Shown piece by piece: positions 1 to 64,000 of a stretch of DNA of 64,000 bases. The notes under the pieces are model-generated. The model saw only the letters and a list, made by a program, of their open reading frames with translations. It had not been told where the DNA came from and ran no database searches. The stretch is from a virus, in the IMG/VR virus record IMGVR_UViG_3300023184_003735, positions 1-64,000 of that record; one strand, given 5' to 3'. Numbering within the stretch: the first letter of the stretch is position 1; the number at the start of each line of letters is the position of its first letter. Position numbers and translations under genes: made by a program.

Positions 1-7
1 AGTAGAT

Positions 8-14
8 TCTCCTT
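8..14 (-). promoter_or_regulatory. Ribosome binding site of an off-window gene
   Basis: The minus strand reads AAGGAGA here, overlapping the stop codon of the prohead protease gene. This is a strong Shine-Dalgarno for the next minus-strand gene, whose start codon lies beyond the window edge. In T4-like phages that gene is usually the scaffold protein gp22; this identity is inferred only from gene order. Confidence 0.6.
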
Positions 15-648
15 AGATCTTGAGTTCTCGAATGAGTTTTACAACTTCATTTTTGAGATACTTCTGCACTTTGTTGTCTTCGCCCGCTTCCTTGGCTACC
101 TCTAACAGTCTATGACCGTACTTCATGTTCATGAGACTTTCATATATTGCTTTAGGGTATGCATTGGGTGCGCTGGGTTGAGCAACCACATCTATAGTGA
201 CTATTTCGAAGTCACTTACATGTCCTGTTCTGTCGTCGACGTTGCCGCTGCCACGACTTGAAACTCCTAATTTCACACCAGATGTCAACAACGTCTTGAT
301 CAACTCGCCCATGGGGGTTGGTAAAATCTTTAGTTTGCCACATCCAGCATCGCCATCCATCCACATACCCTCAACGCTGTGACACACACGGTCTAGATTA
401 ATTTTCAAATCATCCGGGTGATCCACTTCACCTAACACTGAGTTACCGCTTTTGATTTGCTCATTAATTGTGTTAACTGCCTTGCTGATTTCGTGCATTG
501 GATAAACGCGGTCATTTGCATTGCGCTTGTTGCCTTCAATACAAATACCTTTTAAATAGAGGTGCTTACCTTGGCCATCAGGTCCTGATTCTTCTAGAAC
601 CTGGATGTTGGCTTGATTAAAAGTAAGTTGTTCTCTTAGCGTTTTCAT
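13..648 (-). CDS. 21: Prohead core protease, T4 gp21-like
   Basis: This 211-residue protein matches the T4 gp21 prohead protease family (serine peptidase, family S77-like), which cleaves scaffold and capsid proteins inside the prohead during maturation. Visible family features are the N-terminal segment with GICIEGNKRNANDRVYP, a GEVDHPDD segment carrying the likely catalytic histidine (about residue 77), and the LGVSSRGSG segment (about residues 127-135) carrying the likely nucleophilic serine, followed by a DVVAQPSAP motif. Its length is close to T4 gp21 (212 residues). It starts 3 nt after the stop of the upstream gp67-like gene, so the two are probably cotranscribed. Position next to the portal gene matches the T4 order 20-67-68-21. 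Confidence 0.9.
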   Translation of the reverse strand: MKTLREQLTFNQANIQVLEESGPDGQGKHLYLKGICIEGNKRNANDRVYPMHEISKAVNTINEQIKSGNSVLGEVDHPDDLKINLDRVCHSVEGMWMDGDAGCGKLKILPTPMGELIKTLLTSGVKLGVSSRGSGNVDDRTGHVSDFEIVTIDVVAQPSAPNAYPKAIYESLMNMKYGHRLLEVAKEAGEDNKVQKYLKNEVVKLIRELKI

Positions 649-651
649 GTA

Positions 652-1497
652 TTAACTGCGAGCAACTGGGCTCTTTGTGTTAACGCCTGTTGCTTGTGCC
701 AAGTGTGGCTTGGTTGCTGGGCTTGGTTTTTGCGAACCTTGTGCTGGTGTATTACCAACTTTGCCAATCAACTCTTTAGTTTGGTTGCTGTAAGCGCCGG
801 CTGCATCATGCTTGCCGCCACCTTCGCCACCAGCGTGTACTGGCTTGACTGTGTTACCAATTGGGCCTTTTGCGCCAGCATTAGCTGCCACAGTAGATTT
901 CTTGTTAACTCCGCCTTCTTCAGATGTAACTGGCTTTGGAGCGGCTTTCAATGAAATTGCTTCCATCATTTCGCCTGTGTCATCCATTTCAATAGCGTCG
1001 CCACCTTCATCTGGACCAAATCCGTCGCCGTCACCCATGTCGTCACCGCCCATTAGGTCTTCAAATTCGGCCATTAACTGGTCCAATTTGTCTTCTAAAT
1101 TAAGGATGTCGTCTTTAGATGCTGGCTCGCCACCACCTTCGTCATGCATGTCTTCAATGTCATGAGTAAGATCATCACCGGCTTCTTCAGCGCCGTCATC
1201 AAACTCTGCGTCTGATTCTTCGCCTTCCATGCTCATGTCTTGCTCTTCATCGGCTTCGATGTTGTCAATCAAGTTGTCACTAGCGTCACCGCCCATGGCG
1301 TCTTCATCAAGGTCTTCTTCTTCGGACTCGTCAAGTTCTTCCTCAGCAGACTCGTCAAGGTCTTCTTCGGCTTCTTCTTGCATCAAGTTCTCGTAAATCT
1401 CACGACTCTTGGCCACAACGATGTCATGGAAAAGTTCGCGAGCTTTTGCTTCTTCATCATTGATCACGTATTCGATCAATTGTTCAAATCTGTTCAT
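652..1497 (-). CDS. 67: Prohead core (scaffold) protein, T4 gp67-like, extended
   Basis: The protein has 281 residues. The N-terminal 45 residues (NDEEAKARELFHDIVVAKSR region) resemble the start of T4 gp67, a small acidic internal core protein cleaved by gp21. Residues about 40-175 are extremely acidic (runs of E and D), also like gp67. Unlike T4 gp67 (about 80 residues) the protein continues with a Gly/Ala/Lys/Pro-rich, low-complexity tail of about 100 residues (TSEEGG, NKKSTVAANAGAKG, KPSPATKPH), probably disordered. It lies between the portal and the protease, the expected place. It has a good Shine-Dalgarno (AGGAG) 7 nt before the ATG and a late-promoter match further upstream. The family call rests on the N-terminus, acidity and synteny. 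Confidence 0.7.
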   Translation of the reverse strand: MNRFEQLIEYVINDEEAKARELFHDIVVAKSREIYENLMQEEAEEDLDESAEEELDESEEEDLDEDAMGGDASDNLIDNIEADEEQDMSMEGEESDAEFDDGAEEAGDDLTHDIEDMHDEGGGEPASKDDILNLEDKLDQLMAEFEDLMGGDDMGDGDGFGPDEGGDAIEMDDTGEMMEAISLKAAPKPVTSEEGGVNKKSTVAANAGAKGPIGNTVKPVHAGGEGGGKHDAAGAYSNQTKELIGKVGNTPAQGSQKPSPATKPHLAQATGVNTKSPVARS

Positions 1498-1504
1498 AAG
1501 GAAA

Positions 1505-1509
1505 CTCCT
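1505..1509 (-). promoter_or_regulatory. Shine-Dalgarno of the gp67-like gene
   Basis: The minus strand reads AGGAG, 7 nt before the ATG at 1497. It supports this start and marks the gene as one of those in the window with a normal leader. Confidence 0.7.
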
Positions 1510-1528
1510 ATAGGTTAAAGTGTAATGC

Positions 1529-1536
1529 TATTTACA
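1529..1536 (-). promoter_or_regulatory. T4-type late promoter (TGTAAATA)
   Basis: The minus strand reads TGTAAATA, 31 nt upstream of the gp67-like start codon, in the only sizeable gap of this operon (1498-1582). It matches the T4 late consensus TATAAATA at 7 of 8 positions. It leaves room for a leader carrying the AGGAG Shine-Dalgarno. Confidence 0.5.
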
Positions 1537-1582
1537 CACTAGGAGAAAAAGACGCGGTTTATGGGGTCAAAATGACGATAAA

Positions 1583-1804
1583 TTACATCGCCGGTGCTTC
1601 TGGGGCAGGTGCATACTGTTGACGCACCAATTTGAGTTTTTCTTTGTATTCAACTGTGCGTACATCATTCATCTTGCGCAGTTTGTTCAACTGACGTAGA
1701 GTTAGATGCGTTTTACGCAGATCGCCCAGTTGTGTTTGGCTGTTGTCTTGTGCTAGATCCTGATAGGCTTCAGGATCTTTGTGCCAAAATTCATTTAATA
1801 TCAT
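1583..1804 (-). CDS. Small unknown protein between portal and prohead core genes
   Basis: This 73-residue protein starts MILNEFWHKDPEAYQDLAQD and has a charged, probably helical middle (DLRKTHLTLRQLNKLRKMNDVRTVEYKEKLKLVRQQY) and a short Pro/Ala tail. I do not recognise a named family. Its position just downstream of the portal gene corresponds to the slot where T4 has small prohead core genes (67/68), and aquatic T4-like phages often have a similar small helical gene here. A role in the prohead core is inference from position only. The start codon has no visible Shine-Dalgarno, but a late-promoter match ends 5 nt upstream, so the mRNA may be leaderless. Confidence 0.65.
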   Translation of the reverse strand: MILNEFWHKDPEAYQDLAQDNSQTQLGDLRKTHLTLRQLNKLRKMNDVRTVEYKEKLKLVRQQYAPAPEAPAM

Positions 1805-1809
1805 ATGAA

Positions 1810-1817
1810 TATTTATG
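1810..1817 (-). promoter_or_regulatory. T4-type late promoter (CATAAATA), leaderless spacing
   Basis: The minus strand reads CATAAATA with only 5 nt between it and the ATG at 1804. It overlaps the last codons of the portal gene. If transcription starts about 6 nt after the motif, as at T4 late promoters, the first base would be at or next to the start codon. Confidence 0.45.
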
Positions 1818-3597
1818 CTGGAGGGGCGCCTGCGCCACCTACGCCTCCGGGCACTACAGGACCACCAGGTGCTGATCCCACTTCAGGAGTACCCACGCCT
1901 GCTGGCTCCATTTGCCCGATTTCTTCGCCAGTCTCAATGTCCGTTTGCATAGCACCTGGACTAATGCCCACAGCACGTAGATCACTACCAGCAACCTTGA
2001 GTTCTGGATTGTCACGTTCTTCGCGCCACATGTCTTCGTTGTCTTTGATTTCACCTTCGGTCAAGCCCAAGAATCGTTCAAGCAAAAAGCGTTTTGACAT
2101 ATAAGGCAAGGGTTCCAACTGCATAAACGCTTGTATGCGTGTGTTATCCAGTTCACTTTGACGATAACTGGCAAAGTTTTGAGGCGCATTAAAGCCCAGA
2201 CTAAACAGTCCCGAGTCTATGTTAAACCCACGCCACTTCAAGAACATCTTGAATTCGTCGTCAAGTTTTTGTGCAATCAAGGCCTGTAAACGTTCACAAT
2301 ACTGGTTGAATCTGTACTCTTGTATAAGGGCTGTGCCTACTTTTCCGTCGCTTAAAGCACGGTCTGAGTCGTCTGGACCAGTGGGCAAATAACTGCTAGG
2401 CACACGCAAACCACGTGCCATTTTGTTGTTAAAGTACTTTAAATCGTCAATTTCGCCTAGATTTGCGCCACCTTGGAGCACATCTACTGAACTGCCGCGA
2501 CCGTCTTGTCCTTGGGGAAAGAAGTAATCTTCGTTGATGCTTAACGGATTATAACTTGAATCCATCATGTTTTGTCCGCCACCTGTCATGGTAGGGATTC
2601 TACGTTGATGCATTTCATTTTTAACACGTTCCACAAACTGCATGGCCAAGTGGCTAGGCATGTTGCCCACGTCAATTTTAAACACTCTGCGCTCAGGAGC
2701 ACGACTCACACGATAGATAAGAATAGCATCTTCCAGCAGTTCTTTCTGTTTGTAAACTTTGTAAATTTGTTCTAGTATACTACGTCCAAAAGGCCAGAAC
2801 ACATCCAAGCCTTCGTTCAAACTGCAATGCACCACGTGCTTGGCATCTATTGTGGCTTCGTTCATGGCCTGCATAAAGCGACTGTTGCCCACGCCACCAC
2901 CTGTGCCTCCGTTGGGCATGGTGTAGTTACTACTGCCTGATATGGTACCTGTTACAGGATTAGTCATGTAGTCTGTAGTGGTCTTGGCTGCCACAGTCAT
3001 GTTTTGAAAGTTGGGGTTGATGTCACGAATCACATACTGCTCAGGACGTTTGCCTTCTGATTCGTTCACAATAATACGCATGATCTTGCTCATGTCAACC
3101 CAGTACATTTCAAATGTTTCTGGATCACGCACAAACACTTGATCGCCATACTTGATGGTGTTGCGAAACAGTTTAAAAATGCGTTGGTCTAGTTTGTTTA
3201 GTTTGACCCACTGTTGCATCTGCTTCTTGATAATCTCAATTTCGTGATCAGTAGGCTTGTCGTTGTATTTTACATCAAACGGTGTGCCGTTTGTTTCACT
3301 CAGTTGTGTGGAGAACTCAGCAATGATGTCTAGACAGGCATTGACTTCTGAGTCCATGTCCATGTTTTCGTACTGGTTGTAACGTTCCACACGATTTGGG
3401 TGTCCAGAGTAAACTTCTGGTAAGCGTGATGCATAGTTGCGAAACACAAAGTCTGCTTGTGTTGAACCGCCGTTGCCATCGTTCCGGGGGTAGTTTGGTA
3501 AACCAAATTGGTTTGATCCCGAAATAGGACTTTGTACTCCAGAGTTGTCTGCAACCTTGAAATACTTGCGCCAGGAACCTTGTTGTTTATCTGCCAT
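1813..3597 (-). CDS. 20: Portal vertex protein, T4 gp20-like
   Basis: The 594-residue protein is a clear gp20 portal homologue. The portal forms a dodecameric ring at one capsid vertex through which DNA is packaged and ejected, and to which the neck binds. Recognisable blocks include YSGHPNRVERYNQYENMD (about residues 59-76), MDSEVNACLDIIAEFSTQ, the stem/crown region around EQIYKVYKQKELLEDAILIYR and RAPERRVF (about 295), MHQRRIPTMTGGG, and the strongly conserved NEDYFFPQG...LPGGANLGEI-type block followed by RVPSSYLPTGPDDSD. It is somewhat longer than T4 gp20 (524) because of a Gly/Ser-rich insertion near residues 215-240 and a Pro/Gly-rich C-terminus. No Shine-Dalgarno precedes the ATG; a late-promoter match lies 7 nt upstream. 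Confidence 0.95.
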   Translation of the reverse strand: MADKQQGSWRKYFKVADNSGVQSPISGSNQFGLPNYPRNDGNGGSTQADFVFRNYASRLPEVYSGHPNRVERYNQYENMDMDSEVNACLDIIAEFSTQLSETNGTPFDVKYNDKPTDHEIEIIKKQMQQWVKLNKLDQRIFKLFRNTIKYGDQVFVRDPETFEMYWVDMSKIMRIIVNESEGKRPEQYVIRDINPNFQNMTVAAKTTTDYMTNPVTGTISGSSNYTMPNGGTGGGVGNSRFMQAMNEATIDAKHVVHCSLNEGLDVFWPFGRSILEQIYKVYKQKELLEDAILIYRVSRAPERRVFKIDVGNMPSHLAMQFVERVKNEMHQRRIPTMTGGGQNMMDSSYNPLSINEDYFFPQGQDGRGSSVDVLQGGANLGEIDDLKYFNNKMARGLRVPSSYLPTGPDDSDRALSDGKVGTALIQEYRFNQYCERLQALIAQKLDDEFKMFLKWRGFNIDSGLFSLGFNAPQNFASYRQSELDNTRIQAFMQLEPLPYMSKRFLLERFLGLTEGEIKDNEDMWREERDNPELKVAGSDLRAVGISPGAMQTDIETGEEIGQMEPAGVGTPEVGSAPGGPVVPGGVGGAGAPPA

Positions 3598-3604
3598 AGT
3601 AGTT

Positions 3605-3612
3605 TATTTACC
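3605..3612 (-). promoter_or_regulatory. T4-type late promoter (GGTAAATA), leaderless spacing
   Basis: The minus strand reads GGTAAATA, 7 nt before the portal ATG at 3597, with no Shine-Dalgarno between. It is the same octamer as at 15198 and 43206 on the plus strand. The expected mRNA leader would be about 2 nt. Confidence 0.45.
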
Positions 3613-3616
3613 GTGT

Positions 3617-6346
3617 TTATGATTGCATACGCAACATCTTGCTGGAGATATCATTACCGTTCTTTTGTGCTCGAACCAATTCATCTAGTATGTCCACTTG
3701 TTTGCCCATCATTGATGCCATGTTTTCAAATAGTTTTACAAAATTTCCGCCACCGTTGTTTAAGGGAATCACTGCTTCTTCGCCGTGTAGTGTGGCTGGG
3801 TATCCACTGTTGGGCCCAACTGCTACTCCACCATCACTGAGTTTTATATCTCCGCCTTCATTGGCGGCCACACTAAAGTGCATGGCATCCTTGATCGATG
3901 CCCAGTTGCCGCCCCAGCCCAGACCCATTTGTCTTGCAATGGTAGAAATGTTTTCTGGCAGATCAGTAATGAGTTGTCCTCCCATGGGATTTGATCCTGG
4001 GTTGATATCAATTGCTCCGCCGTGTGCATGGACACTTTTTACTCCGGGTTTGCCTCGAACATCACGATCAACATAGCCACCGAGACTGTTGATTTCATAA
4101 CCGATTGAATCAAGATAATCAATCAAGCCCTGGAATCGTGGTGCATATTCTGCATTGACTTCTGCCGATTTACCAGTTTTGCTACGCACAGTTGCCAGCT
4201 TAGGAGGACCTTTAAGTCCTTGCCCGCCACTGCCCACCGCCTCGTGCGGCTCAGGGCCCTTGAGTCCCAATCCTCCACCACCGCCAAATCCGCCGCCCAT
4301 GGCTCCTCCACCACCGCCAAATCCGCCGCCCATGGATCTTGACGCTACTGCACTTTTACGGAAGGCTGCGGCTGCCTCAGCACCAACTGATTTTTCAATT
4401 ATCTGTGCTGTTTCTTCCAGTGCTTTGTTTTGTTCTTCCAACAAGTCAACTTCTTGTTCCATCAAGTCTGTTTTTAACTTGATGTACTTTGCATTGAGGT
4501 TGTTGAAATCTCTAGTGCGCTTGACATCTACGTCTGTGAGTTTGGTCAGCGTTTCTGTGTCTTTCAACATCCGCTTGACATAGTTGCCCATGTCATCTTG
4601 ATAGCCTTCAGTTTCTTTCACTGTGTTGAGCGAACTGCCTGTGCTGGCCGAGTTCAACAAATCTTCAATACCACTCATTTTGTTGGCGCCGCTCAATTTG
4701 TCCATGGGAATAATGGCTTCTGTACCGTGCATTAGCACAGGATATCCTGATGTTGGGCCTTTAAACACACCGCCATCTGCACCGCTCAACTGACCAAAGT
4801 CCATGCCTTGTTCCGTGGTCAATGGTTCATTGGTCATGATTTTTTCTGCGCCGGGGCCATGATCATGTGCTAAATTGTACAATGCTTCAGCAGCCGCCAC
4901 ACTGGCCCGAGCCACTTTCTCCATGGCTTTTTGTGCAGGAGTAATGCCTTCTGATATGAAGTTGGTCATGGCAATGTTGGCATTGATCTGAGTTTGAATT
5001 AATTTTGTTTGACCTTCTAACCATTCGTCTTCTGCTTTGCCGCCTTCGACACCTTGAGCCAATTGATCTTTATGGATCTTGTCCATTTGCTTTTCAAAGC
5101 CTTGCTCACCAGCAATTTGTAATTTCCTACTGGCGGCAAAATCCAACAAGAAACTGTTGGCTATATTCAACTTTCCATAGGCCACGCCCAAGGTATCATT
5201 GGTTCGGCCTATAGAATTGGCAAAACTCTGCATGCCTTGGATGGGGTTTTTGGTTCCTGCAATTACTTCCTGTATGTCGCGCAGGGCTTGTCCTTGAGTG
5301 CTTTGATACAGTTTTTGTGCATCTTCATTGACTAGATTTCCAGTGGCCAGGGCCTTGACACTCTTGCCCAGTTCAGGGGTCACTGCATTGGCCATGTCAA
5401 ACAGGTCCATAAGACGTTTTGCCCCGTCCTTATCACCTTTCAATTGCAATTCTCTGACCGTGGCAGCAAACTGTTGATCCAGCAGGGCATCTTCACGTGC
5501 TTTTTCAGTTTCTTTGCGTGTTTGACCTGTGAGTTTTGTGAGTGCATCTTGTTCGACCAGGTAGGCTCTTGCACCCTGTGCCAATTGATCCACAGTCATC
5601 TTTTGTGCATTGCCCAATCGTGTCTGTGTTCTTAGATAACCGGCTGTGCCTTCTGCAATGTCTTTGGGCAACATTCCCATTGCCAGAAAACCTTTTTGTG
5701 CTGGCTTCATGGCCTCGTTGATGTCTTCAAACGCCTGACGTCCTTTGAACACTGACCCGCCCATGAGTGCAAGGTCTCGGCTATTTTCACTTACAATTTG
5801 TACATAGTCGTTGAGTTCGTCCATGGACAGACCCAATTTTTGTGCACCGTCCTTGAGTCCACGCATGCCATCACTGGCAGCGGCTCCTGATTTGGCCATG
5901 CCTTGAAATCCAGCATACAACTTGTCGGCCATCTCATTGGCGGCCTGGCCATACTTGATCAATGCACCTGTGGCCAAGGTAAGACCAGCAATCAGACCTT
6001 TGATCAGTATTCCACCTGGTATGAGCAAGGCCAGTGCAGTGCCCGCGGCTGTGGCCGCAGTGGTCAGTTCGTCTAAAGCACTGTTAAAGGCTGCGGCACC
6101 TTTTTTGCCGTCCAGCATGGCTTTGCCAGCTGCTATGCCTGCGGAAGCCAATGCCCCTACTGCATCTGCGCCTTTTTTGGTACCAGCAGTGAAGTTGTCA
6201 ATACCATATTTGGACTTCATCTCTGCATCTTTTGTCTGTTCAGCAGTTTCACGAGTGACTTTTCCAAACAACGCAAGATCACGCTGTACTGCAGCCATTG
6301 CTTCAGTTAGTTGTCGCTGTGCGTCTGAGATATTTTCTTCTGCCAT
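3617..6346 (-). CDS. Tail tape-measure protein with M15-type peptidase domain
   Basis: This 909-residue protein has tape-measure features: a charged, helical N-terminal half, a strongly hydrophobic segment at about residues 95-130 (ALALLIPGGILIKGLIAGL) and two copies of the tape-measure motif with a G-P-x-SGYP core and H-G-x-EA(I/V)IP (about residues 525-545 and 838-855). Between them lies a Gly-rich linker (two FGGGGG runs) and, at about residues 733-826, a domain like VanY/D,D-carboxypeptidase M15 enzymes. It contains SVHAHGGAIDIN (His near 773, Asp near 778-780) and AMHFSV (His 823), the expected zinc ligands. The protein would set tail length and carry a peptidoglycan-cutting activity into the cell wall. 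Late promoter 24 nt upstream; TAGGT may act as a weak ribosome site. Confidence 0.8.
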   Translation of the reverse strand: MAEENISDAQRQLTEAMAAVQRDLALFGKVTRETAEQTKDAEMKSKYGIDNFTAGTKKGADAVGALASAGIAAGKAMLDGKKGAAAFNSALDELTTAATAAGTALALLIPGGILIKGLIAGLTLATGALIKYGQAANEMADKLYAGFQGMAKSGAAASDGMRGLKDGAQKLGLSMDELNDYVQIVSENSRDLALMGGSVFKGRQAFEDINEAMKPAQKGFLAMGMLPKDIAEGTAGYLRTQTRLGNAQKMTVDQLAQGARAYLVEQDALTKLTGQTRKETEKAREDALLDQQFAATVRELQLKGDKDGAKRLMDLFDMANAVTPELGKSVKALATGNLVNEDAQKLYQSTQGQALRDIQEVIAGTKNPIQGMQSFANSIGRTNDTLGVAYGKLNIANSFLLDFAASRKLQIAGEQGFEKQMDKIHKDQLAQGVEGGKAEDEWLEGQTKLIQTQINANIAMTNFISEGITPAQKAMEKVARASVAAAEALYNLAHDHGPGAEKIMTNEPLTTEQGMDFGQLSGADGGVFKGPTSGYPVLMHGTEAIIPMDKLSGANKMSGIEDLLNSASTGSSLNTVKETEGYQDDMGNYVKRMLKDTETLTKLTDVDVKRTRDFNNLNAKYIKLKTDLMEQEVDLLEEQNKALEETAQIIEKSVGAEAAAAFRKSAVASRSMGGGFGGGGGAMGGGFGGGGGLGLKGPEPHEAVGSGGQGLKGPPKLATVRSKTGKSAEVNAEYAPRFQGLIDYLDSIGYEINSLGGYVDRDVRGKPGVKSVHAHGGAIDINPGSNPMGGQLITDLPENISTIARQMGLGWGGNWASIKDAMHFSVAANEGGDIKLSDGGVAVGPNSGYPATLHGEEAVIPLNNGGGNFVKLFENMASMMGKQVDILDELVRAQKNGNDISSKMLRMQS

Positions 6347-6356
6347 GATTTTTACC

Positions 6357-6364
6357 TATAAGTA
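6357..6364 (+). promoter_or_regulatory. Late promoter variant (TATAAGTA) for the gp26 operon
   Basis: TATAAGTA lies 22 nt before the ATG at 6387 and differs from TATAAATA at one position. It sits back to back with a minus-strand TATAAATA at 6371-6378, so the 40-bp gap between the tape-measure and gp26 genes holds a divergent late-promoter pair. An AGGTGA Shine-Dalgarno follows at 6378-6383. Confidence 0.45.
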
Positions 6365-6370
6365 TAGGTA

Positions 6371-6378
6371 TATTTATA
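6371..6378 (-). promoter_or_regulatory. T4-type late promoter (TATAAATA) for the tape-measure gene
   Basis: The minus strand reads TATAAATA exactly, 24 nt upstream of the tape-measure start codon at 6346. It is one of two perfect consensus matches assigned to genes in the window. Confidence 0.6.
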
Positions 6379-6386
6379 GGTGAAAT

Positions 6387-7232
6387 ATGCCCCAAACTGC
6401 GAACCCGCTAAAACAATTTTTTAGACAACCGGCCATTTATTTGAGCCTGCCTTCAGGCGGCCAATACTGGGACACAAGGGTGCTACAGATACCACAAACA
6501 AAAGAAATACCAGTGTACCCAATGACTGCTATCGATGAAATAACCTATCGAACTCCAGATGCGTTGTTCAACGGACAGGCCGTGGTCAATGTGATCCAAA
6601 GTTGCATTCCTGCAATCAGAGATGCTTGGCAAGTTCCCGGAGTAGATTTAAATGCCATCTTGATTGGTATTAGAATTGCCAGTTACGGACACGAAATGGA
6701 AATGAGCAGTAAATGCCCTTCCTGTGAAGAAGTTAATGATTTTAGTTTAGATTTGCGTACTATATTAGACTCACTTGAGTGCCCAGACTATTCCAAGACC
6801 ATGATCTATGGTGATCTTGAAATTACCTTGTGCCCTATTGCATACAAGCATCAAAATCAAACCAATATTGAACAATACAATCAGCAACGCAGTATTCAAC
6901 AGATTCAAGCTAGTGAAACTTTGACTGATGAACAAAAAATTGAACGCTTGAATCAAGCATTGCAAACAATCACTCAACTCACAATTGAAACTCTCAAATA
7001 TAGTATCGCCAGCATACGTACTCCTGATACTGTTGTGACCGAGTCAGATCATATTCAAGAGTTTCTTGTGAACTGTGATAGAAAATTATACCAAGACGTC
7101 AGAGATCATATCATAAGTTTGCGTGAGCAAAGCGATATCAAACCATTTGATACCACATGCCCCAGTTGTAACCACAAATGGAAGCAAACACTCACCCTGG
7201 ATCAAGCCGCTTTTTTCGGGGTCGCCTCCTAA
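6387..7232 (+). CDS. 26: Baseplate hub subunit, T4 gp26-like, with zinc-ribbon cysteines
   Basis: The protein has 281 residues and resembles the gp26 baseplate hub proteins of T4-like aquatic phages; T4 gp26 itself has 208 residues. The N-terminus (FRQPAIYLSLPSGGQYW, then PVYPMTAIDEITYRTPDALFNGQAVVNVIQSCIP) is typical of this family. Two CxxC pairs are visible, CPSCEEVNDF (about residues 111-120) and TCPSCNHKW (about 260-268), probably forming one zinc-binding site, separated by a helical segment rich in Q and E. It is the first gene of a short late operon, with AGGTGA just before the start. It would assemble into the central hub below the tail tube. Confidence 0.75.
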   Translation: MPQTANPLKQFFRQPAIYLSLPSGGQYWDTRVLQIPQTKEIPVYPMTAIDEITYRTPDALFNGQAVVNVIQSCIPAIRDAWQVPGVDLNAILIGIRIASYGHEMEMSSKCPSCEEVNDFSLDLRTILDSLECPDYSKTMIYGDLEITLCPIAYKHQNQTNIEQYNQQRSIQQIQASETLTDEQKIERLNQALQTITQLTIETLKYSIASIRTPDTVVTESDHIQEFLVNCDRKLYQDVRDHIISLREQSDIKPFDTTCPSCNHKWKQTLTLDQAAFFGVAS

Positions 7233-7447
7233 CATTGCCCACTGAAGAAATCACGTCTATGGTGGACAGCATGGACAAGGAGGCAAATGACATACGTCAA
7301 CAGAGTTTAAAAATGTCCTGGTTCATGAGAGGCGGTGCTTCGTATGACGATGTATTACAAATGAGCAATGTTGAAAGAAAAATGTTAAGTGAACTTATCA
7401 AAGAAAATCTTGAAACAACCAAAACATCTAAATTACCTTTCTTCTAA
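7178..7447 (+). CDS. 51: Small baseplate hub assembly protein, gp51-like
   Basis: This 89-residue frame ends in a segment typical of a small protein that follows gp26 in T4-like aquatic phages and is usually annotated as gp51, the hub assembly catalyst. The recognisable part is MSWFMRGGASYDDVLQMSN and the end ENLETTKTSKLPFF. The ATG at 7178 lies inside the 3' end of gp26 and gives an N-terminus that looks unlike the family (MEANTHPGSS). The TTG near 7235 (LPTEEITSM) or the ATG at 7259 are plausible alternative starts. Its stop is 1 nt past the start of the next gene, so translation is probably coupled. Confidence 0.6.
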   Translation: MEANTHPGSSRFFRGRLLTLPTEEITSMVDSMDKEANDIRQQSLKMSWFMRGGASYDDVLQMSNVERKMLSELIKENLETTKTSKLPFF

Positions 7448-7947
7448 TGGAAATACAACAAGTACAAGCAGATATAGAGTCATGGATTGAGAACTTTGTA
7501 GAAGTTCCACATCCTAGCCTAGGAGGATTTCCACCTTGTCCGTTTGCACGGGCCGCAAGACTCCGACGCACATATGGTGTGTTCTTGGGCACAGATCCAC
7601 TTTATGATCTCAAAAATCGTGCAAGATATGGCATGGGTCAGTACGAAGTTGTTATCTATGCTTACGATCCTTTAGAGTGGTCACACGAACTGTTTGCCAA
7701 CAGCATTGAACTTGCCAACAAGGAAACACTCATACCTAGAGACTTAATAGCCATGGAAGATCACCCTGCTGACCTAGAAATAGTAAACGGAGTGTGTATG
7801 AATCAAGGCACCTATGCACTTGCACTAATACAAGCACTTGGTGATCTCAACATCAAAGCAAAACAAATGGCCTCTCAAGGCTTTTATCACAATTGGCCTG
7901 AAGAATATTTACAAGGCTTGTTCAATCATAGACAGGATCCCAGATGA
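7447..7947 (+). CDS. Unknown protein in the gp26 operon, 166 residues
   Basis: I do not recognise a named family. The protein is a soluble, mixed alpha/beta protein with a notable cluster HPSLGGFPPCPFARAARLR (about residues 23-41) containing a lone Cys flanked by Pro and Arg, then NRARYGMGQYEVVIYAYDP. There is no signal peptide or membrane segment. Its start overlaps the stop of the gp51-like gene by 1 nt, and its end overlaps the next ATG (ATGA), so the three small genes after gp51 form a coupled set. It is not part of the T4 baseplate set and is likely accessory. Confidence 0.65.
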   Translation: MEIQQVQADIESWIENFVEVPHPSLGGFPPCPFARAARLRRTYGVFLGTDPLYDLKNRARYGMGQYEVVIYAYDPLEWSHELFANSIELANKETLIPRDLIAMEDHPADLEIVNGVCMNQGTYALALIQALGDLNIKAKQMASQGFYHNWPEEYLQGLFNHRQDPR

Positions 7948-8378
7948 CCTATCAATTTGCTAGAATCGACCTAAGCCAAACTGAATACGCAGAATCAGTC
8001 AAGTGGCAATATTTACGTGTACCAGATATAGCATTGTTAAACAACATCTATAGAGAGTATTGCGTACACAAACGTTTTGCAAGTGTAATGCCCATGTTTG
8101 ATTCAAGATATCTTGATCCCGCAACTGATGTTCTTGGCTACTATGACGGTACTGATCTGGTGGCGTTTAGTTTGATTCGACGCTATGATCGAGAAAATGC
8201 CTTATGCGATCAATTTGCATGGAACTATCACAAGCCAGGACTACGCTTGGGAATTGAAACAATGAAAACAGAGTGTGCTATCTACAAGGCACGTGGCTTT
8301 AAGTACCTGTATCTTGAACAAGCACACCTGTACAAATCCGAAATACAAGGATTTGAATTACTAGGACCACTGGAGTAA
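7944..8378 (+). CDS. Possible GNAT-like N-acetyltransferase, 144 residues
   Basis: The C-terminal half has the feel of a GNAT acyltransferase fold: a beta strand with DGTDLVAFSLIRRYD, then a helix after PGLRLGIETMKTECAIYKARGFKYLYLEQ, where a conserved R/K-G-F-K-x-L-Y segment precedes the last strand. A canonical acetyl-CoA loop (Q/RxxGxG/A) is not clearly present. The gene overlaps its upstream neighbour by the ATGA tetranucleotide and is followed 2 nt later by another small gene. Substrate unknown; the assignment is fold-level inference only. Confidence 0.45.
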   Translation: MTYQFARIDLSQTEYAESVKWQYLRVPDIALLNNIYREYCVHKRFASVMPMFDSRYLDPATDVLGYYDGTDLVAFSLIRRYDRENALCDQFAWNYHKPGLRLGIETMKTECAIYKARGFKYLYLEQAHLYKSEIQGFELLGPLE

Positions 8379-8380
8379 CT

Positions 8381-8716
8381 ATGGATTTATACACAATTTG
8401 GGCGGACAAAGAAGGCGATATCTCAGACTTGGACTGGGTTAACGGAATGAAGAGTTTTTTTGATCACTTGATCACAGAAGGCAAAATGGAAAGTTACAGA
8501 ATCACAAGATGCAAGATGGGATTCCGTAGCATTGCTGACATGCCAGAGTGGATGATTATTATGGAGTTCACAGGCATGGCTCAGATGGATTCAGCATTCA
8601 AACGAGTAGCACCGCTCGAAGGTGAACTCGAAGTCAAGCACAAAAGTTTCAATCAATTTGTTTCGGGCAACATACAACATGCACTTTTCCGCGACTGGCC
8701 AGATACTAATCTATGA
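8381..8716 (+). CDS. Conserved bacterial-type protein (DUF6614-like), 111 residues
   Basis: The protein resembles a small family of unknown function known from alphaproteobacteria, which I believe is DUF6614: N-terminal MDLYTIWADKEG, central YRITRCKMGF, then WMIIMEFTGMAQMDSAFKRVA and the end ALFRDWPD. The pattern suggests a ferredoxin-like alpha/beta sandwich that dimerises. It is the last gene of the plus-strand operon before the terminator. A cellular-type gene here suggests capture from a host, but its role in infection is unknown. Confidence 0.6.
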   Translation: MDLYTIWADKEGDISDLDWVNGMKSFFDHLITEGKMESYRITRCKMGFRSIADMPEWMIIMEFTGMAQMDSAFKRVAPLEGELEVKHKSFNQFVSGNIQHALFRDWPDTNL

Positions 8717-8723
8717 GTTAGAA

Positions 8724-8740
8724 GACTTACTACGTAAGTC
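8724..8740 (+). repeat. Perfect 7-bp hairpin after the operon
   Basis: GACTTAC and GTAAGTC pair around a 3-nt loop, 8 nt after the stop codon at 8716. It precedes the terminator hairpin and may protect the 3' end of the transcript. Confidence 0.5.
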
Positions 8741-8741
8741 T

Positions 8742-8783
8742 GTTGTTTTCGCTATCGCTCAACAACTGATTGTTTTTTTTTTT
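8742..8783 (+). terminator. Rho-independent-type terminator of the gp26 operon
   Basis: GTTGTT (8742-8747) pairs with AACAAC (8761-8766) and is followed by an 11-nt T run at 8773-8783. Its place directly after the last plus-strand gene fits a terminator. The stem is AT-rich and weak, so the long T tract probably does much of the work. Confidence 0.6.
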
Positions 8784-8820
8784 AATTTGTTTGAATTAAG
8801 TATCATCCAGATTAATTGGT

Positions 8821-9141
8821 CATAATTCACCGTATGCACGGTGAACATGAGAGAGCATCATCCGAGTAGCACAGTCATCTAATAGTAATGAGATTGTAGT
8901 TTCCTACGCGGAGGCGGTTGACCGGTACCCCCTACTCAAGCTTCACATATCAACGGAACCCTAGTAACCCGATATTAGATCCAAGTCCTATAAGCATGGG
9001 GTGTATCTTCTTCACAGAGCCCAAACCATTTGTTGCCTTAAGTTAGCAATTGCCTTTGACGCCCAAGTCTAGACCGGGTATTTCACCGTTCTTCAATGGG
9101 GCTGAGCCAAAACACCCAGCACGTTGTCGTGATCGCTGCCT
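8821..9141 (-). ncRNA. Candidate structured RNA of about 320 nt, unidentified
   Basis: This stretch between convergent genes has no sensible reading frame and is clearly less AT-rich than the adjacent SGNH-like gene. Pairings on the minus strand include an 8-bp stem with one G-U pair (9110-9117 with 9076-9083), a 4-bp hairpin with a GAAA tetraloop (8896-8907), CACG/CGTG around ACAA (9120-9131), a two-part stem (8992-8995 and 8998-9002 with 8927-8931 and 8940-8943) and an 8-bp hairpin with a 4-nt loop (8826-8845). The G-U pair and the GNRA loop only work on the minus strand, which sets the orientation. It begins right after the stop of the minus-strand gene at 9143. I looked for tmRNA, tRNA, RNase P, SRP RNA and hammerhead motifs and found none. 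I cannot assign a family. Confidence 0.5.
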
Positions 9142-9142
9142 A

Positions 9143-10153
9143 TTAAATAATTTTTAAGAGAAAATCTGCGTATAATTTATGCTGTAATGGACCTGGGTGA
9201 TCTTCATCTGAACCCAGATCTTTGAACTGTCTAGCAAGAATATTTAAATCATGTATATAGTTATATTCATACAGATAATGATGGTATTCGGGAACGTTTG
9301 CAAGATATCTGATGACACTCTCACTGGTAAGCAACCCGATTATAACTAATCTTGCCTGGCATTTTTTACAAAAATTGATTGCTCTTTTGATAGAATATAT
9401 ATGATTATAAAACGTGTTTTCTAAAAGTAATGTTTTTTCTGGCACAATAGATTCCAAATTTTTTCCTTCATAACACATACTGGTTATGCCCTTTAACAAT
9501 TTATTTTCGTGTACAAAAGTTAATCTTTCACCGGCGGTGAGTCCCCAAATCACAAGATCACCGGGACGTATGTCAGACCTTGTGATCTGATCAGATGCCC
9601 AATCTATAGCAGATCCATTGCGAGTTAAAAAGCTACATGGTAAATTTAATGCTTCTGCAACATGATACATGTAACGTTCATTTTCTTTGACACCCAATCC
9701 ATGTGTAAAACTGCATCCAACACCCCACAGTTGTGGGTCATCAGTTTTACGAGTATCTACTAGTTCAATTGGATCTGGTACCAAATTGTCGCGATCAAAA
9801 TTATAAATTTTCTTGTCTCTAGGTAAAAATAATAGTAAATTTTCTGTTAAGCCTTGAATACATGTCGTTGGAAAAATTACATCTATGTTTTTTTTATCAG
9901 ACCAGACAACCGGAGGACAATAAAATATATTGTCAGCAAGTAATAATATTTTCAATAATACAGTAGAATCTTTTGGCAAATATCCCAGTGAAGTGTATAT
10001 AGTTGTATCATTAAGTAAATCTTCCTGTAAAATTTTTTTATAGTTATTAGAATCTACTAGGAATGCCGTTGAATCATGTTGTTGGGCAGAAACAACCAGG
10101 CTGTTGTCTGTATCTCCAATAAACACAGTTAACACATAATTTGATTTTTTCAT
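9143..10153 (-). CDS. SGNH-hydrolase-like protein with N-terminal extension, 336 residues
   Basis: The first 140 residues form a domain I do not recognise (MKKSNYVLTVFIGDTDNSL, with an ILLLADNIFYCPPVVW segment). From about residue 143 the protein looks like an SGNH/GDSL fold: VGCSFTHGLGV in place of the GDS block carrying the nucleophile, RNGSAIDWASDQI as the Gly/Asn block, GDLVIWGLT, and DEDHPGPLQHKLYADFL at the C-terminus, matching the Asp-x-x-His block. SGNH enzymes act as esterases or deacetylases on lipids and glycans; the substrate here is unknown. The gene is markedly AT-rich compared with gp46/gp47, which suggests recent arrival. It is the last gene before the candidate RNA. Confidence 0.65.
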   Translation of the reverse strand: MKKSNYVLTVFIGDTDNSLVVSAQQHDSTAFLVDSNNYKKILQEDLLNDTTIYTSLGYLPKDSTVLLKILLLADNIFYCPPVVWSDKKNIDVIFPTTCIQGLTENLLLFLPRDKKIYNFDRDNLVPDPIELVDTRKTDDPQLWGVGCSFTHGLGVKENERYMYHVAEALNLPCSFLTRNGSAIDWASDQITRSDIRPGDLVIWGLTAGERLTFVHENKLLKGITSMCYEGKNLESIVPEKTLLLENTFYNHIYSIKRAINFCKKCQARLVIIGLLTSESVIRYLANVPEYHHYLYEYNYIHDLNILARQFKDLGSDEDHPGPLQHKLYADFLLKII

Positions 10154-10157
10154 TCTT

Positions 10158-10586
10158 TTAAATTTTGTTTAGTATATGCGAACCATGCACCCGAACTTGT
10201 ATGTGGCCGTTGTAATAATCTCTTGATTCTAAGACTCGTCTTGAAAATTGTTCTCTTGCCTCGATATATGAGCATTCTGATTTAGAGTTACAATAATAAA
10301 GTATTTCTCTGGTAAAGTTTTCGGTGCCTAGTTTGATTACGTCTGCGGTTAATTCTGGGCTTGACCCATAGTACTCTCTCCAATCACTGTCGATCTTGGA
10401 GCGTATCTTCTTGCGCTTCTTTGTGCCGTTTTTTTGTTTTACAGTCCGGTATGTTGTCTTGCTAAATTTTGCTAATTTTTTGCCTATGTACTTGCGTCCA
10501 GTGAGATTACATGTGATCAAGTAAACAAATCCAACACACTCTTCGGGCAATGTCTCAACTGGGGTGTCTTGATATAGCCATGTCAT
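10158..10586 (-). CDS. GIY-YIG family endonuclease (SegE-like)
   Basis: The 142-residue protein carries a GIY-YIG nuclease domain: VGFVYLITCNLTGRKYIGKK (about residues 18-37) is the namesake motif, followed by a basic stretch (KQKNGTKKRKKIRSK), DWREYYGSSPEL, and SECSYIEAREQF, where a Glu would bind the metal ion. T4-like phages carry many such free-standing enzymes (Seg proteins), which cut related genomes and promote spread of the surrounding DNA. The copy here sits between two SGNH-like genes in an AT-rich block, and could explain how that block arrived. The length fits the short SegE-like class common in aquatic T4-like phages. Confidence 0.85.
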   Translation of the reverse strand: MTWLYQDTPVETLPEECVGFVYLITCNLTGRKYIGKKLAKFSKTTYRTVKQKNGTKKRKKIRSKIDSDWREYYGSSPELTADVIKLGTENFTREILYYCNSKSECSYIEAREQFSRRVLESRDYYNGHIQVRVHGSHILNKI

Positions 10587-10617
10587 GTGTTGTATGCGAT
10601 TTATCCTTGCGTTATAG

Positions 10618-11427
10618 TTATCTCCATTGCTGCCAATCTGTTAATTTTTCTATTAAAAAGTTTGCAAATGCATGATTACTGTCAGGACCTGGGTGTAAAT
10701 TGTCATTGCCTTTGTCTAAATAAAAGTCTGTTTTAAATCCTTTATCCAAATTAAGCCAGTTATATGTTAACCCACCAGTATTTTTGTAATCTAAATGAAT
10801 TTTGTCGTATAGTTGAAAATATTCTCTGTCATTTCTAGTTTTGGCATTTAGCGACTGCTGAGTAAGTGGTGTGGTATCACTAGGTAGCCTAGATGGAGAT
10901 ATTATATGTTCAAAGTAATTTTTATCAATACGTAAAATAGAATTAATAAAAAAAACTTTGATGTTAAATCGTGTCGCTGACTGTGCAATTAGTCTAGTGT
11001 AATGTAAAATTTTTAGTATATCATAATGGAAATGTGTTAAATCAAAGAATCTATCTCGAATATTTTCAACATAACTTCCTGGAACAGTAATATTAGGGTT
11101 TATTTTAATATCTTCGATCTTAGATCGTTCCAAATATATCTCTGTTTGGTAAAGTTCAACACTTGGATTTACACACATTCTTTTAGGATTAGTGAACGCA
11201 ACAAAAAAATATTTACATGTTTGGTTGTTTATTATGTTATCCAACGCAGACAAAAATATATCTTCGTTGGTAGCCCCTCCTTTGCCTGCGTTGATCAATT
11301 TGGTTATTGACAATTGTGGAATTGATTGATGTAAAATATTAACCCAAAGATTTGGATCAGAATCTTCTAATTCAAGACCGATGCCTTTTGTATACGAACA
11401 TCCGCAAAAAACTGTTGATTCACTCAT
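10618..11427 (-). CDS. SGNH-hydrolase-like protein, 269 residues
   Basis: The N-terminus FCGCSYTKGIGLELED matches the SGNH block I (GCSxTxG variant of GDSxT), followed by INAGKGGATNEDIF as the Gly/Asn block II, FFVAFTNPKRM, and NDNLHPGPDSNHAFANFLIEKL as the Asp-x-x-His block V. Its start overlaps the end of gp46 (ATGA at 11424-11427), so it is translated from the gp55-47-46 transcript. It is AT-rich and its spelling differs from gp46, which points to later acquisition downstream of a core operon. Substrate unknown; esterase or deacylase activity is inferred from the fold. Confidence 0.65.
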   Translation of the reverse strand: MSESTVFCGCSYTKGIGLELEDSDPNLWVNILHQSIPQLSITKLINAGKGGATNEDIFLSALDNIINNQTCKYFFVAFTNPKRMCVNPSVELYQTEIYLERSKIEDIKINPNITVPGSYVENIRDRFFDLTHFHYDILKILHYTRLIAQSATRFNIKVFFINSILRIDKNYFEHIISPSRLPSDTTPLTQQSLNAKTRNDREYFQLYDKIHLDYKNTGGLTYNWLNLDKGFKTDFYLDKGNDNLHPGPDSNHAFANFLIEKLTDWQQWR

Positions 11428-13187
11428 GCTAATTCAACATCCGTGTTGTAACTGGTAAAGCCGTTCTCTTTGATTACTTTGAGAATGTTCTCCACACGTC
11501 CAGCCAGTTCATCTCTATGTGACACAAGCCAGATTGATTTGTGACGTTCACGACTCATCTTCTTCAGCAAAGCCAAGGCGTTCTCTACGCCTTGTGTGTC
11601 CAAGCCGTTGTCGATCAATTCGTCAATGAACAACAAATTAATAGGACTGTATAAACTTTCCCAAACATCGCGGAACGCCCAACTCATACTAAGGATCAGT
11701 CTGTTACGTTCGCCACGACTCAAGTTGTCAAAGTCCAATTCACGACCCAGTTCCTCAATACTCACAGTCAAATCATTTTGGAACTTCACAGTATGTGGCA
11801 ATCCAATGCGATCTAAATAGTGTGTGAGTCTTGCATTTAGATAACTCAAATTCTGATCAATAATCTTCTTGCGCACAAATGAATCTTTTGATGTCAACAG
11901 TTTGAGCAAGAAGTCTTGATGATCTTGAACACGAGTAAGTTCGTTTAAGGCATCGTATGTTACAACTTGTAACGCCTGGCCTTGCATATCTGAGATTTGT
12001 TCTTCATAAGGATCCACATCTGCTTGTCTTGCAGTTAAATCTTTACGTAAAGTTTCAACAGTATTGCGATGATTCAGGGCTTGTTCTAACGAATCATAAA
12101 ACACAGTGGGTGCTGTGCCTAATGTACCAATCTGGGCAATAGTATCCTCATGCCCTTGACGTTGTGTGTCATTGGCTAAAAGTTGTAGTGCTGTTTCTTG
12201 TACCAAGGCCTGTTTGGCCTGTTTTAATTCATCTTGTTTGTCATCGTGTAAGTCTTGCCCACATGAGTGACATCTATGAGCATCTAATGCCACAATCTCA
12301 GTTTTGAGTTTATCTAATAACTTGTTTAGTTTTGTATCGTCTGCGTCAATTTGACGAATGTAACGGGTGGCATCGTCTAAGGCTTTTTTCTTCGCATGAA
12401 ATGCTTCTAGATCTCTATGTGCTTGTACTTCAGCATCAATGTCAATATGTTCAAGGTCTGCAATGGCTTGTTCTAGTTTGCCCACGTCTTCGTCACGTCG
12501 GGCAATCCAAAGACGTTGACGTTTACGCAGACTTTCAATCTGTTCTTCAATACGCTTGTTGGCTTCTTGAACAGCACGTATGCGAAATTCTTCTGCTTGT
12601 ATAGCATCTTTGGTTTGACGATTGAGTTCTTTAATAGCATCGGCACGTTCACTCAGCAAGGTAATGCCCAACAACTGCTCAATAATTGTGCGTTGGTCAT
12701 TGGCTTTCAAACTAAGGAACGGTTCTGTATATGTGTTCAGCGCCAGCACATGTCGGAACATATCGTGGCTCATATTCATCACACGTTCGACAGCATCTTG
12801 TGTTTCTCTTGAATCGCCTTGTGCTTCGTCTTCGGCAGCCCGGTGTTCGTTGTTGACATAAAATCGCAACACGTTGGGTTTACGTCCGCGCTCGATTCTG
12901 TATTCTTGCCCGTTGACTGAGAAGTCCAGACTAACCAACATGTTCTTGCCGTTGGTTTTGTTTACTAGATTGTCTTTGCGGATGTTGCTTAGTGCTTGTC
13001 CATACAGGGCATAACTTAACGCATTGATGATTGTGGTCTTGCCTGTGCCGTTGCGACTACCATCGCCACCTAGATCCAAGTTCTCGCCCAAGACTAAAGT
13101 GAGATCATTACGGTCAAAGTCAATGGCCTGCGTTGCCGCACCCACACTCATAAAGTTCTTAACAGTTAGATTTTTTATGCTTATCAT
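11424..13187 (-). CDS. 46: Recombination endonuclease subunit gp46 (SbcC/Rad50-like ATPase)
   Basis: The 587-residue protein is the ATPase partner of gp47. Visible motifs are Walker A (GDGSRNGTGKTTIINALSYALYG, about residues 41-63), a coiled-coil arm broken by the zinc hook CHSCGQDL (about 308-315), the ABC signature LSRGERNRL (about 490), and Walker B with LLFIDELIDNGLD (about 522). With gp47 it resects DNA ends for recombination-dependent replication and in T4 also helps degrade host DNA. Its length is close to T4 gp46 (560). It overlaps gp47 upstream and the SGNH-like gene downstream by 4 nt each. Confidence 0.95.
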   Translation of the reverse strand: MISIKNLTVKNFMSVGAATQAIDFDRNDLTLVLGENLDLGGDGSRNGTGKTTIINALSYALYGQALSNIRKDNLVNKTNGKNMLVSLDFSVNGQEYRIERGRKPNVLRFYVNNEHRAAEDEAQGDSRETQDAVERVMNMSHDMFRHVLALNTYTEPFLSLKANDQRTIIEQLLGITLLSERADAIKELNRQTKDAIQAEEFRIRAVQEANKRIEEQIESLRKRQRLWIARRDEDVGKLEQAIADLEHIDIDAEVQAHRDLEAFHAKKKALDDATRYIRQIDADDTKLNKLLDKLKTEIVALDAHRCHSCGQDLHDDKQDELKQAKQALVQETALQLLANDTQRQGHEDTIAQIGTLGTAPTVFYDSLEQALNHRNTVETLRKDLTARQADVDPYEEQISDMQGQALQVVTYDALNELTRVQDHQDFLLKLLTSKDSFVRKKIIDQNLSYLNARLTHYLDRIGLPHTVKFQNDLTVSIEELGRELDFDNLSRGERNRLILSMSWAFRDVWESLYSPINLLFIDELIDNGLDTQGVENALALLKKMSRERHKSIWLVSHRDELAGRVENILKVIKENGFTSYNTDVELA

Positions 13188-14200
13188 AGTGTCTGGTAAA
13201 TCTTCAACAGTAGTTTGTTGTCGTAAAATTCTGATTCAATGTTGGTAATTTGATCTGTAACAATTTGATCCACAGATTCAAATTTGACTTCGCCAGGAGC
13301 CATGTCTGTATCTACAGATGAATTCTTGTTGGGTATCAAGGCCATCTCTCGCAAGCCATAGTCCCGGATGTAAGTTTCTTTAATGAAGTTGGCCTCTTCA
13401 TATGATATTTCGATGTCTAACTGCACACGCACATGCATGTCTTTTGCAAGCAAGGTGGGTGCGTTGTCAATGATACTGGCTAATCCTAGCACACGATATC
13501 TAGGTTGATCAGGCCAGGCATGATACACAGGAACCTGTCCCCACTCAATGACAGTTAGACCACGATCATCGTCGCCGGCATCTGCATAGTTGTGCGGAAA
13601 GCAATTGCCGATATAGGTAATGTTCTTTTTGGTCTGACGTTTGTGAAAGTGTCCAGTGAACACATGTTCAAAGTTGTTGAAGTCTTCTCTGCGTACTTCG
13701 CCATGATCCGGCATCTCTACCATGGCATTCATCAAGTAGCCGGGCAGTTCAAAATGACCAAACATGTACCGGCCTTTTAGTTTGGGAATACGCTTGTGGT
13801 CATCACCGCATAGCCAAGGTGCAATAACAACGTCACCATTGTCAAACCAATCATTGCAAATATGTACACGAGGGAGATGTTTTGCCCATTCAACACTTTG
13901 GATATCCCTCTTATCGCGATAATAAAGATCATGGTTGCCAGGAATAAAGTACACGCTGTCAAAGTTGTCATTCATGTGCTCCAAGGCCCGTAGGCTGTAG
14001 TTTAGGGTAACAATATTTAGGCTGGCACGGTTGTTGTGCCAATCGCCCAAGAACAAACAGGTTTCACAACCTTCTGCTTTTGCTTTTGCAGTTGCCCATT
14101 TTACAAAGTTCAAGCAGTCTTCGTTGTGTTGAACACTGTTACTTTTTAGGCCAAAGTGAATGTCTGTGAAGACCGCGGCTTTGCGAAATAGGTTAGTCAT
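13184..14200 (-). CDS. 47: Recombination endonuclease subunit gp47 (SbcD/Mre11-like)
   Basis: The 338-residue protein has all metallophosphoesterase motifs: FTDIHFG (about residues 12-18), FLGDWHNN (about 50), IPGNHDLYY (about 84), and GHFHKRQTK (about 178). This is the nuclease half of the gp46/gp47 complex. Its length equals the T4 protein (339). It lies 12 nt downstream of gp55 and overlaps gp46 by ATGA, so expression of the two subunits is coupled. Confidence 0.95.
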   Translation of the reverse strand: MTNLFRKAAVFTDIHFGLKSNSVQHNEDCLNFVKWATAKAKAEGCETCLFLGDWHNNRASLNIVTLNYSLRALEHMNDNFDSVYFIPGNHDLYYRDKRDIQSVEWAKHLPRVHICNDWFDNGDVVIAPWLCGDDHKRIPKLKGRYMFGHFELPGYLMNAMVEMPDHGEVRREDFNNFEHVFTGHFHKRQTKKNITYIGNCFPHNYADAGDDDRGLTVIEWGQVPVYHAWPDQPRYRVLGLASIIDNAPTLLAKDMHVRVQLDIEISYEEANFIKETYIRDYGLREMALIPNKNSSVDTDMAPGEVKFESVDQIVTDQITNIESEFYDNKLLLKIYQTL

Positions 14201-14212
14201 CCCGCTATTATA

Positions 14213-15109
14213 CTACTCATCAAGACTACTTACGACCGGTCCGGACATGGCAGCCATGCTGTGTTTGCCCGAGTTCTGACGAGTCCATGAAGGATTGAGT
14301 CCGTTCATTTCCAAAATGTCATCACGTATGTTTTGATTTTTCTTTTCAATGTTTAGGATACGAGTGAAACTATTAGTGATAGCGGCAGTATAATACGCAA
14401 AAGGGTTCTGCGATTTTGATTCATCGAACTGGAGTCCGATTTGACTGAGTTGTAGCAGGGCTTGTCCCCGCATTTCTTCGTTGTATGTGTATCCACGCCA
14501 GTTACTCCTTGTTGCATATCTTTCGCACAGTTTCATAAACATCAAGGCCAGTTTCTTGGTCATGTCGCCGTGATCTTTGGAAAATTCCCCAGTGGCCAAA
14601 TCGCCTTTCCAATGACTGCGTCCCACGATGAATGGTTTCTTTTCTTCATCAATACGATAGTGTTCAAACGGTGGGAAGTTCACACGCACATGATTCATGT
14701 CCAGTACAGGCACATCCACAATGTCCGCTAGTGGATCATCTTCGGTGGCATCATCCAAATCCAAAATTTCTTCTAACTTTCGTTTTTTGGCTTCGGCTTT
14801 GGTTATTTTTTTGGGTGCCCGGGGTATGTGATCCCAGCAGGTGATTCGGAACACAATGTCTGTGTTGGGTATCTTCTTAGGGTCTACAATAGTGCCTTCG
14901 CGCTTGAGTCGATCTGCTCGGTTACGTCTTGCTTCTGCTATAGTACGCTGATTGATCTTGTCTATTGACGGCAAAATAATATCAAATTGATGATCCATTG
15001 CTCGGTCTTGGTACCAGCAGTAGTTGTTTTTACTGAGGTGAATTTCTTTTAAGATGTCTCTGTTGTTGAGATAATTGACACGGGGTGCCGCTTTTGGTAG
15101 TAAAGTCAT
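14213..15109 (-). CDS. 55: Late-transcription sigma factor, T4 gp55-like
   Basis: The 298-residue protein matches gp55 of aquatic T4-like phages, which replaces sigma70 on host RNA polymerase and recognises the TATAAATA late promoter. The strongest evidence is the C-terminal region: MFMKLCERYATRSNWRGYTYNEEMRGQA, then LQFDESKSQNPFAYYTAAITNSFTRILNIEKKNQNIRDD, which is the sigma region-2-like core. It is longer than T4 gp55 (185) because of an N-terminal region with a Lys/Arg-rich stretch and an acidic segment (EILDLDDATEDDPLADIVD), as in the cyanophage proteins. It is the first gene of the 55-47-46 operon, with a sigma70-type promoter and AGGAGA (15121-15126, 11 nt from the ATG). Confidence 0.85.
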   Translation of the reverse strand: MTLLPKAAPRVNYLNNRDILKEIHLSKNNYCWYQDRAMDHQFDIILPSIDKINQRTIAEARRNRADRLKREGTIVDPKKIPNTDIVFRITCWDHIPRAPKKITKAEAKKRKLEEILDLDDATEDDPLADIVDVPVLDMNHVRVNFPPFEHYRIDEEKKPFIVGRSHWKGDLATGEFSKDHGDMTKKLALMFMKLCERYATRSNWRGYTYNEEMRGQALLQLSQIGLQFDESKSQNPFAYYTAAITNSFTRILNIEKKNQNIRDDILEMNGLNPSWTRQNSGKHSMAAMSGPVVSSLDE

Positions 15110-15120
15110 GTCGGACTAGG

Positions 15121-15126
15121 TCTCCT
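15121..15126 (-). promoter_or_regulatory. Shine-Dalgarno of gp55
   Basis: The minus strand reads AGGAGA, 11 nt before the ATG at 15109. The distance is a little long but acceptable. Confidence 0.55.
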
Positions 15127-15137
15127 AATATGTACTT

Positions 15138-15165
15138 ATTGTAGCACATTTACAACACTTGTCAA
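15138..15165 (-). promoter_or_regulatory. Sigma70-type promoter for the gp55-gp47-gp46 operon
   Basis: On the minus strand a perfect -35 box TTGACA (15160-15165) is followed after 16 nt by TACAAT (15138-15143), a five-of-six match to TATAAT. It lies just upstream of gp55. Such a promoter would be read by unmodified host RNA polymerase, as needed for a gene that must be made before late transcription can begin. Confidence 0.65.
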
Positions 15166-15197
15166 CCTGTTTGTTAAAATACGCCGTTTTAGAAATG

Positions 15198-15205
15198 GGT
15201 AAATA
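15198..15205 (+). promoter_or_regulatory. T4-type late promoter (GGTAAATA) for the baseplate block
   Basis: GGTAAATA lies 18 nt upstream of the gp48 ATG, with AGGA (15212-15215) as Shine-Dalgarno 8 nt before the start. It shares a 114-bp intergenic space with the divergent gp55 promoter, so early and late transcription start back to back here. Confidence 0.5.
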
Positions 15206-15223
15206 AGTGATAGGAATAACAAA

Positions 15224-17989
15224 ATGGCAGACCCAACAGGATCAGGCAGCAACGGCGGCACAACAACAGTGGTTTCAAACCCACCTAATCCCCCTACAAC
15301 CAATACAGTACCCAACACAACAACCAATACAAAAACGGTTGAGTTCCAGTCATCAACACCACAATCGTCGACCAGTACTAGCCCTCCTATTGCTGTGTCT
15401 TATCCTGGCGGAACATACTTGTTCAATAGTCAGGCTGAACTTGATGCATACTCACAAAACCCCAATGACTACGCAAGTTCCTTTGTGGGCAGTGGTTATA
15501 CTGTGACCAAGATAACACCATCTGTACAAAAACAAGAACCCACAGAGTCAGTATTCGATCCAGGAACCACATACAATGGTCCTGCCGCCCAAGAGTCTGT
15601 ATTTGATCCAAGGCAAGATCCTACAGAAAACATTTTTAATCCCAATGCCGCACTGCCTAATCCAGCAGTCACAACAGCCGCACAACTTAACGATCCTTAT
15701 GCAGGACTCTCCCCAACGCAATTACAAGACCTTGGTGGTGCAGACCCCACTGATCCTTACATTCGTGCAAGACTAGGCATACCACAACTGCCTGGATCCA
15801 CACTCAATGTTACTAGTGGTTTTGGATTTGGTAATCTTACCACAAATTTTCCCAGCATTGATAATGCCTTGGGCACTATTAGAAGTTTGTTTAGTGGCAC
15901 AATAGGTATCTTATTCAGTAACAATGTTGCAAGTACCACAGCTGCAACCACTGGATCGGGAACAGCCGCCTTGGTGGCACCCACTGGTCCCTCTACGGCC
16001 CTAACACCAGTTGATGCGACCACAACGGAAGGCTTCGGAGTACAAGCCACTGTAGACCCAACTACATTAGAGGGATTTGGAGTACAGGCCACAGTTGACC
16101 CAACCACCCTAGAAGGCTATGGAGTTCCGGCTCCTCTACAAACAAGAGGCATTAGGGTCAGTAGTACTACACTAGATGCAGATCAAGCAGACGCTTATTA
16201 CAACGGTACAGGAACATTAACTGCTGACCAACGCCTAGCACAAGATCAACAGACAGCCGCCGATGCTGCCAAGTTGTATCCGGGATCAAACAACGAGGCT
16301 CTAAGACAAATTGATATTGGCGCTGGCCGTATTGCTGAAAACGAAGTTGGTATTGCTAATGCTGAACAAATTGTCGCTAGAAACAATGCTGAACTTGCTG
16401 ATCCAAATATTAGCAATGCTAGACGAGCAGAGTTGCTGGCCAACAATGAAGCACAACAAGAATACATTCAAGTAGCCACAGAAAATATAGCAATACAAGA
16501 AAATGTAATTGAACAAAATGCCAACGTGTACGCGGCAGGTGGAGGCAACGAAGGTGCTGGACTAACAACAACACCGGTTGACCCAACCACCCTGGAAGGT
16601 TATGGAATTCAAGCCACGGTGGATCCAACCACATTAGAAGGCTTTGGAGTACAAGCACCGGTTGACCCAACTACTCTGGAAGGTTATGGAATTCAAGCCA
16701 CGGTGGATCCAACCACATTAGAAGGCTTTGGAGTTCCGGGCCCAGACCCGGTTGATGCAAACAACAGTGGCGAAGGATTTGGTAATGTTTATCCAGATGG
16801 CTTTGGTGGATTTGTTAACGGCGATGGCCAACCTGTTGATGCCAACGGATCGCTAATACCAACCGGTAATAATATAACTGAATCAGCCGCACTAGTTGAT
16901 CCAGGCACTGGAGGTGAGGGATTTACTCTAGGCACACCTGACGGCAACGGTGGTTTTATAGATGCGGCTGGGAACCCAGTTGACGCAAATGGTGTGCCTA
17001 TAGCAGCTATACAGCCCACAACATACCCACCAGAAGATGTTGCAATTGATGGAATTGGTGTACAAGAAAACGGAGCAACAGCAACACCAGATCCCAACTT
17101 TGGATTTAATCCTGACCAAGAAGAGGCTGCCGCAGAATCTGCTACTAGAAACAGAGCCCAAAAACAAGCCACAGTTCAGGCACGTTACAAACAACCTGGC
17201 AACACTGACTGGCGAGTGAGATTGAGCCTATCACCTGGTGCGCAATATCTTTATAATGCTACTCCGGCTGGGGTATTAGCACCTCTCAAAGCCGAAGGCG
17301 GCACCGACGGAGTGATATTTCCATACACACCGAATATTACCACAACATATTCGGCTAATTACGAACAGTATGATCTAGTACATTCAAATTATCGTGGCAT
17401 ATTCTATAAAAATAGTAGAGTGGGTGATATTCAAATACGTGGAACATTTACGGCACAAAATACCACAGAAGCCAATTACTTGTTGGCTGTGATACATTTC
17501 TTTAGATCGGCTACCAAAATGTTTTACGGACAAGATGAGCAACGCGGAGCACCCCCTCCAATTTGTTTGTTAAACGGTTTTGGTGGGTACCAATTCTCAG
17601 ACCATCCGGTGGTGATAAGTGCATTTAATTATACCTTGCCCAACGATGTGGACTACATAAGAACAACCAATCCCAACAATTTTGGTTTGAATCTAAACAA
17701 TCGATACAATCCAGCAGGCGCCAGTTTGCCAGCAGGTGGATCACTAGCTGGGTTGAATAGATTGTTAAATGCCATACCCGGTGGATTAAACAAAGGTGCA
17801 ATACCAACCACGCCATCTCCCAACACCGTATCTGGTAGTGTTACAAACAATACACCAGCCAGTTATGTGCCTACCAAAATAGAAATAGATGTAACATTGA
17901 TACCTGTACAAACACGCAGCCAAGTCAGTCAACAATTCAGCCTCAAAGGCTTTGCTAATGGTGACCTGCTCAAAGGAGGATTCTGGTAA
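15224..17989 (+). CDS. 48: Baseplate tail-tube cap, gp48-like, with long N-terminal extension
   Basis: Only the last 270 residues (from about 650) look like gp48: TPNITTTYSANYEQYDLVHSN, ANYLLAVIHFFRSATKMFYGQD, APPPICLLNGFGGYQFSDHPVVISAFNYTLP and VDYIRT. gp48 caps the baseplate and starts tail-tube assembly. T4 gp48 has 364 residues and this protein has 921. The extra N-terminal 650 residues are low-complexity (Asn, Thr, Pro, Gly), with two arrays of a 14-residue repeat (VDPTTLEGFGVQAT type), three ESVFDP/ENIFNP-type motifs (about residues 106-142) and a helical section of about 120 residues between the arrays. The extension is probably exposed on the baseplate; its function is unknown. The gene overlaps gp53 by 1 nt. 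Confidence 0.8.
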   Translation: MADPTGSGSNGGTTTVVSNPPNPPTTNTVPNTTTNTKTVEFQSSTPQSSTSTSPPIAVSYPGGTYLFNSQAELDAYSQNPNDYASSFVGSGYTVTKITPSVQKQEPTESVFDPGTTYNGPAAQESVFDPRQDPTENIFNPNAALPNPAVTTAAQLNDPYAGLSPTQLQDLGGADPTDPYIRARLGIPQLPGSTLNVTSGFGFGNLTTNFPSIDNALGTIRSLFSGTIGILFSNNVASTTAATTGSGTAALVAPTGPSTALTPVDATTTEGFGVQATVDPTTLEGFGVQATVDPTTLEGYGVPAPLQTRGIRVSSTTLDADQADAYYNGTGTLTADQRLAQDQQTAADAAKLYPGSNNEALRQIDIGAGRIAENEVGIANAEQIVARNNAELADPNISNARRAELLANNEAQQEYIQVATENIAIQENVIEQNANVYAAGGGNEGAGLTTTPVDPTTLEGYGIQATVDPTTLEGFGVQAPVDPTTLEGYGIQATVDPTTLEGFGVPGPDPVDANNSGEGFGNVYPDGFGGFVNGDGQPVDANGSLIPTGNNITESAALVDPGTGGEGFTLGTPDGNGGFIDAAGNPVDANGVPIAAIQPTTYPPEDVAIDGIGVQENGATATPDPNFGFNPDQEEAAAESATRNRAQKQATVQARYKQPGNTDWRVRLSLSPGAQYLYNATPAGVLAPLKAEGGTDGVIFPYTPNITTTYSANYEQYDLVHSNYRGIFYKNSRVGDIQIRGTFTAQNTTEANYLLAVIHFFRSATKMFYGQDEQRGAPPPICLLNGFGGYQFSDHPVVISAFNYTLPNDVDYIRTTNPNNFGLNLNNRYNPAGASLPAGGSLAGLNRLLNAIPGGLNKGAIPTTPSPNTVSGSVTNNTPASYVPTKIEIDVTLIPVQTRSQVSQQFSLKGFANGDLLKGGFW
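16010..16135 (+). repeat. Three tandem 42-bp repeats in gp48
   Basis: Three in-frame 14-residue units (consensus V-D-P-T-T-L-E-G-F/Y-G-V-Q-A-T) follow each other. The third ends in a VPAP variant. Units differ mainly at third codon positions, so the protein sequence is under selection. Confidence 0.8.
16577..16744 (+). repeat. Four tandem 42-bp repeats (two 84-bp doublets) in gp48
   Basis: The same 14-residue unit occurs four times, alternating EGYGIQAT and EGFGVQAP/EGFGVPGP. The two 84-bp doublets are nearly identical at the DNA level, which points to a recent duplication. The number of units could vary among relatives by slippage or recombination. Confidence 0.8.
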
Positions 17990-18288
17990 TGGCCGATTAC
18001 ACATCAACAAGTCCGTATTTTGAAACTGGGTACAGTCAATTCTTTCTTGACACCATGGTCAATAGACCCATACCTAAAGAAACTGACGACTTGACCTTTA
18101 CTATTAACACCACTTATCAATATCGTCCAGACCTGTTAGCATTTGATCTGTATCAAAATGCCGGCTTGTGGTGGGTGTTTTATCAACGCAACCCTAACAC
18201 TCTCATAGCACCTCCTATGGATTTTAAAGTAGGAACTTTTATCTACTTGCCGAAAATAACAACGCTGAAATCAGCCCTGGGATTTTAA
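17989..18288 (+). CDS. 53: Baseplate wedge subunit, gp53-like (short)
   Basis: The 99-residue protein has the gp53 core: TYQYRPDLLAFDLYQNAGLWWVFYQRNPN, then DFKVGTFIYLPKI, a LysM-like pattern. T4 gp53 has 196 residues, so this is a compact form holding little beyond the core. In T4 gp53 clamps neighbouring wedges around the hub. The gene begins inside the gp48 stop (TAATG) and ends 3 nt before the next gene. Confidence 0.7.
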   Translation: MADYTSTSPYFETGYSQFFLDTMVNRPIPKETDDLTFTINTTYQYRPDLLAFDLYQNAGLWWVFYQRNPNTLIAPPMDFKVGTFIYLPKITTLKSALGF

Positions 18289-18291
18289 TCT

Positions 18292-21200
18292 ATGGCCACA
18301 GCCGTTGAACTTCAAGCAGAAATTCGTCGATTACAGGAAAGATATCGCATAGCTCAGAATGGCCTGGCTACCCTCAATAGAAATTTACAAAGTAATCAGG
18401 CCATACTAGCAAGATACACATCTGAAGTTTCTACCATCCCAGGACAAGTGGCAGCGTTGGAAGCACAAATAGATGCAATACAGCCGCCACCTGCTACTGC
18501 TAGTCAAGCCGCCAGCGACGATGGGCCTCGCGGTCCAAACAAATCTGCCGCCGCTCGAGTGTCCAATGGTCGCATAGTTGCGCCACCGGTTACTACCTCT
18601 CCTACCAACGCAGACATACCGCCAACGTCAGAAAACAGTGGGGACGCGGGACTTAACGGCGAAACACGTACTACAGAACAAACACAGGCCACAGATCAAT
18701 ATGCTCATGGTATCAATGTCAGAGCCGAAGATGGCACATTGTCTAATCTAAGAAAGAATCCTGAAACAGGAGAGTTATATGATCCAGGCGGCATGCCCGG
18801 TGGTGTTGATCTAACTACAGAACCTGGAACACCCACTAGAGATGATGCCAAAAACAACAGCACTACAACAGCACAAACCGAAGTAAATGGTGCCAATAAT
18901 ACCACGGTCAAGGTTGTGGCACGACCCAACATGCTAGATGAGTTTTACAGTTATACATATTCAGCCAGTGTGTATCTGTTGAATGAGTCGCAGTATCGCA
19001 AATTACTAAACAGCAAAAGCAAAAACATTGATGGATATCAATTATTGTTTCAAACAGCCGGTGGCCCACCCAATCGTGGCGGAGTACGTGCGCCTCCTAC
19101 GACACCGGGTGTTAGTGATCAAGAAAGTGTGTTTGATCCCACAGGTGGCGTGAACACAGCAGGTACATCCAACTATCCCGATGGTCAGCGAAATCCTTTT
19201 TTTGCTAATGACTTTTACATTGATTCTATTACCATGGAAACTTTGCCACAAGGCAAAGGTGCCGGCGCCGCGCACGTTAACTCAGCATTAAAATTCACAG
19301 TGATTGAACCCAATGGTATCACGTTACTGGATAGATTGTATGACGCTGTGAAAAATATTGCACCTACAGATGCTAGTGGCAAAGTCAATTATGCCAGCGC
19401 AGACTACCTCATGGTCATTAGATTCTATGGTTATAATCAAGATGGTCAACTAGTATATCCTATTACTGGAAAACCTGATCCAGAAGGCACCAGTGATAGT
19501 GCGGCCGCAGTTGAAAAATTTATACCATTCCACATTAAAGAACTGCGCTGGGGTGTGGGTAGTAAATTGGTTTCTTATGAGTGGGATTGTGTGCCCACTG
19601 GCTACATTATTGGTGGGTATACCGGTCGTGGAACCATACCTTACGATATTCAATTGGTAGATTCTACTGTGGGCGGACTATTAGCCGGTGATGCCAAATA
19701 TGCCACAGGCACAGCACCCAATACTAATCCTGGAGCATCTACTACGACCGGAAACAAAACAGATCAAAATCAAAGTTCAGCAGAAACTGCTCGACTTAGT
19801 AGACAAAATGCCACAACAGCACCACCTGCTGCCAGCGCGGCCCCTACCACAAAGAAAACAATTACTCAAGGACTTATGGGTGCTATGAATGATTTTCAAG
19901 CACAACTGGTCCGTGATGGCATCTATACCACCGCTGATCGTTATTCTATAGAATTTGTTGGCACCCCTGACATGCCTGCATCGGCAATCTCAGGAGCAAA
20001 ACTTCAGTTGCCTGATGTCAAAAAAGACAAAAGCAAAACTGGTAGCGGCAAAAACGACCCCAAGGGAATAGATCCAAACAAACAGTCAGTTGACATGGTC
20101 AGTCGCAGTTTTAGTATTGTAGCCGGGCAACAACTATTACAAGCCATTGAATTAGTAATTCGCAACAGCAGTTATATTACAAGCCAAGCCTTGGTAGTTC
20201 TACAACCAGATGGCACATACAAGCCCAATCCCAACAGCAAAAACAAACCCATGAAGTGGTTTACTATTAGCATGGTGGCTAGTAAAATTGGGGACACGTT
20301 AGATCCTTTAAGAAATGACTATGCTTACGATATCAAATATGTAGTGGCACCATTTAGAGTGGAAAATTTTAACAGTAAATATTTTCCTATCAGCACCTTT
20401 CCGGGAGTACACAAAAGTTATCCCTACTGGTTTACCGGTCAAAACACCGCCGTATTAGACTATCAAGAAACATTCAATGCTCTATATGCATTGACTGTGA
20501 GCGGCAATGATCCTAAGAATCGATCAAATGCCCAACGTGAAGCATTCACAGCAAGTATGGCCGAAATTGTCAAGTTTCATTATGATCCACGCAGTGCAGA
20601 AAGTAGTCAACAGGCCGATGGCAAAAGCAACGAGATTGGTGCCAATGCCGCAGAAATTTTATACAGTGGCACAGATCTTAAAGAAGCCAAGGTAAAAATT
20701 ATTGGCGATCCTTCGTGGATTATGCAAGGTAGTTTATTCAGGGATATCATGGGCAGTGTAATGACTGGTAAATCTTATACTTCAGGATTTTTACCTGATG
20801 GCAGTGTGAACTTTGATGCCAGTCAGGTGCTGTTTGAAATCAAATGGCAACGTCCCGAAGATTATGATCTAGCAACTGGCCTAGCCGATCCTTACAGCGT
20901 GACCCAGAAAAAATACAACAATCGTCTAGCATTACAAAGTCGTGTATACCTGTGCAAAAAAGTTGTGAGTGAATTTAGACAAGGCAAGTTTGAACAAACT
21001 CTAGAAGGTGCCATTTACTTGTTTCCCAAACCAGACAGAACAAATACTGCTAACCCAGCCGCAGTTGGCTCAGCCAAAGTCAATCAGTTTGGTGCGTTTG
21101 ATTTTGGACGTGGAGACACTTGGGACAGCACACCGGTGCCCAATCAAAACAACGCTGAAACCGCTAGGCTGGCAAGACAAAACGCCATAGCAGGAACTAC

Positions 21201-21591
21201 AGGTAGTGCAGGCCGCAAGGCCAACGAGGTCATTGCTGGTCGCACAGCATTTGCTGACAAAGCGGCAGCACTTGGTGCACAAGGCGCATATCAAGTGGCA
21301 CAGTTTGGTAATACCGGCGGAGGCGCGGCATTTGGTAATCCATCAATCACTAGACAAGGTATCACAGCCGGTGCCCAACAAGTATTACCAGCTGGCAGTC
21401 CTGGGGCACCAACAGATGGCGCAGGCGGCACAATTGGCGTGGCCGAATCGGTTGGAAGTGGCCCACCAAAATTGTCATCTACGGGATTTGTAGACAGATT
21501 TTTGAATCGCCTGGCTGGCCAAAAAATTGCAGATGCCAATCCAAACAGCACTACTAATCCTGCAGTACAAAAGATTGTTAAGGATCAATAA
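18292..21591 (+). CDS. Large baseplate/virion protein between gp53 and gp5, possibly hub
   Basis: The 1,099-residue protein is not one I can name. It starts with a coiled coil (about residues 3-60, VELQAEIRRLQERYRIAQNG), then a disordered Ala/Pro/Thr-rich region to about 200. A structured part begins near 216 (YSYTYSASVYLLNESQYRKLL) and includes NPFFANDFYIDSITMETLPQGKGAGAAHVNSALKFTV (about 302-338) and KFIPFHIKELRWGVGSKLVSYEWDC. A second structured part runs about 530-900. A repeat, AETARLSRQNA and AETARLARQNA, occurs near 496 and 955. Gene order (48, 53, this, 5) and its size suggest a hub component playing the gp27 role; that is inference. QESVFDP near residue 278 is shared with gp48. Confidence 0.55.
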   Translation: MATAVELQAEIRRLQERYRIAQNGLATLNRNLQSNQAILARYTSEVSTIPGQVAALEAQIDAIQPPPATASQAASDDGPRGPNKSAAARVSNGRIVAPPVTTSPTNADIPPTSENSGDAGLNGETRTTEQTQATDQYAHGINVRAEDGTLSNLRKNPETGELYDPGGMPGGVDLTTEPGTPTRDDAKNNSTTTAQTEVNGANNTTVKVVARPNMLDEFYSYTYSASVYLLNESQYRKLLNSKSKNIDGYQLLFQTAGGPPNRGGVRAPPTTPGVSDQESVFDPTGGVNTAGTSNYPDGQRNPFFANDFYIDSITMETLPQGKGAGAAHVNSALKFTVIEPNGITLLDRLYDAVKNIAPTDASGKVNYASADYLMVIRFYGYNQDGQLVYPITGKPDPEGTSDSAAAVEKFIPFHIKELRWGVGSKLVSYEWDCVPTGYIIGGYTGRGTIPYDIQLVDSTVGGLLAGDAKYATGTAPNTNPGASTTTGNKTDQNQSSAETARLSRQNATTAPPAASAAPTTKKTITQGLMGAMNDFQAQLVRDGIYTTADRYSIEFVGTPDMPASAISGAKLQLPDVKKDKSKTGSGKNDPKGIDPNKQSVDMVSRSFSIVAGQQLLQAIELVIRNSSYITSQALVVLQPDGTYKPNPNSKNKPMKWFTISMVASKIGDTLDPLRNDYAYDIKYVVAPFRVENFNSKYFPISTFPGVHKSYPYWFTGQNTAVLDYQETFNALYALTVSGNDPKNRSNAQREAFTASMAEIVKFHYDPRSAESSQQADGKSNEIGANAAEILYSGTDLKEAKVKIIGDPSWIMQGSLFRDIMGSVMTGKSYTSGFLPDGSVNFDASQVLFEIKWQRPEDYDLATGLADPYSVTQKKYNNRLALQSRVYLCKKVVSEFRQGKFEQTLEGAIYLFPKPDRTNTANPAAVGSAKVNQFGAFDFGRGDTWDSTPVPNQNNAETARLARQNAIAGTTGSAGRKANEVIAGRTAFADKAAALGAQGAYQVAQFGNTGGGAAFGNPSITRQGITAGAQQVLPAGSPGAPTDGAGGTIGVAESVGSGPPKLSSTGFVDRFLNRLAGQKIADANPNSTTNPAVQKIVKDQ

Positions 21592-23111
21592 TGACAGAAA
21601 GTGTAGAACGCAGTAGAGGGCGCCCCAGTAATTATAAAATGGACCGCGGCGGCGTGCCCGCAGAATTTGGACCATTCTCTGGAGTAGTCATGAGCACTGT
21701 AGATCCTACACGTGCCGGTCGTCTGCGTGTGTATATTGAAGCATTTGTTGATGGCGGCGAAGCGGCCATGAATGATGAAACCAAATGGACCACAGTGAGT
21801 TATATGCCACCTTTCTATGGGTCTACTCCTTTGCAAGGCTCGGCCAACACTGGCAATAACGGCGCCTATCCGGGAAATCAAAACAGTTATGGTATGTGGT
21901 TTACACCTCCCGATGTTGGGGTTACTGTGATGTGCATATTTGTCAATGGCGACCGCTCACAAGGTTACTACATTGGTACTATCCCAGATCAAGGACTAGG
22001 CCGCATGGTTCCGGCCATTGGGTCAGTAGAGGTATCGCAAGCAGAAGTACAAAATCAAAATCAACAAACGTATTTTACAGATGCCACACGCTTGCCAGTT
22101 ATAGAAATCAATACCAACAATACAGATCTTTTTAATAGCCCAAGATTTTTTGATGGTATAAAACCTGTACAAGGAGTTGTGGCTCAAGCATTACTTCAGC
22201 AAGGTCTTATTACAGACAATGAACGTGGCACAATCAACTCTAGCAGTCAACGAGAAAGTCCAAGCGCAGTATTTGGAATCAGCACACCTGGTATTCCCGT
22301 ATACTCTGGTGGAATGAAACCCAATGACATCAGAACTAAATTAAATGCTGGCACGCTCAGTCCCGGCGATGCAAAAGTAATTGGACGAGTAGGCGGCCAC
22401 AGTCTTGTGATGGATGATGGTGATCTTGAAGGCAACAATGCTTTGCTGAGATTGCGTACCAGCAAAGGTCATCAAATTACCATGAGTGATACTGGTAACT
22501 TTTTTTATATTATTCATGCCAATGGGCAAACATGGTTGGAGTTTGGGGTCGAAGGCACCGTGGATGTGTACGCCACAAATAGCGTGAATGTGCGAACCAA
22601 GGGTGATATTAATTTGCATGCCGATCGTGACATCAACATGTTTGCTGGACGTTATTTGAAAATGAAAAGCAAGGAAGACATGCAGTTGGAAACAGATACG
22701 TTTCTCAGCGTTCAAGCACAGGATGATATTACTTTGTACAGCAAAAGCACAATTGGTGTCAAGGCCGATGGCACACTTACACTAAACAGCGCATCAGGTT
22801 CGTGGGGTGCAGGATCTGCATTGGCATTGCAAGCAGGTGGTATTGATCTCAACGGCCCGGCCGCAGGCACAGTCGCTAACCCACAACCACTAACCACAAC
22901 CTTGTTAGATGACACCAAATGGGATACCAGCAAAGGTTGGATAGTCGACCCCGAAGCACTCAAAAGCACAGTGAGTCGAGCACCCACGCACGAACCATAT
23001 CCCTATCACAACAAAGGTGTGGATGTTGAAATTGCATTTGAAGAGGGAAAACCTTCACCACCACCGGGTGCAGTACCAGTTCCCGCCGGCATAGAAATAC
23101 AGGCGAAATAA
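21591..23111 (+). CDS. 5: Baseplate hub/spike protein, gp5-like, without lysozyme domain
   Basis: The 506-residue protein has an N-terminal OB-fold (about residues 20-130: FGPFSGVVMSTVDPTRAGRLRVYI, then TPPDVGVTVMCIFVNGDRSQGYYIG) and a C-terminal beta-helix built from short V-x-x-x-D/G-x-I repeats (about 290-400: DVYATNSVNVRTKGDINLHADRDINMFAGRYLKMKS). This is the architecture of gp5/VgrG spikes, which pierce the outer membrane. T4 gp5 (575 residues) has a lysozyme between these parts; here that space holds a Gln/Asn-rich linker of about 130 residues with no lysozyme Glu-8aa-Asp/Cys-Thr pattern. GHSLVMDDGD near 265 begins the helix. The ATG overlaps the preceding stop (TAATG). Confidence 0.8.
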   Translation: MTESVERSRGRPSNYKMDRGGVPAEFGPFSGVVMSTVDPTRAGRLRVYIEAFVDGGEAAMNDETKWTTVSYMPPFYGSTPLQGSANTGNNGAYPGNQNSYGMWFTPPDVGVTVMCIFVNGDRSQGYYIGTIPDQGLGRMVPAIGSVEVSQAEVQNQNQQTYFTDATRLPVIEINTNNTDLFNSPRFFDGIKPVQGVVAQALLQQGLITDNERGTINSSSQRESPSAVFGISTPGIPVYSGGMKPNDIRTKLNAGTLSPGDAKVIGRVGGHSLVMDDGDLEGNNALLRLRTSKGHQITMSDTGNFFYIIHANGQTWLEFGVEGTVDVYATNSVNVRTKGDINLHADRDINMFAGRYLKMKSKEDMQLETDTFLSVQAQDDITLYSKSTIGVKADGTLTLNSASGSWGAGSALALQAGGIDLNGPAAGTVANPQPLTTTLLDDTKWDTSKGWIVDPEALKSTVSRAPTHEPYPYHNKGVDVEIAFEEGKPSPPPGAVPVPAGIEIQAK

Positions 23112-23112
23112 C

Positions 23113-24738
23113 ATGGCTGAATTTTCATTTACCAGCGCAGACGGCAAACCATTTGTGATCAAAGGACCAGAAGGGCTCTCACGAGAGCAAGCTGAAGCGA
23201 TCTTTAAAAAACAAGATTCAACTGGTTCCTTAGTAGGATTCAAACCTGGCGACAGTCTCTCCGCCGCCTCACAAGCAGCCGATGGTCTTGCTGGCGCACA
23301 AGGCGCATTACAACAAGCACAAGGTAGCCTTGCAGGTGCACTTGGTAGTGTAGGAAGTGTTGCACCATTAGGGTCAATTAGTACTGCACTTGGTGCCGCT
23401 GGTGGTGCTGGTGGCGGATCGCTGGCCGCAACTGCCGCGGGACTAACAGCAGCCGTGGGTCCAGCAGTATCAGCCGCATCTGGCGCAATATCTTCAACTA
23501 TTGCTGGTGCTGTAAATGCAGGCAAGGCCTTGGTCAATGCCGCGGTCATACAAGGAAGCACAGCAGTCTCTTCTATTCAAACCATAAACAAAACCATAAC
23601 CGGTTTTCCTGTTACCAATCCCATCAATACCGCTGACTTTACAAAAGTTGCCAGCGGCATCACTGGTGCCGGCGCTGTGAGTGGCATTGGTCCCATGAGT
23701 ATTCCAGAAGTAAATGGGGTGCTTGCGCAAGCAAAAAATTTAACAGGACAGGCATCCAGTGCTATTAGTAACACCAAGGGCCTTGGGTCATTTGGATTTG
23801 ATCTAAAACAATTGGAAACAGCAGGTTTCGTCAAACCAGGTGTGGCAGCCTTGGCAGCACAAGGTGCAAGTTTATTTTCAAATGTGGTTAAAAGTCCTGC
23901 CGCCTGGACCGGCAAAGATGGAATCAAAAGTGCAACTGATCTATTGGGCAATCCTGGAAAACAGAGTTTGATACAACAGGACCTTATGACCAAAGGCATA
24001 GCAGGACTAGGTGCAGTTGGGGTGCCTGTGCAAAACTTATCAAGCCAGGGTATTGCTGGTATGGCGCTGAATGCCGCAAAAAGTCTGCCCAATGCTGAAG
24101 CATTTGCTAAAGGATTACCTATTCCTGGAGACGCTACAGGCGCAGTACAAGCGGGCTTTAATAGTGCTGTTCGTGATGGTGCATTTGCAGTAAACTTAGT
24201 CAACACCAAGATACCCACAGCATTCAAACAACAAGATATTCCTGTGCCCAAGATAGATACTGTAAATCGTGCCACACTGGATGCTGCCAGCACCAGAGTT
24301 GTTGGTGATCCAAAGATACCCGTACCTAGTTATTCGGCCAAGACCCCTTCGGGGTCTGCACAAGTTTACATTGACAAAGCCACAATTTTCTTCAACGACT
24401 ACCTTAATCCTTCAGTTCAGCAATTGCAAGCATTGGATCCAAAATTTGCGTCTTTGGAGAACCAACAGACTATTACACAAGCACAGTACGACGCACTCAA
24501 TAGTGAACGTGATGGTATACGCAACAACTACAACATCAATGGTCTTCCCAAAGCCAAAGAACTGGTTGATATCTACAATGACCTAGATGCTGAAGGGCAA
24601 AAAACAATCAAAGCATCTGAGTTTAGTATAAACATCCTTACTACAAAAATTCAAGCCGGAGCTGCTTTCTCAGCGTCACAGAAAGAAAGACTGTATGCAT
24701 TGAGTCAGAAAATTGAAGGGCGCGGCGAGGGTGAATAA
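23113..24738 (+). CDS. Ala/Gly-rich structural protein downstream of gp5
   Basis: The 541-residue protein is unrecognised. The first 50 residues have a compact motif, FVIKGPEGLSREQAEAIFKKQDSTGSL, that recurs in structural proteins of aquatic myoviruses. Residues about 50-170 are very rich in Ala, Gly and Ser (GAAGGAGGGSLAATAAGLTAAVGP), possibly membrane-active or a flexible helix bundle. The middle has a repeated LGAVGVPVQNLSSQGIAGMALNAAKSL-like pattern and the last 110 residues are helical and charged. It lies 1 nt after gp5 and is probably a hub or tail-tip component. No catalytic motif seen. Confidence 0.55.
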   Translation: MAEFSFTSADGKPFVIKGPEGLSREQAEAIFKKQDSTGSLVGFKPGDSLSAASQAADGLAGAQGALQQAQGSLAGALGSVGSVAPLGSISTALGAAGGAGGGSLAATAAGLTAAVGPAVSAASGAISSTIAGAVNAGKALVNAAVIQGSTAVSSIQTINKTITGFPVTNPINTADFTKVASGITGAGAVSGIGPMSIPEVNGVLAQAKNLTGQASSAISNTKGLGSFGFDLKQLETAGFVKPGVAALAAQGASLFSNVVKSPAAWTGKDGIKSATDLLGNPGKQSLIQQDLMTKGIAGLGAVGVPVQNLSSQGIAGMALNAAKSLPNAEAFAKGLPIPGDATGAVQAGFNSAVRDGAFAVNLVNTKIPTAFKQQDIPVPKIDTVNRATLDAASTRVVGDPKIPVPSYSAKTPSGSAQVYIDKATIFFNDYLNPSVQQLQALDPKFASLENQQTITQAQYDALNSERDGIRNNYNINGLPKAKELVDIYNDLDAEGQKTIKASEFSINILTTKIQAGAAFSASQKERLYALSQKIEGRGEGE

Positions 24739-24743
24739 GCACC

Positions 24744-24751
24744 CATAAATA
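24744..24751 (+). promoter_or_regulatory. T4-type late promoter (CATAAATA), leaderless spacing
   Basis: CATAAATA ends 4 nt before the gp25 ATG at 24756, with no Shine-Dalgarno in between. By the T4 rule transcription would start at about the start codon. The same octamer with a normal leader is found before gp6 at 25154. Confidence 0.45.
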
Positions 24752-24755
24752 CCAT

Positions 24756-25133
24756 ATGGCACAAACATTCATTGGATTCAACACACAAAATCAGTACAAA
24801 AAGTTCACGCTCACGGACTTTGCACTGATCAAGCGCGATCTCTTAAACGCATTTAACATACGTCAAGGCCAGTTACCTGGTCGCCCTGCGTATGGCACAG
24901 TGTTGTGGGACTTCTTGTTTGAGAATCAACTGGAAGAATTACAAACCGGCATAGTGACAGAAGTACAACGGGTGGCCGGCGGCGACCCACGTATCTACAT
25001 CAGTAACACACAAGTGTTTCCTCAAGAGAACGGTATACTACTTGAAATTGAATTGCAAGTAATACCAAGTGATAATGCTCAACGATTAAGTATTTTCTTT
25101 GACTTACAGCAACGCTCAGCGAGTTATGTATAA
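24756..25133 (+). CDS. 25: Baseplate wedge subunit gp25
   Basis: The 125-residue protein is a clear gp25 homologue (T4 gp25 has 132 residues). The family pattern is visible: a start with FTLTDFALIKRDLLNAFNIRQGQLPGRPAYGTVLWDFLFE (about residues 17-56), then PRIYISNTQVFPQENGILLEIELQVIP. gp25 forms the core bundle with gp6 and gp7 and contacts the sheath at the start of contraction. It is followed by gp6, as expected. Confidence 0.9.
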   Translation: MAQTFIGFNTQNQYKKFTLTDFALIKRDLLNAFNIRQGQLPGRPAYGTVLWDFLFENQLEELQTGIVTEVQRVAGGDPRIYISNTQVFPQENGILLEIELQVIPSDNAQRLSIFFDLQQRSASYV

Positions 25134-25153
25134 ACTAAGCCGTTTTTGAATCC

Positions 25154-25161
25154 CATAAATA
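25154..25161 (+). promoter_or_regulatory. T4-type late promoter (CATAAATA) for gp6
   Basis: CATAAATA lies 20 nt before the gp6 ATG at 25182. An AGAGG Shine-Dalgarno follows at 25168-25172, 9 nt before the start, so this transcript would have a normal leader. Confidence 0.5.
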
Positions 25162-25181
25162 AACAATAGAGGCTCAGTACA

Positions 25182-28100
25182 ATGGCAAAAACAACTAGAC
25201 AAACGGCGATATTTGGTGTAGAAGATTGGAAACAGATCTATCAAACCTATCGCGAAGCAGACTTTCAAAGTTATGACTTTGAAACTTTGCGCAAAAGTTT
25301 TGTTGATTATCTGCGTTTGTACTATCCAGAAACGTTCAATGATTATATTGAGTCGTCAGAATATATTGCTTTACTGGACGTTATTGCGTTCATGGGGCAA
25401 GCACTTGCATTCCGTACAGACTTAAACACCCGCGAAAACTACATGGACACCGCCGAACGTAGAGATTCGGTAGTACGTCTTGCCAACTTGGTCAGTTATA
25501 CAGCCAAACGCAACATTGCCGCACAAGGCCTACTCAAAGTATTTTCAATCAATACCACAGAAAATGTTGTGGATTACCAAGGCGTAGATCTTTCCAATGT
25601 TACTATTAACTGGGCAGACCAGACCAATCCAGACTGGCAAGAACAATTTACTGCAATTATTAACGCCAGCCTGGTTGACACACAAAAAATTGGCCGCCCG
25701 GGTAATAAACAAACTATACTAGGTGTGGTCACCAGTGAATACGGCATTAATTTGGTGCCTGGATACTTACCAGTAGTTCCTTATACTGCCACCGTGGATG
25801 GTGTGAGCATGCCGTTTGAGGCCATGACATCCACGTCAGTTGGCAAAACTTACTTGTACGAACCTCCTCCACAATCCAATGTGCCATTCAATGTATTATT
25901 CCGCAACGATAGTCTAGGGTTTCAGTCAGCCAATACTGGCTACTTCTTTATGTTCAAACAAGGTGTATTGCAAAATCAAGATTTCAACTTAGCCGAGAAA
26001 GTTAGTAACCGCACAGTAAACATCAACATTGAAGGTGTTAACAATGAAGATCGTTGGTTATTCCAACTAGACAATGTTGGTAATATCAATCGCGAATGGA
26101 CATATACAGAAAATATCTATGCAGCCGGTGCAGAACAAACAGCAACTGATCTACGACCTATCTATTCAGTTACCAGTAGAACCAATGACCAGATTACCAT
26201 GGTTTTTGGTGATGGTGTATTCTCAGAAATCCCTGTTGGTATATTCCGTGCTTATGTTCGTGCAAGTAACGGATTGCAATACATTATCAATCCCGAGGAA
26301 ATGCAGGCTGTAACTATTCCTATCAGTTATATTAGTCGCGCAGGCAATCTTGAAACACTAACATTTACTTGTGGCATCACACAACCAGTAAGCAACAGTC
26401 AGGCTCGTGAAACCATTGACGCTATCAAACAACGTGCTCCTGCACGTTATTACACACAAGATCGCATGGTCAATGGTGAAGATTATAATCTTTTCCCATA
26501 TACTCAATACAACTCAATTGTCAAGAGCAAGGCATTGAATCGTGCCAGCATTGGTACAAGCCGTTATCTTGATCTAGTTGACAACACAGGCAAATATTCC
26601 AGCACAAATACATTTGGCAGTGACGGTGGTTTGTGGGAACAAAACATTCTTCCCACCATCTTGTTCTCGTGGGCCAATCGCAATGAGATTGCTGACTTTG
26701 TTGCCAATCAAGTGCAACCAGCAATTGCACAATCAACCATGCGACAGTTTTATTACGAAAACTTTCCTAGAGTAAGTGCAGATAACTTGCCCACATATGG
26801 TGCTACCACTTGGGTTCCTGATGCAAGTTGGAATCAAAGTACCACATTGGCCAATGAAACCACAGGATATTTTAAAAATGGTGTATATTCAATTGCCTGG
26901 CCCACAGGGTCTCCAATTCCGGTAGGTACCACTACAACCACAGCATTCAAATATGTGGCTGTGGGCAGCCTAATTAAATTTGTTCCTCCCACAGGACAAT
27001 ATTTTGACAAAAACAATAAATTACAAACAGGTGTGCCAACGTCAGCAGATCAGCGTTTGGAAATTTGGGCCAGCCCTATCAGTATTGAAGGATCGGGATA
27101 CAACAACGGACTTGGTATTTTGCCTTCTGGTGCAGGCCCAGTGGCACTCAATAACTTTGTACCCACCGGTGCATTGGTTGACACAATCATTCCACTATTT
27201 GTTATTGACCTACCGGTGAGTGTGGAACAGAGCATAGCCGAACAAATTTTGTTAAATCGTAACTTTGGTTTAGGATATGACAATAACGGTGATATTACTG
27301 GTGCACCTTACTCGTGGTACCTAATCACCAGCACCAATCTAGCACAAGATAGTACCTGGAGTCAGCAGTATGCTGGTAACACATCAGGTGCCAACCTAGA
27401 TGCATCTTGGTTGATACAGTTTGTTGTGCAAAATCAAAATTACACAACCACCTTCCGTGGCCTGGCGTATTATTTTGGATCAGTGCTACAAACACGTTTC
27501 TTTTACTATGACGGTGGACAAATTTATGACAGCCGCACAGGCACAGTGATCAAAGACTTTATCAATGTGCTGGCAGTGAATACTAGACCTGATTCTACAG
27601 ATCATTTACCTGGCGATATTGTTATGACTATTACAGGACAACCTGTAGAGAGTGATGGATACGTTGACGACTTCCAGGTTTTGGTTGGTTATCGCGACAG
27701 CGATAATGATGGTGTACCAGATAACCCAGATTTCTTTAATGAAATCGTGGCACCCACAATCAACTCTACACAAAAATATGTTTACCTACAAAAAACAGTG
27801 GACTTTGATAATCTACAACGCTACCTGTTGGTTGAACCTGACGTGGTTGTAAGTGATTACGGCACCTATGATGAAATTGAATTGCAAAAAAGTGCATGGA
27901 CACCTGGACAGGTATTCTATGCTTATGAACAAAGTGCATTTTATCAACTATCTGTAAGTGTTACTGGTGCAAGAACTTTGATTGATGTCACTAACGAATG
28001 GATTGCACGTACTGGACGACAGGCATTGTATTATCAATATCGTCACAATGCACCATTGACCACACGTATTGATCCAGGTACAACCAATATCATTGACTTG

Positions 28101-28658
28101 TATGTTGTGACTTTGAGTTACTATACCGCGTATCAAAATTGGATTCGTGACACTACAGGAACTGTACCTGAACCAGATGTTCCCACAATTGACGAATTAT
28201 CAACCGAGTACCAAGGCTTGCAAAATTACAAAATGTTAAGTGACAATATTATTTTAAATTCAGTCATATTCAAACCTTTGTTTGGTGAAAAGGCCGCGCA
28301 AGAATTACGTGCTACAATCAAAGTAATTCGTGCGCAAGGATCTACAGCCAGCACAAGTGAAATCAAAAGCAGTGTGGTGTCCTCAATGAATACATATTTT
28401 TCAATTGACAAGTGGAATTTTGGTGATACATTTTACTTCTCAGAACTAGCGGCATACCTGCATAGAGAACTTGGCACTATTATTAGTTCAGTAGTGCTTG
28501 TACCACTTAACAGTCAAAAGTACTTTGGTGATTTGTATGAAATACGTTCAGCACCAAATGAAATATTTGTTAACGGTGCTACCATTAATAACATTGAAGT
28601 GATTGAAGCATTGACCAGTACCAACTTGCGTACCGCACCTGGCAGCGGAGTTATTTGA
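25182..28658 (+). CDS. 6: Baseplate wedge subunit gp6, enlarged
   Basis: The N-terminal 120 residues are typical of gp6: ETLRKSFVDYLRLYYPETFNDYIESSEYIALLDVIAFMGQALAFRTDLNTRENYMDTAERRDSV. The protein has 1,158 residues against 660 in T4 gp6; aquatic T4-like phages often have larger versions. The baseplate J-like region (about 330-450) includes VFGDGVFSEIPVGIFRAYVRASNGLQY and the C-terminal part has AQELRATIKVIRAQGSTAST and NFGDTFYFSELAAYLHRELG, the gp6 dimer region. gp6 dimers build the continuous inner ring of the baseplate. The gp7-like gene starts at its stop codon (TGATG). Confidence 0.9.
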   Translation: MAKTTRQTAIFGVEDWKQIYQTYREADFQSYDFETLRKSFVDYLRLYYPETFNDYIESSEYIALLDVIAFMGQALAFRTDLNTRENYMDTAERRDSVVRLANLVSYTAKRNIAAQGLLKVFSINTTENVVDYQGVDLSNVTINWADQTNPDWQEQFTAIINASLVDTQKIGRPGNKQTILGVVTSEYGINLVPGYLPVVPYTATVDGVSMPFEAMTSTSVGKTYLYEPPPQSNVPFNVLFRNDSLGFQSANTGYFFMFKQGVLQNQDFNLAEKVSNRTVNINIEGVNNEDRWLFQLDNVGNINREWTYTENIYAAGAEQTATDLRPIYSVTSRTNDQITMVFGDGVFSEIPVGIFRAYVRASNGLQYIINPEEMQAVTIPISYISRAGNLETLTFTCGITQPVSNSQARETIDAIKQRAPARYYTQDRMVNGEDYNLFPYTQYNSIVKSKALNRASIGTSRYLDLVDNTGKYSSTNTFGSDGGLWEQNILPTILFSWANRNEIADFVANQVQPAIAQSTMRQFYYENFPRVSADNLPTYGATTWVPDASWNQSTTLANETTGYFKNGVYSIAWPTGSPIPVGTTTTTAFKYVAVGSLIKFVPPTGQYFDKNNKLQTGVPTSADQRLEIWASPISIEGSGYNNGLGILPSGAGPVALNNFVPTGALVDTIIPLFVIDLPVSVEQSIAEQILLNRNFGLGYDNNGDITGAPYSWYLITSTNLAQDSTWSQQYAGNTSGANLDASWLIQFVVQNQNYTTTFRGLAYYFGSVLQTRFFYYDGGQIYDSRTGTVIKDFINVLAVNTRPDSTDHLPGDIVMTITGQPVESDGYVDDFQVLVGYRDSDNDGVPDNPDFFNEIVAPTINSTQKYVYLQKTVDFDNLQRYLLVEPDVVVSDYGTYDEIELQKSAWTPGQVFYAYEQSAFYQLSVSVTGARTLIDVTNEWIARTGRQALYYQYRHNAPLTTRIDPGTTNIIDLYVVTLSYYTAYQNWIRDTTGTVPEPDVPTIDELSTEYQGLQNYKMLSDNIILNSVIFKPLFGEKAAQELRATIKVIRAQGSTASTSEIKSSVVSSMNTYFSIDKWNFGDTFYFSELAAYLHRELGTIISSVVLVPLNSQKYFGDLYEIRSAPNEIFVNGATINNIEVIEALTSTNLRTAPGSGVI

Positions 28659-31600
28659 TGGCCAACACACGTAGCGTAGACTTTCTTCCTGAGATTTTTC
28701 AGACCGATGCCAACAAGCAATTTTTGGCTGCCACCCTTGATCAACTGATTCAAGAGCCTAACTTTAGAAAAACACAAGGATTTATTGGTCGTACAGTAGG
28801 ACCTGGCGTTAATCCTAACGACAAGTATGTGATTGAACCCACATCTACACGAGCAAATTATCAACTAGAACCGGGTGTGATCAGTTTGGTGCCAGACACA
28901 GACACTATTAAAAATGCCATCACCTATCCTGGCCTGAATGATGCTGTAGACCTCCAAGGTGGCGATGGCGGCCGACCTGATAGACTTTATTCAAGCGAAT
29001 ATTACACCTGGGATCCGTTTATTGACTTTGACACATTTATTAACTTTAGTCAGTACTACTGGGTACCTGGCGGCCCAGATGCAGTAGATGTGGCCTCTAC
29101 CGGAATTGCCACAACTGATAATTTTATAGTCACAACAAACAATAACGCTTATAATTTTTCAGGCGTTAACGGTAGCGATCCAGTTATTGAATTAGTACGT
29201 GGCGGCAGTTATACTTTTCAAGTGACTGACGAATTTTGGATCCAGTCGGCTCCGGGCATTTCAGGACAGATACCAGCAACTCCAAACATCAGCAGTAGAG
29301 ATGTTTACGGTGTGTCCAACAACGGCGAAACCTCTGGCACTGTAATATTCAATGCACCACTTAAAGATGCACAAAGTTTTTATTACAACTTAACCAGTAT
29401 TGGTACCATCGATCTAGTGACTGAATTAGCATACGATGATATCAATGGTCAACCCTTGCTTGATTTTATTGTGGCAACTGGCGGCATTGATGGTACAACC
29501 AATTTAAACAATCGCACACTGGTTTTTATCGATAACCCTGATCTCACACAAAAATATCAAATTACCTACACCACGGTTGATGATGTAATTTATTTGCAAG
29601 TGTCATTGTTGGCCACTATCAATAGTTTAGAAAAGTGGATGACCAGTTATGGAACCGTTTACAGTAACACTCAATGGTACAAAGATCCAGCCGGAGTTAT
29701 TCGCAGTATCCCGTTGCTGAGTGCAGTTCAAGATACATTATATTATCAATCAGGTACAAATTCTGAAATTTTTGGACGTATTCTTTTGGTCGAACCTGGC
29801 AACAGTAGTATACTTGATGTTGACACTATCATTGGCCGTGAAACATATACCAGTCCCAATGGGGTTACATTCACCAACGGACTCAAAGTGAGATTTACTG
29901 GTGATGTAATCCCTGCAAGATACAAATCAGGAACAAGCAGTTTTCAATGTACCGCTACAGAAGCAGGCACAAACTATATCACTTATTATGATGCTGTACA
30001 ATTGTACGTGGGTCAAGCGGTTGTATTTTTAACACCAACCTTGGGTGGACTCGAAGCCGGCACAACCTATTACGTGAGATCAATTGCAGCCAATGGCATT
30101 AAGTTTACAGTGAGTACAGTCCCCAATGGAACCTCAGTAATATTACAAAACGGCACAGGTACAATGAATTCAATTGCAATCAGCAACCATGAATACTATG
30201 TGAGTGGTGTTGGCTCTGCCATTGAATTGTTGCCGGTTGAAGATTTTGTTATTCCAGAAACTTATGTAACTGATTACAATGATAGCACTATTGCTATAGA
30301 ACCGACAGATTTAGATTACCTAACAATTAGTCGCGCCAGTAAAGATTTAAATGCTTGGACTAGAAGTAATCGTTGGTTTCATGTCAGTGTACTAAATGCC
30401 ACCGCAGAATACAATAATACCAGCATAGTACTTGACAACAACTTCCGTGCCAAAAGACCAATTATACAATTCCGTCCAGGTACCCGTTTGTGGAACATGG
30501 GCACTCGAGGCAAAACACCCGTAGACATTATTGACTTCTCAGAAACTGACGCACTTTCAAATGTAGAAGGTTCTACTGGTTATACTACTGATGGGTATAC
30601 CTTGGTCGAAGGATCACGAGTTATATTTGCCGCAGACATAGACTTGGATGTACGTGACAAAATTTATGTAGTAAGTTTTGCGACACCAGATACTGTACCA
30701 GACCCAGATCTAATCCCTCAGCCGATTATTGTATTAACTGAAGCCATAGATGGAGCAGTTCAATTAGATGAATGCACTGTTTGTGTTTACGGTAATACTT
30801 ACGCCGGAAAAACATTTTGGTTTGATGGTACTGCTTGGATTGAAGCACAACAAAAAACTGCGGTACAACAAGCACCGTTATTCAATGTATATGATGTAGA
30901 TGGTGTGAGTTTTGGCAACCGAGTCAAATATCAATCGAGTGATTTCACCGGATCAAAACTATTCAGTTATGCAGTGGGGGACACCACAATTCTTGACCCA
31001 GTGTTGCAATTCCCATTACAATATTTGAACATCAACAACGTTGGTGATATTGTTTTTGATAACAACTTATATGTTGACACCTTTACCTACACAATTGATA
31101 ACGTTAGTACCGTTACTCCTATAAGTTCGGGAGCCGCCAGAGAGTATGCGACTCGCACTGAGTACAACAAACTAATTGGTTGGCAAACTGCTATAGTTGA
31201 ACAGCAAATTTATCAACAATTTAAATTTACGTATACAACACAAACTCTTAAACTTGATATTGCGGTAACTCCACAAACATCAATTATGTTACCTGTGATA
31301 AAAATTTATGTCGGTAGTGTGTTTATTGAACCTAGTATGTATACCTATACTGTTGGTACAGACAGTACAATTATTGCATTGACTGATACTTATTTGCCCA
31401 CAGACGTTATTGAGGTACTGGCACTAAGTGAGCAGACCAGTAACGTGGGATTTTATCAAGTGCCCAATAACTTGCAAAGTAATCCTCTTAATGCCAATAG
31501 TCCTGCATTTACATTAGGCACCATACGCACTCATTACGAAAGCATCTGTGAAAATTTATTAAGTTTAACTGGGCCAATCAACGGGGCAAACAACAGTAGA

Positions 31601-34600
31601 GACCTTGGAAATATTATTCCTTACGGTTTAGAAATTTTACAACAAAGCAGTCCGTTGACACTGGCTGGCTACTTCATGCGCAGTCCCAGTTATAATATAT
31701 TTGCATCATTGCAATACAACAGTCGTGAATATATCAAATTCAAAGCACAGATGCTTGATGCGGTGCTTACTCAAAACAATATTGCATTCAAAACCACAGC
31801 CACTATCCTTGATCAGGCAATTGCAGATATTACTCTAGGAAAATTAGACACTCAGCCATTTTATTGGAGTGATATGATTCCACAGGGTATTACCTCTTAT
31901 AGTAATACCTATACTGTGGGATTGACTACTACTAGTACATTTGATACTGTGCAAGTTTACAACTATACTTCGGCAAATTATCTTGGACTTTGTGTGTATC
32001 TAAACAATGTTATTTTAACTCGTGATCGAGATTATGTTGTGGCCACCAACGGACCTAGACTTACAATCGGTGTCGCACTTGCTGTTGGTGACACAGTTAC
32101 TATTAATGAGTACAGTACCACCTATGGCAGTTTTGTGCCTAACACTCCAAGTAAAATGGGCTTGTATCCCAAGTGGGAACCCGAAATTACCACACTTGTA
32201 ACCAGTAATGGTACAGGTGAATTTATTATTGGACATGACGGTAGTGAAACTCCGGTATTTGGAGACATACGAGATCAAGTGCTGTTGGAGTTTGAAACCA
32301 GAATCTACAGCAACATCAAACAAGATGGCAATCCAGTACCTCTCACAATTGAAAATGTATTACCTGGCCAGTTCCGTAGCACTGAATACAGTTTTGAAGA
32401 AATTAACAATATTTTTGGTACAGATTTATTGAGTTATTGCGGTTGGAACAAATTAGATTATAAATCTCAAACGTTCACCGCCACCAATGAATTCACATGG
32501 AACTACAGTAATACTACTAATAAACTCAATAATGAAAATTTACTAGGTGCCTGGCGTGGTATCTATCGCTATTTCTATGACACACAACAGCCTAGTTACA
32601 CTCCCTGGGAAATGCTAGGATTAACCACAGAACCTGTCTGGTGGGAAAGTCGTTACGGCCCAGCACCATACACCGCAGACAACTTGGTTCTGTGGGATGA
32701 TTTGGCTGCTGGTCTTGTGGCCGATCCTGCGGCACCATACTATAAACCTAAATATGCACGACCTGGTCTAACATCAGTTATTCCCACAGGAACTGAAGGC
32801 GAACTATTAAGTCCACAAGACAGTGTAGTAGGCGGTGTGCCGCTCAATCAAAATATTGTCTCCAGATATCAAAAAAGTTGGGCCATTGGCGATGGCGGCC
32901 CAGTTGAAGCATCTTGGTGGAATAGTTCTGGATACCCATTCTCAGTAATGCATGTGTTGGCTGTTACTCGTCCAGCAAAGTTCTTTTCTTTGTTTGCTGA
33001 TAGAGATCTGTACAAGTTTGATACAGACTACAACCAATATTTGTACAATGGTCGCTATAGATTAGATGCCAATGGTATTGAAGTATACGGCAATGATGTC
33101 AGTAAAGCCAGCTACATCAACTGGATTGTGGACTACAATAGGCAGACTGGAATTAATTCAACAGATCTGTTGACCGCTGATCTCAAGGCCTTGGATGTTA
33201 GACTATGTTATCGAATGGCCAGTTATTCGGATAAACAGTATATAAAATTAATTACTGAAAAGTCTAGTCCTAATAGCACTAACACAACGTTAACGATTCC
33301 CGATGAAAGTTACAACATCTTGTTGTATAAAAACCAGCCGTTTGATCAAATCCGATACAGTAGTGTGGCAGTGCAAAAAGTTGACGGCGGCTACGCAGTA
33401 TTTGGGTATGGAACAACACAATCTTATTTTGAAATACTACAAAGTCAATCTGTGGGCAAACTACAAGAATACAGTGCAGGTGGGATCACAGTACGTGTGC
33501 CAACTTTTTATTCCGACAATGTGACACAAGTTCCATACGGATTTGTTTTTGTGAACGAAACCGCAGTGAGCGATTTCTTGCTGAGTTATGGCAAACTATT
33601 AGAAAAGCAAGGATTGACATTTACTGATCGAGTGAATGGGTATACCCTAGATTGGTCAAGAATGGTTACTGAGTTTTTGTATTGGAGTCAGCAAGGCTGG
33701 AATACAAATGCCATTATCAACTTGAATCCCTTGGCTGGTGGCCTCACAGTTACCCGCCCTGGGGCAGTAGTTGATAGTATTGTAACTGAAACCAGTGAAA
33801 ACTTATTACTGGATCAAAATTCAAATGAAATCCCCACACGCTCATTAAATGTTGTTCGATTAGGCAACACGTTCACCATACAACCTCTAACTACACAAAG
33901 TATAAGTTATATTAATTTGAGATTTACCAACTACGAACACATGATAGTGTTAGACAATCAAAGTGTGTTTGGAGATTTAATATACAACCCAGTAACAGGT
34001 GCAAGACAAAGTAGATTAAATCTAGTGGCCGTAACTACTAGTGACTGGAACGGAAGTGTAGATACTCCTGGTTTTATTTTAAATCAAGACAATGTGCAGG
34101 AGTGGACTGGCCTAAAGACTTACTCCAAAGGTGAAATTGTTAAGTACAAAAATGTATACTGGTCTGCATTGACCATTGTACAACCCAGCATCAAATTTGA
34201 TTTTAATGTTTGGGCACAGAGTGATTACACTCAACTTGAATTAGGTTTACTACCAAACCTGGCCAATAAAGCTGACCAATTAGCCAACAGTTATAATATC
34301 AATGCCGCTAATATTGAAACTGATAATGATTTATTATCGTACGGCTTGATTGGTTTTAAACCTCGACAATATCTGGCCGCATTGAATCTTGATGATGTTA
34401 GCCAAGTCAATGTGTATCGTCAATTCCTAGGAACCAAAGGTACCATCTTGGCAGCCGAATTGTTCAAAGCCGCCAACCTAGGCAAAGAAGCTGCTGACTA
34501 TACCATCTATGAAAACTGGGCAGTACAACGTGCAGTATACGGCGCCAATGCCAATCGCAGTTTCTTTGAATTGAGATTGAATCGTGCATTACTGGATAGT

Positions 34601-37600
34601 AATCCTAGTTTGGTACAGGTTGTCGTGCCACAACAATCAAGCGAAGCAGACCAAACTATTTTTCTAACAGATGTGTGGCGGTCAAGTTATAAACTTACCA
34701 GCACCGCGATTCTTCCTACCACAACTGAATTGCCCACTGACGTTGGGTTGCCTTCGGCAGGGTATGTAAGTCTCAATGATACCGACATCACAGTGTTTGA
34801 TATCACAAACACAGCCAGTCTGGCAGCCAACATAGATTCAATTGAAGTAGGCACAAGTATCTGGGTGGCCAAGATCAACGATTATGACTGGGGAATTTAT
34901 CGTGCTCAAGCAGTACCCGGACAGATACAACACGTTTGCGACAACTTGAATGGTACAAGCCGTGTGATTTTTAATGATCAGCACGGCTTAGCAGTTGGCG
35001 ATAAACTGATTATCAAATTCTTTGACAGTGAAATCAATGGCGTGTACCAGGTACTCAGTGTACCGAGCCTTGATACTGTGAACATTGCATTTGCGTTTAC
35101 TAGCAATCGTTCAGTGGCAAATGGAACAGGCATTGGCTTTACATTGCAAACCATGCGAGTTGCACAAGCCAGCGATGTTGATAACTTACCATATGCTTTG
35201 AATATTTTACCTGGTGCCAAAGTTTGGGTCGACGACAATGGCGAAGGTTTGTGGGAAGTACTGCAAAAGAACAACGTGTTCTCAAGTATTATTGCACTAA
35301 GTCCAGTATTACTTGACGCAAGTGAGCAGTATGGTGCTAGTGTAACACAAGCCAGAAACAAAATTGCCGCGCTGGTAGGTAGTCCACGCTATGGTTTTAA
35401 TAGTGGTGTTGCCAAAGGTGCAGTGTATGTTTATGTAAAGAGTTATAGTGATCAATACACACCAGTGAGTCCTTTGGGCACCGGTGATGCAATTCTTACG
35501 CTAGATGTTGCGGGTGTACGTGGTTATGGTAATGCTGTGGACTTTGGTAATCAATCATGGGCAGTGGCCGGAGCCAGTGCCAGTTTAGGTCCAGGCAGTG
35601 AACCCGACAACGGCTATGCCTGTGTGATCTATCGTGATCCAGTGTTGGGCGTGCCTGGATCTATCCCATACGGCCAGTGGCAGTTGCTCACACAGCCTGG
35701 CACAACTACATCAACTACTCCGGGTGCTGGAGAATTTGGTTACAGTGTGGCCATGAGTCTAGACGAGCGTTGGATGTACATTGGAGCACCCGGTTTAAAT
35801 AGTGTACATGCCTATGGTTATGTTGATTGGCAAGATCAATTTGTCAAAGTATTAGCTGATGGTACAACCAAATCTTTTGCAATCAACAACGCTATACAAA
35901 TCAACAACAAATATCAACTCAAGGTTACATTGAACGGTCAGGTGCAAACAGTTGATGTTGATTATACAATTGACAACAATTTTAACCTAGTTACTTTAAC
36001 TAATAACCCAGGGGTGGCTACAGCAGGAAGTTTTGTTTCAGGACAAACATACACTATTCTTAGCGTAGGAACCACTAACTTTGTTGCCATTGGTGCCAGT
36101 TCAAACACAGTGGGAGTTGAATTTATTGCTACCGGAGCAGGATCAGGAACTGGTACTGCATTAGCACCAACTCAAATTGAGTTTGCACGTTACAACAGTT
36201 TTCAAATTCCTTATACTGCAACCACTTACAATCTCGACGATGCCGTCAACGCCGACGGTCGCAGAGTTGGATTATTTACAGCCACAAATATATATTCGTT
36301 CAGCATCAAGGTCAATGAAGACTTGTTACGCCCTAATATTGACTATACATTTGCCGGTACAACCGTAACTTTTACTGGATCATACGTTGCGGCTGACATT
36401 ATTGTGGTCAATGCTAAAGGATATTTTGAATATGTAGACACAATTGATTCCAGCATGGTCACAGGTGGACTAACTGCTGGAGACAGATTTGGACAAGCAG
36501 TTTCATGTACCACAGATGGCCGACAAGTTTTAATTGGCACACCATATAAATCCATAGTTAATGCTATCAGTAGCGCCAGTGCATCCGGAGTTGCGGTAGC
36601 AGGAACCGCATCATATTCTAATCTTTATCAATATAGTACCAGTGGATCTGGGTATGGTGCAATATTTAATGTAACACGTACCAATCAAACATATTCAATT
36701 AGTCTGATCGAAGGCGGTCAAGATTATAATATTAATGACACTATTACTATCTTAGGAACTCTATTAGGTGGTACTACTGGTAATAACTTAACAATTACTG
36801 TTGGTACTGTAAAAACTTTTACAGAAGCTGGGTCAGTGTATGTGTTTGATCGCAATGTACAAAAATTCATCTATGGTACAGATCCTTCCAGCGTGAGTTT
36901 TACAGTGCTAGGCGGAGCACCAACAGCACCAGTAAGCGTGATTGTTAACAATCAATTCTACATCAATCAAACCAACAGTGTGATCAATAACCCTGACTCA
37001 TTCACTGTGAGCGGTGATGTGGTTACCATACTTGGCGACTTGCAAATTGGTGATGTGATTGAAATTGAAACAAATCAATTCCAGCAAGTACAAGAAGTTG
37101 ATCAACACGTGATTGCAGAGTTTTCAAACTTTGGACAATCTGTAGATATCTGTGCCAACAATTGTAGTCTGTATGTGGGCGAACCACAGAGCAGTCAGCA
37201 AATATTCAAAGGCGGTGTGGTTGAACGTTTTGTAAACCAAAGTCGCATCTATGGCACAATCACTGCCACAGTGGCCAACCCTACACTCACTGCTGGTAAC
37301 ACAATCAGAATTAACAATATAGATGTTGAAGTCCCAGTTACATATGTAAATGCAGCCGGCCAGACTGTAGCCGGTAATAATGTTAATGGTCTAGCATGGG
37401 CAATCAATAACACAGTGCCAAACGTGTTGGCCACAGTCAGCACCACTGGATATCTCACAATCAGTGTCAAGAATTCTGCGGCAGCCGCACCGTTCAACAA
37501 GGTGCAAGTGGCGCCAGGCTCAGTGGGCACAACATTTGCTGATCTAGGATTTGAAACTTTTGCCTGGACACAAACAATTACCAGCCCATATCCTGTGCAG

Positions 37601-40600
37601 TATGCAGGGTTCGGTAGTGCTATCAGCATCAATGACTCAGCAGTGAACTTGGTGGTTGGTGCACCACAAGGTACAATTTATCTTGAAACTGTGTTTGATG
37701 ATGGCACCACAATATTTGACGCTGGTAGCACAGTATTCTTCTCGGTAATTGTGCAAAGTGGAGCAATTTACACATTTGACTATTTGCCAAGCAACACACT
37801 GACCATAACCAACCCTGGTAAATTTGTGTTTGGACAGCAAGTCAACAACAGTCAAATTGGACCATATGATACATTTGGTGCCGCAGTAAACTATACTTCG
37901 GGTGTGTTGATGATCGGTGCTCCCAAGAACGATGTTGGCGATAGTGATGCAAATTTTGGAGCTGTGTTTGTGTTTGAAAATCCTTCAGACGCACCTGCCT
38001 GGTCCGTGGCACAAATACAACAACCCACAGTCGACATTCGATTGTTAAATAGTGTATTCTTGTATGATAGAATAACAAGTGCTCGAACCGAGTTTTTAGA
38101 TTTTATTAACCCATTACAAGGTAAGATACTGGGTGCGGCACGTGCCAACATTGATTACATTGGCTCGATAGATCCTGCCGCATACAACACAGGACCAGTT
38201 AATATTCAAGGTACCACGTGGTTTGCAGATCACGTGGGAGAAATTTGGTGGGACATTAGCACAGTGAGATTTATTGACCCTAATCAAGATTCAATTGTGT
38301 ACGCCAGCCGACGTTGGGCACAGATATTCCCAGGCAGCGAAATTGATGTATATCAGTGGATACAAAGCACAACACCCCCTGCATCGTATACTGGTGAAGG
38401 TATACCATTAAACTCTGCATCTTATACGGTTAACACAAATCTTTCACAAGATGGAACATTTGCTACCTATTATTATTTCTGGGTTCGTGGCATCACAGTG
38501 ACAGCAACTCAATTGGGCAAAACGTTGCCAGCCATCACAGTTGCATCATATATTGCCGATGCCAAGGCTAGCGGCATAGCCTATCTAGCACCAATCAATG
38601 CCAGTACAATTGCATTATACAACAGTGCTGACTATATTTCTGCTAGTGATACTGTTATCAGTATTGAGTACGACCGCGAATACACCAACGATAATGTACA
38701 CGTTGAATATGAGTTGATTCCACAAGATCGTGCTGATGGATTCTTGAGCGACGGTCTATACCGTAAGTTACAGGATAGTTTCTGCGGAGTAGATACATTT
38801 GGTAACAAAGTGCCAGACCCTAATCTTGGTCCTGCAGAACGTTATGGAGTACAATTCCGTCCACGCCAATCAATGTTTGTAGATCGTTTTGCGGCACTAA
38901 AAAATTATTTAAAACGTGCAAACGTTGTGTTGGCACAATATCCCATTAGCGAAAGCAGAAGTTTCAATTTGCTCAACAGCAGTGAGCCCATTCCGCCACA
39001 AACCGAAATTGTGAACAACGTCACTGTAACCAACTGGAATCTACAAGTGGCCAATTTGGAAGTACTAGGATTTCAAACACCATTCTGGTCTAATATCAGT
39101 GGATCAATACCTTTAGGTTACAAATATCTTGTGACCACTGACAGTAGTCAACGCGGCTTATGGACAATTTATACTGTTCAAGAAAGCGACACTCAAGCCA
39201 ACACAAGAGTGCTAAAACTAACACGAGTACAAGGTTACAATACCCCCGATTATTGGAGTTATATCAATTGGTACCGCCCGGGATACAATTCTAGCACTAA
39301 AATCGTAGTCGAAGTGTCCACATACTCAGCATTGGCCACTCTTACTGTGCCAGTTGGTAGTAGCGTTAAAGTTACTGCTAATGCCCAAGGCAAATTTGAA
39401 ATATATTTAAAAACTAACCTAGGTTGGGAACGGGTGGCACTGCAAGATGGTACCATTGAGTTTTCTGCAGAACTTTGGGATTATGCTGTGGGTCGCTTTG
39501 GATTTGATGTTGAAGTTTATGATGCACAATACTTTGATCAAGAACCAGTAACAGAAACCCGCAAAATCATCCAAGCCATCAATGAAGAATTGTTAATAGA
39601 TGACCTAGCAATTCAACGCAACAAGGCCTTGGTGCTGATGTTTAACTTTGTGTTGAGCGAATTTTCTGCACCTGAATGGTTGGTCAAGACCAGTTTAATT
39701 GACGTGGATCACAACATCCGTCAATTGATTCCTTATCAAAATTACACAATCGACAATCAAGAGTTTGTTAGTGATTACATTCAAGAAGTCAAACCTTATC
39801 ACGTGAGTATTCGAGAATTTAACTTAAAGTACACTGGATTTGATGAATTCTTTGGAGACTTGACCGACTTTGACGTACCTGCTTATTACAATACGTCTTT
39901 GGAAATACCTAAATTCACAAGTCCAATCTTGTTGCCATATGACCATGGCACTGCGTTTAATTCTGGAACCAATACGCAAAGTGATTTACCAGCAACTAGC
40001 CCTGTGTGGAGTACATGGCCATACAATCAATGGTACAGTAATTATTTGTTGGTGCTTGACAGTGTGGAAATTATTGACGGTGGATCAGCATATACTGAAC
40101 CACCAGTGGTTATAATTACAGGTGATGCATTGATACCAGCAGAGGCCACTGCGGTAATCAGCAGTCTAGGCCGAGTAGTAGCCGTAAATGTTACCAGTTC
40201 AGGATCAGGATACAATCAAACTCCCACTATTACATTTGATGGTGGTAATGGTGTTGCGGCCCGTGCCTACGCTAGAATGACCAACAATCTTGTGCGCAGT
40301 TTCCGCACAGTAATCAAGTATGACCGTTTTCAATATTTTAGCGATGTGTTGACTTGGAGTCCAAATGGAGTTTACTACTCGGACATGCTGGTCCGTTATG
40401 ATAATCGTGTGTGGATCGCTACTCCTGCTGACTCTTCAGGTGCACCAATTGTAGGGCCGACATTTAATCTTGAAGATTGGACTGTGGTACCAGCCAAGGA
40501 TTTAACCGGCGTCAATCGTACCATGGGCTATTACGTTCCTGGAGTTAATCAACCTGGGCTTGAGTTACCATTGCTGATCGATGGCGTTGATTATCCAGGT

Positions 40601-43201
40601 GTACAGGTCTACGGTGATTACTTCCTGAGAAATCCACTATCCATAGATGCCAACTATTCTAGTGAATTTACAGATGTCACACTAGGTGATCTGCCCACTG
40701 ATATCAATGTTGATGGCGGTGAATTTATCGGCTTGTACGAAGGTCATGCTCCAGAAGAATTAATCAACGGTGCAGAATTTGACACTCTTGACTTCCGTGT
40801 TTACACACGTCCGGGTGCAGATTGGAACAGAGATGGACATGGATTCCAATGGAGCAGTGCTCGTTATACATATGATCCTGTGATCGAAACAGCATACAGT
40901 TGGGCTGGAATAACAAACCATCCAGTACAAGTATTGGTTAGCAACATCACTACTGGCACTGACCTTGCACTTGATGTTGATTACACCGTTGACTGGGTTA
41001 ATCAAACAGTTTCTTTGCTGACAGCAACATCAGGCAATCAATTCCAAATTAATGTGTTTGAACTAGGTGGCGGCAGTCAATTGTACCGTGCCAATTACAT
41101 TGGCGGAGATATTGGTGAGACTGTGGTGGTTCCAGTTGGATCAACAGAAATTACCAGCATTGCTGTGTTTGTAAATGGCGCCAATGTTGATAGCGTGACC
41201 TGGACCCCATATGTCGACAGCGTCAATTGGAATATACTAGATACCTACAGCAAGTTAGATATTGTCAATAACGCAGGCAATTACTACAGAGCATTACAAG
41301 ATGTACCAGTTGGCACAAGCATTGCCAACGTATTGTATTGGTTTGAATTTGTCCCAACTGCTGAAAGTTTGGTGGATTTTGGTACTGACTACGGTGCCAC
41401 AGACGGCATTGCCATGGTAGTATTTGGAACAACCACCATAGACGCCGGTTATTTTGTAATTGGTAAATCATACACAATTACCACAGTTGGTACAACCAAT
41501 TGGACTGCTATAGGTGCCGCATCTAATACACCGGGTGTTAGTTTTACAGCCACCGGAATTGGCTCGGGCACTGGTCAAGCAAGTACTGCTTACAGTTGGA
41601 GTACTCCGCAGGTGCAATATCAAGTGGCTGATAATAATCTTGTGACTAACAAGATTGTCTATTTGACCAATAGTGTTCAAGGCACCAATCCAGTCAACGC
41701 AGTAGTCACCCTTGATGGATTCAGATTACAACCTCCTGCGGGAATTGAATGGATTGGCGATGACTCCAGTGTAAGTTTTGGGCTACCACAACGCCTGGGA
41801 GCGACGTTCGTACAATCTTCAATCAATGCACCCACCGATATTAGTGTATGGATTGACAACATTCTGCAGATACAAAGTGTTGGCCCAGTTACAGGTAATT
41901 ATAGCGTGACTGCGTGGACCGGTAGCAACACTCCGGGACGTCAAGTGGTGTTTACAACCCCACCACCAAGCGGCGCAAGAATTTTAATTACTGTAAGTAC
42001 TTTGGCCGATTATGCAATCGTCGCCAACCAGTTACAAATCTCAGCGTCAATATCATTAGGACAAACAGTTGCAGTAACCACATGGAATGATACTGCACAG
42101 TTATGGCCGTTGACCTTGGTATTCAAAGGCCCAGTCATAGACAGCATAACAGTCTCAGAAGGCTACGACGAAACCAACTATAGTCCAGATACAATAAATA
42201 ACGCTCCTGGGTCGTTTGACTATTCTGCAGGAAACACAATATACAAAAACAATTTCTATCTAGAAAGAAGTTTGAATAATGCCAGCAGACTTTGGGTAAC
42301 ACTGAATACAGGATCGGGTGGAAAAAGACTATTTGAAGGTATAGATTATACTGTGAGTGGTGATTACTTGATATTGGCCAGCGGCGTAATTGGTGTCAGC
42401 GATGTCTTGGTGGTTGAAGCATTTACCAATAGCATTGTGCCCGAAGCAATGGCCTTCCGCATATTCCAAGACATGCGTGGAGTACAGGCCACCTATAGAA
42501 TTACAGAAGCCACAACCACAACACTGGCACAAGATTTATCAAGCACAGCCGACATTGCTTATGTTACCAATATACAAGCATTGAGCGAGCCGGATCTAGC
42601 AACCGGTATTTTTGGTGTAATCACAATCGATGGTGAACGTATCATGTATCGTGAACGCGATATTATATCTAGTAGCATTTTGGGACTCATGCGCGGCACA
42701 GCAGGTACAGGTGCCTCAGATCATACTACTGGCACCGATGTATATGACATGGGTCGCGGCAACTTATTGCCTGAACAGTTCCAGAACTACATTGTGAGCG
42801 ACTCGACTCTTGGAGATGATAGCACAACGGTGTTCTACGCACCCAGTATCAACGTTGCTAATTTTGAAGATTCTGCAGTTGAAGTAAATGCAATTGAAGT
42901 TTACGTAGGCGGAATACGCCAATACGCTGAAAGTAATGACGGTTCAACACTGATTACAACGCCAAGCCAATACAGATGGAATTGCACCAATGGGGGCGGG
43001 GACAATACTCCACTTACAATTGAGTTTGTTGTAGACTACAACGTTTCCCCACCATTACTACCGCCAGCGTCAGGAGTAGAAGTTACAATCCTGGTGCGAC
43101 AGGGAGTGACTTGGTATGCACCCGGAGACGGTACTGCAAGTGATGGAATCGCACTACAAGATACCGAAACGCAAGCCGCAAGGTTCTTGCGTGGGTCATA
43201 A
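28658..43201 (+). CDS. 7: Giant baseplate wedge protein, gp7-like, 4,847 residues
   Basis: The gene starts at the ATG inside the gp6 stop and runs 14.5 kb without interruption. The N-terminus (VDFLPEIFQTDANKQFLAATLDQLIQ) and blocks such as PWEMLGLTTEPVWWESRYGPAPYTADNLVLWDDL (about residues 1320) are like the gp7-position proteins of cyanophages; T4 gp7 has 1,032 residues. It is a beta-rich mosaic. Six FG-GAP-like modules lie at about residues 2289-3110 (for example FGYSVAMSLDERWMYIGAP). A module with TILSVGTTNFVAIGASS near 2465 recurs near 4270. A Gly-rich pair SAYTEPPVVIITG / SGYNQTPTITFDGG lies near 3810-3850. The last 250 residues contain GVITIDGERIMYRERD. It probably forms wedge and peripheral baseplate arms, possibly with host-binding parts. 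The gp7 call rests mainly on position. Confidence 0.7.
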   Translation: MANTRSVDFLPEIFQTDANKQFLAATLDQLIQEPNFRKTQGFIGRTVGPGVNPNDKYVIEPTSTRANYQLEPGVISLVPDTDTIKNAITYPGLNDAVDLQGGDGGRPDRLYSSEYYTWDPFIDFDTFINFSQYYWVPGGPDAVDVASTGIATTDNFIVTTNNNAYNFSGVNGSDPVIELVRGGSYTFQVTDEFWIQSAPGISGQIPATPNISSRDVYGVSNNGETSGTVIFNAPLKDAQSFYYNLTSIGTIDLVTELAYDDINGQPLLDFIVATGGIDGTTNLNNRTLVFIDNPDLTQKYQITYTTVDDVIYLQVSLLATINSLEKWMTSYGTVYSNTQWYKDPAGVIRSIPLLSAVQDTLYYQSGTNSEIFGRILLVEPGNSSILDVDTIIGRETYTSPNGVTFTNGLKVRFTGDVIPARYKSGTSSFQCTATEAGTNYITYYDAVQLYVGQAVVFLTPTLGGLEAGTTYYVRSIAANGIKFTVSTVPNGTSVILQNGTGTMNSIAISNHEYYVSGVGSAIELLPVEDFVIPETYVTDYNDSTIAIEPTDLDYLTISRASKDLNAWTRSNRWFHVSVLNATAEYNNTSIVLDNNFRAKRPIIQFRPGTRLWNMGTRGKTPVDIIDFSETDALSNVEGSTGYTTDGYTLVEGSRVIFAADIDLDVRDKIYVVSFATPDTVPDPDLIPQPIIVLTEAIDGAVQLDECTVCVYGNTYAGKTFWFDGTAWIEAQQKTAVQQAPLFNVYDVDGVSFGNRVKYQSSDFTGSKLFSYAVGDTTILDPVLQFPLQYLNINNVGDIVFDNNLYVDTFTYTIDNVSTVTPISSGAAREYATRTEYNKLIGWQTAIVEQQIYQQFKFTYTTQTLKLDIAVTPQTSIMLPVIKIYVGSVFIEPSMYTYTVGTDSTIIALTDTYLPTDVIEVLALSEQTSNVGFYQVPNNLQSNPLNANSPAFTLGTIRTHYESICENLLSLTGPINGANNSRDLGNIIPYGLEILQQSSPLTLAGYFMRSPSYNIFASLQYNSREYIKFKAQMLDAVLTQNNIAFKTTATILDQAIADITLGKLDTQPFYWSDMIPQGITSYSNTYTVGLTTTSTFDTVQVYNYTSANYLGLCVYLNNVILTRDRDYVVATNGPRLTIGVALAVGDTVTINEYSTTYGSFVPNTPSKMGLYPKWEPEITTLVTSNGTGEFIIGHDGSETPVFGDIRDQVLLEFETRIYSNIKQDGNPVPLTIENVLPGQFRSTEYSFEEINNIFGTDLLSYCGWNKLDYKSQTFTATNEFTWNYSNTTNKLNNENLLGAWRGIYRYFYDTQQPSYTPWEMLGLTTEPVWWESRYGPAPYTADNLVLWDDLAAGLVADPAAPYYKPKYARPGLTSVIPTGTEGELLSPQDSVVGGVPLNQNIVSRYQKSWAIGDGGPVEASWWNSSGYPFSVMHVLAVTRPAKFFSLFADRDLYKFDTDYNQYLYNGRYRLDANGIEVYGNDVSKASYINWIVDYNRQTGINSTDLLTADLKALDVRLCYRMASYSDKQYIKLITEKSSPNSTNTTLTIPDESYNILLYKNQPFDQIRYSSVAVQKVDGGYAVFGYGTTQSYFEILQSQSVGKLQEYSAGGITVRVPTFYSDNVTQVPYGFVFVNETAVSDFLLSYGKLLEKQGLTFTDRVNGYTLDWSRMVTEFLYWSQQGWNTNAIINLNPLAGGLTVTRPGAVVDSIVTETSENLLLDQNSNEIPTRSLNVVRLGNTFTIQPLTTQSISYINLRFTNYEHMIVLDNQSVFGDLIYNPVTGARQSRLNLVAVTTSDWNGSVDTPGFILNQDNVQEWTGLKTYSKGEIVKYKNVYWSALTIVQPSIKFDFNVWAQSDYTQLELGLLPNLANKADQLANSYNINAANIETDNDLLSYGLIGFKPRQYLAALNLDDVSQVNVYRQFLGTKGTILAAELFKAANLGKEAADYTIYENWAVQRAVYGANANRSFFELRLNRALLDSNPSLVQVVVPQQSSEADQTIFLTDVWRSSYKLTSTAILPTTTELPTDVGLPSAGYVSLNDTDITVFDITNTASLAANIDSIEVGTSIWVAKINDYDWGIYRAQAVPGQIQHVCDNLNGTSRVIFNDQHGLAVGDKLIIKFFDSEINGVYQVLSVPSLDTVNIAFAFTSNRSVANGTGIGFTLQTMRVAQASDVDNLPYALNILPGAKVWVDDNGEGLWEVLQKNNVFSSIIALSPVLLDASEQYGASVTQARNKIAALVGSPRYGFNSGVAKGAVYVYVKSYSDQYTPVSPLGTGDAILTLDVAGVRGYGNAVDFGNQSWAVAGASASLGPGSEPDNGYACVIYRDPVLGVPGSIPYGQWQLLTQPGTTTSTTPGAGEFGYSVAMSLDERWMYIGAPGLNSVHAYGYVDWQDQFVKVLADGTTKSFAINNAIQINNKYQLKVTLNGQVQTVDVDYTIDNNFNLVTLTNNPGVATAGSFVSGQTYTILSVGTTNFVAIGASSNTVGVEFIATGAGSGTGTALAPTQIEFARYNSFQIPYTATTYNLDDAVNADGRRVGLFTATNIYSFSIKVNEDLLRPNIDYTFAGTTVTFTGSYVAADIIVVNAKGYFEYVDTIDSSMVTGGLTAGDRFGQAVSCTTDGRQVLIGTPYKSIVNAISSASASGVAVAGTASYSNLYQYSTSGSGYGAIFNVTRTNQTYSISLIEGGQDYNINDTITILGTLLGGTTGNNLTITVGTVKTFTEAGSVYVFDRNVQKFIYGTDPSSVSFTVLGGAPTAPVSVIVNNQFYINQTNSVINNPDSFTVSGDVVTILGDLQIGDVIEIETNQFQQVQEVDQHVIAEFSNFGQSVDICANNCSLYVGEPQSSQQIFKGGVVERFVNQSRIYGTITATVANPTLTAGNTIRINNIDVEVPVTYVNAAGQTVAGNNVNGLAWAINNTVPNVLATVSTTGYLTISVKNSAAAAPFNKVQVAPGSVGTTFADLGFETFAWTQTITSPYPVQYAGFGSAISINDSAVNLVVGAPQGTIYLETVFDDGTTIFDAGSTVFFSVIVQSGAIYTFDYLPSNTLTITNPGKFVFGQQVNNSQIGPYDTFGAAVNYTSGVLMIGAPKNDVGDSDANFGAVFVFENPSDAPAWSVAQIQQPTVDIRLLNSVFLYDRITSARTEFLDFINPLQGKILGAARANIDYIGSIDPAAYNTGPVNIQGTTWFADHVGEIWWDISTVRFIDPNQDSIVYASRRWAQIFPGSEIDVYQWIQSTTPPASYTGEGIPLNSASYTVNTNLSQDGTFATYYYFWVRGITVTATQLGKTLPAITVASYIADAKASGIAYLAPINASTIALYNSADYISASDTVISIEYDREYTNDNVHVEYELIPQDRADGFLSDGLYRKLQDSFCGVDTFGNKVPDPNLGPAERYGVQFRPRQSMFVDRFAALKNYLKRANVVLAQYPISESRSFNLLNSSEPIPPQTEIVNNVTVTNWNLQVANLEVLGFQTPFWSNISGSIPLGYKYLVTTDSSQRGLWTIYTVQESDTQANTRVLKLTRVQGYNTPDYWSYINWYRPGYNSSTKIVVEVSTYSALATLTVPVGSSVKVTANAQGKFEIYLKTNLGWERVALQDGTIEFSAELWDYAVGRFGFDVEVYDAQYFDQEPVTETRKIIQAINEELLIDDLAIQRNKALVLMFNFVLSEFSAPEWLVKTSLIDVDHNIRQLIPYQNYTIDNQEFVSDYIQEVKPYHVSIREFNLKYTGFDEFFGDLTDFDVPAYYNTSLEIPKFTSPILLPYDHGTAFNSGTNTQSDLPATSPVWSTWPYNQWYSNYLLVLDSVEIIDGGSAYTEPPVVIITGDALIPAEATAVISSLGRVVAVNVTSSGSGYNQTPTITFDGGNGVAARAYARMTNNLVRSFRTVIKYDRFQYFSDVLTWSPNGVYYSDMLVRYDNRVWIATPADSSGAPIVGPTFNLEDWTVVPAKDLTGVNRTMGYYVPGVNQPGLELPLLIDGVDYPGVQVYGDYFLRNPLSIDANYSSEFTDVTLGDLPTDINVDGGEFIGLYEGHAPEELINGAEFDTLDFRVYTRPGADWNRDGHGFQWSSARYTYDPVIETAYSWAGITNHPVQVLVSNITTGTDLALDVDYTVDWVNQTVSLLTATSGNQFQINVFELGGGSQLYRANYIGGDIGETVVVPVGSTEITSIAVFVNGANVDSVTWTPYVDSVNWNILDTYSKLDIVNNAGNYYRALQDVPVGTSIANVLYWFEFVPTAESLVDFGTDYGATDGIAMVVFGTTTIDAGYFVIGKSYTITTVGTTNWTAIGAASNTPGVSFTATGIGSGTGQASTAYSWSTPQVQYQVADNNLVTNKIVYLTNSVQGTNPVNAVVTLDGFRLQPPAGIEWIGDDSSVSFGLPQRLGATFVQSSINAPTDISVWIDNILQIQSVGPVTGNYSVTAWTGSNTPGRQVVFTTPPPSGARILITVSTLADYAIVANQLQISASISLGQTVAVTTWNDTAQLWPLTLVFKGPVIDSITVSEGYDETNYSPDTINNAPGSFDYSAGNTIYKNNFYLERSLNNASRLWVTLNTGSGGKRLFEGIDYTVSGDYLILASGVIGVSDVLVVEAFTNSIVPEAMAFRIFQDMRGVQATYRITEATTTTLAQDLSSTADIAYVTNIQALSEPDLATGIFGVITIDGERIMYRERDIISSSILGLMRGTAGTGASDHTTGTDVYDMGRGNLLPEQFQNYIVSDSTLGDDSTTVFYAPSINVANFEDSAVEVNAIEVYVGGIRQYAESNDGSTLITTPSQYRWNCTNGGGDNTPLTIEFVVDYNVSPPLLPPASGVEVTILVRQGVTWYAPGDGTASDGIALQDTETQAARFLRGS

Positions 43202-43205
43202 ACAA

Positions 43206-43213
43206 GGTAAATA
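43206..43213 (+). promoter_or_regulatory. T4-type late promoter (GGTAAATA), leaderless spacing
   Basis: GGTAAATA ends 7 nt before the ATG at 43221 with no Shine-Dalgarno in between. Its immediate context (GGTAAATAAA-) resembles the site before the portal gene on the other strand. Confidence 0.45.
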
Positions 43214-43220
43214 AAAGACC

Positions 43221-43370
43221 ATGTCAAATACACAGCAAAATTACACAGTTGAGCCCAAAAAAGAGCAAAAGCCCAGCAAACCCAACGAGACCGGCACCGT
43301 TAATGTGCAAGGGCATTTTAGAGTGTTTGATCCAAAAACACAAAAGACCTATGTGGAGGGACGAGCATGA
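43221..43370 (+). CDS. Small unknown protein, 49 residues
   Basis: A 50-codon frame starts MSNTQQNYTVEPKKEQK and ends FRVFDPKTQKTYVEGRA. The first half is charged and disordered, while the second half has a compact VQGHFRVFDPKTQKTYVEG pattern that looks like a beta hairpin. Its stop overlaps the ATG of the next gene (ATGA), and a late-promoter match precedes it. The tight fit between two structural genes and the overlap support that it is real. Function unknown, possibly a small virion or assembly factor. Confidence 0.65.
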   Translation: MSNTQQNYTVEPKKEQKPSKPNETGTVNVQGHFRVFDPKTQKTYVEGRA

Positions 43371-43972
43371 TAACCCCGGGACTGGCAAAAATTACTGGGC
43401 ATGTCAAAATTCATGATCCCGCAAATGGCGAAATATTCTACAACGATCACAATGCTATTCATTACGAAAACATCAGTGTTGCAATGGCTCAAAGCCTAGC
43501 AGATCGTAACTTGGGTTACATTTATCAAATGGCATTTGGCAATGGCGGTAGTAGTGTAGACCCCACAGGCGTTATCACATATTTGCCCCCAAATACCACA
43601 GGACAAAGTGCATCACTTTATAATCAAACCTATCAAAAAGTAGTTGACGATAATTCAGCCGCTGATACAGATCCAGAAAATAACAAAATGACTGTGTTGC
43701 ACACAGCAGGAAACACCTACACTGATATTTTGGTAACTTGTTTGTTAGACTACGGTGAGCCACCTCAACAGCAGGCATTTGATAACTCAACCAATTTTAA
43801 CGGTGAGTTTGTGTTTGATGAACTGGGTCTTAAAACATGGAATGGCTCTGTTACTGACCTACGCTTGATTACTCACGTGATTTTTCACCCAGTTCAAAAG
43901 AGTTTGAATCGTCAAATTCAGATCGATTATACACTTCGCATACAGACTTTAAGCAACATAAATGCTGTATAA
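43367..43972 (+). CDS. Virion structural protein after gp7, 201 residues
   Basis: The protein starts ITPGLAKITGHVKIHDPANGEIFYNDHNAIHYENIS and ends FHPVQKSLNRQIQIDYTLRIQTLSN. It is beta-rich, with a motif YQMAFGNGGSSVDPTGVITYLPP (about residues 49-71). It resembles small baseplate/fibre-associated proteins of aquatic T4-like phages, and may link the wedge to a fibre. It is not like T4 gp8 or gp9 as far as I can tell. The gene overlaps the 49-residue frame by 4 nt. The downstream late promoter overlaps its last codons. Confidence 0.6.
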   Translation: MITPGLAKITGHVKIHDPANGEIFYNDHNAIHYENISVAMAQSLADRNLGYIYQMAFGNGGSSVDPTGVITYLPPNTTGQSASLYNQTYQKVVDDNSAADTDPENNKMTVLHTAGNTYTDILVTCLLDYGEPPQQQAFDNSTNFNGEFVFDELGLKTWNGSVTDLRLITHVIFHPVQKSLNRQIQIDYTLRIQTLSNINAV

Positions 43973-43975
43973 ATA
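43968..43975 (+). promoter_or_regulatory. T4-type late promoter (TATAAATA) for the tail-fibre gene
   Basis: A perfect TATAAATA lies 18 nt upstream of the ATG at 43994. A weak AGAGA follows at 43983-43987. It overlaps the stop codon of the preceding gene. Confidence 0.6.
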
Positions 43976-43993
43976 TAAGAACAGAGAATAAAC

Positions 43994-45985
43994 ATGGCAT
44001 ATACAATTAATCTTACAGACGGCAATGTTTTCGCTACCATAACAGACGGCACCTACAATCAAAGCAGTAGCGTGACCTTGGTAGGTAAAAACTATGCTGG
44101 ATACGGTGAATTTTTAGATGAAAACTTTATCCAAATGCTGGAGAATTTTTCAAATACCACAGCCCCGGTCGCTCCACTAACTGGCCAACTTTGGTGGGAC
44201 AAGACCAATAGTTTACTCAAAGTTTACAACGGTACAACTTTTAAAACATTAAGTTTCTCAACAGCAAGTTCCTCGCAACCCACTTCGAACGTGGTTGGTG
44301 ATTTGTGGTATGATACTACCAACCAGCAGGTCAAAGTGTGTACAGCAGGCGGGACGCCAGGTACTTTTATTGTAGTAGGCCCAGCCTACTCCAGCAGTCA
44401 AGGCACCACAGGTGCCATCCCCGAAACAATCTATGATACATCCGGGTTCCCTCACTATGTTACCACTCTTTATTCAAACAGCGTAAGAGTTGCTATTTTC
44501 AACAGTGATGTTGACTTTACTGCGGCTGCACCAGTTTCAACTCTATTCCCCACAGTTTACAAAGGTGTGACATTTAGTAATTCTACTGGTACCAACATGG
44601 CCGGTAATCTTGTGAGTTCTGCCAATTTGGTTGTGACCACAGGCGGCACAACCAGAGCCATTTTTACCACCACTGGCGCCAACATCAGTGGTTACGGTAA
44701 CGTAACTGGCAATATCACTGGTGGCAATATTCTAACAGCCGGCGCGGTATCAGCCGCTGGTAACGTCACAGGTGCTAACTTTATTGGTAACGTGATTCCT
44801 CCAGCAGGCGGTGCAGTAAGCACAACTGGTAATATCACCGGTGGTAATATATTAACTGGCGGAATAATTTCAGCAACTGGTAACATAACTGGTAACTTTA
44901 TCAACGGTAATGGTTACTTCTTGACCGGTATTATTACATCAGTTGCTAATATTAACAATGGCACAAGTAACGTAAACATTGCCGCAGCCAATGCCAACAT
45001 AACTGCAAGTGTTAACGGCACACCAAACGTGGTAATAATTACTTCAACCGGTGCCAACGTTGCTGGATATGCCAATATTACTGGCAATGTCTCAGCCAAC
45101 TATTATTATGGTAACGGTTCCACACTGAGTGGTATCAGTGCCGCAGCCAGCGCGGCGCAAATTGAAAGCGGAACATCAAACGTAAAATTTGCCAGTGCAG
45201 GTGGTAGTGCCACAGTCAACATCGGTGGCACCTCTAATGTGGTTGTGATTGATACTACCACAGTATATGCCAACGTGGCCAACGTACAAAGCATTGCCAA
45301 AGGTGGCACTAATGCTGTGGGCAATATTGGTAGCCCAACTGGTTATTTCAACAACATATATGCCGCTACTTACACAGGAACAACAGCCAACATAAGTGCC
45401 AACATCACGGGTGGTAACATTTTAACAGGTGGATTGATCTCAGCAACCGGTAACATCACAGGCGGTAACTTGACTGTGTCAACTGGAAACGTTGGTGCAG
45501 GTAACATCAACAACAACAACTCAAACGGAGTTGGCAACATTGGCTCAGCAAGCACCTATTTTAACAGATTATTTGCTACTGCTACCACAGCACTTTATGC
45601 TGACGTTGCAGAACGTTTTGCCGCAGATGAAGTGCTGGAAGCAGGTACTGTGGTTGAACTGGGCGGATCAGCAGAAATCACCCGATCCCTCACAGAATTA
45701 AGCGAAAATGTGTTTGGCGTGATAAGTACTAGAGCGGCATACTTGATGAATGGCGGCGCTGGCGAAAACGACACACATCCTCCAGTTGCAATGACCGGAC
45801 GTGTCCCAGTCAAAGTAACAGGTGTAGTACACAAAGGCGACAGATTGGTTTCAGCAGGAGCAGGCATTGCCAGAGCGGCACAGCCCGGAGAAGCCACATC
45901 ATTTAACGTGATTGGGCGAAGCCTGGTTGACAAACTGACCCCAGAATCAGGTACAATTGAAGCAATTGTGACCATCAAGAATTAA
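43994..45985 (+). CDS. Tail-fibre-like protein with Gly/Asn repeats and conserved C-terminal domain
   Basis: The 663-residue protein begins with a domain common in fibres of aquatic phages (SVTLVGKNYAGYGEFLDENFIQMLENFSNTTAPVAPLTGQLWWD, about residues 27-70), with the LWWD/LWYD tryptophan motif repeated at about 69 and 103. From about 230 to 520 it has many G-N-I-T-G-G-N-I-L-T-G-G-type repeats, probably a trimeric beta structure. The C-terminal domain (about 530-663: LYADVAERFAADEVLEAGTVVELGG, VFGVISTRAAYLMNGG) is a conserved phage fibre tip domain. It probably contacts the host surface. It follows a perfect late promoter. Confidence 0.75.
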   Translation: MAYTINLTDGNVFATITDGTYNQSSSVTLVGKNYAGYGEFLDENFIQMLENFSNTTAPVAPLTGQLWWDKTNSLLKVYNGTTFKTLSFSTASSSQPTSNVVGDLWYDTTNQQVKVCTAGGTPGTFIVVGPAYSSSQGTTGAIPETIYDTSGFPHYVTTLYSNSVRVAIFNSDVDFTAAAPVSTLFPTVYKGVTFSNSTGTNMAGNLVSSANLVVTTGGTTRAIFTTTGANISGYGNVTGNITGGNILTAGAVSAAGNVTGANFIGNVIPPAGGAVSTTGNITGGNILTGGIISATGNITGNFINGNGYFLTGIITSVANINNGTSNVNIAAANANITASVNGTPNVVIITSTGANVAGYANITGNVSANYYYGNGSTLSGISAAASAAQIESGTSNVKFASAGGSATVNIGGTSNVVVIDTTTVYANVANVQSIAKGGTNAVGNIGSPTGYFNNIYAATYTGTTANISANITGGNILTGGLISATGNITGGNLTVSTGNVGAGNINNNNSNGVGNIGSASTYFNRLFATATTALYADVAERFAADEVLEAGTVVELGGSAEITRSLTELSENVFGVISTRAAYLMNGGAGENDTHPPVAMTGRVPVKVTGVVHKGDRLVSAGAGIARAAQPGEATSFNVIGRSLVDKLTPESGTIEAIVTIKN

Positions 45986-45998
45986 TTAGGAAAAGAAA

Positions 45999-46982
45999 AT
46001 GACATATTCAAGCGGCGGATTAATACAAGCAACAGACTACAATACGTTTACCACCACTGCAGGTGGATTGAACGATATCTGGGCCACAGGATCAGGCGAC
46101 AAAGGTTGGGGCCAAACTGCTTTTACCGCAGCCAACACCGCTGATACCGTTACAGCCACACAATGGGCACAGTTGGTCAACAACTTGGCCACATCAGGCA
46201 GTCAAACCAATACCACACTCACATCAAGATCAGCACCCACAGCAGGTACCACAATTGGTATTTTGGCCAATGTGAGTGCCGACATTACTTCAGTAACTAC
46301 CAACCGTAACAATGCCGCGGCAGTGGGCACAGAATACGGAACATTTACTGGCACCGTTTCTAAAACCACTGCCACCGGTGCAGGCACCACAGCATGGTCT
46401 TTTACTTGGATACAGACCCTTGCATTTCCCAGTGCCAACCAGGCACGTTATTTCTGGAATGCCGGTGGTCGTGTTAGACTGCAAATGAGTAAAACATCAA
46501 CTGGCACTGACATTGACCCAGATTGGAATGCTTTTGTTGCCAAAGTTGGATCAATTTATATTACTGGAGCGGCGGCCAGCAAAACCATTGCCGGCACTGC
46601 TTACACAGGCACAACCAGAATTGGTGGCACAGGCGGTACACAAACTACCTTGGCCACAGCCACAGGATATTATGCGTTGACATCAACCCCAGTGACCATA
46701 TTCCTGTTGGCCAATGACACTGCTCCGTACACTGGTGAAACAATTACAGTCACTGCGGCAGCGGGTAGTGCAACCGATTTGACACTTAATATCACCTGGA
46801 GTCAACCAGCAGTTTCGGGTGCAGGACAAACAAACAACATTTCAGGTGGCACTGCAACCACAAGCCCCTCAACCACAATTACAGGCACAGCACCTACAGT
46901 GTTGTGTACCTATATTCCACCATCGACAACATACTTGAGTAACACCTGGGGCACACCAACTATCGGCTCCACCGGTCCTTAA
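45999..46982 (+). CDS. Putative tail-fibre or receptor-binding protein, 327 residues
   Basis: The start MTYSSGGLIQATDYNTFTTTAGGLNDIWATGSGDKGWGQ resembles a family of small fibre-like virion proteins of aquatic phages that usually carry the GLIQATDYN motif. The rest is Thr/Ala/Gly-rich and beta-rich, ending in a Ser/Thr/Pro-rich tail. No enzyme motif or transmembrane segment is visible. It is the last gene of the late block, 13 nt after the fibre gene and just before a strong terminator, so it probably forms the distal part of the fibre or an accessory adhesin. Confidence 0.6.
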   Translation: MTYSSGGLIQATDYNTFTTTAGGLNDIWATGSGDKGWGQTAFTAANTADTVTATQWAQLVNNLATSGSQTNTTLTSRSAPTAGTTIGILANVSADITSVTTNRNNAAAVGTEYGTFTGTVSKTTATGAGTTAWSFTWIQTLAFPSANQARYFWNAGGRVRLQMSKTSTGTDIDPDWNAFVAKVGSIYITGAAASKTIAGTAYTGTTRIGGTGGTQTTLATATGYYALTSTPVTIFLLANDTAPYTGETITVTAAAGSATDLTLNITWSQPAVSGAGQTNNISGGTATTSPSTTITGTAPTVLCTYIPPSTTYLSNTWGTPTIGSTGP

Positions 46983-47000
46983 AATTACATTTGGGTATTC

Positions 47001-47028
47001 AAGAGGTAGACTTCTACCTCTTTTTCTT
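47001..47028 (+). terminator. Rho-independent terminator after the structural block
   Basis: AAGAGGTAG (47001-47009) and CTACCTCTT (47014-47022) form a perfect 9-bp stem with a 4-nt loop and a T-rich tail (TTTCTT). It separates the late structural block from the accessory operon and overlaps the region where a -35 box of the next promoter would sit. Confidence 0.85.
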
Positions 47029-47029
47029 G

Positions 47030-47037
47030 TATAATCT
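47030..47037 (+). promoter_or_regulatory. Promoter-like TATAATCT before the accessory operon
   Basis: TATAAT at 47030-47035 fits a -10 box, with TAGACT 17 nt upstream (4 of 6 to TTGACA) inside the terminator stem. As a late promoter, TATAATCT would be a weaker TATAAATA variant. Either way the start codon is only 4 nt downstream of the octamer and there is no Shine-Dalgarno, so the transcript would be leaderless. Which polymerase form reads it cannot be told. Confidence 0.4.
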
Positions 47038-47041
47038 ATCT

Positions 47042-47350
47042 ATGGAAACTGAAAAACTTGTGGCCCATGCACGGGCTCGATTCGATCATGCGGCCGCAAG
47101 GCGCACCCTAAAAGAAAAGTACGAAGCCCGAATGTTGTTTGCTCACGCAGACGGCATGTGGCGAGCTGGGCCAGAACTGCAATGTGTGTTGTTGGCCTGT
47201 GCTCAAGACACGGATGTTGTGTTGTTAGACCTGTACGAAACTCCTGTGCGAGTAAACGTGCCTGAACTGTTTGCAAAGTCGCATGAACGCTGGCAAGAAC
47301 AAATGAATGCCTGGCGTGTGGAACACGAAAACCTCAACCGTAACCGATGA
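47042..47350 (+). CDS. Conserved phage protein, 102 residues, first gene of the accessory operon
   Basis: The protein starts METEKLVAHARARFDHAAARRTLKEKYEARMLFAHADGMWRAGPE and continues DVVLLDLYETPVRVNVPELF. Proteins of this size and pattern (F-x-H-x-G-G-M-W-x-x-x-P-E, then D-x-Y-x-T-P-V) occur in many aquatic T4-like phages; function unknown. I chose the ATG at 47042 because any earlier start would lie inside the terminator hairpin. The stop overlaps the next ATG (ATGA). Confidence 0.7.
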   Translation: METEKLVAHARARFDHAAARRTLKEKYEARMLFAHADGMWRAGPELQCVLLACAQDTDVVLLDLYETPVRVNVPELFAKSHERWQEQMNAWRVEHENLNRNR

Positions 47351-48153
47351 CCACAGGCGCACTGATATTTGCTTTCAACAATGAATCAACCGACTACGTT
47401 GCTATGGCTGAGTGGAGTGCTAGAAACATTCGTAGGTGGCTCAACATTCCCACTGCCATCGTCACAGATGTTGATGCAAGAGATCCGCGACTTAGCGGAT
47501 TCGATCAAGTTATTCCGGCAACGGCAAGTGCGGGAGGAACACGTTGGTTTGAGGATTATCAAGCGACTGTTACATGGCACAACGCAGGTAGAACTGATGC
47601 CTATACTCTTAGTCCATGGGATCAAACGCTAGTACTAGATGCTGACTACGTGGTAGCCAGTGATCAACTAAAGATCCTACTCGATAGCCGTCAAGAGTTT
47701 TTGGCACATGCTAGTGCGTATGACATTACTGGTACAAACAATTTTGCAGGACTCAACGACTACGGGGAATATCGGATGCCCATGTCCTGGGCCACTGTGA
47801 TGATGTTTAGACGCAGTACCCATGCAGAACTCATTTTTCACTGTATGCAAATGATCAAGAATAACTGGCGACACTATAAAGATTTATATCAAATTGCCAG
47901 TTCAACCTATCGCAATGACCATGCACTGAGCATAGCATTAAATATTGTGAATGGACAAACATTACAGCACACGAGCATACCCTGGAGTCTGGCCAGCGTC
48001 ACACCTGAACATGTACTAACTAGAACTGCCAAGGATTGCTACAGAATAGATTACGTGGACCAGGAAAAACGCCCACGTTGGACCATACTACGTAATCAAG
48101 ACTTTCATGCCATGGGAAAACAGCACCTGGAGAAATTAATTGAAGCCCATTGA
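47347..48153 (+). CDS. Glycosyltransferase-like protein (GT-A type), 268 residues
   Basis: The protein looks like a GT-A fold enzyme of phages: an N-terminal ALIFAFNNESTDYVAMAEWSARNIRRW strand-helix-strand, PTAIVTDVD, then a DxD-type metal-binding motif LVLDADYVVASD (about residues 94-105). The C-terminal part has WSLASVTPEH and KRPRWTILRNQDFHAMGK. No membrane segment is present. It would transfer an activated sugar to an unknown acceptor. It is the first of several sugar-related genes in the operon and similar in layout to the next gene. Confidence 0.55.
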   Translation: MTTGALIFAFNNESTDYVAMAEWSARNIRRWLNIPTAIVTDVDARDPRLSGFDQVIPATASAGGTRWFEDYQATVTWHNAGRTDAYTLSPWDQTLVLDADYVVASDQLKILLDSRQEFLAHASAYDITGTNNFAGLNDYGEYRMPMSWATVMMFRRSTHAELIFHCMQMIKNNWRHYKDLYQIASSTYRNDHALSIALNIVNGQTLQHTSIPWSLASVTPEHVLTRTAKDCYRIDYVDQEKRPRWTILRNQDFHAMGKQHLEKLIEAH

Positions 48154-48925
48154 AGAACAAGGCTACTTGATAGTAGCAACCAATACGCAAAACACGGACT
48201 ATGTGAATTGTAGTGAAACTCTAGCCAAAACCATCAAGTACTGGCATCCTGATGCACGGATATGCTTGCTGACCAACGAAACCCGTGAACCAGATCATTT
48301 GTTCGATCATGTGCGCGAGTTTCCGTTCCCGATTGATGTGGCCAATCCTTATGCCAACGACTGGCAGGTGTTCCATGCCACACCATTCCGTGAAACAATC
48401 AAACTAGAATCAGACATGCTGATCACCAGTCCCATTAATCACTGGTGGAACCTGTTGCGTCACCGTGATGTTGTGGTATCCACAGGCTGTAGAGACTGGA
48501 AAGATCAACGAGCCAGTGCCAGACATTACCGTCAGGTGTTTGATGCCAACAATTTGCCGGATGTGTACAATGCCATAACCTACTGGAGACTGAGTGCAAC
48601 AGCACAAGAGTTCTTTGCTACTGTGCGCAACATATTTGAAAACTGGCCTCAATATCGTGCCATGTTAAAGTTTCCTGAAGATATGCCGTCAACAGATGTG
48701 GTATACGCTATTGCGGCCACCATTGTAGGCACAGAAACCTGTACCATGCCATTTGCCAGTTATCCCACAATTGTACACATGAAGCGACACATTATTGCCG
48801 CCAAGCGAGATCCTTGGGTAGATGAACTCATATGCGAATATCGAGACTATGAATTGCGAGTAAACACAGTGGTGCAACGTGGCGCATTTCATTACAATGT
48901 TAAGAATTGGCACCATGAACGCTGA
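48140..48925 (+). CDS. Glycosyltransferase-like protein (GT-A type), paralogue of the preceding gene
   Basis: The 261-residue protein starts with YLIVATNTQNTDYVNCSETLAKTIKYWHPDARICLLTNE, parallel to the start of the previous gene (FAFNNESTDYVAMAE), and has KLESDMLITSPI (about residues 90-101) where that gene has LDADYVV. The Asp-x-Asp motif is here E-S-D, so metal binding may differ. The start codon is TTG at 48140, inside the upstream gene; no ATG gives the conserved N-terminus. It probably works on the same glycan as its neighbour. Confidence 0.5.
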   Translation: MKPIEEQGYLIVATNTQNTDYVNCSETLAKTIKYWHPDARICLLTNETREPDHLFDHVREFPFPIDVANPYANDWQVFHATPFRETIKLESDMLITSPINHWWNLLRHRDVVVSTGCRDWKDQRASARHYRQVFDANNLPDVYNAITYWRLSATAQEFFATVRNIFENWPQYRAMLKFPEDMPSTDVVYAIAATIVGTETCTMPFASYPTIVHMKRHIIAAKRDPWVDELICEYRDYELRVNTVVQRGAFHYNVKNWHHER

Positions 48926-49247
48926 AGAATTTTGGGCCATACTACATGCCATGCCCGAACCCCAACCTGTATCCTGGCGCCTGTACTACAATGCGGCAGG
49001 CGAACCAATAACCTACAGCATGGAACATTTGCCCGGTACATATATTGAGGTTGATGCTGAGACCTATGCACGATCGCCTATGAATGTTCGAATCAAAAAT
49101 GGGCAATTGATTGAATTGAAATCTGCTGTGCGCAGACTTGTGCCCAGTGATTCAGGAACACCTTGTTATCCCAACAACGTGGCCATAGTAGTTGACAAGG
49201 CAGAACCACACCAACTCTGGAGTATGAAAACACATGAATCCTATTGA
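48915..49247 (+). CDS. Small conserved phage protein, 110 residues
   Basis: The ATG at 48915 is preferred because it gives the start MNAEEFWAILHAMPEPQPVSWRLYYNAAGEPI and overlaps the upstream stop by 11 nt. The segment SWRLYYNAAGEPITYSMEHLPGTYIEVDAETYARSPMNVRI recurs in aquatic T4-like phages as a small protein of unknown function, usually near other small accessory genes. It has no known catalytic motif. Confidence 0.6.
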   Translation: MNAEEFWAILHAMPEPQPVSWRLYYNAAGEPITYSMEHLPGTYIEVDAETYARSPMNVRIKNGQLIELKSAVRRLVPSDSGTPCYPNNVAIVVDKAEPHQLWSMKTHESY

Positions 49248-50160
49248 CATAGCAGACCTAGACTGCATTTACCTATCGTATGATGAACCTGAAAAAGAAC
49301 AATATTGGATACGCATTAAGAACATGGTGCCTTGGGCCCGTAGGGTCGATGGTGTGCTGGGAAGCGATGCGGCGCATAAAGCCGCGGCCCTGGCATCTGA
49401 CACCGAAAGATTTATCCTTATTGATGGAGACAATATCCCCGACCCGGCGTTTTTTAATCAAACGCTTGATTTTCCTACACCTGAACATGAGCAGGCTGTG
49501 TTCCGATGGCGGGCTCGCAACCATGTAAACGGACTCATGTATGGCAACGGCGGACTCTCATCCTGGACTCGAGAGTACGTGTTAAACATGCGCACACACG
49601 AGAACACAGACGGGCGTGATGAAACTGTGGTGGAGTTTTGCTTTGATCCGCTATACTGGGCCATGCATGACTGTTACTCAACAACATATCCTAACCAATC
49701 ACCATTTCATGCCTGGCGTGCCGGCTTTCGTGAAGGTGTCAAGATGTGTTTAAATCAAGGCACCAAACCCACCATACAAGACTTTAAACAACGTGTGCAT
49801 CAACGCAACCTGGACAACTTGACCATATGGCACAATGTGGGTGCAGATGTTGAAAACGGCATGTGGTGCATTGCTGGTAGTCGCATGGGCACTTATATGA
49901 CCATGCTCACAAATGTGGATCATGTGATGGTGCAGGACTTTGAAAAATTACATGAATTATGGGATACTGTAAAAGATTCAGACCCACGCTTGCTGGCCAA
50001 TCGTGTGGCACAAGAACTAGGCACAACATTAGACTTGCCACTGGCCATGTTGGAAGCCGAACAAAGCCAATTCTTCAAACATCATTATCGATCAAACTTT
50101 GCCAACCGTGGTATCATGGTCAGAGAGATTGACATCATTAGACGGCAGGAGGGCTGGTAA
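49234..50160 (+). CDS. Glycosyltransferase-like protein, 308 residues
   Basis: The N-terminal half looks like a nucleotide-sugar-binding domain: IADLDCIYLSYDEPEKEQYWIRIKN, VPWARRVDGVLGSDAAHKAAALASDTERFILIDGDNIPD with a D-G-D motif near residue 65. The middle has FRWRARNHVNGLMYGNGGLSSWTREYVLNMRTHE, typical of a phage protein family often annotated as glycosyltransferase. The C-terminal third is helical and charged. It begins 14 nt inside the upstream gene and ends with TAATG overlapping the next start. Confidence 0.55.
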   Translation: MNPIDIADLDCIYLSYDEPEKEQYWIRIKNMVPWARRVDGVLGSDAAHKAAALASDTERFILIDGDNIPDPAFFNQTLDFPTPEHEQAVFRWRARNHVNGLMYGNGGLSSWTREYVLNMRTHENTDGRDETVVEFCFDPLYWAMHDCYSTTYPNQSPFHAWRAGFREGVKMCLNQGTKPTIQDFKQRVHQRNLDNLTIWHNVGADVENGMWCIAGSRMGTYMTMLTNVDHVMVQDFEKLHELWDTVKDSDPRLLANRVAQELGTTLDLPLAMLEAEQSQFFKHHYRSNFANRGIMVREIDIIRRQEGW

Positions 50161-50825
50161 TGTTAACAGTATTTGAAAATGCAGTCACTAACAGTGAAAT
50201 AGCACACCTGCAACAACAGTTTGCTGAGTTAAAGGCCCGAGTTGAATTTAATGACACATACCTCATAACCAATCCGGATGAAATACGTGAATTGTACCAC
50301 TTGGAATCTGAATCATTAATACAACAAGAACGAGTTAGTATAAATGCATATCCTGTAGCAGAGTTGGTTAGGAGCATAGTCAATAGAATTTTGCCTGCAC
50401 CTTTAAAAGACTCCATCTCTATTATGTTTTCAAGATCAGTCTACCCAGTTGGAATACACACTGACACTGATGAAAGAGATCATCAAGGGCACACTATCAT
50501 GATACCACTAACATCAGATGATCGCATTAAGACCTTGGTCTGGCAAGAAACTGCAATAGCGCAAAAGGGACTGAATGAGATATTTCATCGTTTTCAAACC
50601 GATATCAAAAGTTTCACACCACAGCCTCGGATTTCTAATAAACTCAATTTGAGAAATTGTTGGATGGGTCGACCTTCTATTGTAGATTTTTTACAACTAG
50701 ACGGTGTAGCAGAATGGCGTACAGGCTCCATATTTAAATTTGAACGTCAACAGTTGCATGCCAGTAACAACTACAGAGAATTTGTTGACTTTAAAGACTA
50801 TGTTTTAATACACAACGACGAATGA
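50160..50825 (+). CDS. Possible 2OG-Fe(II) oxygenase-like protein, 221 residues
   Basis: The protein has PVGIHTDTDERDHQGHTIMIPL (around residues 96-117), where H-x-D fits the iron-binding pair of 2-oxoglutarate oxygenases, and FERQQLHASNNYREFVDFKDYVLI (around 195-218), with a second histidine and a downstream Arg where such enzymes bind iron and 2-oxoglutarate. The overall size agrees with small phage members. It could hydroxylate a peptide, sugar or lipid made by neighbouring enzymes. The assignment is by motif only. Confidence 0.45.
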   Translation: MLTVFENAVTNSEIAHLQQQFAELKARVEFNDTYLITNPDEIRELYHLESESLIQQERVSINAYPVAELVRSIVNRILPAPLKDSISIMFSRSVYPVGIHTDTDERDHQGHTIMIPLTSDDRIKTLVWQETAIAQKGLNEIFHRFQTDIKSFTPQPRISNKLNLRNCWMGRPSIVDFLQLDGVAEWRTGSIFKFERQQLHASNNYREFVDFKDYVLIHNDE

Positions 50826-51385
50826 CAAAAATATACGTTGACGGGTGTAGTTATGTTTATGGCCAAGGCCTTGATCGAAGCAGTTCTTTAGGTGCATTGT
50901 TGGGCGCCACTACTGATAATTCACGCCCGGCCAAGAGCAATATTGCAATATCCGAAGATCTATATCATGCTGTAAAACTGGATTACGATTGGTATATTGT
51001 GGGTTATACATTTTCTAATAGATACAGTTTTTCGCTTGACCGCAAGCCAATTGACATATACTCAAGCAACGATGAATATGTATTGGAGTTTGAACAAGAT
51101 GAAATACAACTAAAGCAATTGCACCGATTATACTATTACTTTTCTGATGTCAGCAAGTTAGATCAGCGCAGTGATTACCTGGTGGATTCCTCTATTGCAT
51201 TACTAGAACAGCAAAATAAAAAATTTGTAATGTTCAGTTGGGAACCGCGCACAATCATAAACTCAGAAAAAATATTTTACCCTAGGCAATTGATATCTAA
51301 CGACTATTGCCAATCTCAAACAAACCGTCATTTGACTGAATCGGGCATGCAACTTTTGGCAAACATTATCCGGGAAAAAATGTGA
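50822..51385 (+). CDS. SGNH-hydrolase-like protein, 187 residues
   Basis: The start KIYVDGCSYVYGQGLDRSS is the SGNH block I (GCSxVxG form), and NRHLTESGMQLLANIIREK at the end carries the histidine of block V, followed by the usual helix. The central part is short and less conserved, and the Gly/Asn block is unclear. It overlaps neighbours at both ends (ATGA and GTGA). It is AT-rich compared with the radical SAM genes that follow. Confidence 0.6.
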   Translation: MTKIYVDGCSYVYGQGLDRSSSLGALLGATTDNSRPAKSNIAISEDLYHAVKLDYDWYIVGYTFSNRYSFSLDRKPIDIYSSNDEYVLEFEQDEIQLKQLHRLYYYFSDVSKLDQRSDYLVDSSIALLEQQNKKFVMFSWEPRTIINSEKIFYPRQLISNDYCQSQTNRHLTESGMQLLANIIREKM

Positions 51386-52752
51386 AAAGTGTGTTCATGA
51401 CGTCAGCAGAACAAATGCAGGCAAACCTAGGACCTGCATTGTGTTTAGCCAAGTGGAAGCAGGTCTCTTTACACTTGCCCACAGGACTCAACAACTCATG
51501 TTATCACCCACCGTTGCATGCCATTGACCCTGTGGAAATACAGTTTGATCCAGGGGCACTACACAATACCTCACACAAAAAAGCACAGCGTCAGATGATG
51601 CTGAGTGGTGAACGACCTGCAGAATGTTCCTATTGTTGGAATATGGAAGACCAAGGCAAACTCAGCGATAGACACTATCGTTCAGGTGAGCCCTGGGCTG
51701 CTGTGGATTTTGAACAAATTAAGAATTCAACCGGAGAAGAAAGTGATGTCATACCTAGTTATGTTGAGGTTAATTTTAACAATGCTTGTAACCTCAAGTG
51801 CAGTTATTGTAGTCCCCAGTTTAGTTCTAGCTGGGCAGACGAAGTACATCGTGATGGGGCTTATCCTACTGCCACACCACATAATGCTCCTGAACACTTT
51901 ACAGGGGCTAGACGTGTTATTCCCGCTAGGGAACATAATCCCTATGTTGAAGCATTTTGGCAGTGGTGGCCGCGTTTATACCCTACCCTAGAACACTTTA
52001 GAATGACCGGTGGCGAGCCACTAATGGATCGGAATACTTACCGAGTATTTGATCATGTGATCAACCACCCATCAAAAAAACTACACTTGAACGTGACATC
52101 AAACTTTAGTGTAGAAGATGTGTTGTTCAACAAATACATGACTGCTGTGAAAACCATTTGCGACGGACGTATAGAACACTTTATGCAGTATGTGAGCCTG
52201 GATGGCTGGGGCACTCAAGCAGAGTACATGCGATACGGCATGACGTTTGATCTAGTGTGGTCAAGAGTAGATCAATACCTAACACAAGTTCCTAGTTATA
52301 ACAGTCTCACGTTTATTATAACCATGAACAATCTCGGTGTGAGCAGTCTGCAACAACTGCTAGAGGGCATACTAGAACTACGCCGCAAACATTCAACAAC
52401 CTATCAGCGTGTGTGGTTTGATACACCTGTGCTAAGACAACCTTCTTGGCAAAGCCTACAAATACTACCCGAATCTTATGCTCAACGACTAGAAACTATC
52501 CGAGACTGGATGAGTCAAAATTTAACCACCCAAGCAGATCCTTACAACGGATTCAAGGACTACGAAGTGTCACGCCTGGATAGAGACATTGCCTGGATGC
52601 GTAGTGCGCAGTCACAAGACCATGCCCCGGCCCGTGCAGACTTTTATAGATTTTTTGCAGAACACGATCGCAGGCGCGGCACAGACTTTTTAAAGACCTT
52701 TCCAGAAATGCGGTCCTGGTGGGCCGAATGTGAGTACCACGCCAGGTCATGA
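51382..52752 (+). CDS. Radical SAM protein, subfamily A, N-terminal Cys cluster
   Basis: The 456-residue protein has the radical SAM motif CNLKCSYC (C136, C140, C143), which holds the catalytic [4Fe-4S] cluster and S-adenosylmethionine. It also has RMTGGEPLM (about residue 212) and YVSLDGWGTQAEYMRYGM (about 270). Before it lies an N-terminal Cys-rich region: CLAKW (C21), NNSCYHPP (C40) and CSYCWNMED (C82, C85), likely a second iron-sulfur cluster of the twitch/SPASM type. Such enzymes modify peptides, sugars or other metabolites by radical chemistry; the target here is unknown. The start codon is GTG, overlapping the previous stop (GTGA). Confidence 0.85.
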   Translation: MKSVFMTSAEQMQANLGPALCLAKWKQVSLHLPTGLNNSCYHPPLHAIDPVEIQFDPGALHNTSHKKAQRQMMLSGERPAECSYCWNMEDQGKLSDRHYRSGEPWAAVDFEQIKNSTGEESDVIPSYVEVNFNNACNLKCSYCSPQFSSSWADEVHRDGAYPTATPHNAPEHFTGARRVIPAREHNPYVEAFWQWWPRLYPTLEHFRMTGGEPLMDRNTYRVFDHVINHPSKKLHLNVTSNFSVEDVLFNKYMTAVKTICDGRIEHFMQYVSLDGWGTQAEYMRYGMTFDLVWSRVDQYLTQVPSYNSLTFIITMNNLGVSSLQQLLEGILELRRKHSTTYQRVWFDTPVLRQPSWQSLQILPESYAQRLETIRDWMSQNLTTQADPYNGFKDYEVSRLDRDIAWMRSAQSQDHAPARADFYRFFAEHDRRRGTDFLKTFPEMRSWWAECEYHARS

Positions 52753-53807
52753 CGTTGTACGTGGATCATTACTGTGAAATTGCTGATATGTTGGCACATT
52801 GGACCACGGAACAATTCTATGGTTTTGAAAAATTAGATATTGTACCCGGTGCAACCTATGTTGTGGGTCGGGTACAACTCAAAAATAATGCAGAACAAAT
52901 CCGCCGCATAGTAACTGATCGCACAGCCAGAGTTGTTTTTAGCAACCCTGCAGAAGGATCTGAAACATTTGTACAGCACTTGAGACTATATGGTGTAGAA
53001 GATCTGGTTTTAAATGGATTACTGCCTGTTGTTGTAGGAGGCCCAGTACCTGATGCGTATCCACACATGTTGTACGAACACTTTTTAACACAACCATTTA
53101 GATATGAAGAAAACTGTATGGCCGCAGATCGTGTGCAAGAAATATTTGATAAAAAATCCAAACCCTACCGATTCTTTTTCTTAAATGGACGGTCAAGACC
53201 GCATCGCAGAGCACTCATAAATGAATTTGAACAGCGTGGGTTATTGGCACAAGCACTATGGACAAACCTAGACGCACACGCAGGGCCTGTTCATTTGTTG
53301 CCACCCGAATACGAAGTAGAGCAATTTCAACCGCACATGACAACCACGGAGCAGGGCTTTGTCAAAAATCAACTGTTCAACAACTTGTGGGGAGAAATAT
53401 ACATTCGATCTGAACCCTACATTGACACTTACTTTAGTGTGGTAACAGAAACAGTATTTGACTACCCGCACAGTTTTAGAACAGAAAAGATAGCCAAACC
53501 GCTCACACAAGGACATCCTTGGATATGTGTGGCCAACGCAGGTTTTTATAGAGACATGCGCAATTTAGGGTTCCAAACCTTTTCACATGTGATAGATGAA
53601 TCATTTGATTCAATTGATAATGGGTCTGATCGAATTGCTCGCATCGCTGCCGTAGTGGATGACCTTTGTCACCAAGATATGTTACAATTACTAGCGGAGT
53701 GTGAAAGTGTTTGTAAATACAATCAGCAACACCTGCGCACTGTGAGTCACAAATGGCAACAGGAGTTGCCTGCCCGCTTTCTTGACTTCTTAACAAAGTA
53801 CCCATGA
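52749..53807 (+). CDS. Glycosyltransferase-like protein (GT-B/GT10-like), first paralogue
   Basis: The 352-residue protein resembles a family that also occurs at 58147. The shared C-terminal core is a YFSVVTETVF-type segment, then FRTEKIAKPLTQGHPWICVANAGFYRDMRNLGFQTFSHVIDESFD (about residues 230-290), similar in pattern to the donor-binding end of GT10 and related GT-B enzymes (E-x-x-x-TEK followed by a hydrophobic stretch with a Gly). FFLNGRSRPHRRALINEFEQRGL (about 137-160) is the shared N-terminal block. Donor and acceptor unknown. Overlaps neighbours at both ends by ATGA. Confidence 0.55.
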   Translation: MTLYVDHYCEIADMLAHWTTEQFYGFEKLDIVPGATYVVGRVQLKNNAEQIRRIVTDRTARVVFSNPAEGSETFVQHLRLYGVEDLVLNGLLPVVVGGPVPDAYPHMLYEHFLTQPFRYEENCMAADRVQEIFDKKSKPYRFFFLNGRSRPHRRALINEFEQRGLLAQALWTNLDAHAGPVHLLPPEYEVEQFQPHMTTTEQGFVKNQLFNNLWGEIYIRSEPYIDTYFSVVTETVFDYPHSFRTEKIAKPLTQGHPWICVANAGFYRDMRNLGFQTFSHVIDESFDSIDNGSDRIARIAAVVDDLCHQDMLQLLAECESVCKYNQQHLRTVSHKWQQELPARFLDFLTKYP

Positions 53808-55141
53808 ATGATCTAGAATTTAAAAACACAGTATTAGATAAATTATCTGCAAGTTTTTGTGCGGCCAAATGGTACAATGCCACCATTTGGTTAGGTTCCG
53901 GCATGACCACTAGTTGTCACCATCCTCCGGCCCATTTAGTGGACCGTGATCAAGTCCAGGCCAACCCCGGGCTGTTGCACAACACTGATCAAAAGAAAGA
54001 GGATCGCCGCAAAATGCTTGCAGGAGAACGTCCCCCTGGTTGTGAATACTGCTGGAAGATTGAAGACATGGGCAAGGATGCTATTTCAGACCGTGTGTAC
54101 AAAAGCAAGATATATCCTATAGAGGCATTACATGAAGCATTTAATACTGCACCCGATCACAACGTCAATCTCCGTACCTTGGAAATTGCATTTGACCGTA
54201 CTTGTCAATTTGCTTGCTCTTACTGCAACCCTGCTTTTAGCACAACTTGGGTTAATGATATTCGACGCAACGGACCCTATCACAGTCTTGTTAGTGACGG
54301 GCGCAATCACTTTACCCACACCCATGATAGTGCTCAGTTGTTTAAGGTGTCAGAATCTAATCCCTACATTGATGCATTTTTTGCATGGTGGGAGAGTGAT
54401 CTACATCATACCCTCCAGGAACTTAGAATTACTGGAGGAGAGCCCCTCATGTCCGCCCATACCTGGCGCCTTATTGATTGGTTTAAAACAAATCAGGGCA
54501 AAAGTCACACACGCTTGGCTATCAACAGTAACCTGGGAACCGACATTGACATTGACCGACTGCTTGCCAGCACAGCCGGAATGGCAATCGACTTGTACAC
54601 ATCAAATGAGTCAATATCAACTCAGGCAGAATATATACGTGACGGACTTGTATGGGACGACTGGGCCAACAACGTAGAGCGTTTGCTGGACTCGGGGCAG
54701 TTCCGTGGTATACACGTTATGGCAACCATTAACGCACTATGTCTAAGCACACTGGATCAACTGCTGGAATGCATAATGAATTGGAAACTGGAATACGGAC
54801 GTGATGCCATATCATTTACATTAAATATCCTACGCTTCCCTAGTTTTCAATCACCGCTGGTGTTGCCCGAACACACACGCACAGTGTACAAGCAACGCCT
54901 GGCTACATGGCTAGAGCATTGGGTGGATAGTGACGTCATTCATGAGCATGAAGTAAATCACACCCAGCGCCTAATAGACTATTTAGATGTAGTCAAGACC
55001 CCGCACTCGGAATCATTCGACCGGCCACGATTATTGAATGATTTTCGACAGTTTTACACACAATATGATCAACGTCGTGGCAAAGACTTTGGTGCCGCAT
55101 TTCCCGAACTAAAGGAATGGTATGACTCAATACCGGTATAA
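53804..55141 (+). CDS. Radical SAM protein, subfamily A, second copy
   Basis: The 445-residue protein is parallel to the one at 51382. The radical SAM motif is CQFACSYC (C134, C138, C141), followed by RITGGEPLM. N-terminal cysteines are C19 (FCAAKW), C38 (TTSCHHPP) and C80, C83 (CEYCWKIED), the same spacing class as in the first copy. The final segment (LLNDFRQFYTQYDQRRGKDFGAAFPELKEWY) matches the end of the first copy (FYRFFAEHDRRRGTDFLKTFPEMRSWW). The two are paralogues by duplication and probably act on related substrates. The next gene starts 20 nt inside this one. Confidence 0.85.
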   Translation: MNDLEFKNTVLDKLSASFCAAKWYNATIWLGSGMTTSCHHPPAHLVDRDQVQANPGLLHNTDQKKEDRRKMLAGERPPGCEYCWKIEDMGKDAISDRVYKSKIYPIEALHEAFNTAPDHNVNLRTLEIAFDRTCQFACSYCNPAFSTTWVNDIRRNGPYHSLVSDGRNHFTHTHDSAQLFKVSESNPYIDAFFAWWESDLHHTLQELRITGGEPLMSAHTWRLIDWFKTNQGKSHTRLAINSNLGTDIDIDRLLASTAGMAIDLYTSNESISTQAEYIRDGLVWDDWANNVERLLDSGQFRGIHVMATINALCLSTLDQLLECIMNWKLEYGRDAISFTLNILRFPSFQSPLVLPEHTRTVYKQRLATWLEHWVDSDVIHEHEVNHTQRLIDYLDVVKTPHSESFDRPRLLNDFRQFYTQYDQRRGKDFGAAFPELKEWYDSIPV

Positions 55142-56384
55142 TTCAACAGACCTGGTACGGCCAACTGAACTCACCGAACGTGAGCGTTTCCTACTAGAGG
55201 ACTCTAAAACCTTCTGTATCTATCCCTGGATCCATTTACACGCATATCCCACAGGTGAAGCCTATCCCTGCTGTCATGCTGAAATGAAACCGGGCGTGGT
55301 GGGCAACTGTAGAACCAACACACTGGCAGAAATATGGACCGGCGAGCCCATGCAGAAACTACGTGCAGATATGTTGAGTGAAACCCCGCATGCGGCCTGC
55401 ACACGCTGTTATGAGCAAGAAGAATCAGGGTTCTTTTCAGGACGCAAGAGTGCCAACAAACATCACGGACATCATGTGAAGAAACTGGATACCAATCCAT
55501 TTGAAATGACCTACTGGGATATTCGTTTCAGTAACCTATGCAACCTAAAGTGTAGATCATGTGGACATATCTTCAGTAGTCAATGGTATCAGGACCAAGC
55601 ACGACTGGCCGGACCTGAATGGAAAGAGCAGAACACAGTTCTTAACTATGCGGGACGCACCGAAACAGACATGTGGACACAACTAGAGCCCCACTTAGAC
55701 TACGTGGAACAAATCTACTTTGCCGGTGGCGAACCCCTGTTGATGGAAGAACACTACCGCATCTTGGAAGAACTTGTGCGACGTGGCCGTTTTGACGTTA
55801 GATTAATATACAACACCAACTTCACGCACACAGACTTAAAAGGGCGTTCAGTATTTGAATACTGGCGACAGTTTGATAGTGTGGCAGTGGGTGCCAGTCT
55901 AGACGGCATGGGCCACGCCGGGGAATACATACGCAAAGGCACCCGGTGGTACGATGTTGTGCAGAACCGTCATAGAATGATTGCCACGTGCCCCAACGTA
56001 GACTTTTATATCTCACCCACACTCAGCATAATGAATGCCTGGCACCTGCCGGACTTTCACCGAGAATGGGTTGCAGCCGGCCTAATTCGCGCACAGGATT
56101 TGAATGTAAATATTCTTCAAGACCCCGCATACTATAGAATAGACATTGCCACCGCCGAATACAAACAAAGACTAGAAGAGAAATACCGCAAACATTTGAG
56201 TTGGATGAGCGATCGAGATCCACTACAACGTGCTACACAGGGATTCGAATCGGCCATTACCTTTATGAACTCAACAGACAACACACACTTGATAGATACA
56301 TTCTGGCGCAAAACACATGAATTGGATTCGATCAGAAATGAATCTTGGCAACACGCTGTGCCAGAATTGGCAGCATTGAAATGA
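55122..56384 (+). CDS. Radical SAM protein, subfamily B (N-terminal SPASM-like), first copy
   Basis: The 420-residue protein has CNLKCRSC (C140, C144, C147) and FAGGEPLLMEEH. The N-terminal region carries FCIYPWIHLHAYPTGEAYPCC (C32, C50, C51), a Cys at 63 and CTRCYEQEESG (C93, C96), the arrangement of a twitch/SPASM auxiliary-cluster domain placed before the radical SAM barrel rather than after it. The segment VAVGASLDGMGHAGEYIRKGTRW (about 250) is typical of the family. The C-terminus (HELDSIRNESWQHAVPEL) recurs in shorter form in the copies at 56949 and 59686. Confidence 0.85.
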   Translation: MTQYRYNSTDLVRPTELTERERFLLEDSKTFCIYPWIHLHAYPTGEAYPCCHAEMKPGVVGNCRTNTLAEIWTGEPMQKLRADMLSETPHAACTRCYEQEESGFFSGRKSANKHHGHHVKKLDTNPFEMTYWDIRFSNLCNLKCRSCGHIFSSQWYQDQARLAGPEWKEQNTVLNYAGRTETDMWTQLEPHLDYVEQIYFAGGEPLLMEEHYRILEELVRRGRFDVRLIYNTNFTHTDLKGRSVFEYWRQFDSVAVGASLDGMGHAGEYIRKGTRWYDVVQNRHRMIATCPNVDFYISPTLSIMNAWHLPDFHREWVAAGLIRAQDLNVNILQDPAYYRIDIATAEYKQRLEEKYRKHLSWMSDRDPLQRATQGFESAITFMNSTDNTHLIDTFWRKTHELDSIRNESWQHAVPELAALK

Positions 56385-56965
56385 CAGCCCGAGCCATAGG
56401 TTGTAGCCATACTGCAGGCGTGGGCATTGATCCCGTACACTGTTATGTAAATGTATTGAGCCGCAGACTTGGTCGACCCGTCATGAATCACGGTCAACCT
56501 GGTGGCAATGCAACACACATACAATCGACCCTGGTGCAGGTATTAAAACCCACTCGCCGCCCAGATTTTGTCATTGCACAATGGCCCAATCCTTTTAGAC
56601 GCACAACTTGGTACAACAACACAGCACAGAATGAAAATATACAACATGACAGTGCGGTGTTTAAACAGTTGTTGCTTGCCGGTGAAAAGAATTTTTATCA
56701 ACCCTGGATTGACACCATTATTGTGTGCAATTTGCTTTGTAAAACAGCCGCGGTTCCCATGGTGAACATAATGATCGAAGACATACCAATGGAATACCAT
56801 CGCATGCTGACTGCTGAACAAATTGTGTTACATGTGGATAAAAAAACACCCGATGAAACATGGTTAATGGATTCAGCAGCCAGCGATAACTCTCATCATT
56901 CTGCACGTTGCCATGCTCAATGGGCGCAAAGATTACATGGAATATTAAATGAACTTACCACATGA
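56381..56965 (+). CDS. SGNH-hydrolase-like protein, 194 residues
   Basis: The ATG at 56381 overlaps the stop of the upstream gene (ATGA) and gives MTARAIGCSHTAGVGIDPVHCYVNVLSRRLGRPVMNHGQPGGNATHI: block I is GCSHTAG, and MNHGQPGGNATHI is a good block II (Gly and Asn). FVIAQWPNPFRRTTW follows. The end has DNSHHSARCHAQWAQRL with the histidine of block V. The catalytic Ser/His pair looks intact. It lies between two radical SAM genes, suggesting it removes or adds an acyl group in the same pathway. Confidence 0.65.
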   Translation: MTARAIGCSHTAGVGIDPVHCYVNVLSRRLGRPVMNHGQPGGNATHIQSTLVQVLKPTRRPDFVIAQWPNPFRRTTWYNNTAQNENIQHDSAVFKQLLLAGEKNFYQPWIDTIIVCNLLCKTAAVPMVNIMIEDIPMEYHRMLTAEQIVLHVDKKTPDETWLMDSAASDNSHHSARCHAQWAQRLHGILNELTT

Positions 56966-58160
56966 CAAATTCTGCGTGTTGCCCTGGGTCAGCCTAGAAG
57001 CCTCCCCAATAGGCTCTGTGCGTCCTTGTTGCCTGGCCGACGATGAAATCGTGGACAACGCAGGCCGCAAGTTTGAATTAAGCACCGCCCGCTTTGCAGA
57101 CATACAAAACAGTGATCACATGCGCAGTTTGCGCCAACAATTTCTTGACGGTGAGCAACCACAGACCTGCCGCAAGTGCTGGAGTGAAGAACGTGCTGGT
57201 CGTACCAGCAAACGAATGCACACCTTGGATAGATTAAAGCACATGGGCATTGGGTCAGAATTCACAGCAGACGCCAAGCCCCTGATGTTCCTGGACCTTA
57301 AACTGGGTAACATTTGCAATCTTAAATGCCGCATATGCGGATCCTGGAGTTCTAGCCAATTTGCCGCAGAAGAAATTGCACAACTGCCCCCAGAAGAAAA
57401 GAAAAAGTCACACGCTTATACTATGCTACGGGCTGGTGCTTGGCCGCAGGAAAATCCTCAATTCTGGGATCAAATTGATACTGTATTAAATGACATACGC
57501 TATATAGAATTCACCGGCGGTGAGCCATTCATGATTGACGAACACTTTGAAATGTTGCAAGGCATTGTGGATCGTGGCATTGCTAGGCAGGTTGAAATAC
57601 ACTACAATACAAATGGCACACAGTATCCCGAGCTGGCTGCAGAAATATGGCGTCATTTCAAGACAGTAGAAATAGCATTCAGTATAGATGATGTAGGTGA
57701 ACGTTTTGAATATCAACGTAGCAATGCCGAATGGGCACTGGTGTGTAAGAACCTGGATCGTTTTCGCGATTTAAAAGAGATCTACCCCTGTATTGAACTA
57801 CAGGTATGCACTACTGTGAATGTGTTTAATGTGCGTTACCTGGGCGAAGTTGCGGCCTGGCTGGAACACAATCGCGAATCATTCAACTTTGTATACTGGA
57901 ACATGATGCATGATGCCTGGTATTTCTCTATCTCTTGCTTGCCCGACACTGCCAAGCAGGCAATTTCAGAATATCTGGATTCAGTAAAGACCATTTATCG
58001 TGAAGACTTTGATCGCATACGAGACTTCATGATGGGCGGTGCATCAACAGACGGCTTTATCACAAGAATGAAAATTGCTGACCTGGACCGTAAAAGAAAT
58101 CAAGATCTACGTGTGATAGCACCAGAGTTTGCACAATTAATTGATTATGTCAAAACCTAA
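56949..58160 (+). CDS. Radical SAM protein, subfamily B, second copy
   Basis: The 403-residue protein has FCVLPWVSLEASPIGSVRPCC (C9, C27, C28) and CRKCWSEERAG (C74, C77) in the N-terminal SPASM-like region, then CNLKCRIC (C123, C127, C130) and EFTGGEPFMIDEH (about residue 181). AFSIDDVGERFEYQRSNAEW (about 237) matches the sister copies. It starts 17 nt inside the SGNH-like gene. It is the shortest of the three subfamily B proteins at its N-terminus, beginning directly with the Cys motif. Confidence 0.85.
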   Translation: MNLPHDKFCVLPWVSLEASPIGSVRPCCLADDEIVDNAGRKFELSTARFADIQNSDHMRSLRQQFLDGEQPQTCRKCWSEERAGRTSKRMHTLDRLKHMGIGSEFTADAKPLMFLDLKLGNICNLKCRICGSWSSSQFAAEEIAQLPPEEKKKSHAYTMLRAGAWPQENPQFWDQIDTVLNDIRYIEFTGGEPFMIDEHFEMLQGIVDRGIARQVEIHYNTNGTQYPELAAEIWRHFKTVEIAFSIDDVGERFEYQRSNAEWALVCKNLDRFRDLKEIYPCIELQVCTTVNVFNVRYLGEVAAWLEHNRESFNFVYWNMMHDAWYFSISCLPDTAKQAISEYLDSVKTIYREDFDRIRDFMMGGASTDGFITRMKIADLDRKRNQDLRVIAPEFAQLIDYVKT

Positions 58161-59088
58161 ACTGTTGATTGCTGACTCGGGCTTGGGAGAACCCTGGCTC
58201 ATGCCCATGTTTGATCAGTGGTTTGATTGTGAAAACTACCGCTCAGATCGTGTGTACAATCCCAACATCTTGGTGGTGGTGGACAACCGTTACGATGGAC
58301 TAGATCTTTACAATCAAATACAAGCACACGGTCATCGCATAGTACTTCCTTATCTAATAGACAGCAATGTAAACAATCCCAGTAAAATCATCAACAATGA
58401 ACTGGTGCTACATGCGCCTGATTGGGTATGGATTCAGGAAAGCCTGCATTGGCGCTATCTCAATTATCATCAGCCAAGAGCGCCCGCAACACCCTCACGA
58501 TTCTTTTTGCTATTGATGAATATCGTTCGCGCACACCGTGATCAACTCAAAAAGTGTGTGGCACCATATCTGGACCAGAGTTTGCACAGTTATGTAGAGC
58601 GTGGTGTTTTTCTTGACGGGGATGAATTTGTTGTCGGACGACTCAATGCAGGCACCGCAAATGATCGATTTTACTGTGCTGAATGGTACGCTCAAACCTG
58701 CTTTAGCCTAGTGGCGGAAACCAAAGTACAGCATGAACTATTCATAAGTGAAAAGATTTTCAAACCCTTGGCATACAATCATGCCATGATAGTGCTGGGA
58801 ACACCTGGCACCCTGCAGTACATTCGTAATCTAGGATTTGAAACATTTGCACACTGTATAGATGAATCATATGATCAGGTGCTGGACTATTCCGCTAGGT
58901 TGCAAAAAATTCTGGACCTACTGGCAGATCTCTATAGAGAATTCTCAACAACAGGACAGGTATTCCAAGACACCAAAACTCAGGCCATACTTGCGCACAA
59001 TCACGCAAGATTTTTTGATCAAGCCGAGATTTGCACTCGATTTCAAACACAAATAGCCAATCCCATTATGGAGTTCTTGGAATCATGA
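58147..59088 (+). CDS. Glycosyltransferase-like protein (GT-B/GT10-like), second paralogue
   Basis: The 313-residue protein starts MSKPKLLIADSGLGEPWLMPMFDQWFDCEN. From about residue 175 it parallels the protein at 52749: CFSLVAETKVQHELFISEKIFKPLAYNHAMIVLGTPGTLQYIRNLGFETFAHCIDESYD, that is, E-x-x-x-SEK then a hydrophobic strand and NLGFETF. FFLLLMNIVRAHRDQLKK (about 119-136) corresponds to FFLNGRSRPHRRAL. The ATG at 58147 is better than the earlier in-frame TTG at 58141 as it gives an ordinary start. The last bases overlap the next gene by ATGA. Confidence 0.55.
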   Translation: MSKPKLLIADSGLGEPWLMPMFDQWFDCENYRSDRVYNPNILVVVDNRYDGLDLYNQIQAHGHRIVLPYLIDSNVNNPSKIINNELVLHAPDWVWIQESLHWRYLNYHQPRAPATPSRFFLLLMNIVRAHRDQLKKCVAPYLDQSLHSYVERGVFLDGDEFVVGRLNAGTANDRFYCAEWYAQTCFSLVAETKVQHELFISEKIFKPLAYNHAMIVLGTPGTLQYIRNLGFETFAHCIDESYDQVLDYSARLQKILDLLADLYREFSTTGQVFQDTKTQAILAHNHARFFDQAEICTRFQTQIANPIMEFLES

Positions 59089-59699
59089 AACTGTTGTATA
59101 TTTGTGGGGATAGTTTTGGTGTGCCGGACCCTGCTTATGGGCTGTGTTGGGTAGATTACCTAGCGCAACTGATACCCACACATCATGTGATCAATTTGAG
59201 CCGTGTGTGTGCCAGCAATTTATTGATAAGTCAGCAGGTAGATCAAGCCATTGCTCATGCAGATCAGATCATTGTACTATGCACAGCCAGTACCAGAAGT
59301 CAAACACGACTGAATGGACAAGTTGTCCCCTACAGCATACACAGTCTTGACGCAACCACACCATTTAGTGCTGATCAATTAAGCATATTGCAGAGTCACA
59401 CACGTGAGTTTTTTGATTTAGACTTGTGCATTTATGAAAACAAGTGTATAATAGAAAGTATGTTACAACGACTAACGGATAGCAATCAACCATTTTTGTG
59501 GGATCAGGGCGGATTTGAACATGCTCATTATGGTGGCACACGCAAATACTTTTCAAAATGGTCGTGGTGTCGTAGCAGTAGAAACTTGTGGGACTACACA
59601 ACCACAAGACAACACAGACCCTATTATCACATAACAGACGATGGGGTGCATCGTGAAGTGGCCCAATACTATGCAGGATGGATCCATGCACAAACCTGA
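59085..59699 (+). CDS. SGNH-hydrolase-like protein, 204 residues
   Basis: The start MKLLYICGDSFGVPDPAYGLCWVDYLAQLIPTHHVINLSRVCASN has a canonical GDS block I. IIVLCTASTRSQTRL (around 65-80) follows and YYHITDDGVHREVAQYYAGWI near the C-terminus carries the Asp-x-x-His block V. Block II lacks the usual Gly and has SRVCASN in its place, so activity may be altered. The ATG at 59085 overlaps the upstream stop; an earlier ATG at 59031 lies within the upstream gene and gives a non-family N-terminus. Confidence 0.65.
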   Translation: MKLLYICGDSFGVPDPAYGLCWVDYLAQLIPTHHVINLSRVCASNLLISQQVDQAIAHADQIIVLCTASTRSQTRLNGQVVPYSIHSLDATTPFSADQLSILQSHTREFFDLDLCIYENKCIIESMLQRLTDSNQPFLWDQGGFEHAHYGGTRKYFSKWSWCRSSRNLWDYTTTRQHRPYYHITDDGVHREVAQYYAGWIHAQT

Positions 59700-60975
59700 C
59701 ACCATGTGTCTAGCACCCTGGGTGCATACCTATCTATCACCGCAGACCGAGCGCAGAATGTGCTGTGCGTCGCGAGAACCTGCGCAGAACTTTGAGCAGT
59801 ATATAGATACTGCCGCAGGCACAGGTCGATATATACCCGTGACTCTTGAGATGCATTGGAACAGCGATCACATGCGATCAGTACGGCGCAGAATGATGGC
59901 CGGAGAAACACTACCAGAATGCGAGGTTTGCAATGACCGGTTACTCAATGTCGCCGTATACCGAGATTATTTTGGGCACCTGTTCCAAGGAAGACTTGAA
60001 GAAATATGGAATACCACTGACCCAGATGGATCGACTCGTATGCGCCCTGTTTCATGGGATTATAGGTTCAGCAACCTGTGTAATTTCAAATGTAGAACCT
60101 GTGGCGACATGCTATCCAGTTCATGGGAGAGTGAACAGAAACAGAACAACATGGTTGACTGGACAAATCCTAAAAACAATTGGATGCGAAACGATATACG
60201 TGCCGAAATCTCACACTTTCAGGATAGTCAAATTGAAACCGAATTCAGTGCGGCTGTTGAGCAACATCGAGTAGAAGAAATCTATTGGGTAGGGGGAGAA
60301 CCGCTGATGTACGAACAGCATTGGAGGTATATGAAAAGAATTATAGAACTAGGAGATGGGGAGAAACTATATGCAAGATACAATACTAATCTTAGTCGCG
60401 TGGATTATCGTGGTTGTAATTTATACAGCGATATTCTTTCGTTTGTTCGCGACTGGCAAATCTGCGCCAGCCTTGACGGAACCGGCACCACAGGTGAGTA
60501 CATACGAACAGGCCTGGACTATAGTGCTTTTTTAAGCAACTTTCGTCAAGGATTAGAGATAGCAACTAACCCCAGACAAATGCGCCTGGACTTTACACTC
60601 ACACTGCCGGGCATGATGGAAGTGGATGCAATGAACGCTTTAGCAAGAGAACTGGGTGTGGAGATGCTGGCCAAGGTCATATTCAGTTTCTCGCCTGATA
60701 TCATATTGAGCCCATTGGCACTACCTAGAGAGTTATTGGATCCATGGGTTGACGAGTTAGCAGGCCGCTCCGCAGGCGCCATGCGTGATGTACTGCTACA
60801 ATTAAAGACCCGTCCATGCTTTGAAGAACAATGGCCGGATCAATATCAAGAAGGGCTCTCTAAAGGCAAAGCCCGTGTGTTACAACTAGAACAAATAAGA
60901 ACACAATCAGTGACAATGACAGATATCCTGGGCTCGCGTCCAGAAGTATTAGAATGGTGGATGAAAATTGCTTGA
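59686..60975 (+). CDS. Radical SAM protein, subfamily B, third copy
   Basis: With the ATG at 59686 the protein has 429 residues; the alternative ATG at 59704 would begin just before the conserved CLAPWVHTYLSP. Cysteines C8 (CLAPW), C26, C27 (RMCCASR) and C79, C82 (CEVCND) form the N-terminal region. CNFKCRTC (C132, C136, C139) is the radical SAM motif, followed by WVGGEPLMYEQHW. ASLDGTGTTGEYIRTGLDY matches the sister proteins. It begins 14 nt inside the SGNH-like gene. The middle contains an N-rich insertion (QKQNNMVDWTNPKNNWM) not seen in the other two. Confidence 0.85.
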   Translation: MHKPDTMCLAPWVHTYLSPQTERRMCCASREPAQNFEQYIDTAAGTGRYIPVTLEMHWNSDHMRSVRRRMMAGETLPECEVCNDRLLNVAVYRDYFGHLFQGRLEEIWNTTDPDGSTRMRPVSWDYRFSNLCNFKCRTCGDMLSSSWESEQKQNNMVDWTNPKNNWMRNDIRAEISHFQDSQIETEFSAAVEQHRVEEIYWVGGEPLMYEQHWRYMKRIIELGDGEKLYARYNTNLSRVDYRGCNLYSDILSFVRDWQICASLDGTGTTGEYIRTGLDYSAFLSNFRQGLEIATNPRQMRLDFTLTLPGMMEVDAMNALARELGVEMLAKVIFSFSPDIILSPLALPRELLDPWVDELAGRSAGAMRDVLLQLKTRPCFEEQWPDQYQEGLSKGKARVLQLEQIRTQSVTMTDILGSRPEVLEWWMKIA

Positions 60976-62017
60976 TTCAATTGAAATAGACTTGCGCGGC
61001 GCAAATGATATATTGACTGTGTATATAGACGTTGCGGACAACAGCCTCAGCCGTAAATGGCTCTCAGCATTAAATGATATCTTAAAAACCAAATTACATT
61101 TGGAAAAGAACTACTGCTGGCTAGGCTGGCCTGAAAGTACTAGAACCGCTGAATATTTGTGCATACAAATCAACAGAAGCATACAGGCCATTAACGCCAG
61201 CAATCTAGATTATTGTATACAAGATTTCTTTAGCCCCAGCACAGTGATTCAAACAGATCTAGATATCAATCACGATCGAATGAATCAACTGCACAAGTAT
61301 TTTGAAGACCTGCAGGGCACAGCAGGCGCCATGAGCACATATTATGATTCAGCAGATGATCACACACGCTGGCACATACGGCAATTAAACTTGTTGTGTC
61401 ACGAACTAGAGAGTCTTGTGCTGAGTATGCGCAAGGCGGTACAGGCCCCTGAATGGCGCAGACCCAGTCAACTCATGTGTTGGTTAAATGCACCACGCTA
61501 CGAATTAGCACCCGAAGACCAGGAGTTATTTGGTATACAAGCAATCAATAGAAAACTGGGTGGTGTATATGTGGGCGTAAATAAAGCAGTGGGCAAGCAT
61601 CACTGGGAGGTGTTTCAAGATGAAGGTAGGGATTCAAGAATTTCCGAATTGGTTACAACTGGGCTTCGGACACAGACTCAAGCGGCTGGTGATTTTGATA
61701 TTGAATGGGCCCGTGATCCCAGCGAATACCAATGGCAAATTAAAAAACTGGCAGAATTTCGACTGTGGCTTGAACGGAATGGATTCAACCCTGATGACCC
61801 CGGTCTCACAATCGGTCACCCTCAAGTCGGGCAAGTTGATCTTGAAAGGTCGTTTGGTACACAAAACTACCAAGTAATCTGGTCGCAACTAGCCAGTTAT
61901 TTAGACGTTGTTACTGTGCGTACCAGTGCCGCCCAGGCCACTTATGACTACCATTGGAGCGACACAGACTACCAACTGCAACAAATACAGGCATTAAATG
62001 CAAGACATAACAGTTAA
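60968..62017 (+). CDS. Unknown protein, 349 residues, TTG start
   Basis: I do not recognise this protein. It starts at a TTG inside the radical SAM gene (LDSIEIDLRGANDILTVYIDVADNSLSRKWLSALND) and there is no ATG at a sensible place. The sequence is soluble and mixed: KNYCWLGWPESTRTAEYLCIQINRSIQAINAS (about 47-78), then a helical part with TRWHIRQLNLLCHELE, WLNAPRYELAPEDQELFG and KLGGVYVGVNKAVGKHHWEVFQDEGRD. Tryptophan and His-rich segments suggest a substrate-binding protein, but no catalytic motif is clear. It sits between the last radical SAM gene and the 223-residue gene, overlapping both. Confidence 0.55.
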   Translation: MLDSIEIDLRGANDILTVYIDVADNSLSRKWLSALNDILKTKLHLEKNYCWLGWPESTRTAEYLCIQINRSIQAINASNLDYCIQDFFSPSTVIQTDLDINHDRMNQLHKYFEDLQGTAGAMSTYYDSADDHTRWHIRQLNLLCHELESLVLSMRKAVQAPEWRRPSQLMCWLNAPRYELAPEDQELFGIQAINRKLGGVYVGVNKAVGKHHWEVFQDEGRDSRISELVTTGLRTQTQAAGDFDIEWARDPSEYQWQIKKLAEFRLWLERNGFNPDDPGLTIGHPQVGQVDLERSFGTQNYQVIWSQLASYLDVVTVRTSAAQATYDYHWSDTDYQLQQIQALNARHNS

Positions 62018-62669
62018 TGATTATTTAACATGGGAATATTCCACAGATCCTGACATACAATATCTCAATTGTCCGGCACCCACATCCATGCACAATCACA
62101 TACCCGAATGGTTCAAAAATCAAAAGGCCCGCAAACAAGAAATCAACATAGCCGATCAACAAACTATTAGAAACTGCCTGGGGTTCCGCGGACTTGCTAC
62201 CCTGGGTTATACTATTCCTTTACCAGAAGAACTCACAGGCCATGACACATATTTCAGCCGAGGTCGACTGCACCCTGAAATGCTATATGGAACCCAATGG
62301 GCCAATCAAGGCTCAGAACCCTGGACCACAGATGACACCAGTCTGTATGAATACCGTATTAGACTACTGTATTGGCCTTGGCGAGCACGAATGTCCCCAG
62401 GCTGGCGCTTGTTGATCTTGCCTTATCTATTAGATTGGTCAAATGATTGGAATGAATTTGCCGGCATAGTAGAACCCAATTATGAAGTTAACTTTGGTAA
62501 TAGTATAGGTGTTGGATTAAAATGGACTCAACCCATTGATCATAATTACAACTACTACAACCTAGAAACAGTGATGGCATACAAACGATCAGTCACTGTG
62601 ACAAAGGGCACTGTGACTTTCTGTGCAGTTCCTTTGTATGACCCTGAACTAGCCGAGAAACAACTATGA
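61998..62669 (+). CDS. Unknown phage protein with a Cys-Pro N-terminal motif, 223 residues
   Basis: The protein starts MQDITVNDYLTWEYSTDPDIQYLNCPAPTSMHNHIPEWFKNQ and continues IRNCLGFRGLATLGYTIPLPEEL. The pattern of a C-P-A start, then a C-x-x-F-x-x-x-x-x-x-G-Y-x-I-P-x-P-x-x-L segment is found in a group of aquatic T4-like phage proteins of unknown function, usually near other accessory genes. The second half contains LLYWPWRARMSPGWRLLILPYLLDW and a beta-rich end. Overlaps the upstream gene by 20 nt and the next small gene by 4 nt (ATGA). Confidence 0.6.
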   Translation: MQDITVNDYLTWEYSTDPDIQYLNCPAPTSMHNHIPEWFKNQKARKQEINIADQQTIRNCLGFRGLATLGYTIPLPEELTGHDTYFSRGRLHPEMLYGTQWANQGSEPWTTDDTSLYEYRIRLLYWPWRARMSPGWRLLILPYLLDWSNDWNEFAGIVEPNYEVNFGNSIGVGLKWTQPIDHNYNYYNLETVMAYKRSVTVTKGTVTFCAVPLYDPELAEKQL

Positions 62670-62767
62670 ACTGGATTAAACGAATTTGGAATCGAATTGC
62701 ATTGGAAATACGCTATCGTAAAAAATTACGAGAGTTGCGCAAACGAGATCCATTTATCTACAAATGA
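62666..62767 (+). CDS. Small basic protein ending in RDPFIYK, 33 residues
   Basis: This very short frame encodes MNWIKRIWNRIALEIRYRKK followed by LRELRKRDPFIYK. It overlaps the previous stop (ATGA at 62666-62669) and the next gene (ATGA at 62764-62767). A highly basic amphipathic helix ending in DPFIYK/DPFIYE is seen in tiny proteins of cyanophage-like T4 phages in my memory, and the double four-base overlaps are unlikely for a spurious frame. Function unknown; binding to a membrane, RNA or partner is possible. Confidence 0.7.
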   Translation: MNWIKRIWNRIALEIRYRKKLRELRKRDPFIYK

Positions 62768-63408
62768 TATATTGTATAGGTGATAGTTTTACATATGGAC
62801 ATGGTCTTGAAGATCCAGATAAAACCGCTTGGCCTATTGTATTAGGGACATTATTAAATCGTCCTGTTACTAATCTTGGAAAATCCGGGTCTGGTAATAC
62901 TCGAATTGTTAAACGTACAATAGATGTAGTGTTTCGCGACGATACGGAATTAGTGATACTGGCCTGGGTTGGCCCACATAGAATAGAATTTTTTGATAAA
63001 ACACCTTACGACATCTGGCCCGGACAAACTTTTAGAAAAACTCCTAATGAAATAGCAAAAGCACTTACAATAACACAAAATAATCAATTTGATTTATGGT
63101 TGTGTAGAAAGTGGTTGAGAGATATTATCTTAACACAAAATTTATTAAAAAATCAAAACAAAAAATATCTAATGGCCAGAGCTTGGGGTGCGTGGGAACC
63201 ATTGGCAGGTACTGAAGATCTATGGAACAAAATTGATTGGAACTATTTTGTAGGACACCCAACTACTACTAGAAATACAGACTATGAAACGTTTGGCTAT
63301 TGGTATACAGATATACCATTGGTACTTAACCATCCATCAGAATTGGGTCATCAAAGAATAGCAGAAAAATTTTATGAATATATTAGGAATTTCGGCTGGA
63401 TTTCATGA
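62764..63408 (+). CDS. SGNH-hydrolase-like protein, 214 residues
   Basis: This is the most canonical SGNH member: MIYCIGDSFTYGHGLEDPDKTAWPIVLGTLLNRPVTNLGKSGSGNTRI gives GDSFT block I and a Gly/Asn block II, and LVILAWVGPHRIEFFD follows. The end, LVLNHPSELGHQRIAEKFYEYI, holds the His of block V. It is AT-rich and ends inside the carbamoyltransferase gene (35 nt overlap), so the two are translated together. Confidence 0.75.
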   Translation: MIYCIGDSFTYGHGLEDPDKTAWPIVLGTLLNRPVTNLGKSGSGNTRIVKRTIDVVFRDDTELVILAWVGPHRIEFFDKTPYDIWPGQTFRKTPNEIAKALTITQNNQFDLWLCRKWLRDIILTQNLLKNQNKKYLMARAWGAWEPLAGTEDLWNKIDWNYFVGHPTTTRNTDYETFGYWYTDIPLVLNHPSELGHQRIAEKFYEYIRNFGWIS

Positions 63409-64000
63409 TGCGGCAGCCACAGTGATCTCACCTGACGGGGAGATATTGTTTGCTGGCCATTCAGAACGGTACTCAAAAAAGAAGAATGACGAAAACTTCT
63501 GTACACCATTGATTAGAGAATTAGAAAACTACAACCCAATTGACACAGTGGCATATTATGAACGCCCGATAATGAAACAGTTACGTCAATGGTACAGCGG
63601 TCAAGGGATTGAGTGGAACCGACTCAGTGTGAAGAAAAACATACACGATCAAATAGGTCATGCTAATTGGCAGGATCTTAAACACTACAAAAATTATAAC
63701 CATCATTTATCGCATGCGGCAGGGGGCTTTCAAACGTCGCCATTTGACCGTGCCACAGTAGTGGTAATAGATGCAATAGGTGAATGGGACACCGTATCAA
63801 TTTGGGGTGCAGAATATGATTCAAAAGGACGGGCCCGGTACAAGAGATTGTGGAGACAGATTTATCCACATTCGATTGGCCTGTTCTATAGTTCTGTTAC
63901 CCAGCGTATTGGACTACACCCACTAGACGAAGAATACATCACAATGGGCATGGCAGCCTGGGGTCGTAACACCTGGTATCATGACATGCGTGAGCATGTG
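63374..64000 (+). CDS. Carbamoyltransferase, NodU/CmcH/TobZ family (partial at window edge)
   Basis: The first 209 residues are in the window and the reading frame continues past its edge. The start MNILGISAGFHDAAATVISPDGEILFAGHSERYS is the family's ATP/kinase-like strand, and KNYNHHLSHAAGGFQTSPFDRATVVVIDAIGEWDTVSIWG carries the HHLSHA motif. ERYSKKKND is also typical. NodU, CmcH and TobZ transfer a carbamoyl group from carbamoyl phosphate to a hydroxyl of a sugar or antibiotic core. Similar genes exist in several aquatic T4-like phages. Here it would decorate the glycan or product made by the upstream genes. The full protein is expected to have about 550-600 residues. Confidence 0.85.
   Translation, partial: MNILGISAGFHDAAATVISPDGEILFAGHSERYSKKKNDENFCTPLIRELENYNPIDTVAYYERPIMKQLRQWYSGQGIEWNRLSVKKNIHDQIGHANWQDLKHYKNYNHHLSHAAGGFQTSPFDRATVVVIDAIGEWDTVSIWGAEYDSKGRARYKRLWRQIYPHSIGLFYSSVTQRIGLHPLDEEYITMGMAAWGRNTWYHDMREHV

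What the first reader, a model, noticed from the sequence alone, without database searches (positions are those of the whole stretch)
28658..43201. A 4,847-residue gp7-position baseplate protein
A single reading frame of 14.5 kb replaces a gene that in T4 codes for about 1,030 residues. It takes up about one quarter of the window and has no frameshift. Such a giant wedge protein implies an unusually large or decorated baseplate. It may be a fusion of gp7 with several fibre or adhesin genes.
Basis: partly seen in the sequence, partly recalled or inferred. Interest (0 to 1): 0.6.

Follow-up and report, generated by a model that had tools for sequence, protein, structure and literature searches.

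The report
Giant baseplate-wedge protein of jumbo phages
This single 14.5-kb gene encodes a 530-kDa protein next to a phage's baseplate genes; it belongs to a structural-protein family already known from jumbo phages, and what is new is that in this uncultured group it carries an inserted seven-bladed propeller of the kind found in animal integrins.

Summary
Window 28658-43201 (+) is one uninterrupted ATG frame of 4,847 codons (about 530 kDa, pI 4.3), under strong purifying selection, whose start overlaps the stop of gp6 (TGATG). Thirty-nine IMG/VR relatives carry it as one complete frame (4,581-6,718 residues), so it is not an assembly error. It is not unprecedented. It belongs to phrog_10938, found downstream of gp6 in jumbo T4-like phages (RaK2, CBB, PA5oct, Atu_ph07; 3.3-4.4 thousand residues) and detected in virions of CBB and PA5oct. 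A gene annotated gp7 in cyanophage P-SSM2 is even longer (5,195 residues). No sequence or fold homology to T4 gp7, and no sequence homology to gp8-gp11, was detected, so it occupies the gp7 position without showing gp7 membership, and the fusion idea is not supported. Its length comes from insertions into a conserved core of about 2,370 residues: small beta-modules that come and go between relatives, and seven FG-GAP repeats (residues 2225-3110), a propeller absent from the compact isolates. Most likely it is the gp7-equivalent subunit of each baseplate wedge, carrying a decorated arm used in surface contact or fibre docking (inferred). It is a new variant of a known kind.

The parts
17989..18288 (+). 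gp53-like baseplate wedge subunit
   Evidence: phrog_7145 E=1e-21
21591..23111 (+). gp5-like baseplate hub protein
   Evidence: phrog_13211 E=2e-39
24756..25133 (+). gp25-like wedge subunit
   Evidence: phrog_43 E=3e-9, PF04965 E=9e-5, below its cut-off
25182..28658 (+). gp6-like wedge subunit, 1,158 aa
   Evidence: phrog_10646 E=3e-278, phrog_219 E=2e-21
28658..43201 (+). giant wedge protein, 4,847 aa, one frame, start overlapping the gp6 stop
28658..28987 (+). residues 1-110: conserved helical N-terminus (FLPEIFQTDANKQFLAATLDQL), candidate core-bundle segment
   Evidence: median identity 0.84 among relatives; 0.99 occupancy in isolates over 1-100; helices but low pLDDT
28988..30247 (+). residues 111-530: inserted beta modules, mostly absent from compact isolates
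   Evidence: isolate occupancy 0.07-0.12 over 201-500; length varies 380-584
29930..30187 (+). about residues 425-510: E1_FCCH-like barrel module, missing in 7 of 31 relatives (approximate borders)
   Evidence: block 401-600 shrinks from 200 to 114-130 residues in 7 relatives; weak fold matches to ubiquitin-activating E1 enzymes, E=0.004-0.015, prob 0.82-1.00; E1_FCCH E=1e-3 in the C-terminal region of relative L070
30248..35047 (+). residues 531-2130: conserved core, first part
   Evidence: phrog_10938 main match 917-1810
35330..37987 (+). residues 2225-3110: seven FG-GAP repeats (starts 2225, 2290, 2360, 2611, 2825, 2985, 3073), integrin-like beta-propeller with modules inserted between blades
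   Evidence: PF14312 E=1e-9, 38.9 bits over cut-off 23, all 23 relatives match
36023..36160 (+). 46-aa mobile module, copy 1 (residues 2456-2501)
   Evidence: 70% identical to copy 2; present or absent between relatives
37988..39967 (+). residues 3111-3770: conserved core, second part; helix-turn-helix 3630-3669 and EVKPY motif 3710-3714
39968..43198 (+). residues 3771-4847: variable C-terminal arm of beta modules
   Evidence: length 685-2953 among relatives
41444..41581 (+). 46-aa mobile module, copy 2 (residues 4263-4308)
43367..43972 (+). 201-aa protein that follows the giant in nearly all relatives; unknown function, likely partner
   Evidence: phrog_11259 E=2e-69; 59-95% identity in the IMG/VR relatives that reach it
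43994..45985 (+). 663-aa structural protein next in line; at the same position PA5oct has a protein described by its annotators as T4-like gp10

Best explanation
The gene encodes the gp7-equivalent, third subunit of each baseplate wedge of an uncultured jumbo-like myovirus. It is probably made right after gp6 by translational coupling, and its conserved core (residues 1-110, 531-2130, 3111-3770) joins two gp6 copies to form the wedge scaffold. The insertions (beta modules at 111-530, the seven-bladed FG-GAP propeller at 2225-3110, and the C-terminal arm 3771-4847) would hang off the baseplate rim. There they would dock fibres or touch the cell surface, so that contact is passed through the wedge to the sheath. 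Shown: one frame, family membership, synteny, purifying selection, virion presence of two homologues, seven FG-GAP repeats, module gain and loss. Inferred: wedge location, gp7 role, coupling, peripheral exposure, binding role.
For: The gene directly follows gp6 in the window, in nearly all IMG/VR relatives and in the annotated jumbo isolates; the same order as T4 gp6-gp7 and P-SSM2 gp6-gp7. The start/stop overlap with gp6 resembles T4, where gp7 starts within the last four bases of gp6. The homologues CBB_236 (21 peptides; PMC5259590) and PA5oct gp355 are in virions. No gene matching the T4 gp7 profile was found in the complete RaK2, CBB, PA5oct, Atu_ph07 or SCTP-2 genomes, although contractile baseplates share a (gp6)2-gp7 module (XM1: PMC10457771). 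gp7 is known to be very divergent (PMC3037559), and in XM1 it carries the tail spikes. Core conserved, insertions variable in length. Seven FG-GAP repeats.
Against: No significant sequence similarity to gp7: Pfam Gp7 domains and phrog_964 absent, hhalign E 0.3-0.5 at the N-terminus while controls score 5e-6 to 1e-10. No significant fold match to any baseplate protein in the PDB. The putative core-bundle segments are the low-confidence parts of both models. PHROGs files the family under head and packaging. Adjacent genes need not encode adjacent proteins.
Confidence: 0.6

Rival explanations
1. It is a peripheral baseplate or fibre-network protein (adhesin, fibre anchor or tail decoration) that happens to follow gp6; the gp7 slot is filled by something else, too divergent to see.
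For: No detectable gp7 homology; beta-module composition and an FG-GAP propeller are adhesin-like; viral fold library hits beyond its own family include fibre proteins; CBB carries unusual hair-like tail appendages (PMC5259590).
Against: The core is well conserved and strictly syntenic with gp6; the most conserved segment is a helical N-terminus, unlike a fibre; RaK2 long fibres are encoded elsewhere (PMC10253068).
Confidence: 0.27
2. It is a fusion of gp7 with neighbouring T4-type genes (gp8, gp9, gp10) or with fibre genes.
For: Recognisable gp8 and gp9/gp10 genes are missing from the window record and from the complete jumbo genomes tested, and a free-standing FG-GAP protein of 409 aa exists in Atu_ph07.
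Against: Profile-profile comparison of every 700-residue slice with gp6, gp8, gp9, gp10 and gp11 gives nothing; no relative was found with the parts as separate genes; the length is added by insertions inside the core, not only at its end.
Confidence: 0.1
3. The frame is an assembly or sequencing artefact joining several genes.
For: None found; one contig (L024) has the frame interrupted.
Against: Thirty-nine full-length IMG/VR relatives and eight isolate genomes carry one frame; purifying selection along its length.
Confidence: 0.01

Closest known systems
phrog_10938 virion structural protein (RaK2 ORF070, CBB gp236, PA5oct gp355, Atu_ph07 gp180)
   Same: Same family over the conserved core (E=5e-298), same place after gp6, detected in CBB and PA5oct virions.
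   Different: Isolates are shorter (3,326-4,449 aa). The stretch holding the propeller is only 82-85 residues in RaK2 and PA5oct, and the blade pattern is absent from the matching stretch of all eight isolates examined.
Cyanophage P-SSM2 gp7 (PSSM2_111, 5,195 aa; phrog_2885)
   Same: Giant single-frame protein directly after gp25-gp6; annotated gp7; detectable link to T4 gp7.
   Different: No similarity to the window protein beyond one weak 109-residue match (E=0.004); a recognisable gp8 gene follows.
T4 gp7 (1,032 aa; phrog_964; Pfam Gp7_helical, Gp7_5th, Gp7_6th)
   Same: Position after gp6 and overlapping start.
   Different: No sequence or fold similarity detected; 4.7 times shorter.
FG-GAP beta-propeller (PF14312; integrin alpha)
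   Same: Seven repeats in one block; the best though weak PDB sequence hits are integrin alpha-IIb (E=0.09).
   Different: Embedded in a phage structural protein, with other modules inserted between blades.

Membership tests
phrog_10938 (jumbo-phage giant structural protein) | Profile match over the conserved core | tested here: met
   E=4.6e-298, three stretches
phrog_10938 (jumbo-phage giant structural protein) | Gene directly downstream of gp6 in the baseplate cluster | tested here: met
phrog_10938 (jumbo-phage giant structural protein) | Present in the virion | not testable with these tools
   Shown for homologues only (CBB_236 in PMC5259590; PA5oct gp355)
T4 gp7 family | Pfam Gp7 domains or phrog_964 match | tested here: not met
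   T4 gp7 itself scores with all three Gp7 domains
T4 gp7 family | Profile similarity to the gp7 core (T4 644-897) | tested here: not met
   E 0.3-0.5 at the N-terminus against 5e-6 to 1e-10 for true gp7 controls
T4 gp7 family | gp7 fold in the solved-structure library | tested here: inconclusive
   No match, but only residues 1-1150 and 3134-3904 were modelled, with low confidence in the helical parts
T4 gp7 family | Position gp53-gp5-gp25-gp6-gp7 and start overlapping gp6 | tested here: met
(gp6)2-gp7 wedge heterotrimer | One copy binding two gp6 through a helical core bundle | not testable with these tools
   needs structure or biochemistry
FG-GAP seven-bladed propeller | Seven FG-GAP repeats in tandem | tested here: met
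   Seven motif matches, none elsewhere in the protein; leave-one-out supports five blades at E<=0.004, one at 0.026, one not
FG-GAP seven-bladed propeller | Predicted propeller fold | not tested

The most novel reading that the evidence does not exclude
In this uncultured jumbo-phage group the wedge scaffold protein is itself a receptor-binding protein: an integrin-like FG-GAP propeller and exchangeable beta cassettes built into the gp7-equivalent subunit make contact with the host and signal directly to the sheath, without separate fibres in between.
Probability: 0.15. Interest if true: 0.55.

Novelty: new variant of a known kind. Interest (0 to 1): 0.32.

Why it matters
It links a giant jumbo-phage structural protein, filed by PHROGs under head and packaging, to the gp7 slot of the baseplate wedge, a testable assignment. 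It also shows how baseplate proteins grow: a conserved core takes in small folded cassettes, including what looks like a whole propeller, between related phages.

Tried and rejected
Local profile matches of the giant to 'head closure Hc2' and 'hub and tail lysozyme' fall on residues 3798-3883, a GSGY..PP.V.I repeat module, and were taken as a shared promiscuous module, not as function. Profile comparison with T4 gp6, gp7, gp8, gp9, gp10, gp11 and P-SSM2 proteins gave nothing convincing. Weak alignments of the N-terminus to T4 and P-SSM2 gp7 fall on gp7 core segments, but E is 0.3-0.5, so they are not used as evidence. Fold searches gave copper-oxidase-like beta-barrel hits without meaning for function or nothing. 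A search for the EVKPY motif in T4 and P-SSM2 proteins found none. PA5oct relatives in IMG/VR: none found by pattern scan. Literature: no held paper has the terms FG-GAP, phage, baseplate and tail together.

Full report
What was checked. The reported frame is real: 28658-43201 (+), ATG to stop, 4,847 residues with no internal stop, a calculated 529.8 kDa and pI 4.3. The other five frames of that stretch hold 209-433 stops each, and comparisons with six relatives put most differences at third codon positions, so the whole frame is under purifying selection. The start codon overlaps the gp6 stop (TGATG), much as T4 gp7 starts within the last four bases of gp6. The window is part of a 124,183-base IMG/VR virus record.

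Not an assembly error. A scan of viral contigs gave 68 loci. Of these, 40 hold the gene as one complete frame; one (L024, 3,367 residues) is cut short and the other 39 span 4,581-6,718 residues. Some are near-identical copies, so the number of independent lineages is smaller. Isolated jumbo phages have one frame too: PA5oct gp355 3,857, Atu_ph07 gp180 4,449, CBB gp236 3,340, RaK2 ORF070 3,326, SCTP-2 3,807, Vibrio phage 2.275.O 3,771, XaC1 3,332 and PBECO4 3,333 residues.

What family it is. The protein matches phrog_10938 at E=4.6e-298. tblastn with the first third finds it in 57 phage records, all below 60% identity, led by PA5oct-like, Atu_ph07, SCTP-2 and RaK2/PBECO4/GAP32-type phages (similar sets for the other two thirds). 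In virions, the homologues CBB_236 (21 peptides, 7.7% coverage; PMC5259590) and PA5oct gp355 (ESI-MS/MS note in the record) are detected. The gene order gp53 - hub - gp25 - gp6 - giant is the same in the window and, with small insertions, in PA5oct, CBB, XaC1 and PBECO4. In nearly all IMG/VR relatives a conserved 201-residue gene and a roughly 660-residue gene follow; no copy of either was found beside the giant in CBB, RaK2, XaC1 and PBECO4.

Is it gp7? By position, yes; by descent, not shown. T4 gp7 domains are absent from the giant, and phrog_964 matches neither the window record nor the complete RaK2, CBB, PA5oct, Atu_ph07 and SCTP-2 genomes, while the same model finds P-SSM2 gp7 and a Desulfovibrio phage gp7. 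hhalign links T4 gp7 to P-SSM2 gp7 (E=1.5e-10) but gives E=0.3 and 0.5 for the giant's N-terminus against P-SSM2 and T4 gp7, and nothing for any 700-residue slice against gp6, gp7, gp8, gp9, gp10 or gp11. Foldseek of two AlphaFold2 models (residues 1-1150, mean pLDDT 71.6; residues 3134-3904, mean 68.6) found no baseplate protein with a significant score in the PDB. The likely interface segments are the low-confidence parts, so the fold test is inconclusive. Published work says gp7 is very divergent (PMC3037559), that XM1 has a wedge module homologous to the T4 (gp6)2-gp7 module, and that the XM1 gp7 orthologue, 242 residues long, carries the tail spikes (PMC10457771). With no other candidate seen in the complete genomes, the giant is the most likely occupant of the gp7 slot (inference, 0.6).

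Giant proteins here are not new. P-SSM2 has an annotated gp7 of 5,195 residues in the same place, and PHROGs holds related profiles of 3,231, 4,179 and 6,136 positions that match it.

Where the length comes from. Against eight isolates the conserved parts are about residues 1-110, 531-2130 and 3111-3770, roughly 2,370 residues. The rest is insertion: 111-530, 2131-3110 and 3771-4847, which vary much more in length among relatives (380-584, 784-1,050 and 685-2,953 residues) than, for example, the second core part (610-704). Insertions come in discrete steps, such as about 113, 44, 85 or 54 residues at fixed sites.

The propeller. Residues 2225-3110 hold seven FG-GAP motifs, none elsewhere in the protein. 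FG-GAP_2 scores above its cut-off when this stretch is searched alone (38.9 against 23 bits), and all 23 sequences aligned match it at E<=0.01. In a leave-one-out test five repeats are found at E<=0.004, one at 0.026 and one (residue 2290) not. Seven is the canonical blade number of integrin-type propellers (general knowledge). The stretch is reduced to 82-85 residues in RaK2 and PA5oct; Atu_ph07 has about 960 residues there without the motif, and a separate 409-residue FG-GAP protein elsewhere. In the phage collection the propeller stretch matches only two records, both through the small module described next. A marine relative in a Neomarinimicrobiota MAG (L169) has the core but not the motif pattern. 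The propeller fold itself was not modelled.

Small mobile modules. A 46-residue module occurs twice (2456-2501 and 4263-4308; 70% identical protein, 63% identical DNA) and is present or absent at several sites between relatives. It also occurs in a cyanophage S-TIM54 structural protein and in two other phage proteins. A barrel module at about 425-510 resembles the E1 FCCH half-domain and is missing in seven of 31 relatives.

Mechanism proposed. The conserved core binds gp6 in the wedge; the inserted propeller and cassettes project and serve fibre docking or surface contact; contact is passed through the wedge to the sheath, as proposed for XM1. The first step rests on position and elimination, the others on analogy.

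Verdict. Real, well conserved and correctly placed, but a member of a known jumbo-phage family whose size has a longer named precedent. The propeller-bearing form is a new variant.

Noticed in passing
window 51382-58160: A run of at least four radical-SAM domain proteins (51382, 53804, 55122, 56949) downstream of the tail genes; unusual density for a phage.
   Followed up: no
window 36023-36160 and 41444-41581: A 46-residue module (YTI..vGTTnf..IGA..NtvGv.F.ATG.GsGTG) inserted in frame at different sites among relatives and also in other phage proteins.
   Followed up: partly
window 16568-16736: 42-bp tandem repeats coding a repeated peptide inside the structural gene 15224-17989.
   Followed up: no
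window 21591-23111: The hub protein (506 aa) shows no lysozyme domain in Pfam, unlike the 880-900-aa hub of RaK2-type phages.
   Followed up: no
window 3617-6346 (-): 909-aa protein whose stretch 768-838 matches endolysin families.
   Followed up: no
L074:5633-14923: Salicola phage SCTP-2 has a second giant gene (3,096 aa) at the gp6 position, without detectable similarity to the window's gp6.
   Followed up: no
L003 record NC_042013.1, 243045-243821: Atu_ph07 encodes a free-standing 409-aa FG-GAP protein far from the baseplate genes.
   Followed up: no
L070:9977-30154: The longest relative, 6,718 residues; the aligned block 3801-4000 alone is 1,545 residues long.
   Followed up: no
window 28658-43201 (PHROGs family phrog_10938): PHROGs files the family as head and packaging; its position after gp6 speaks for a tail/baseplate role, so the category may be wrong.
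   Followed up: partly
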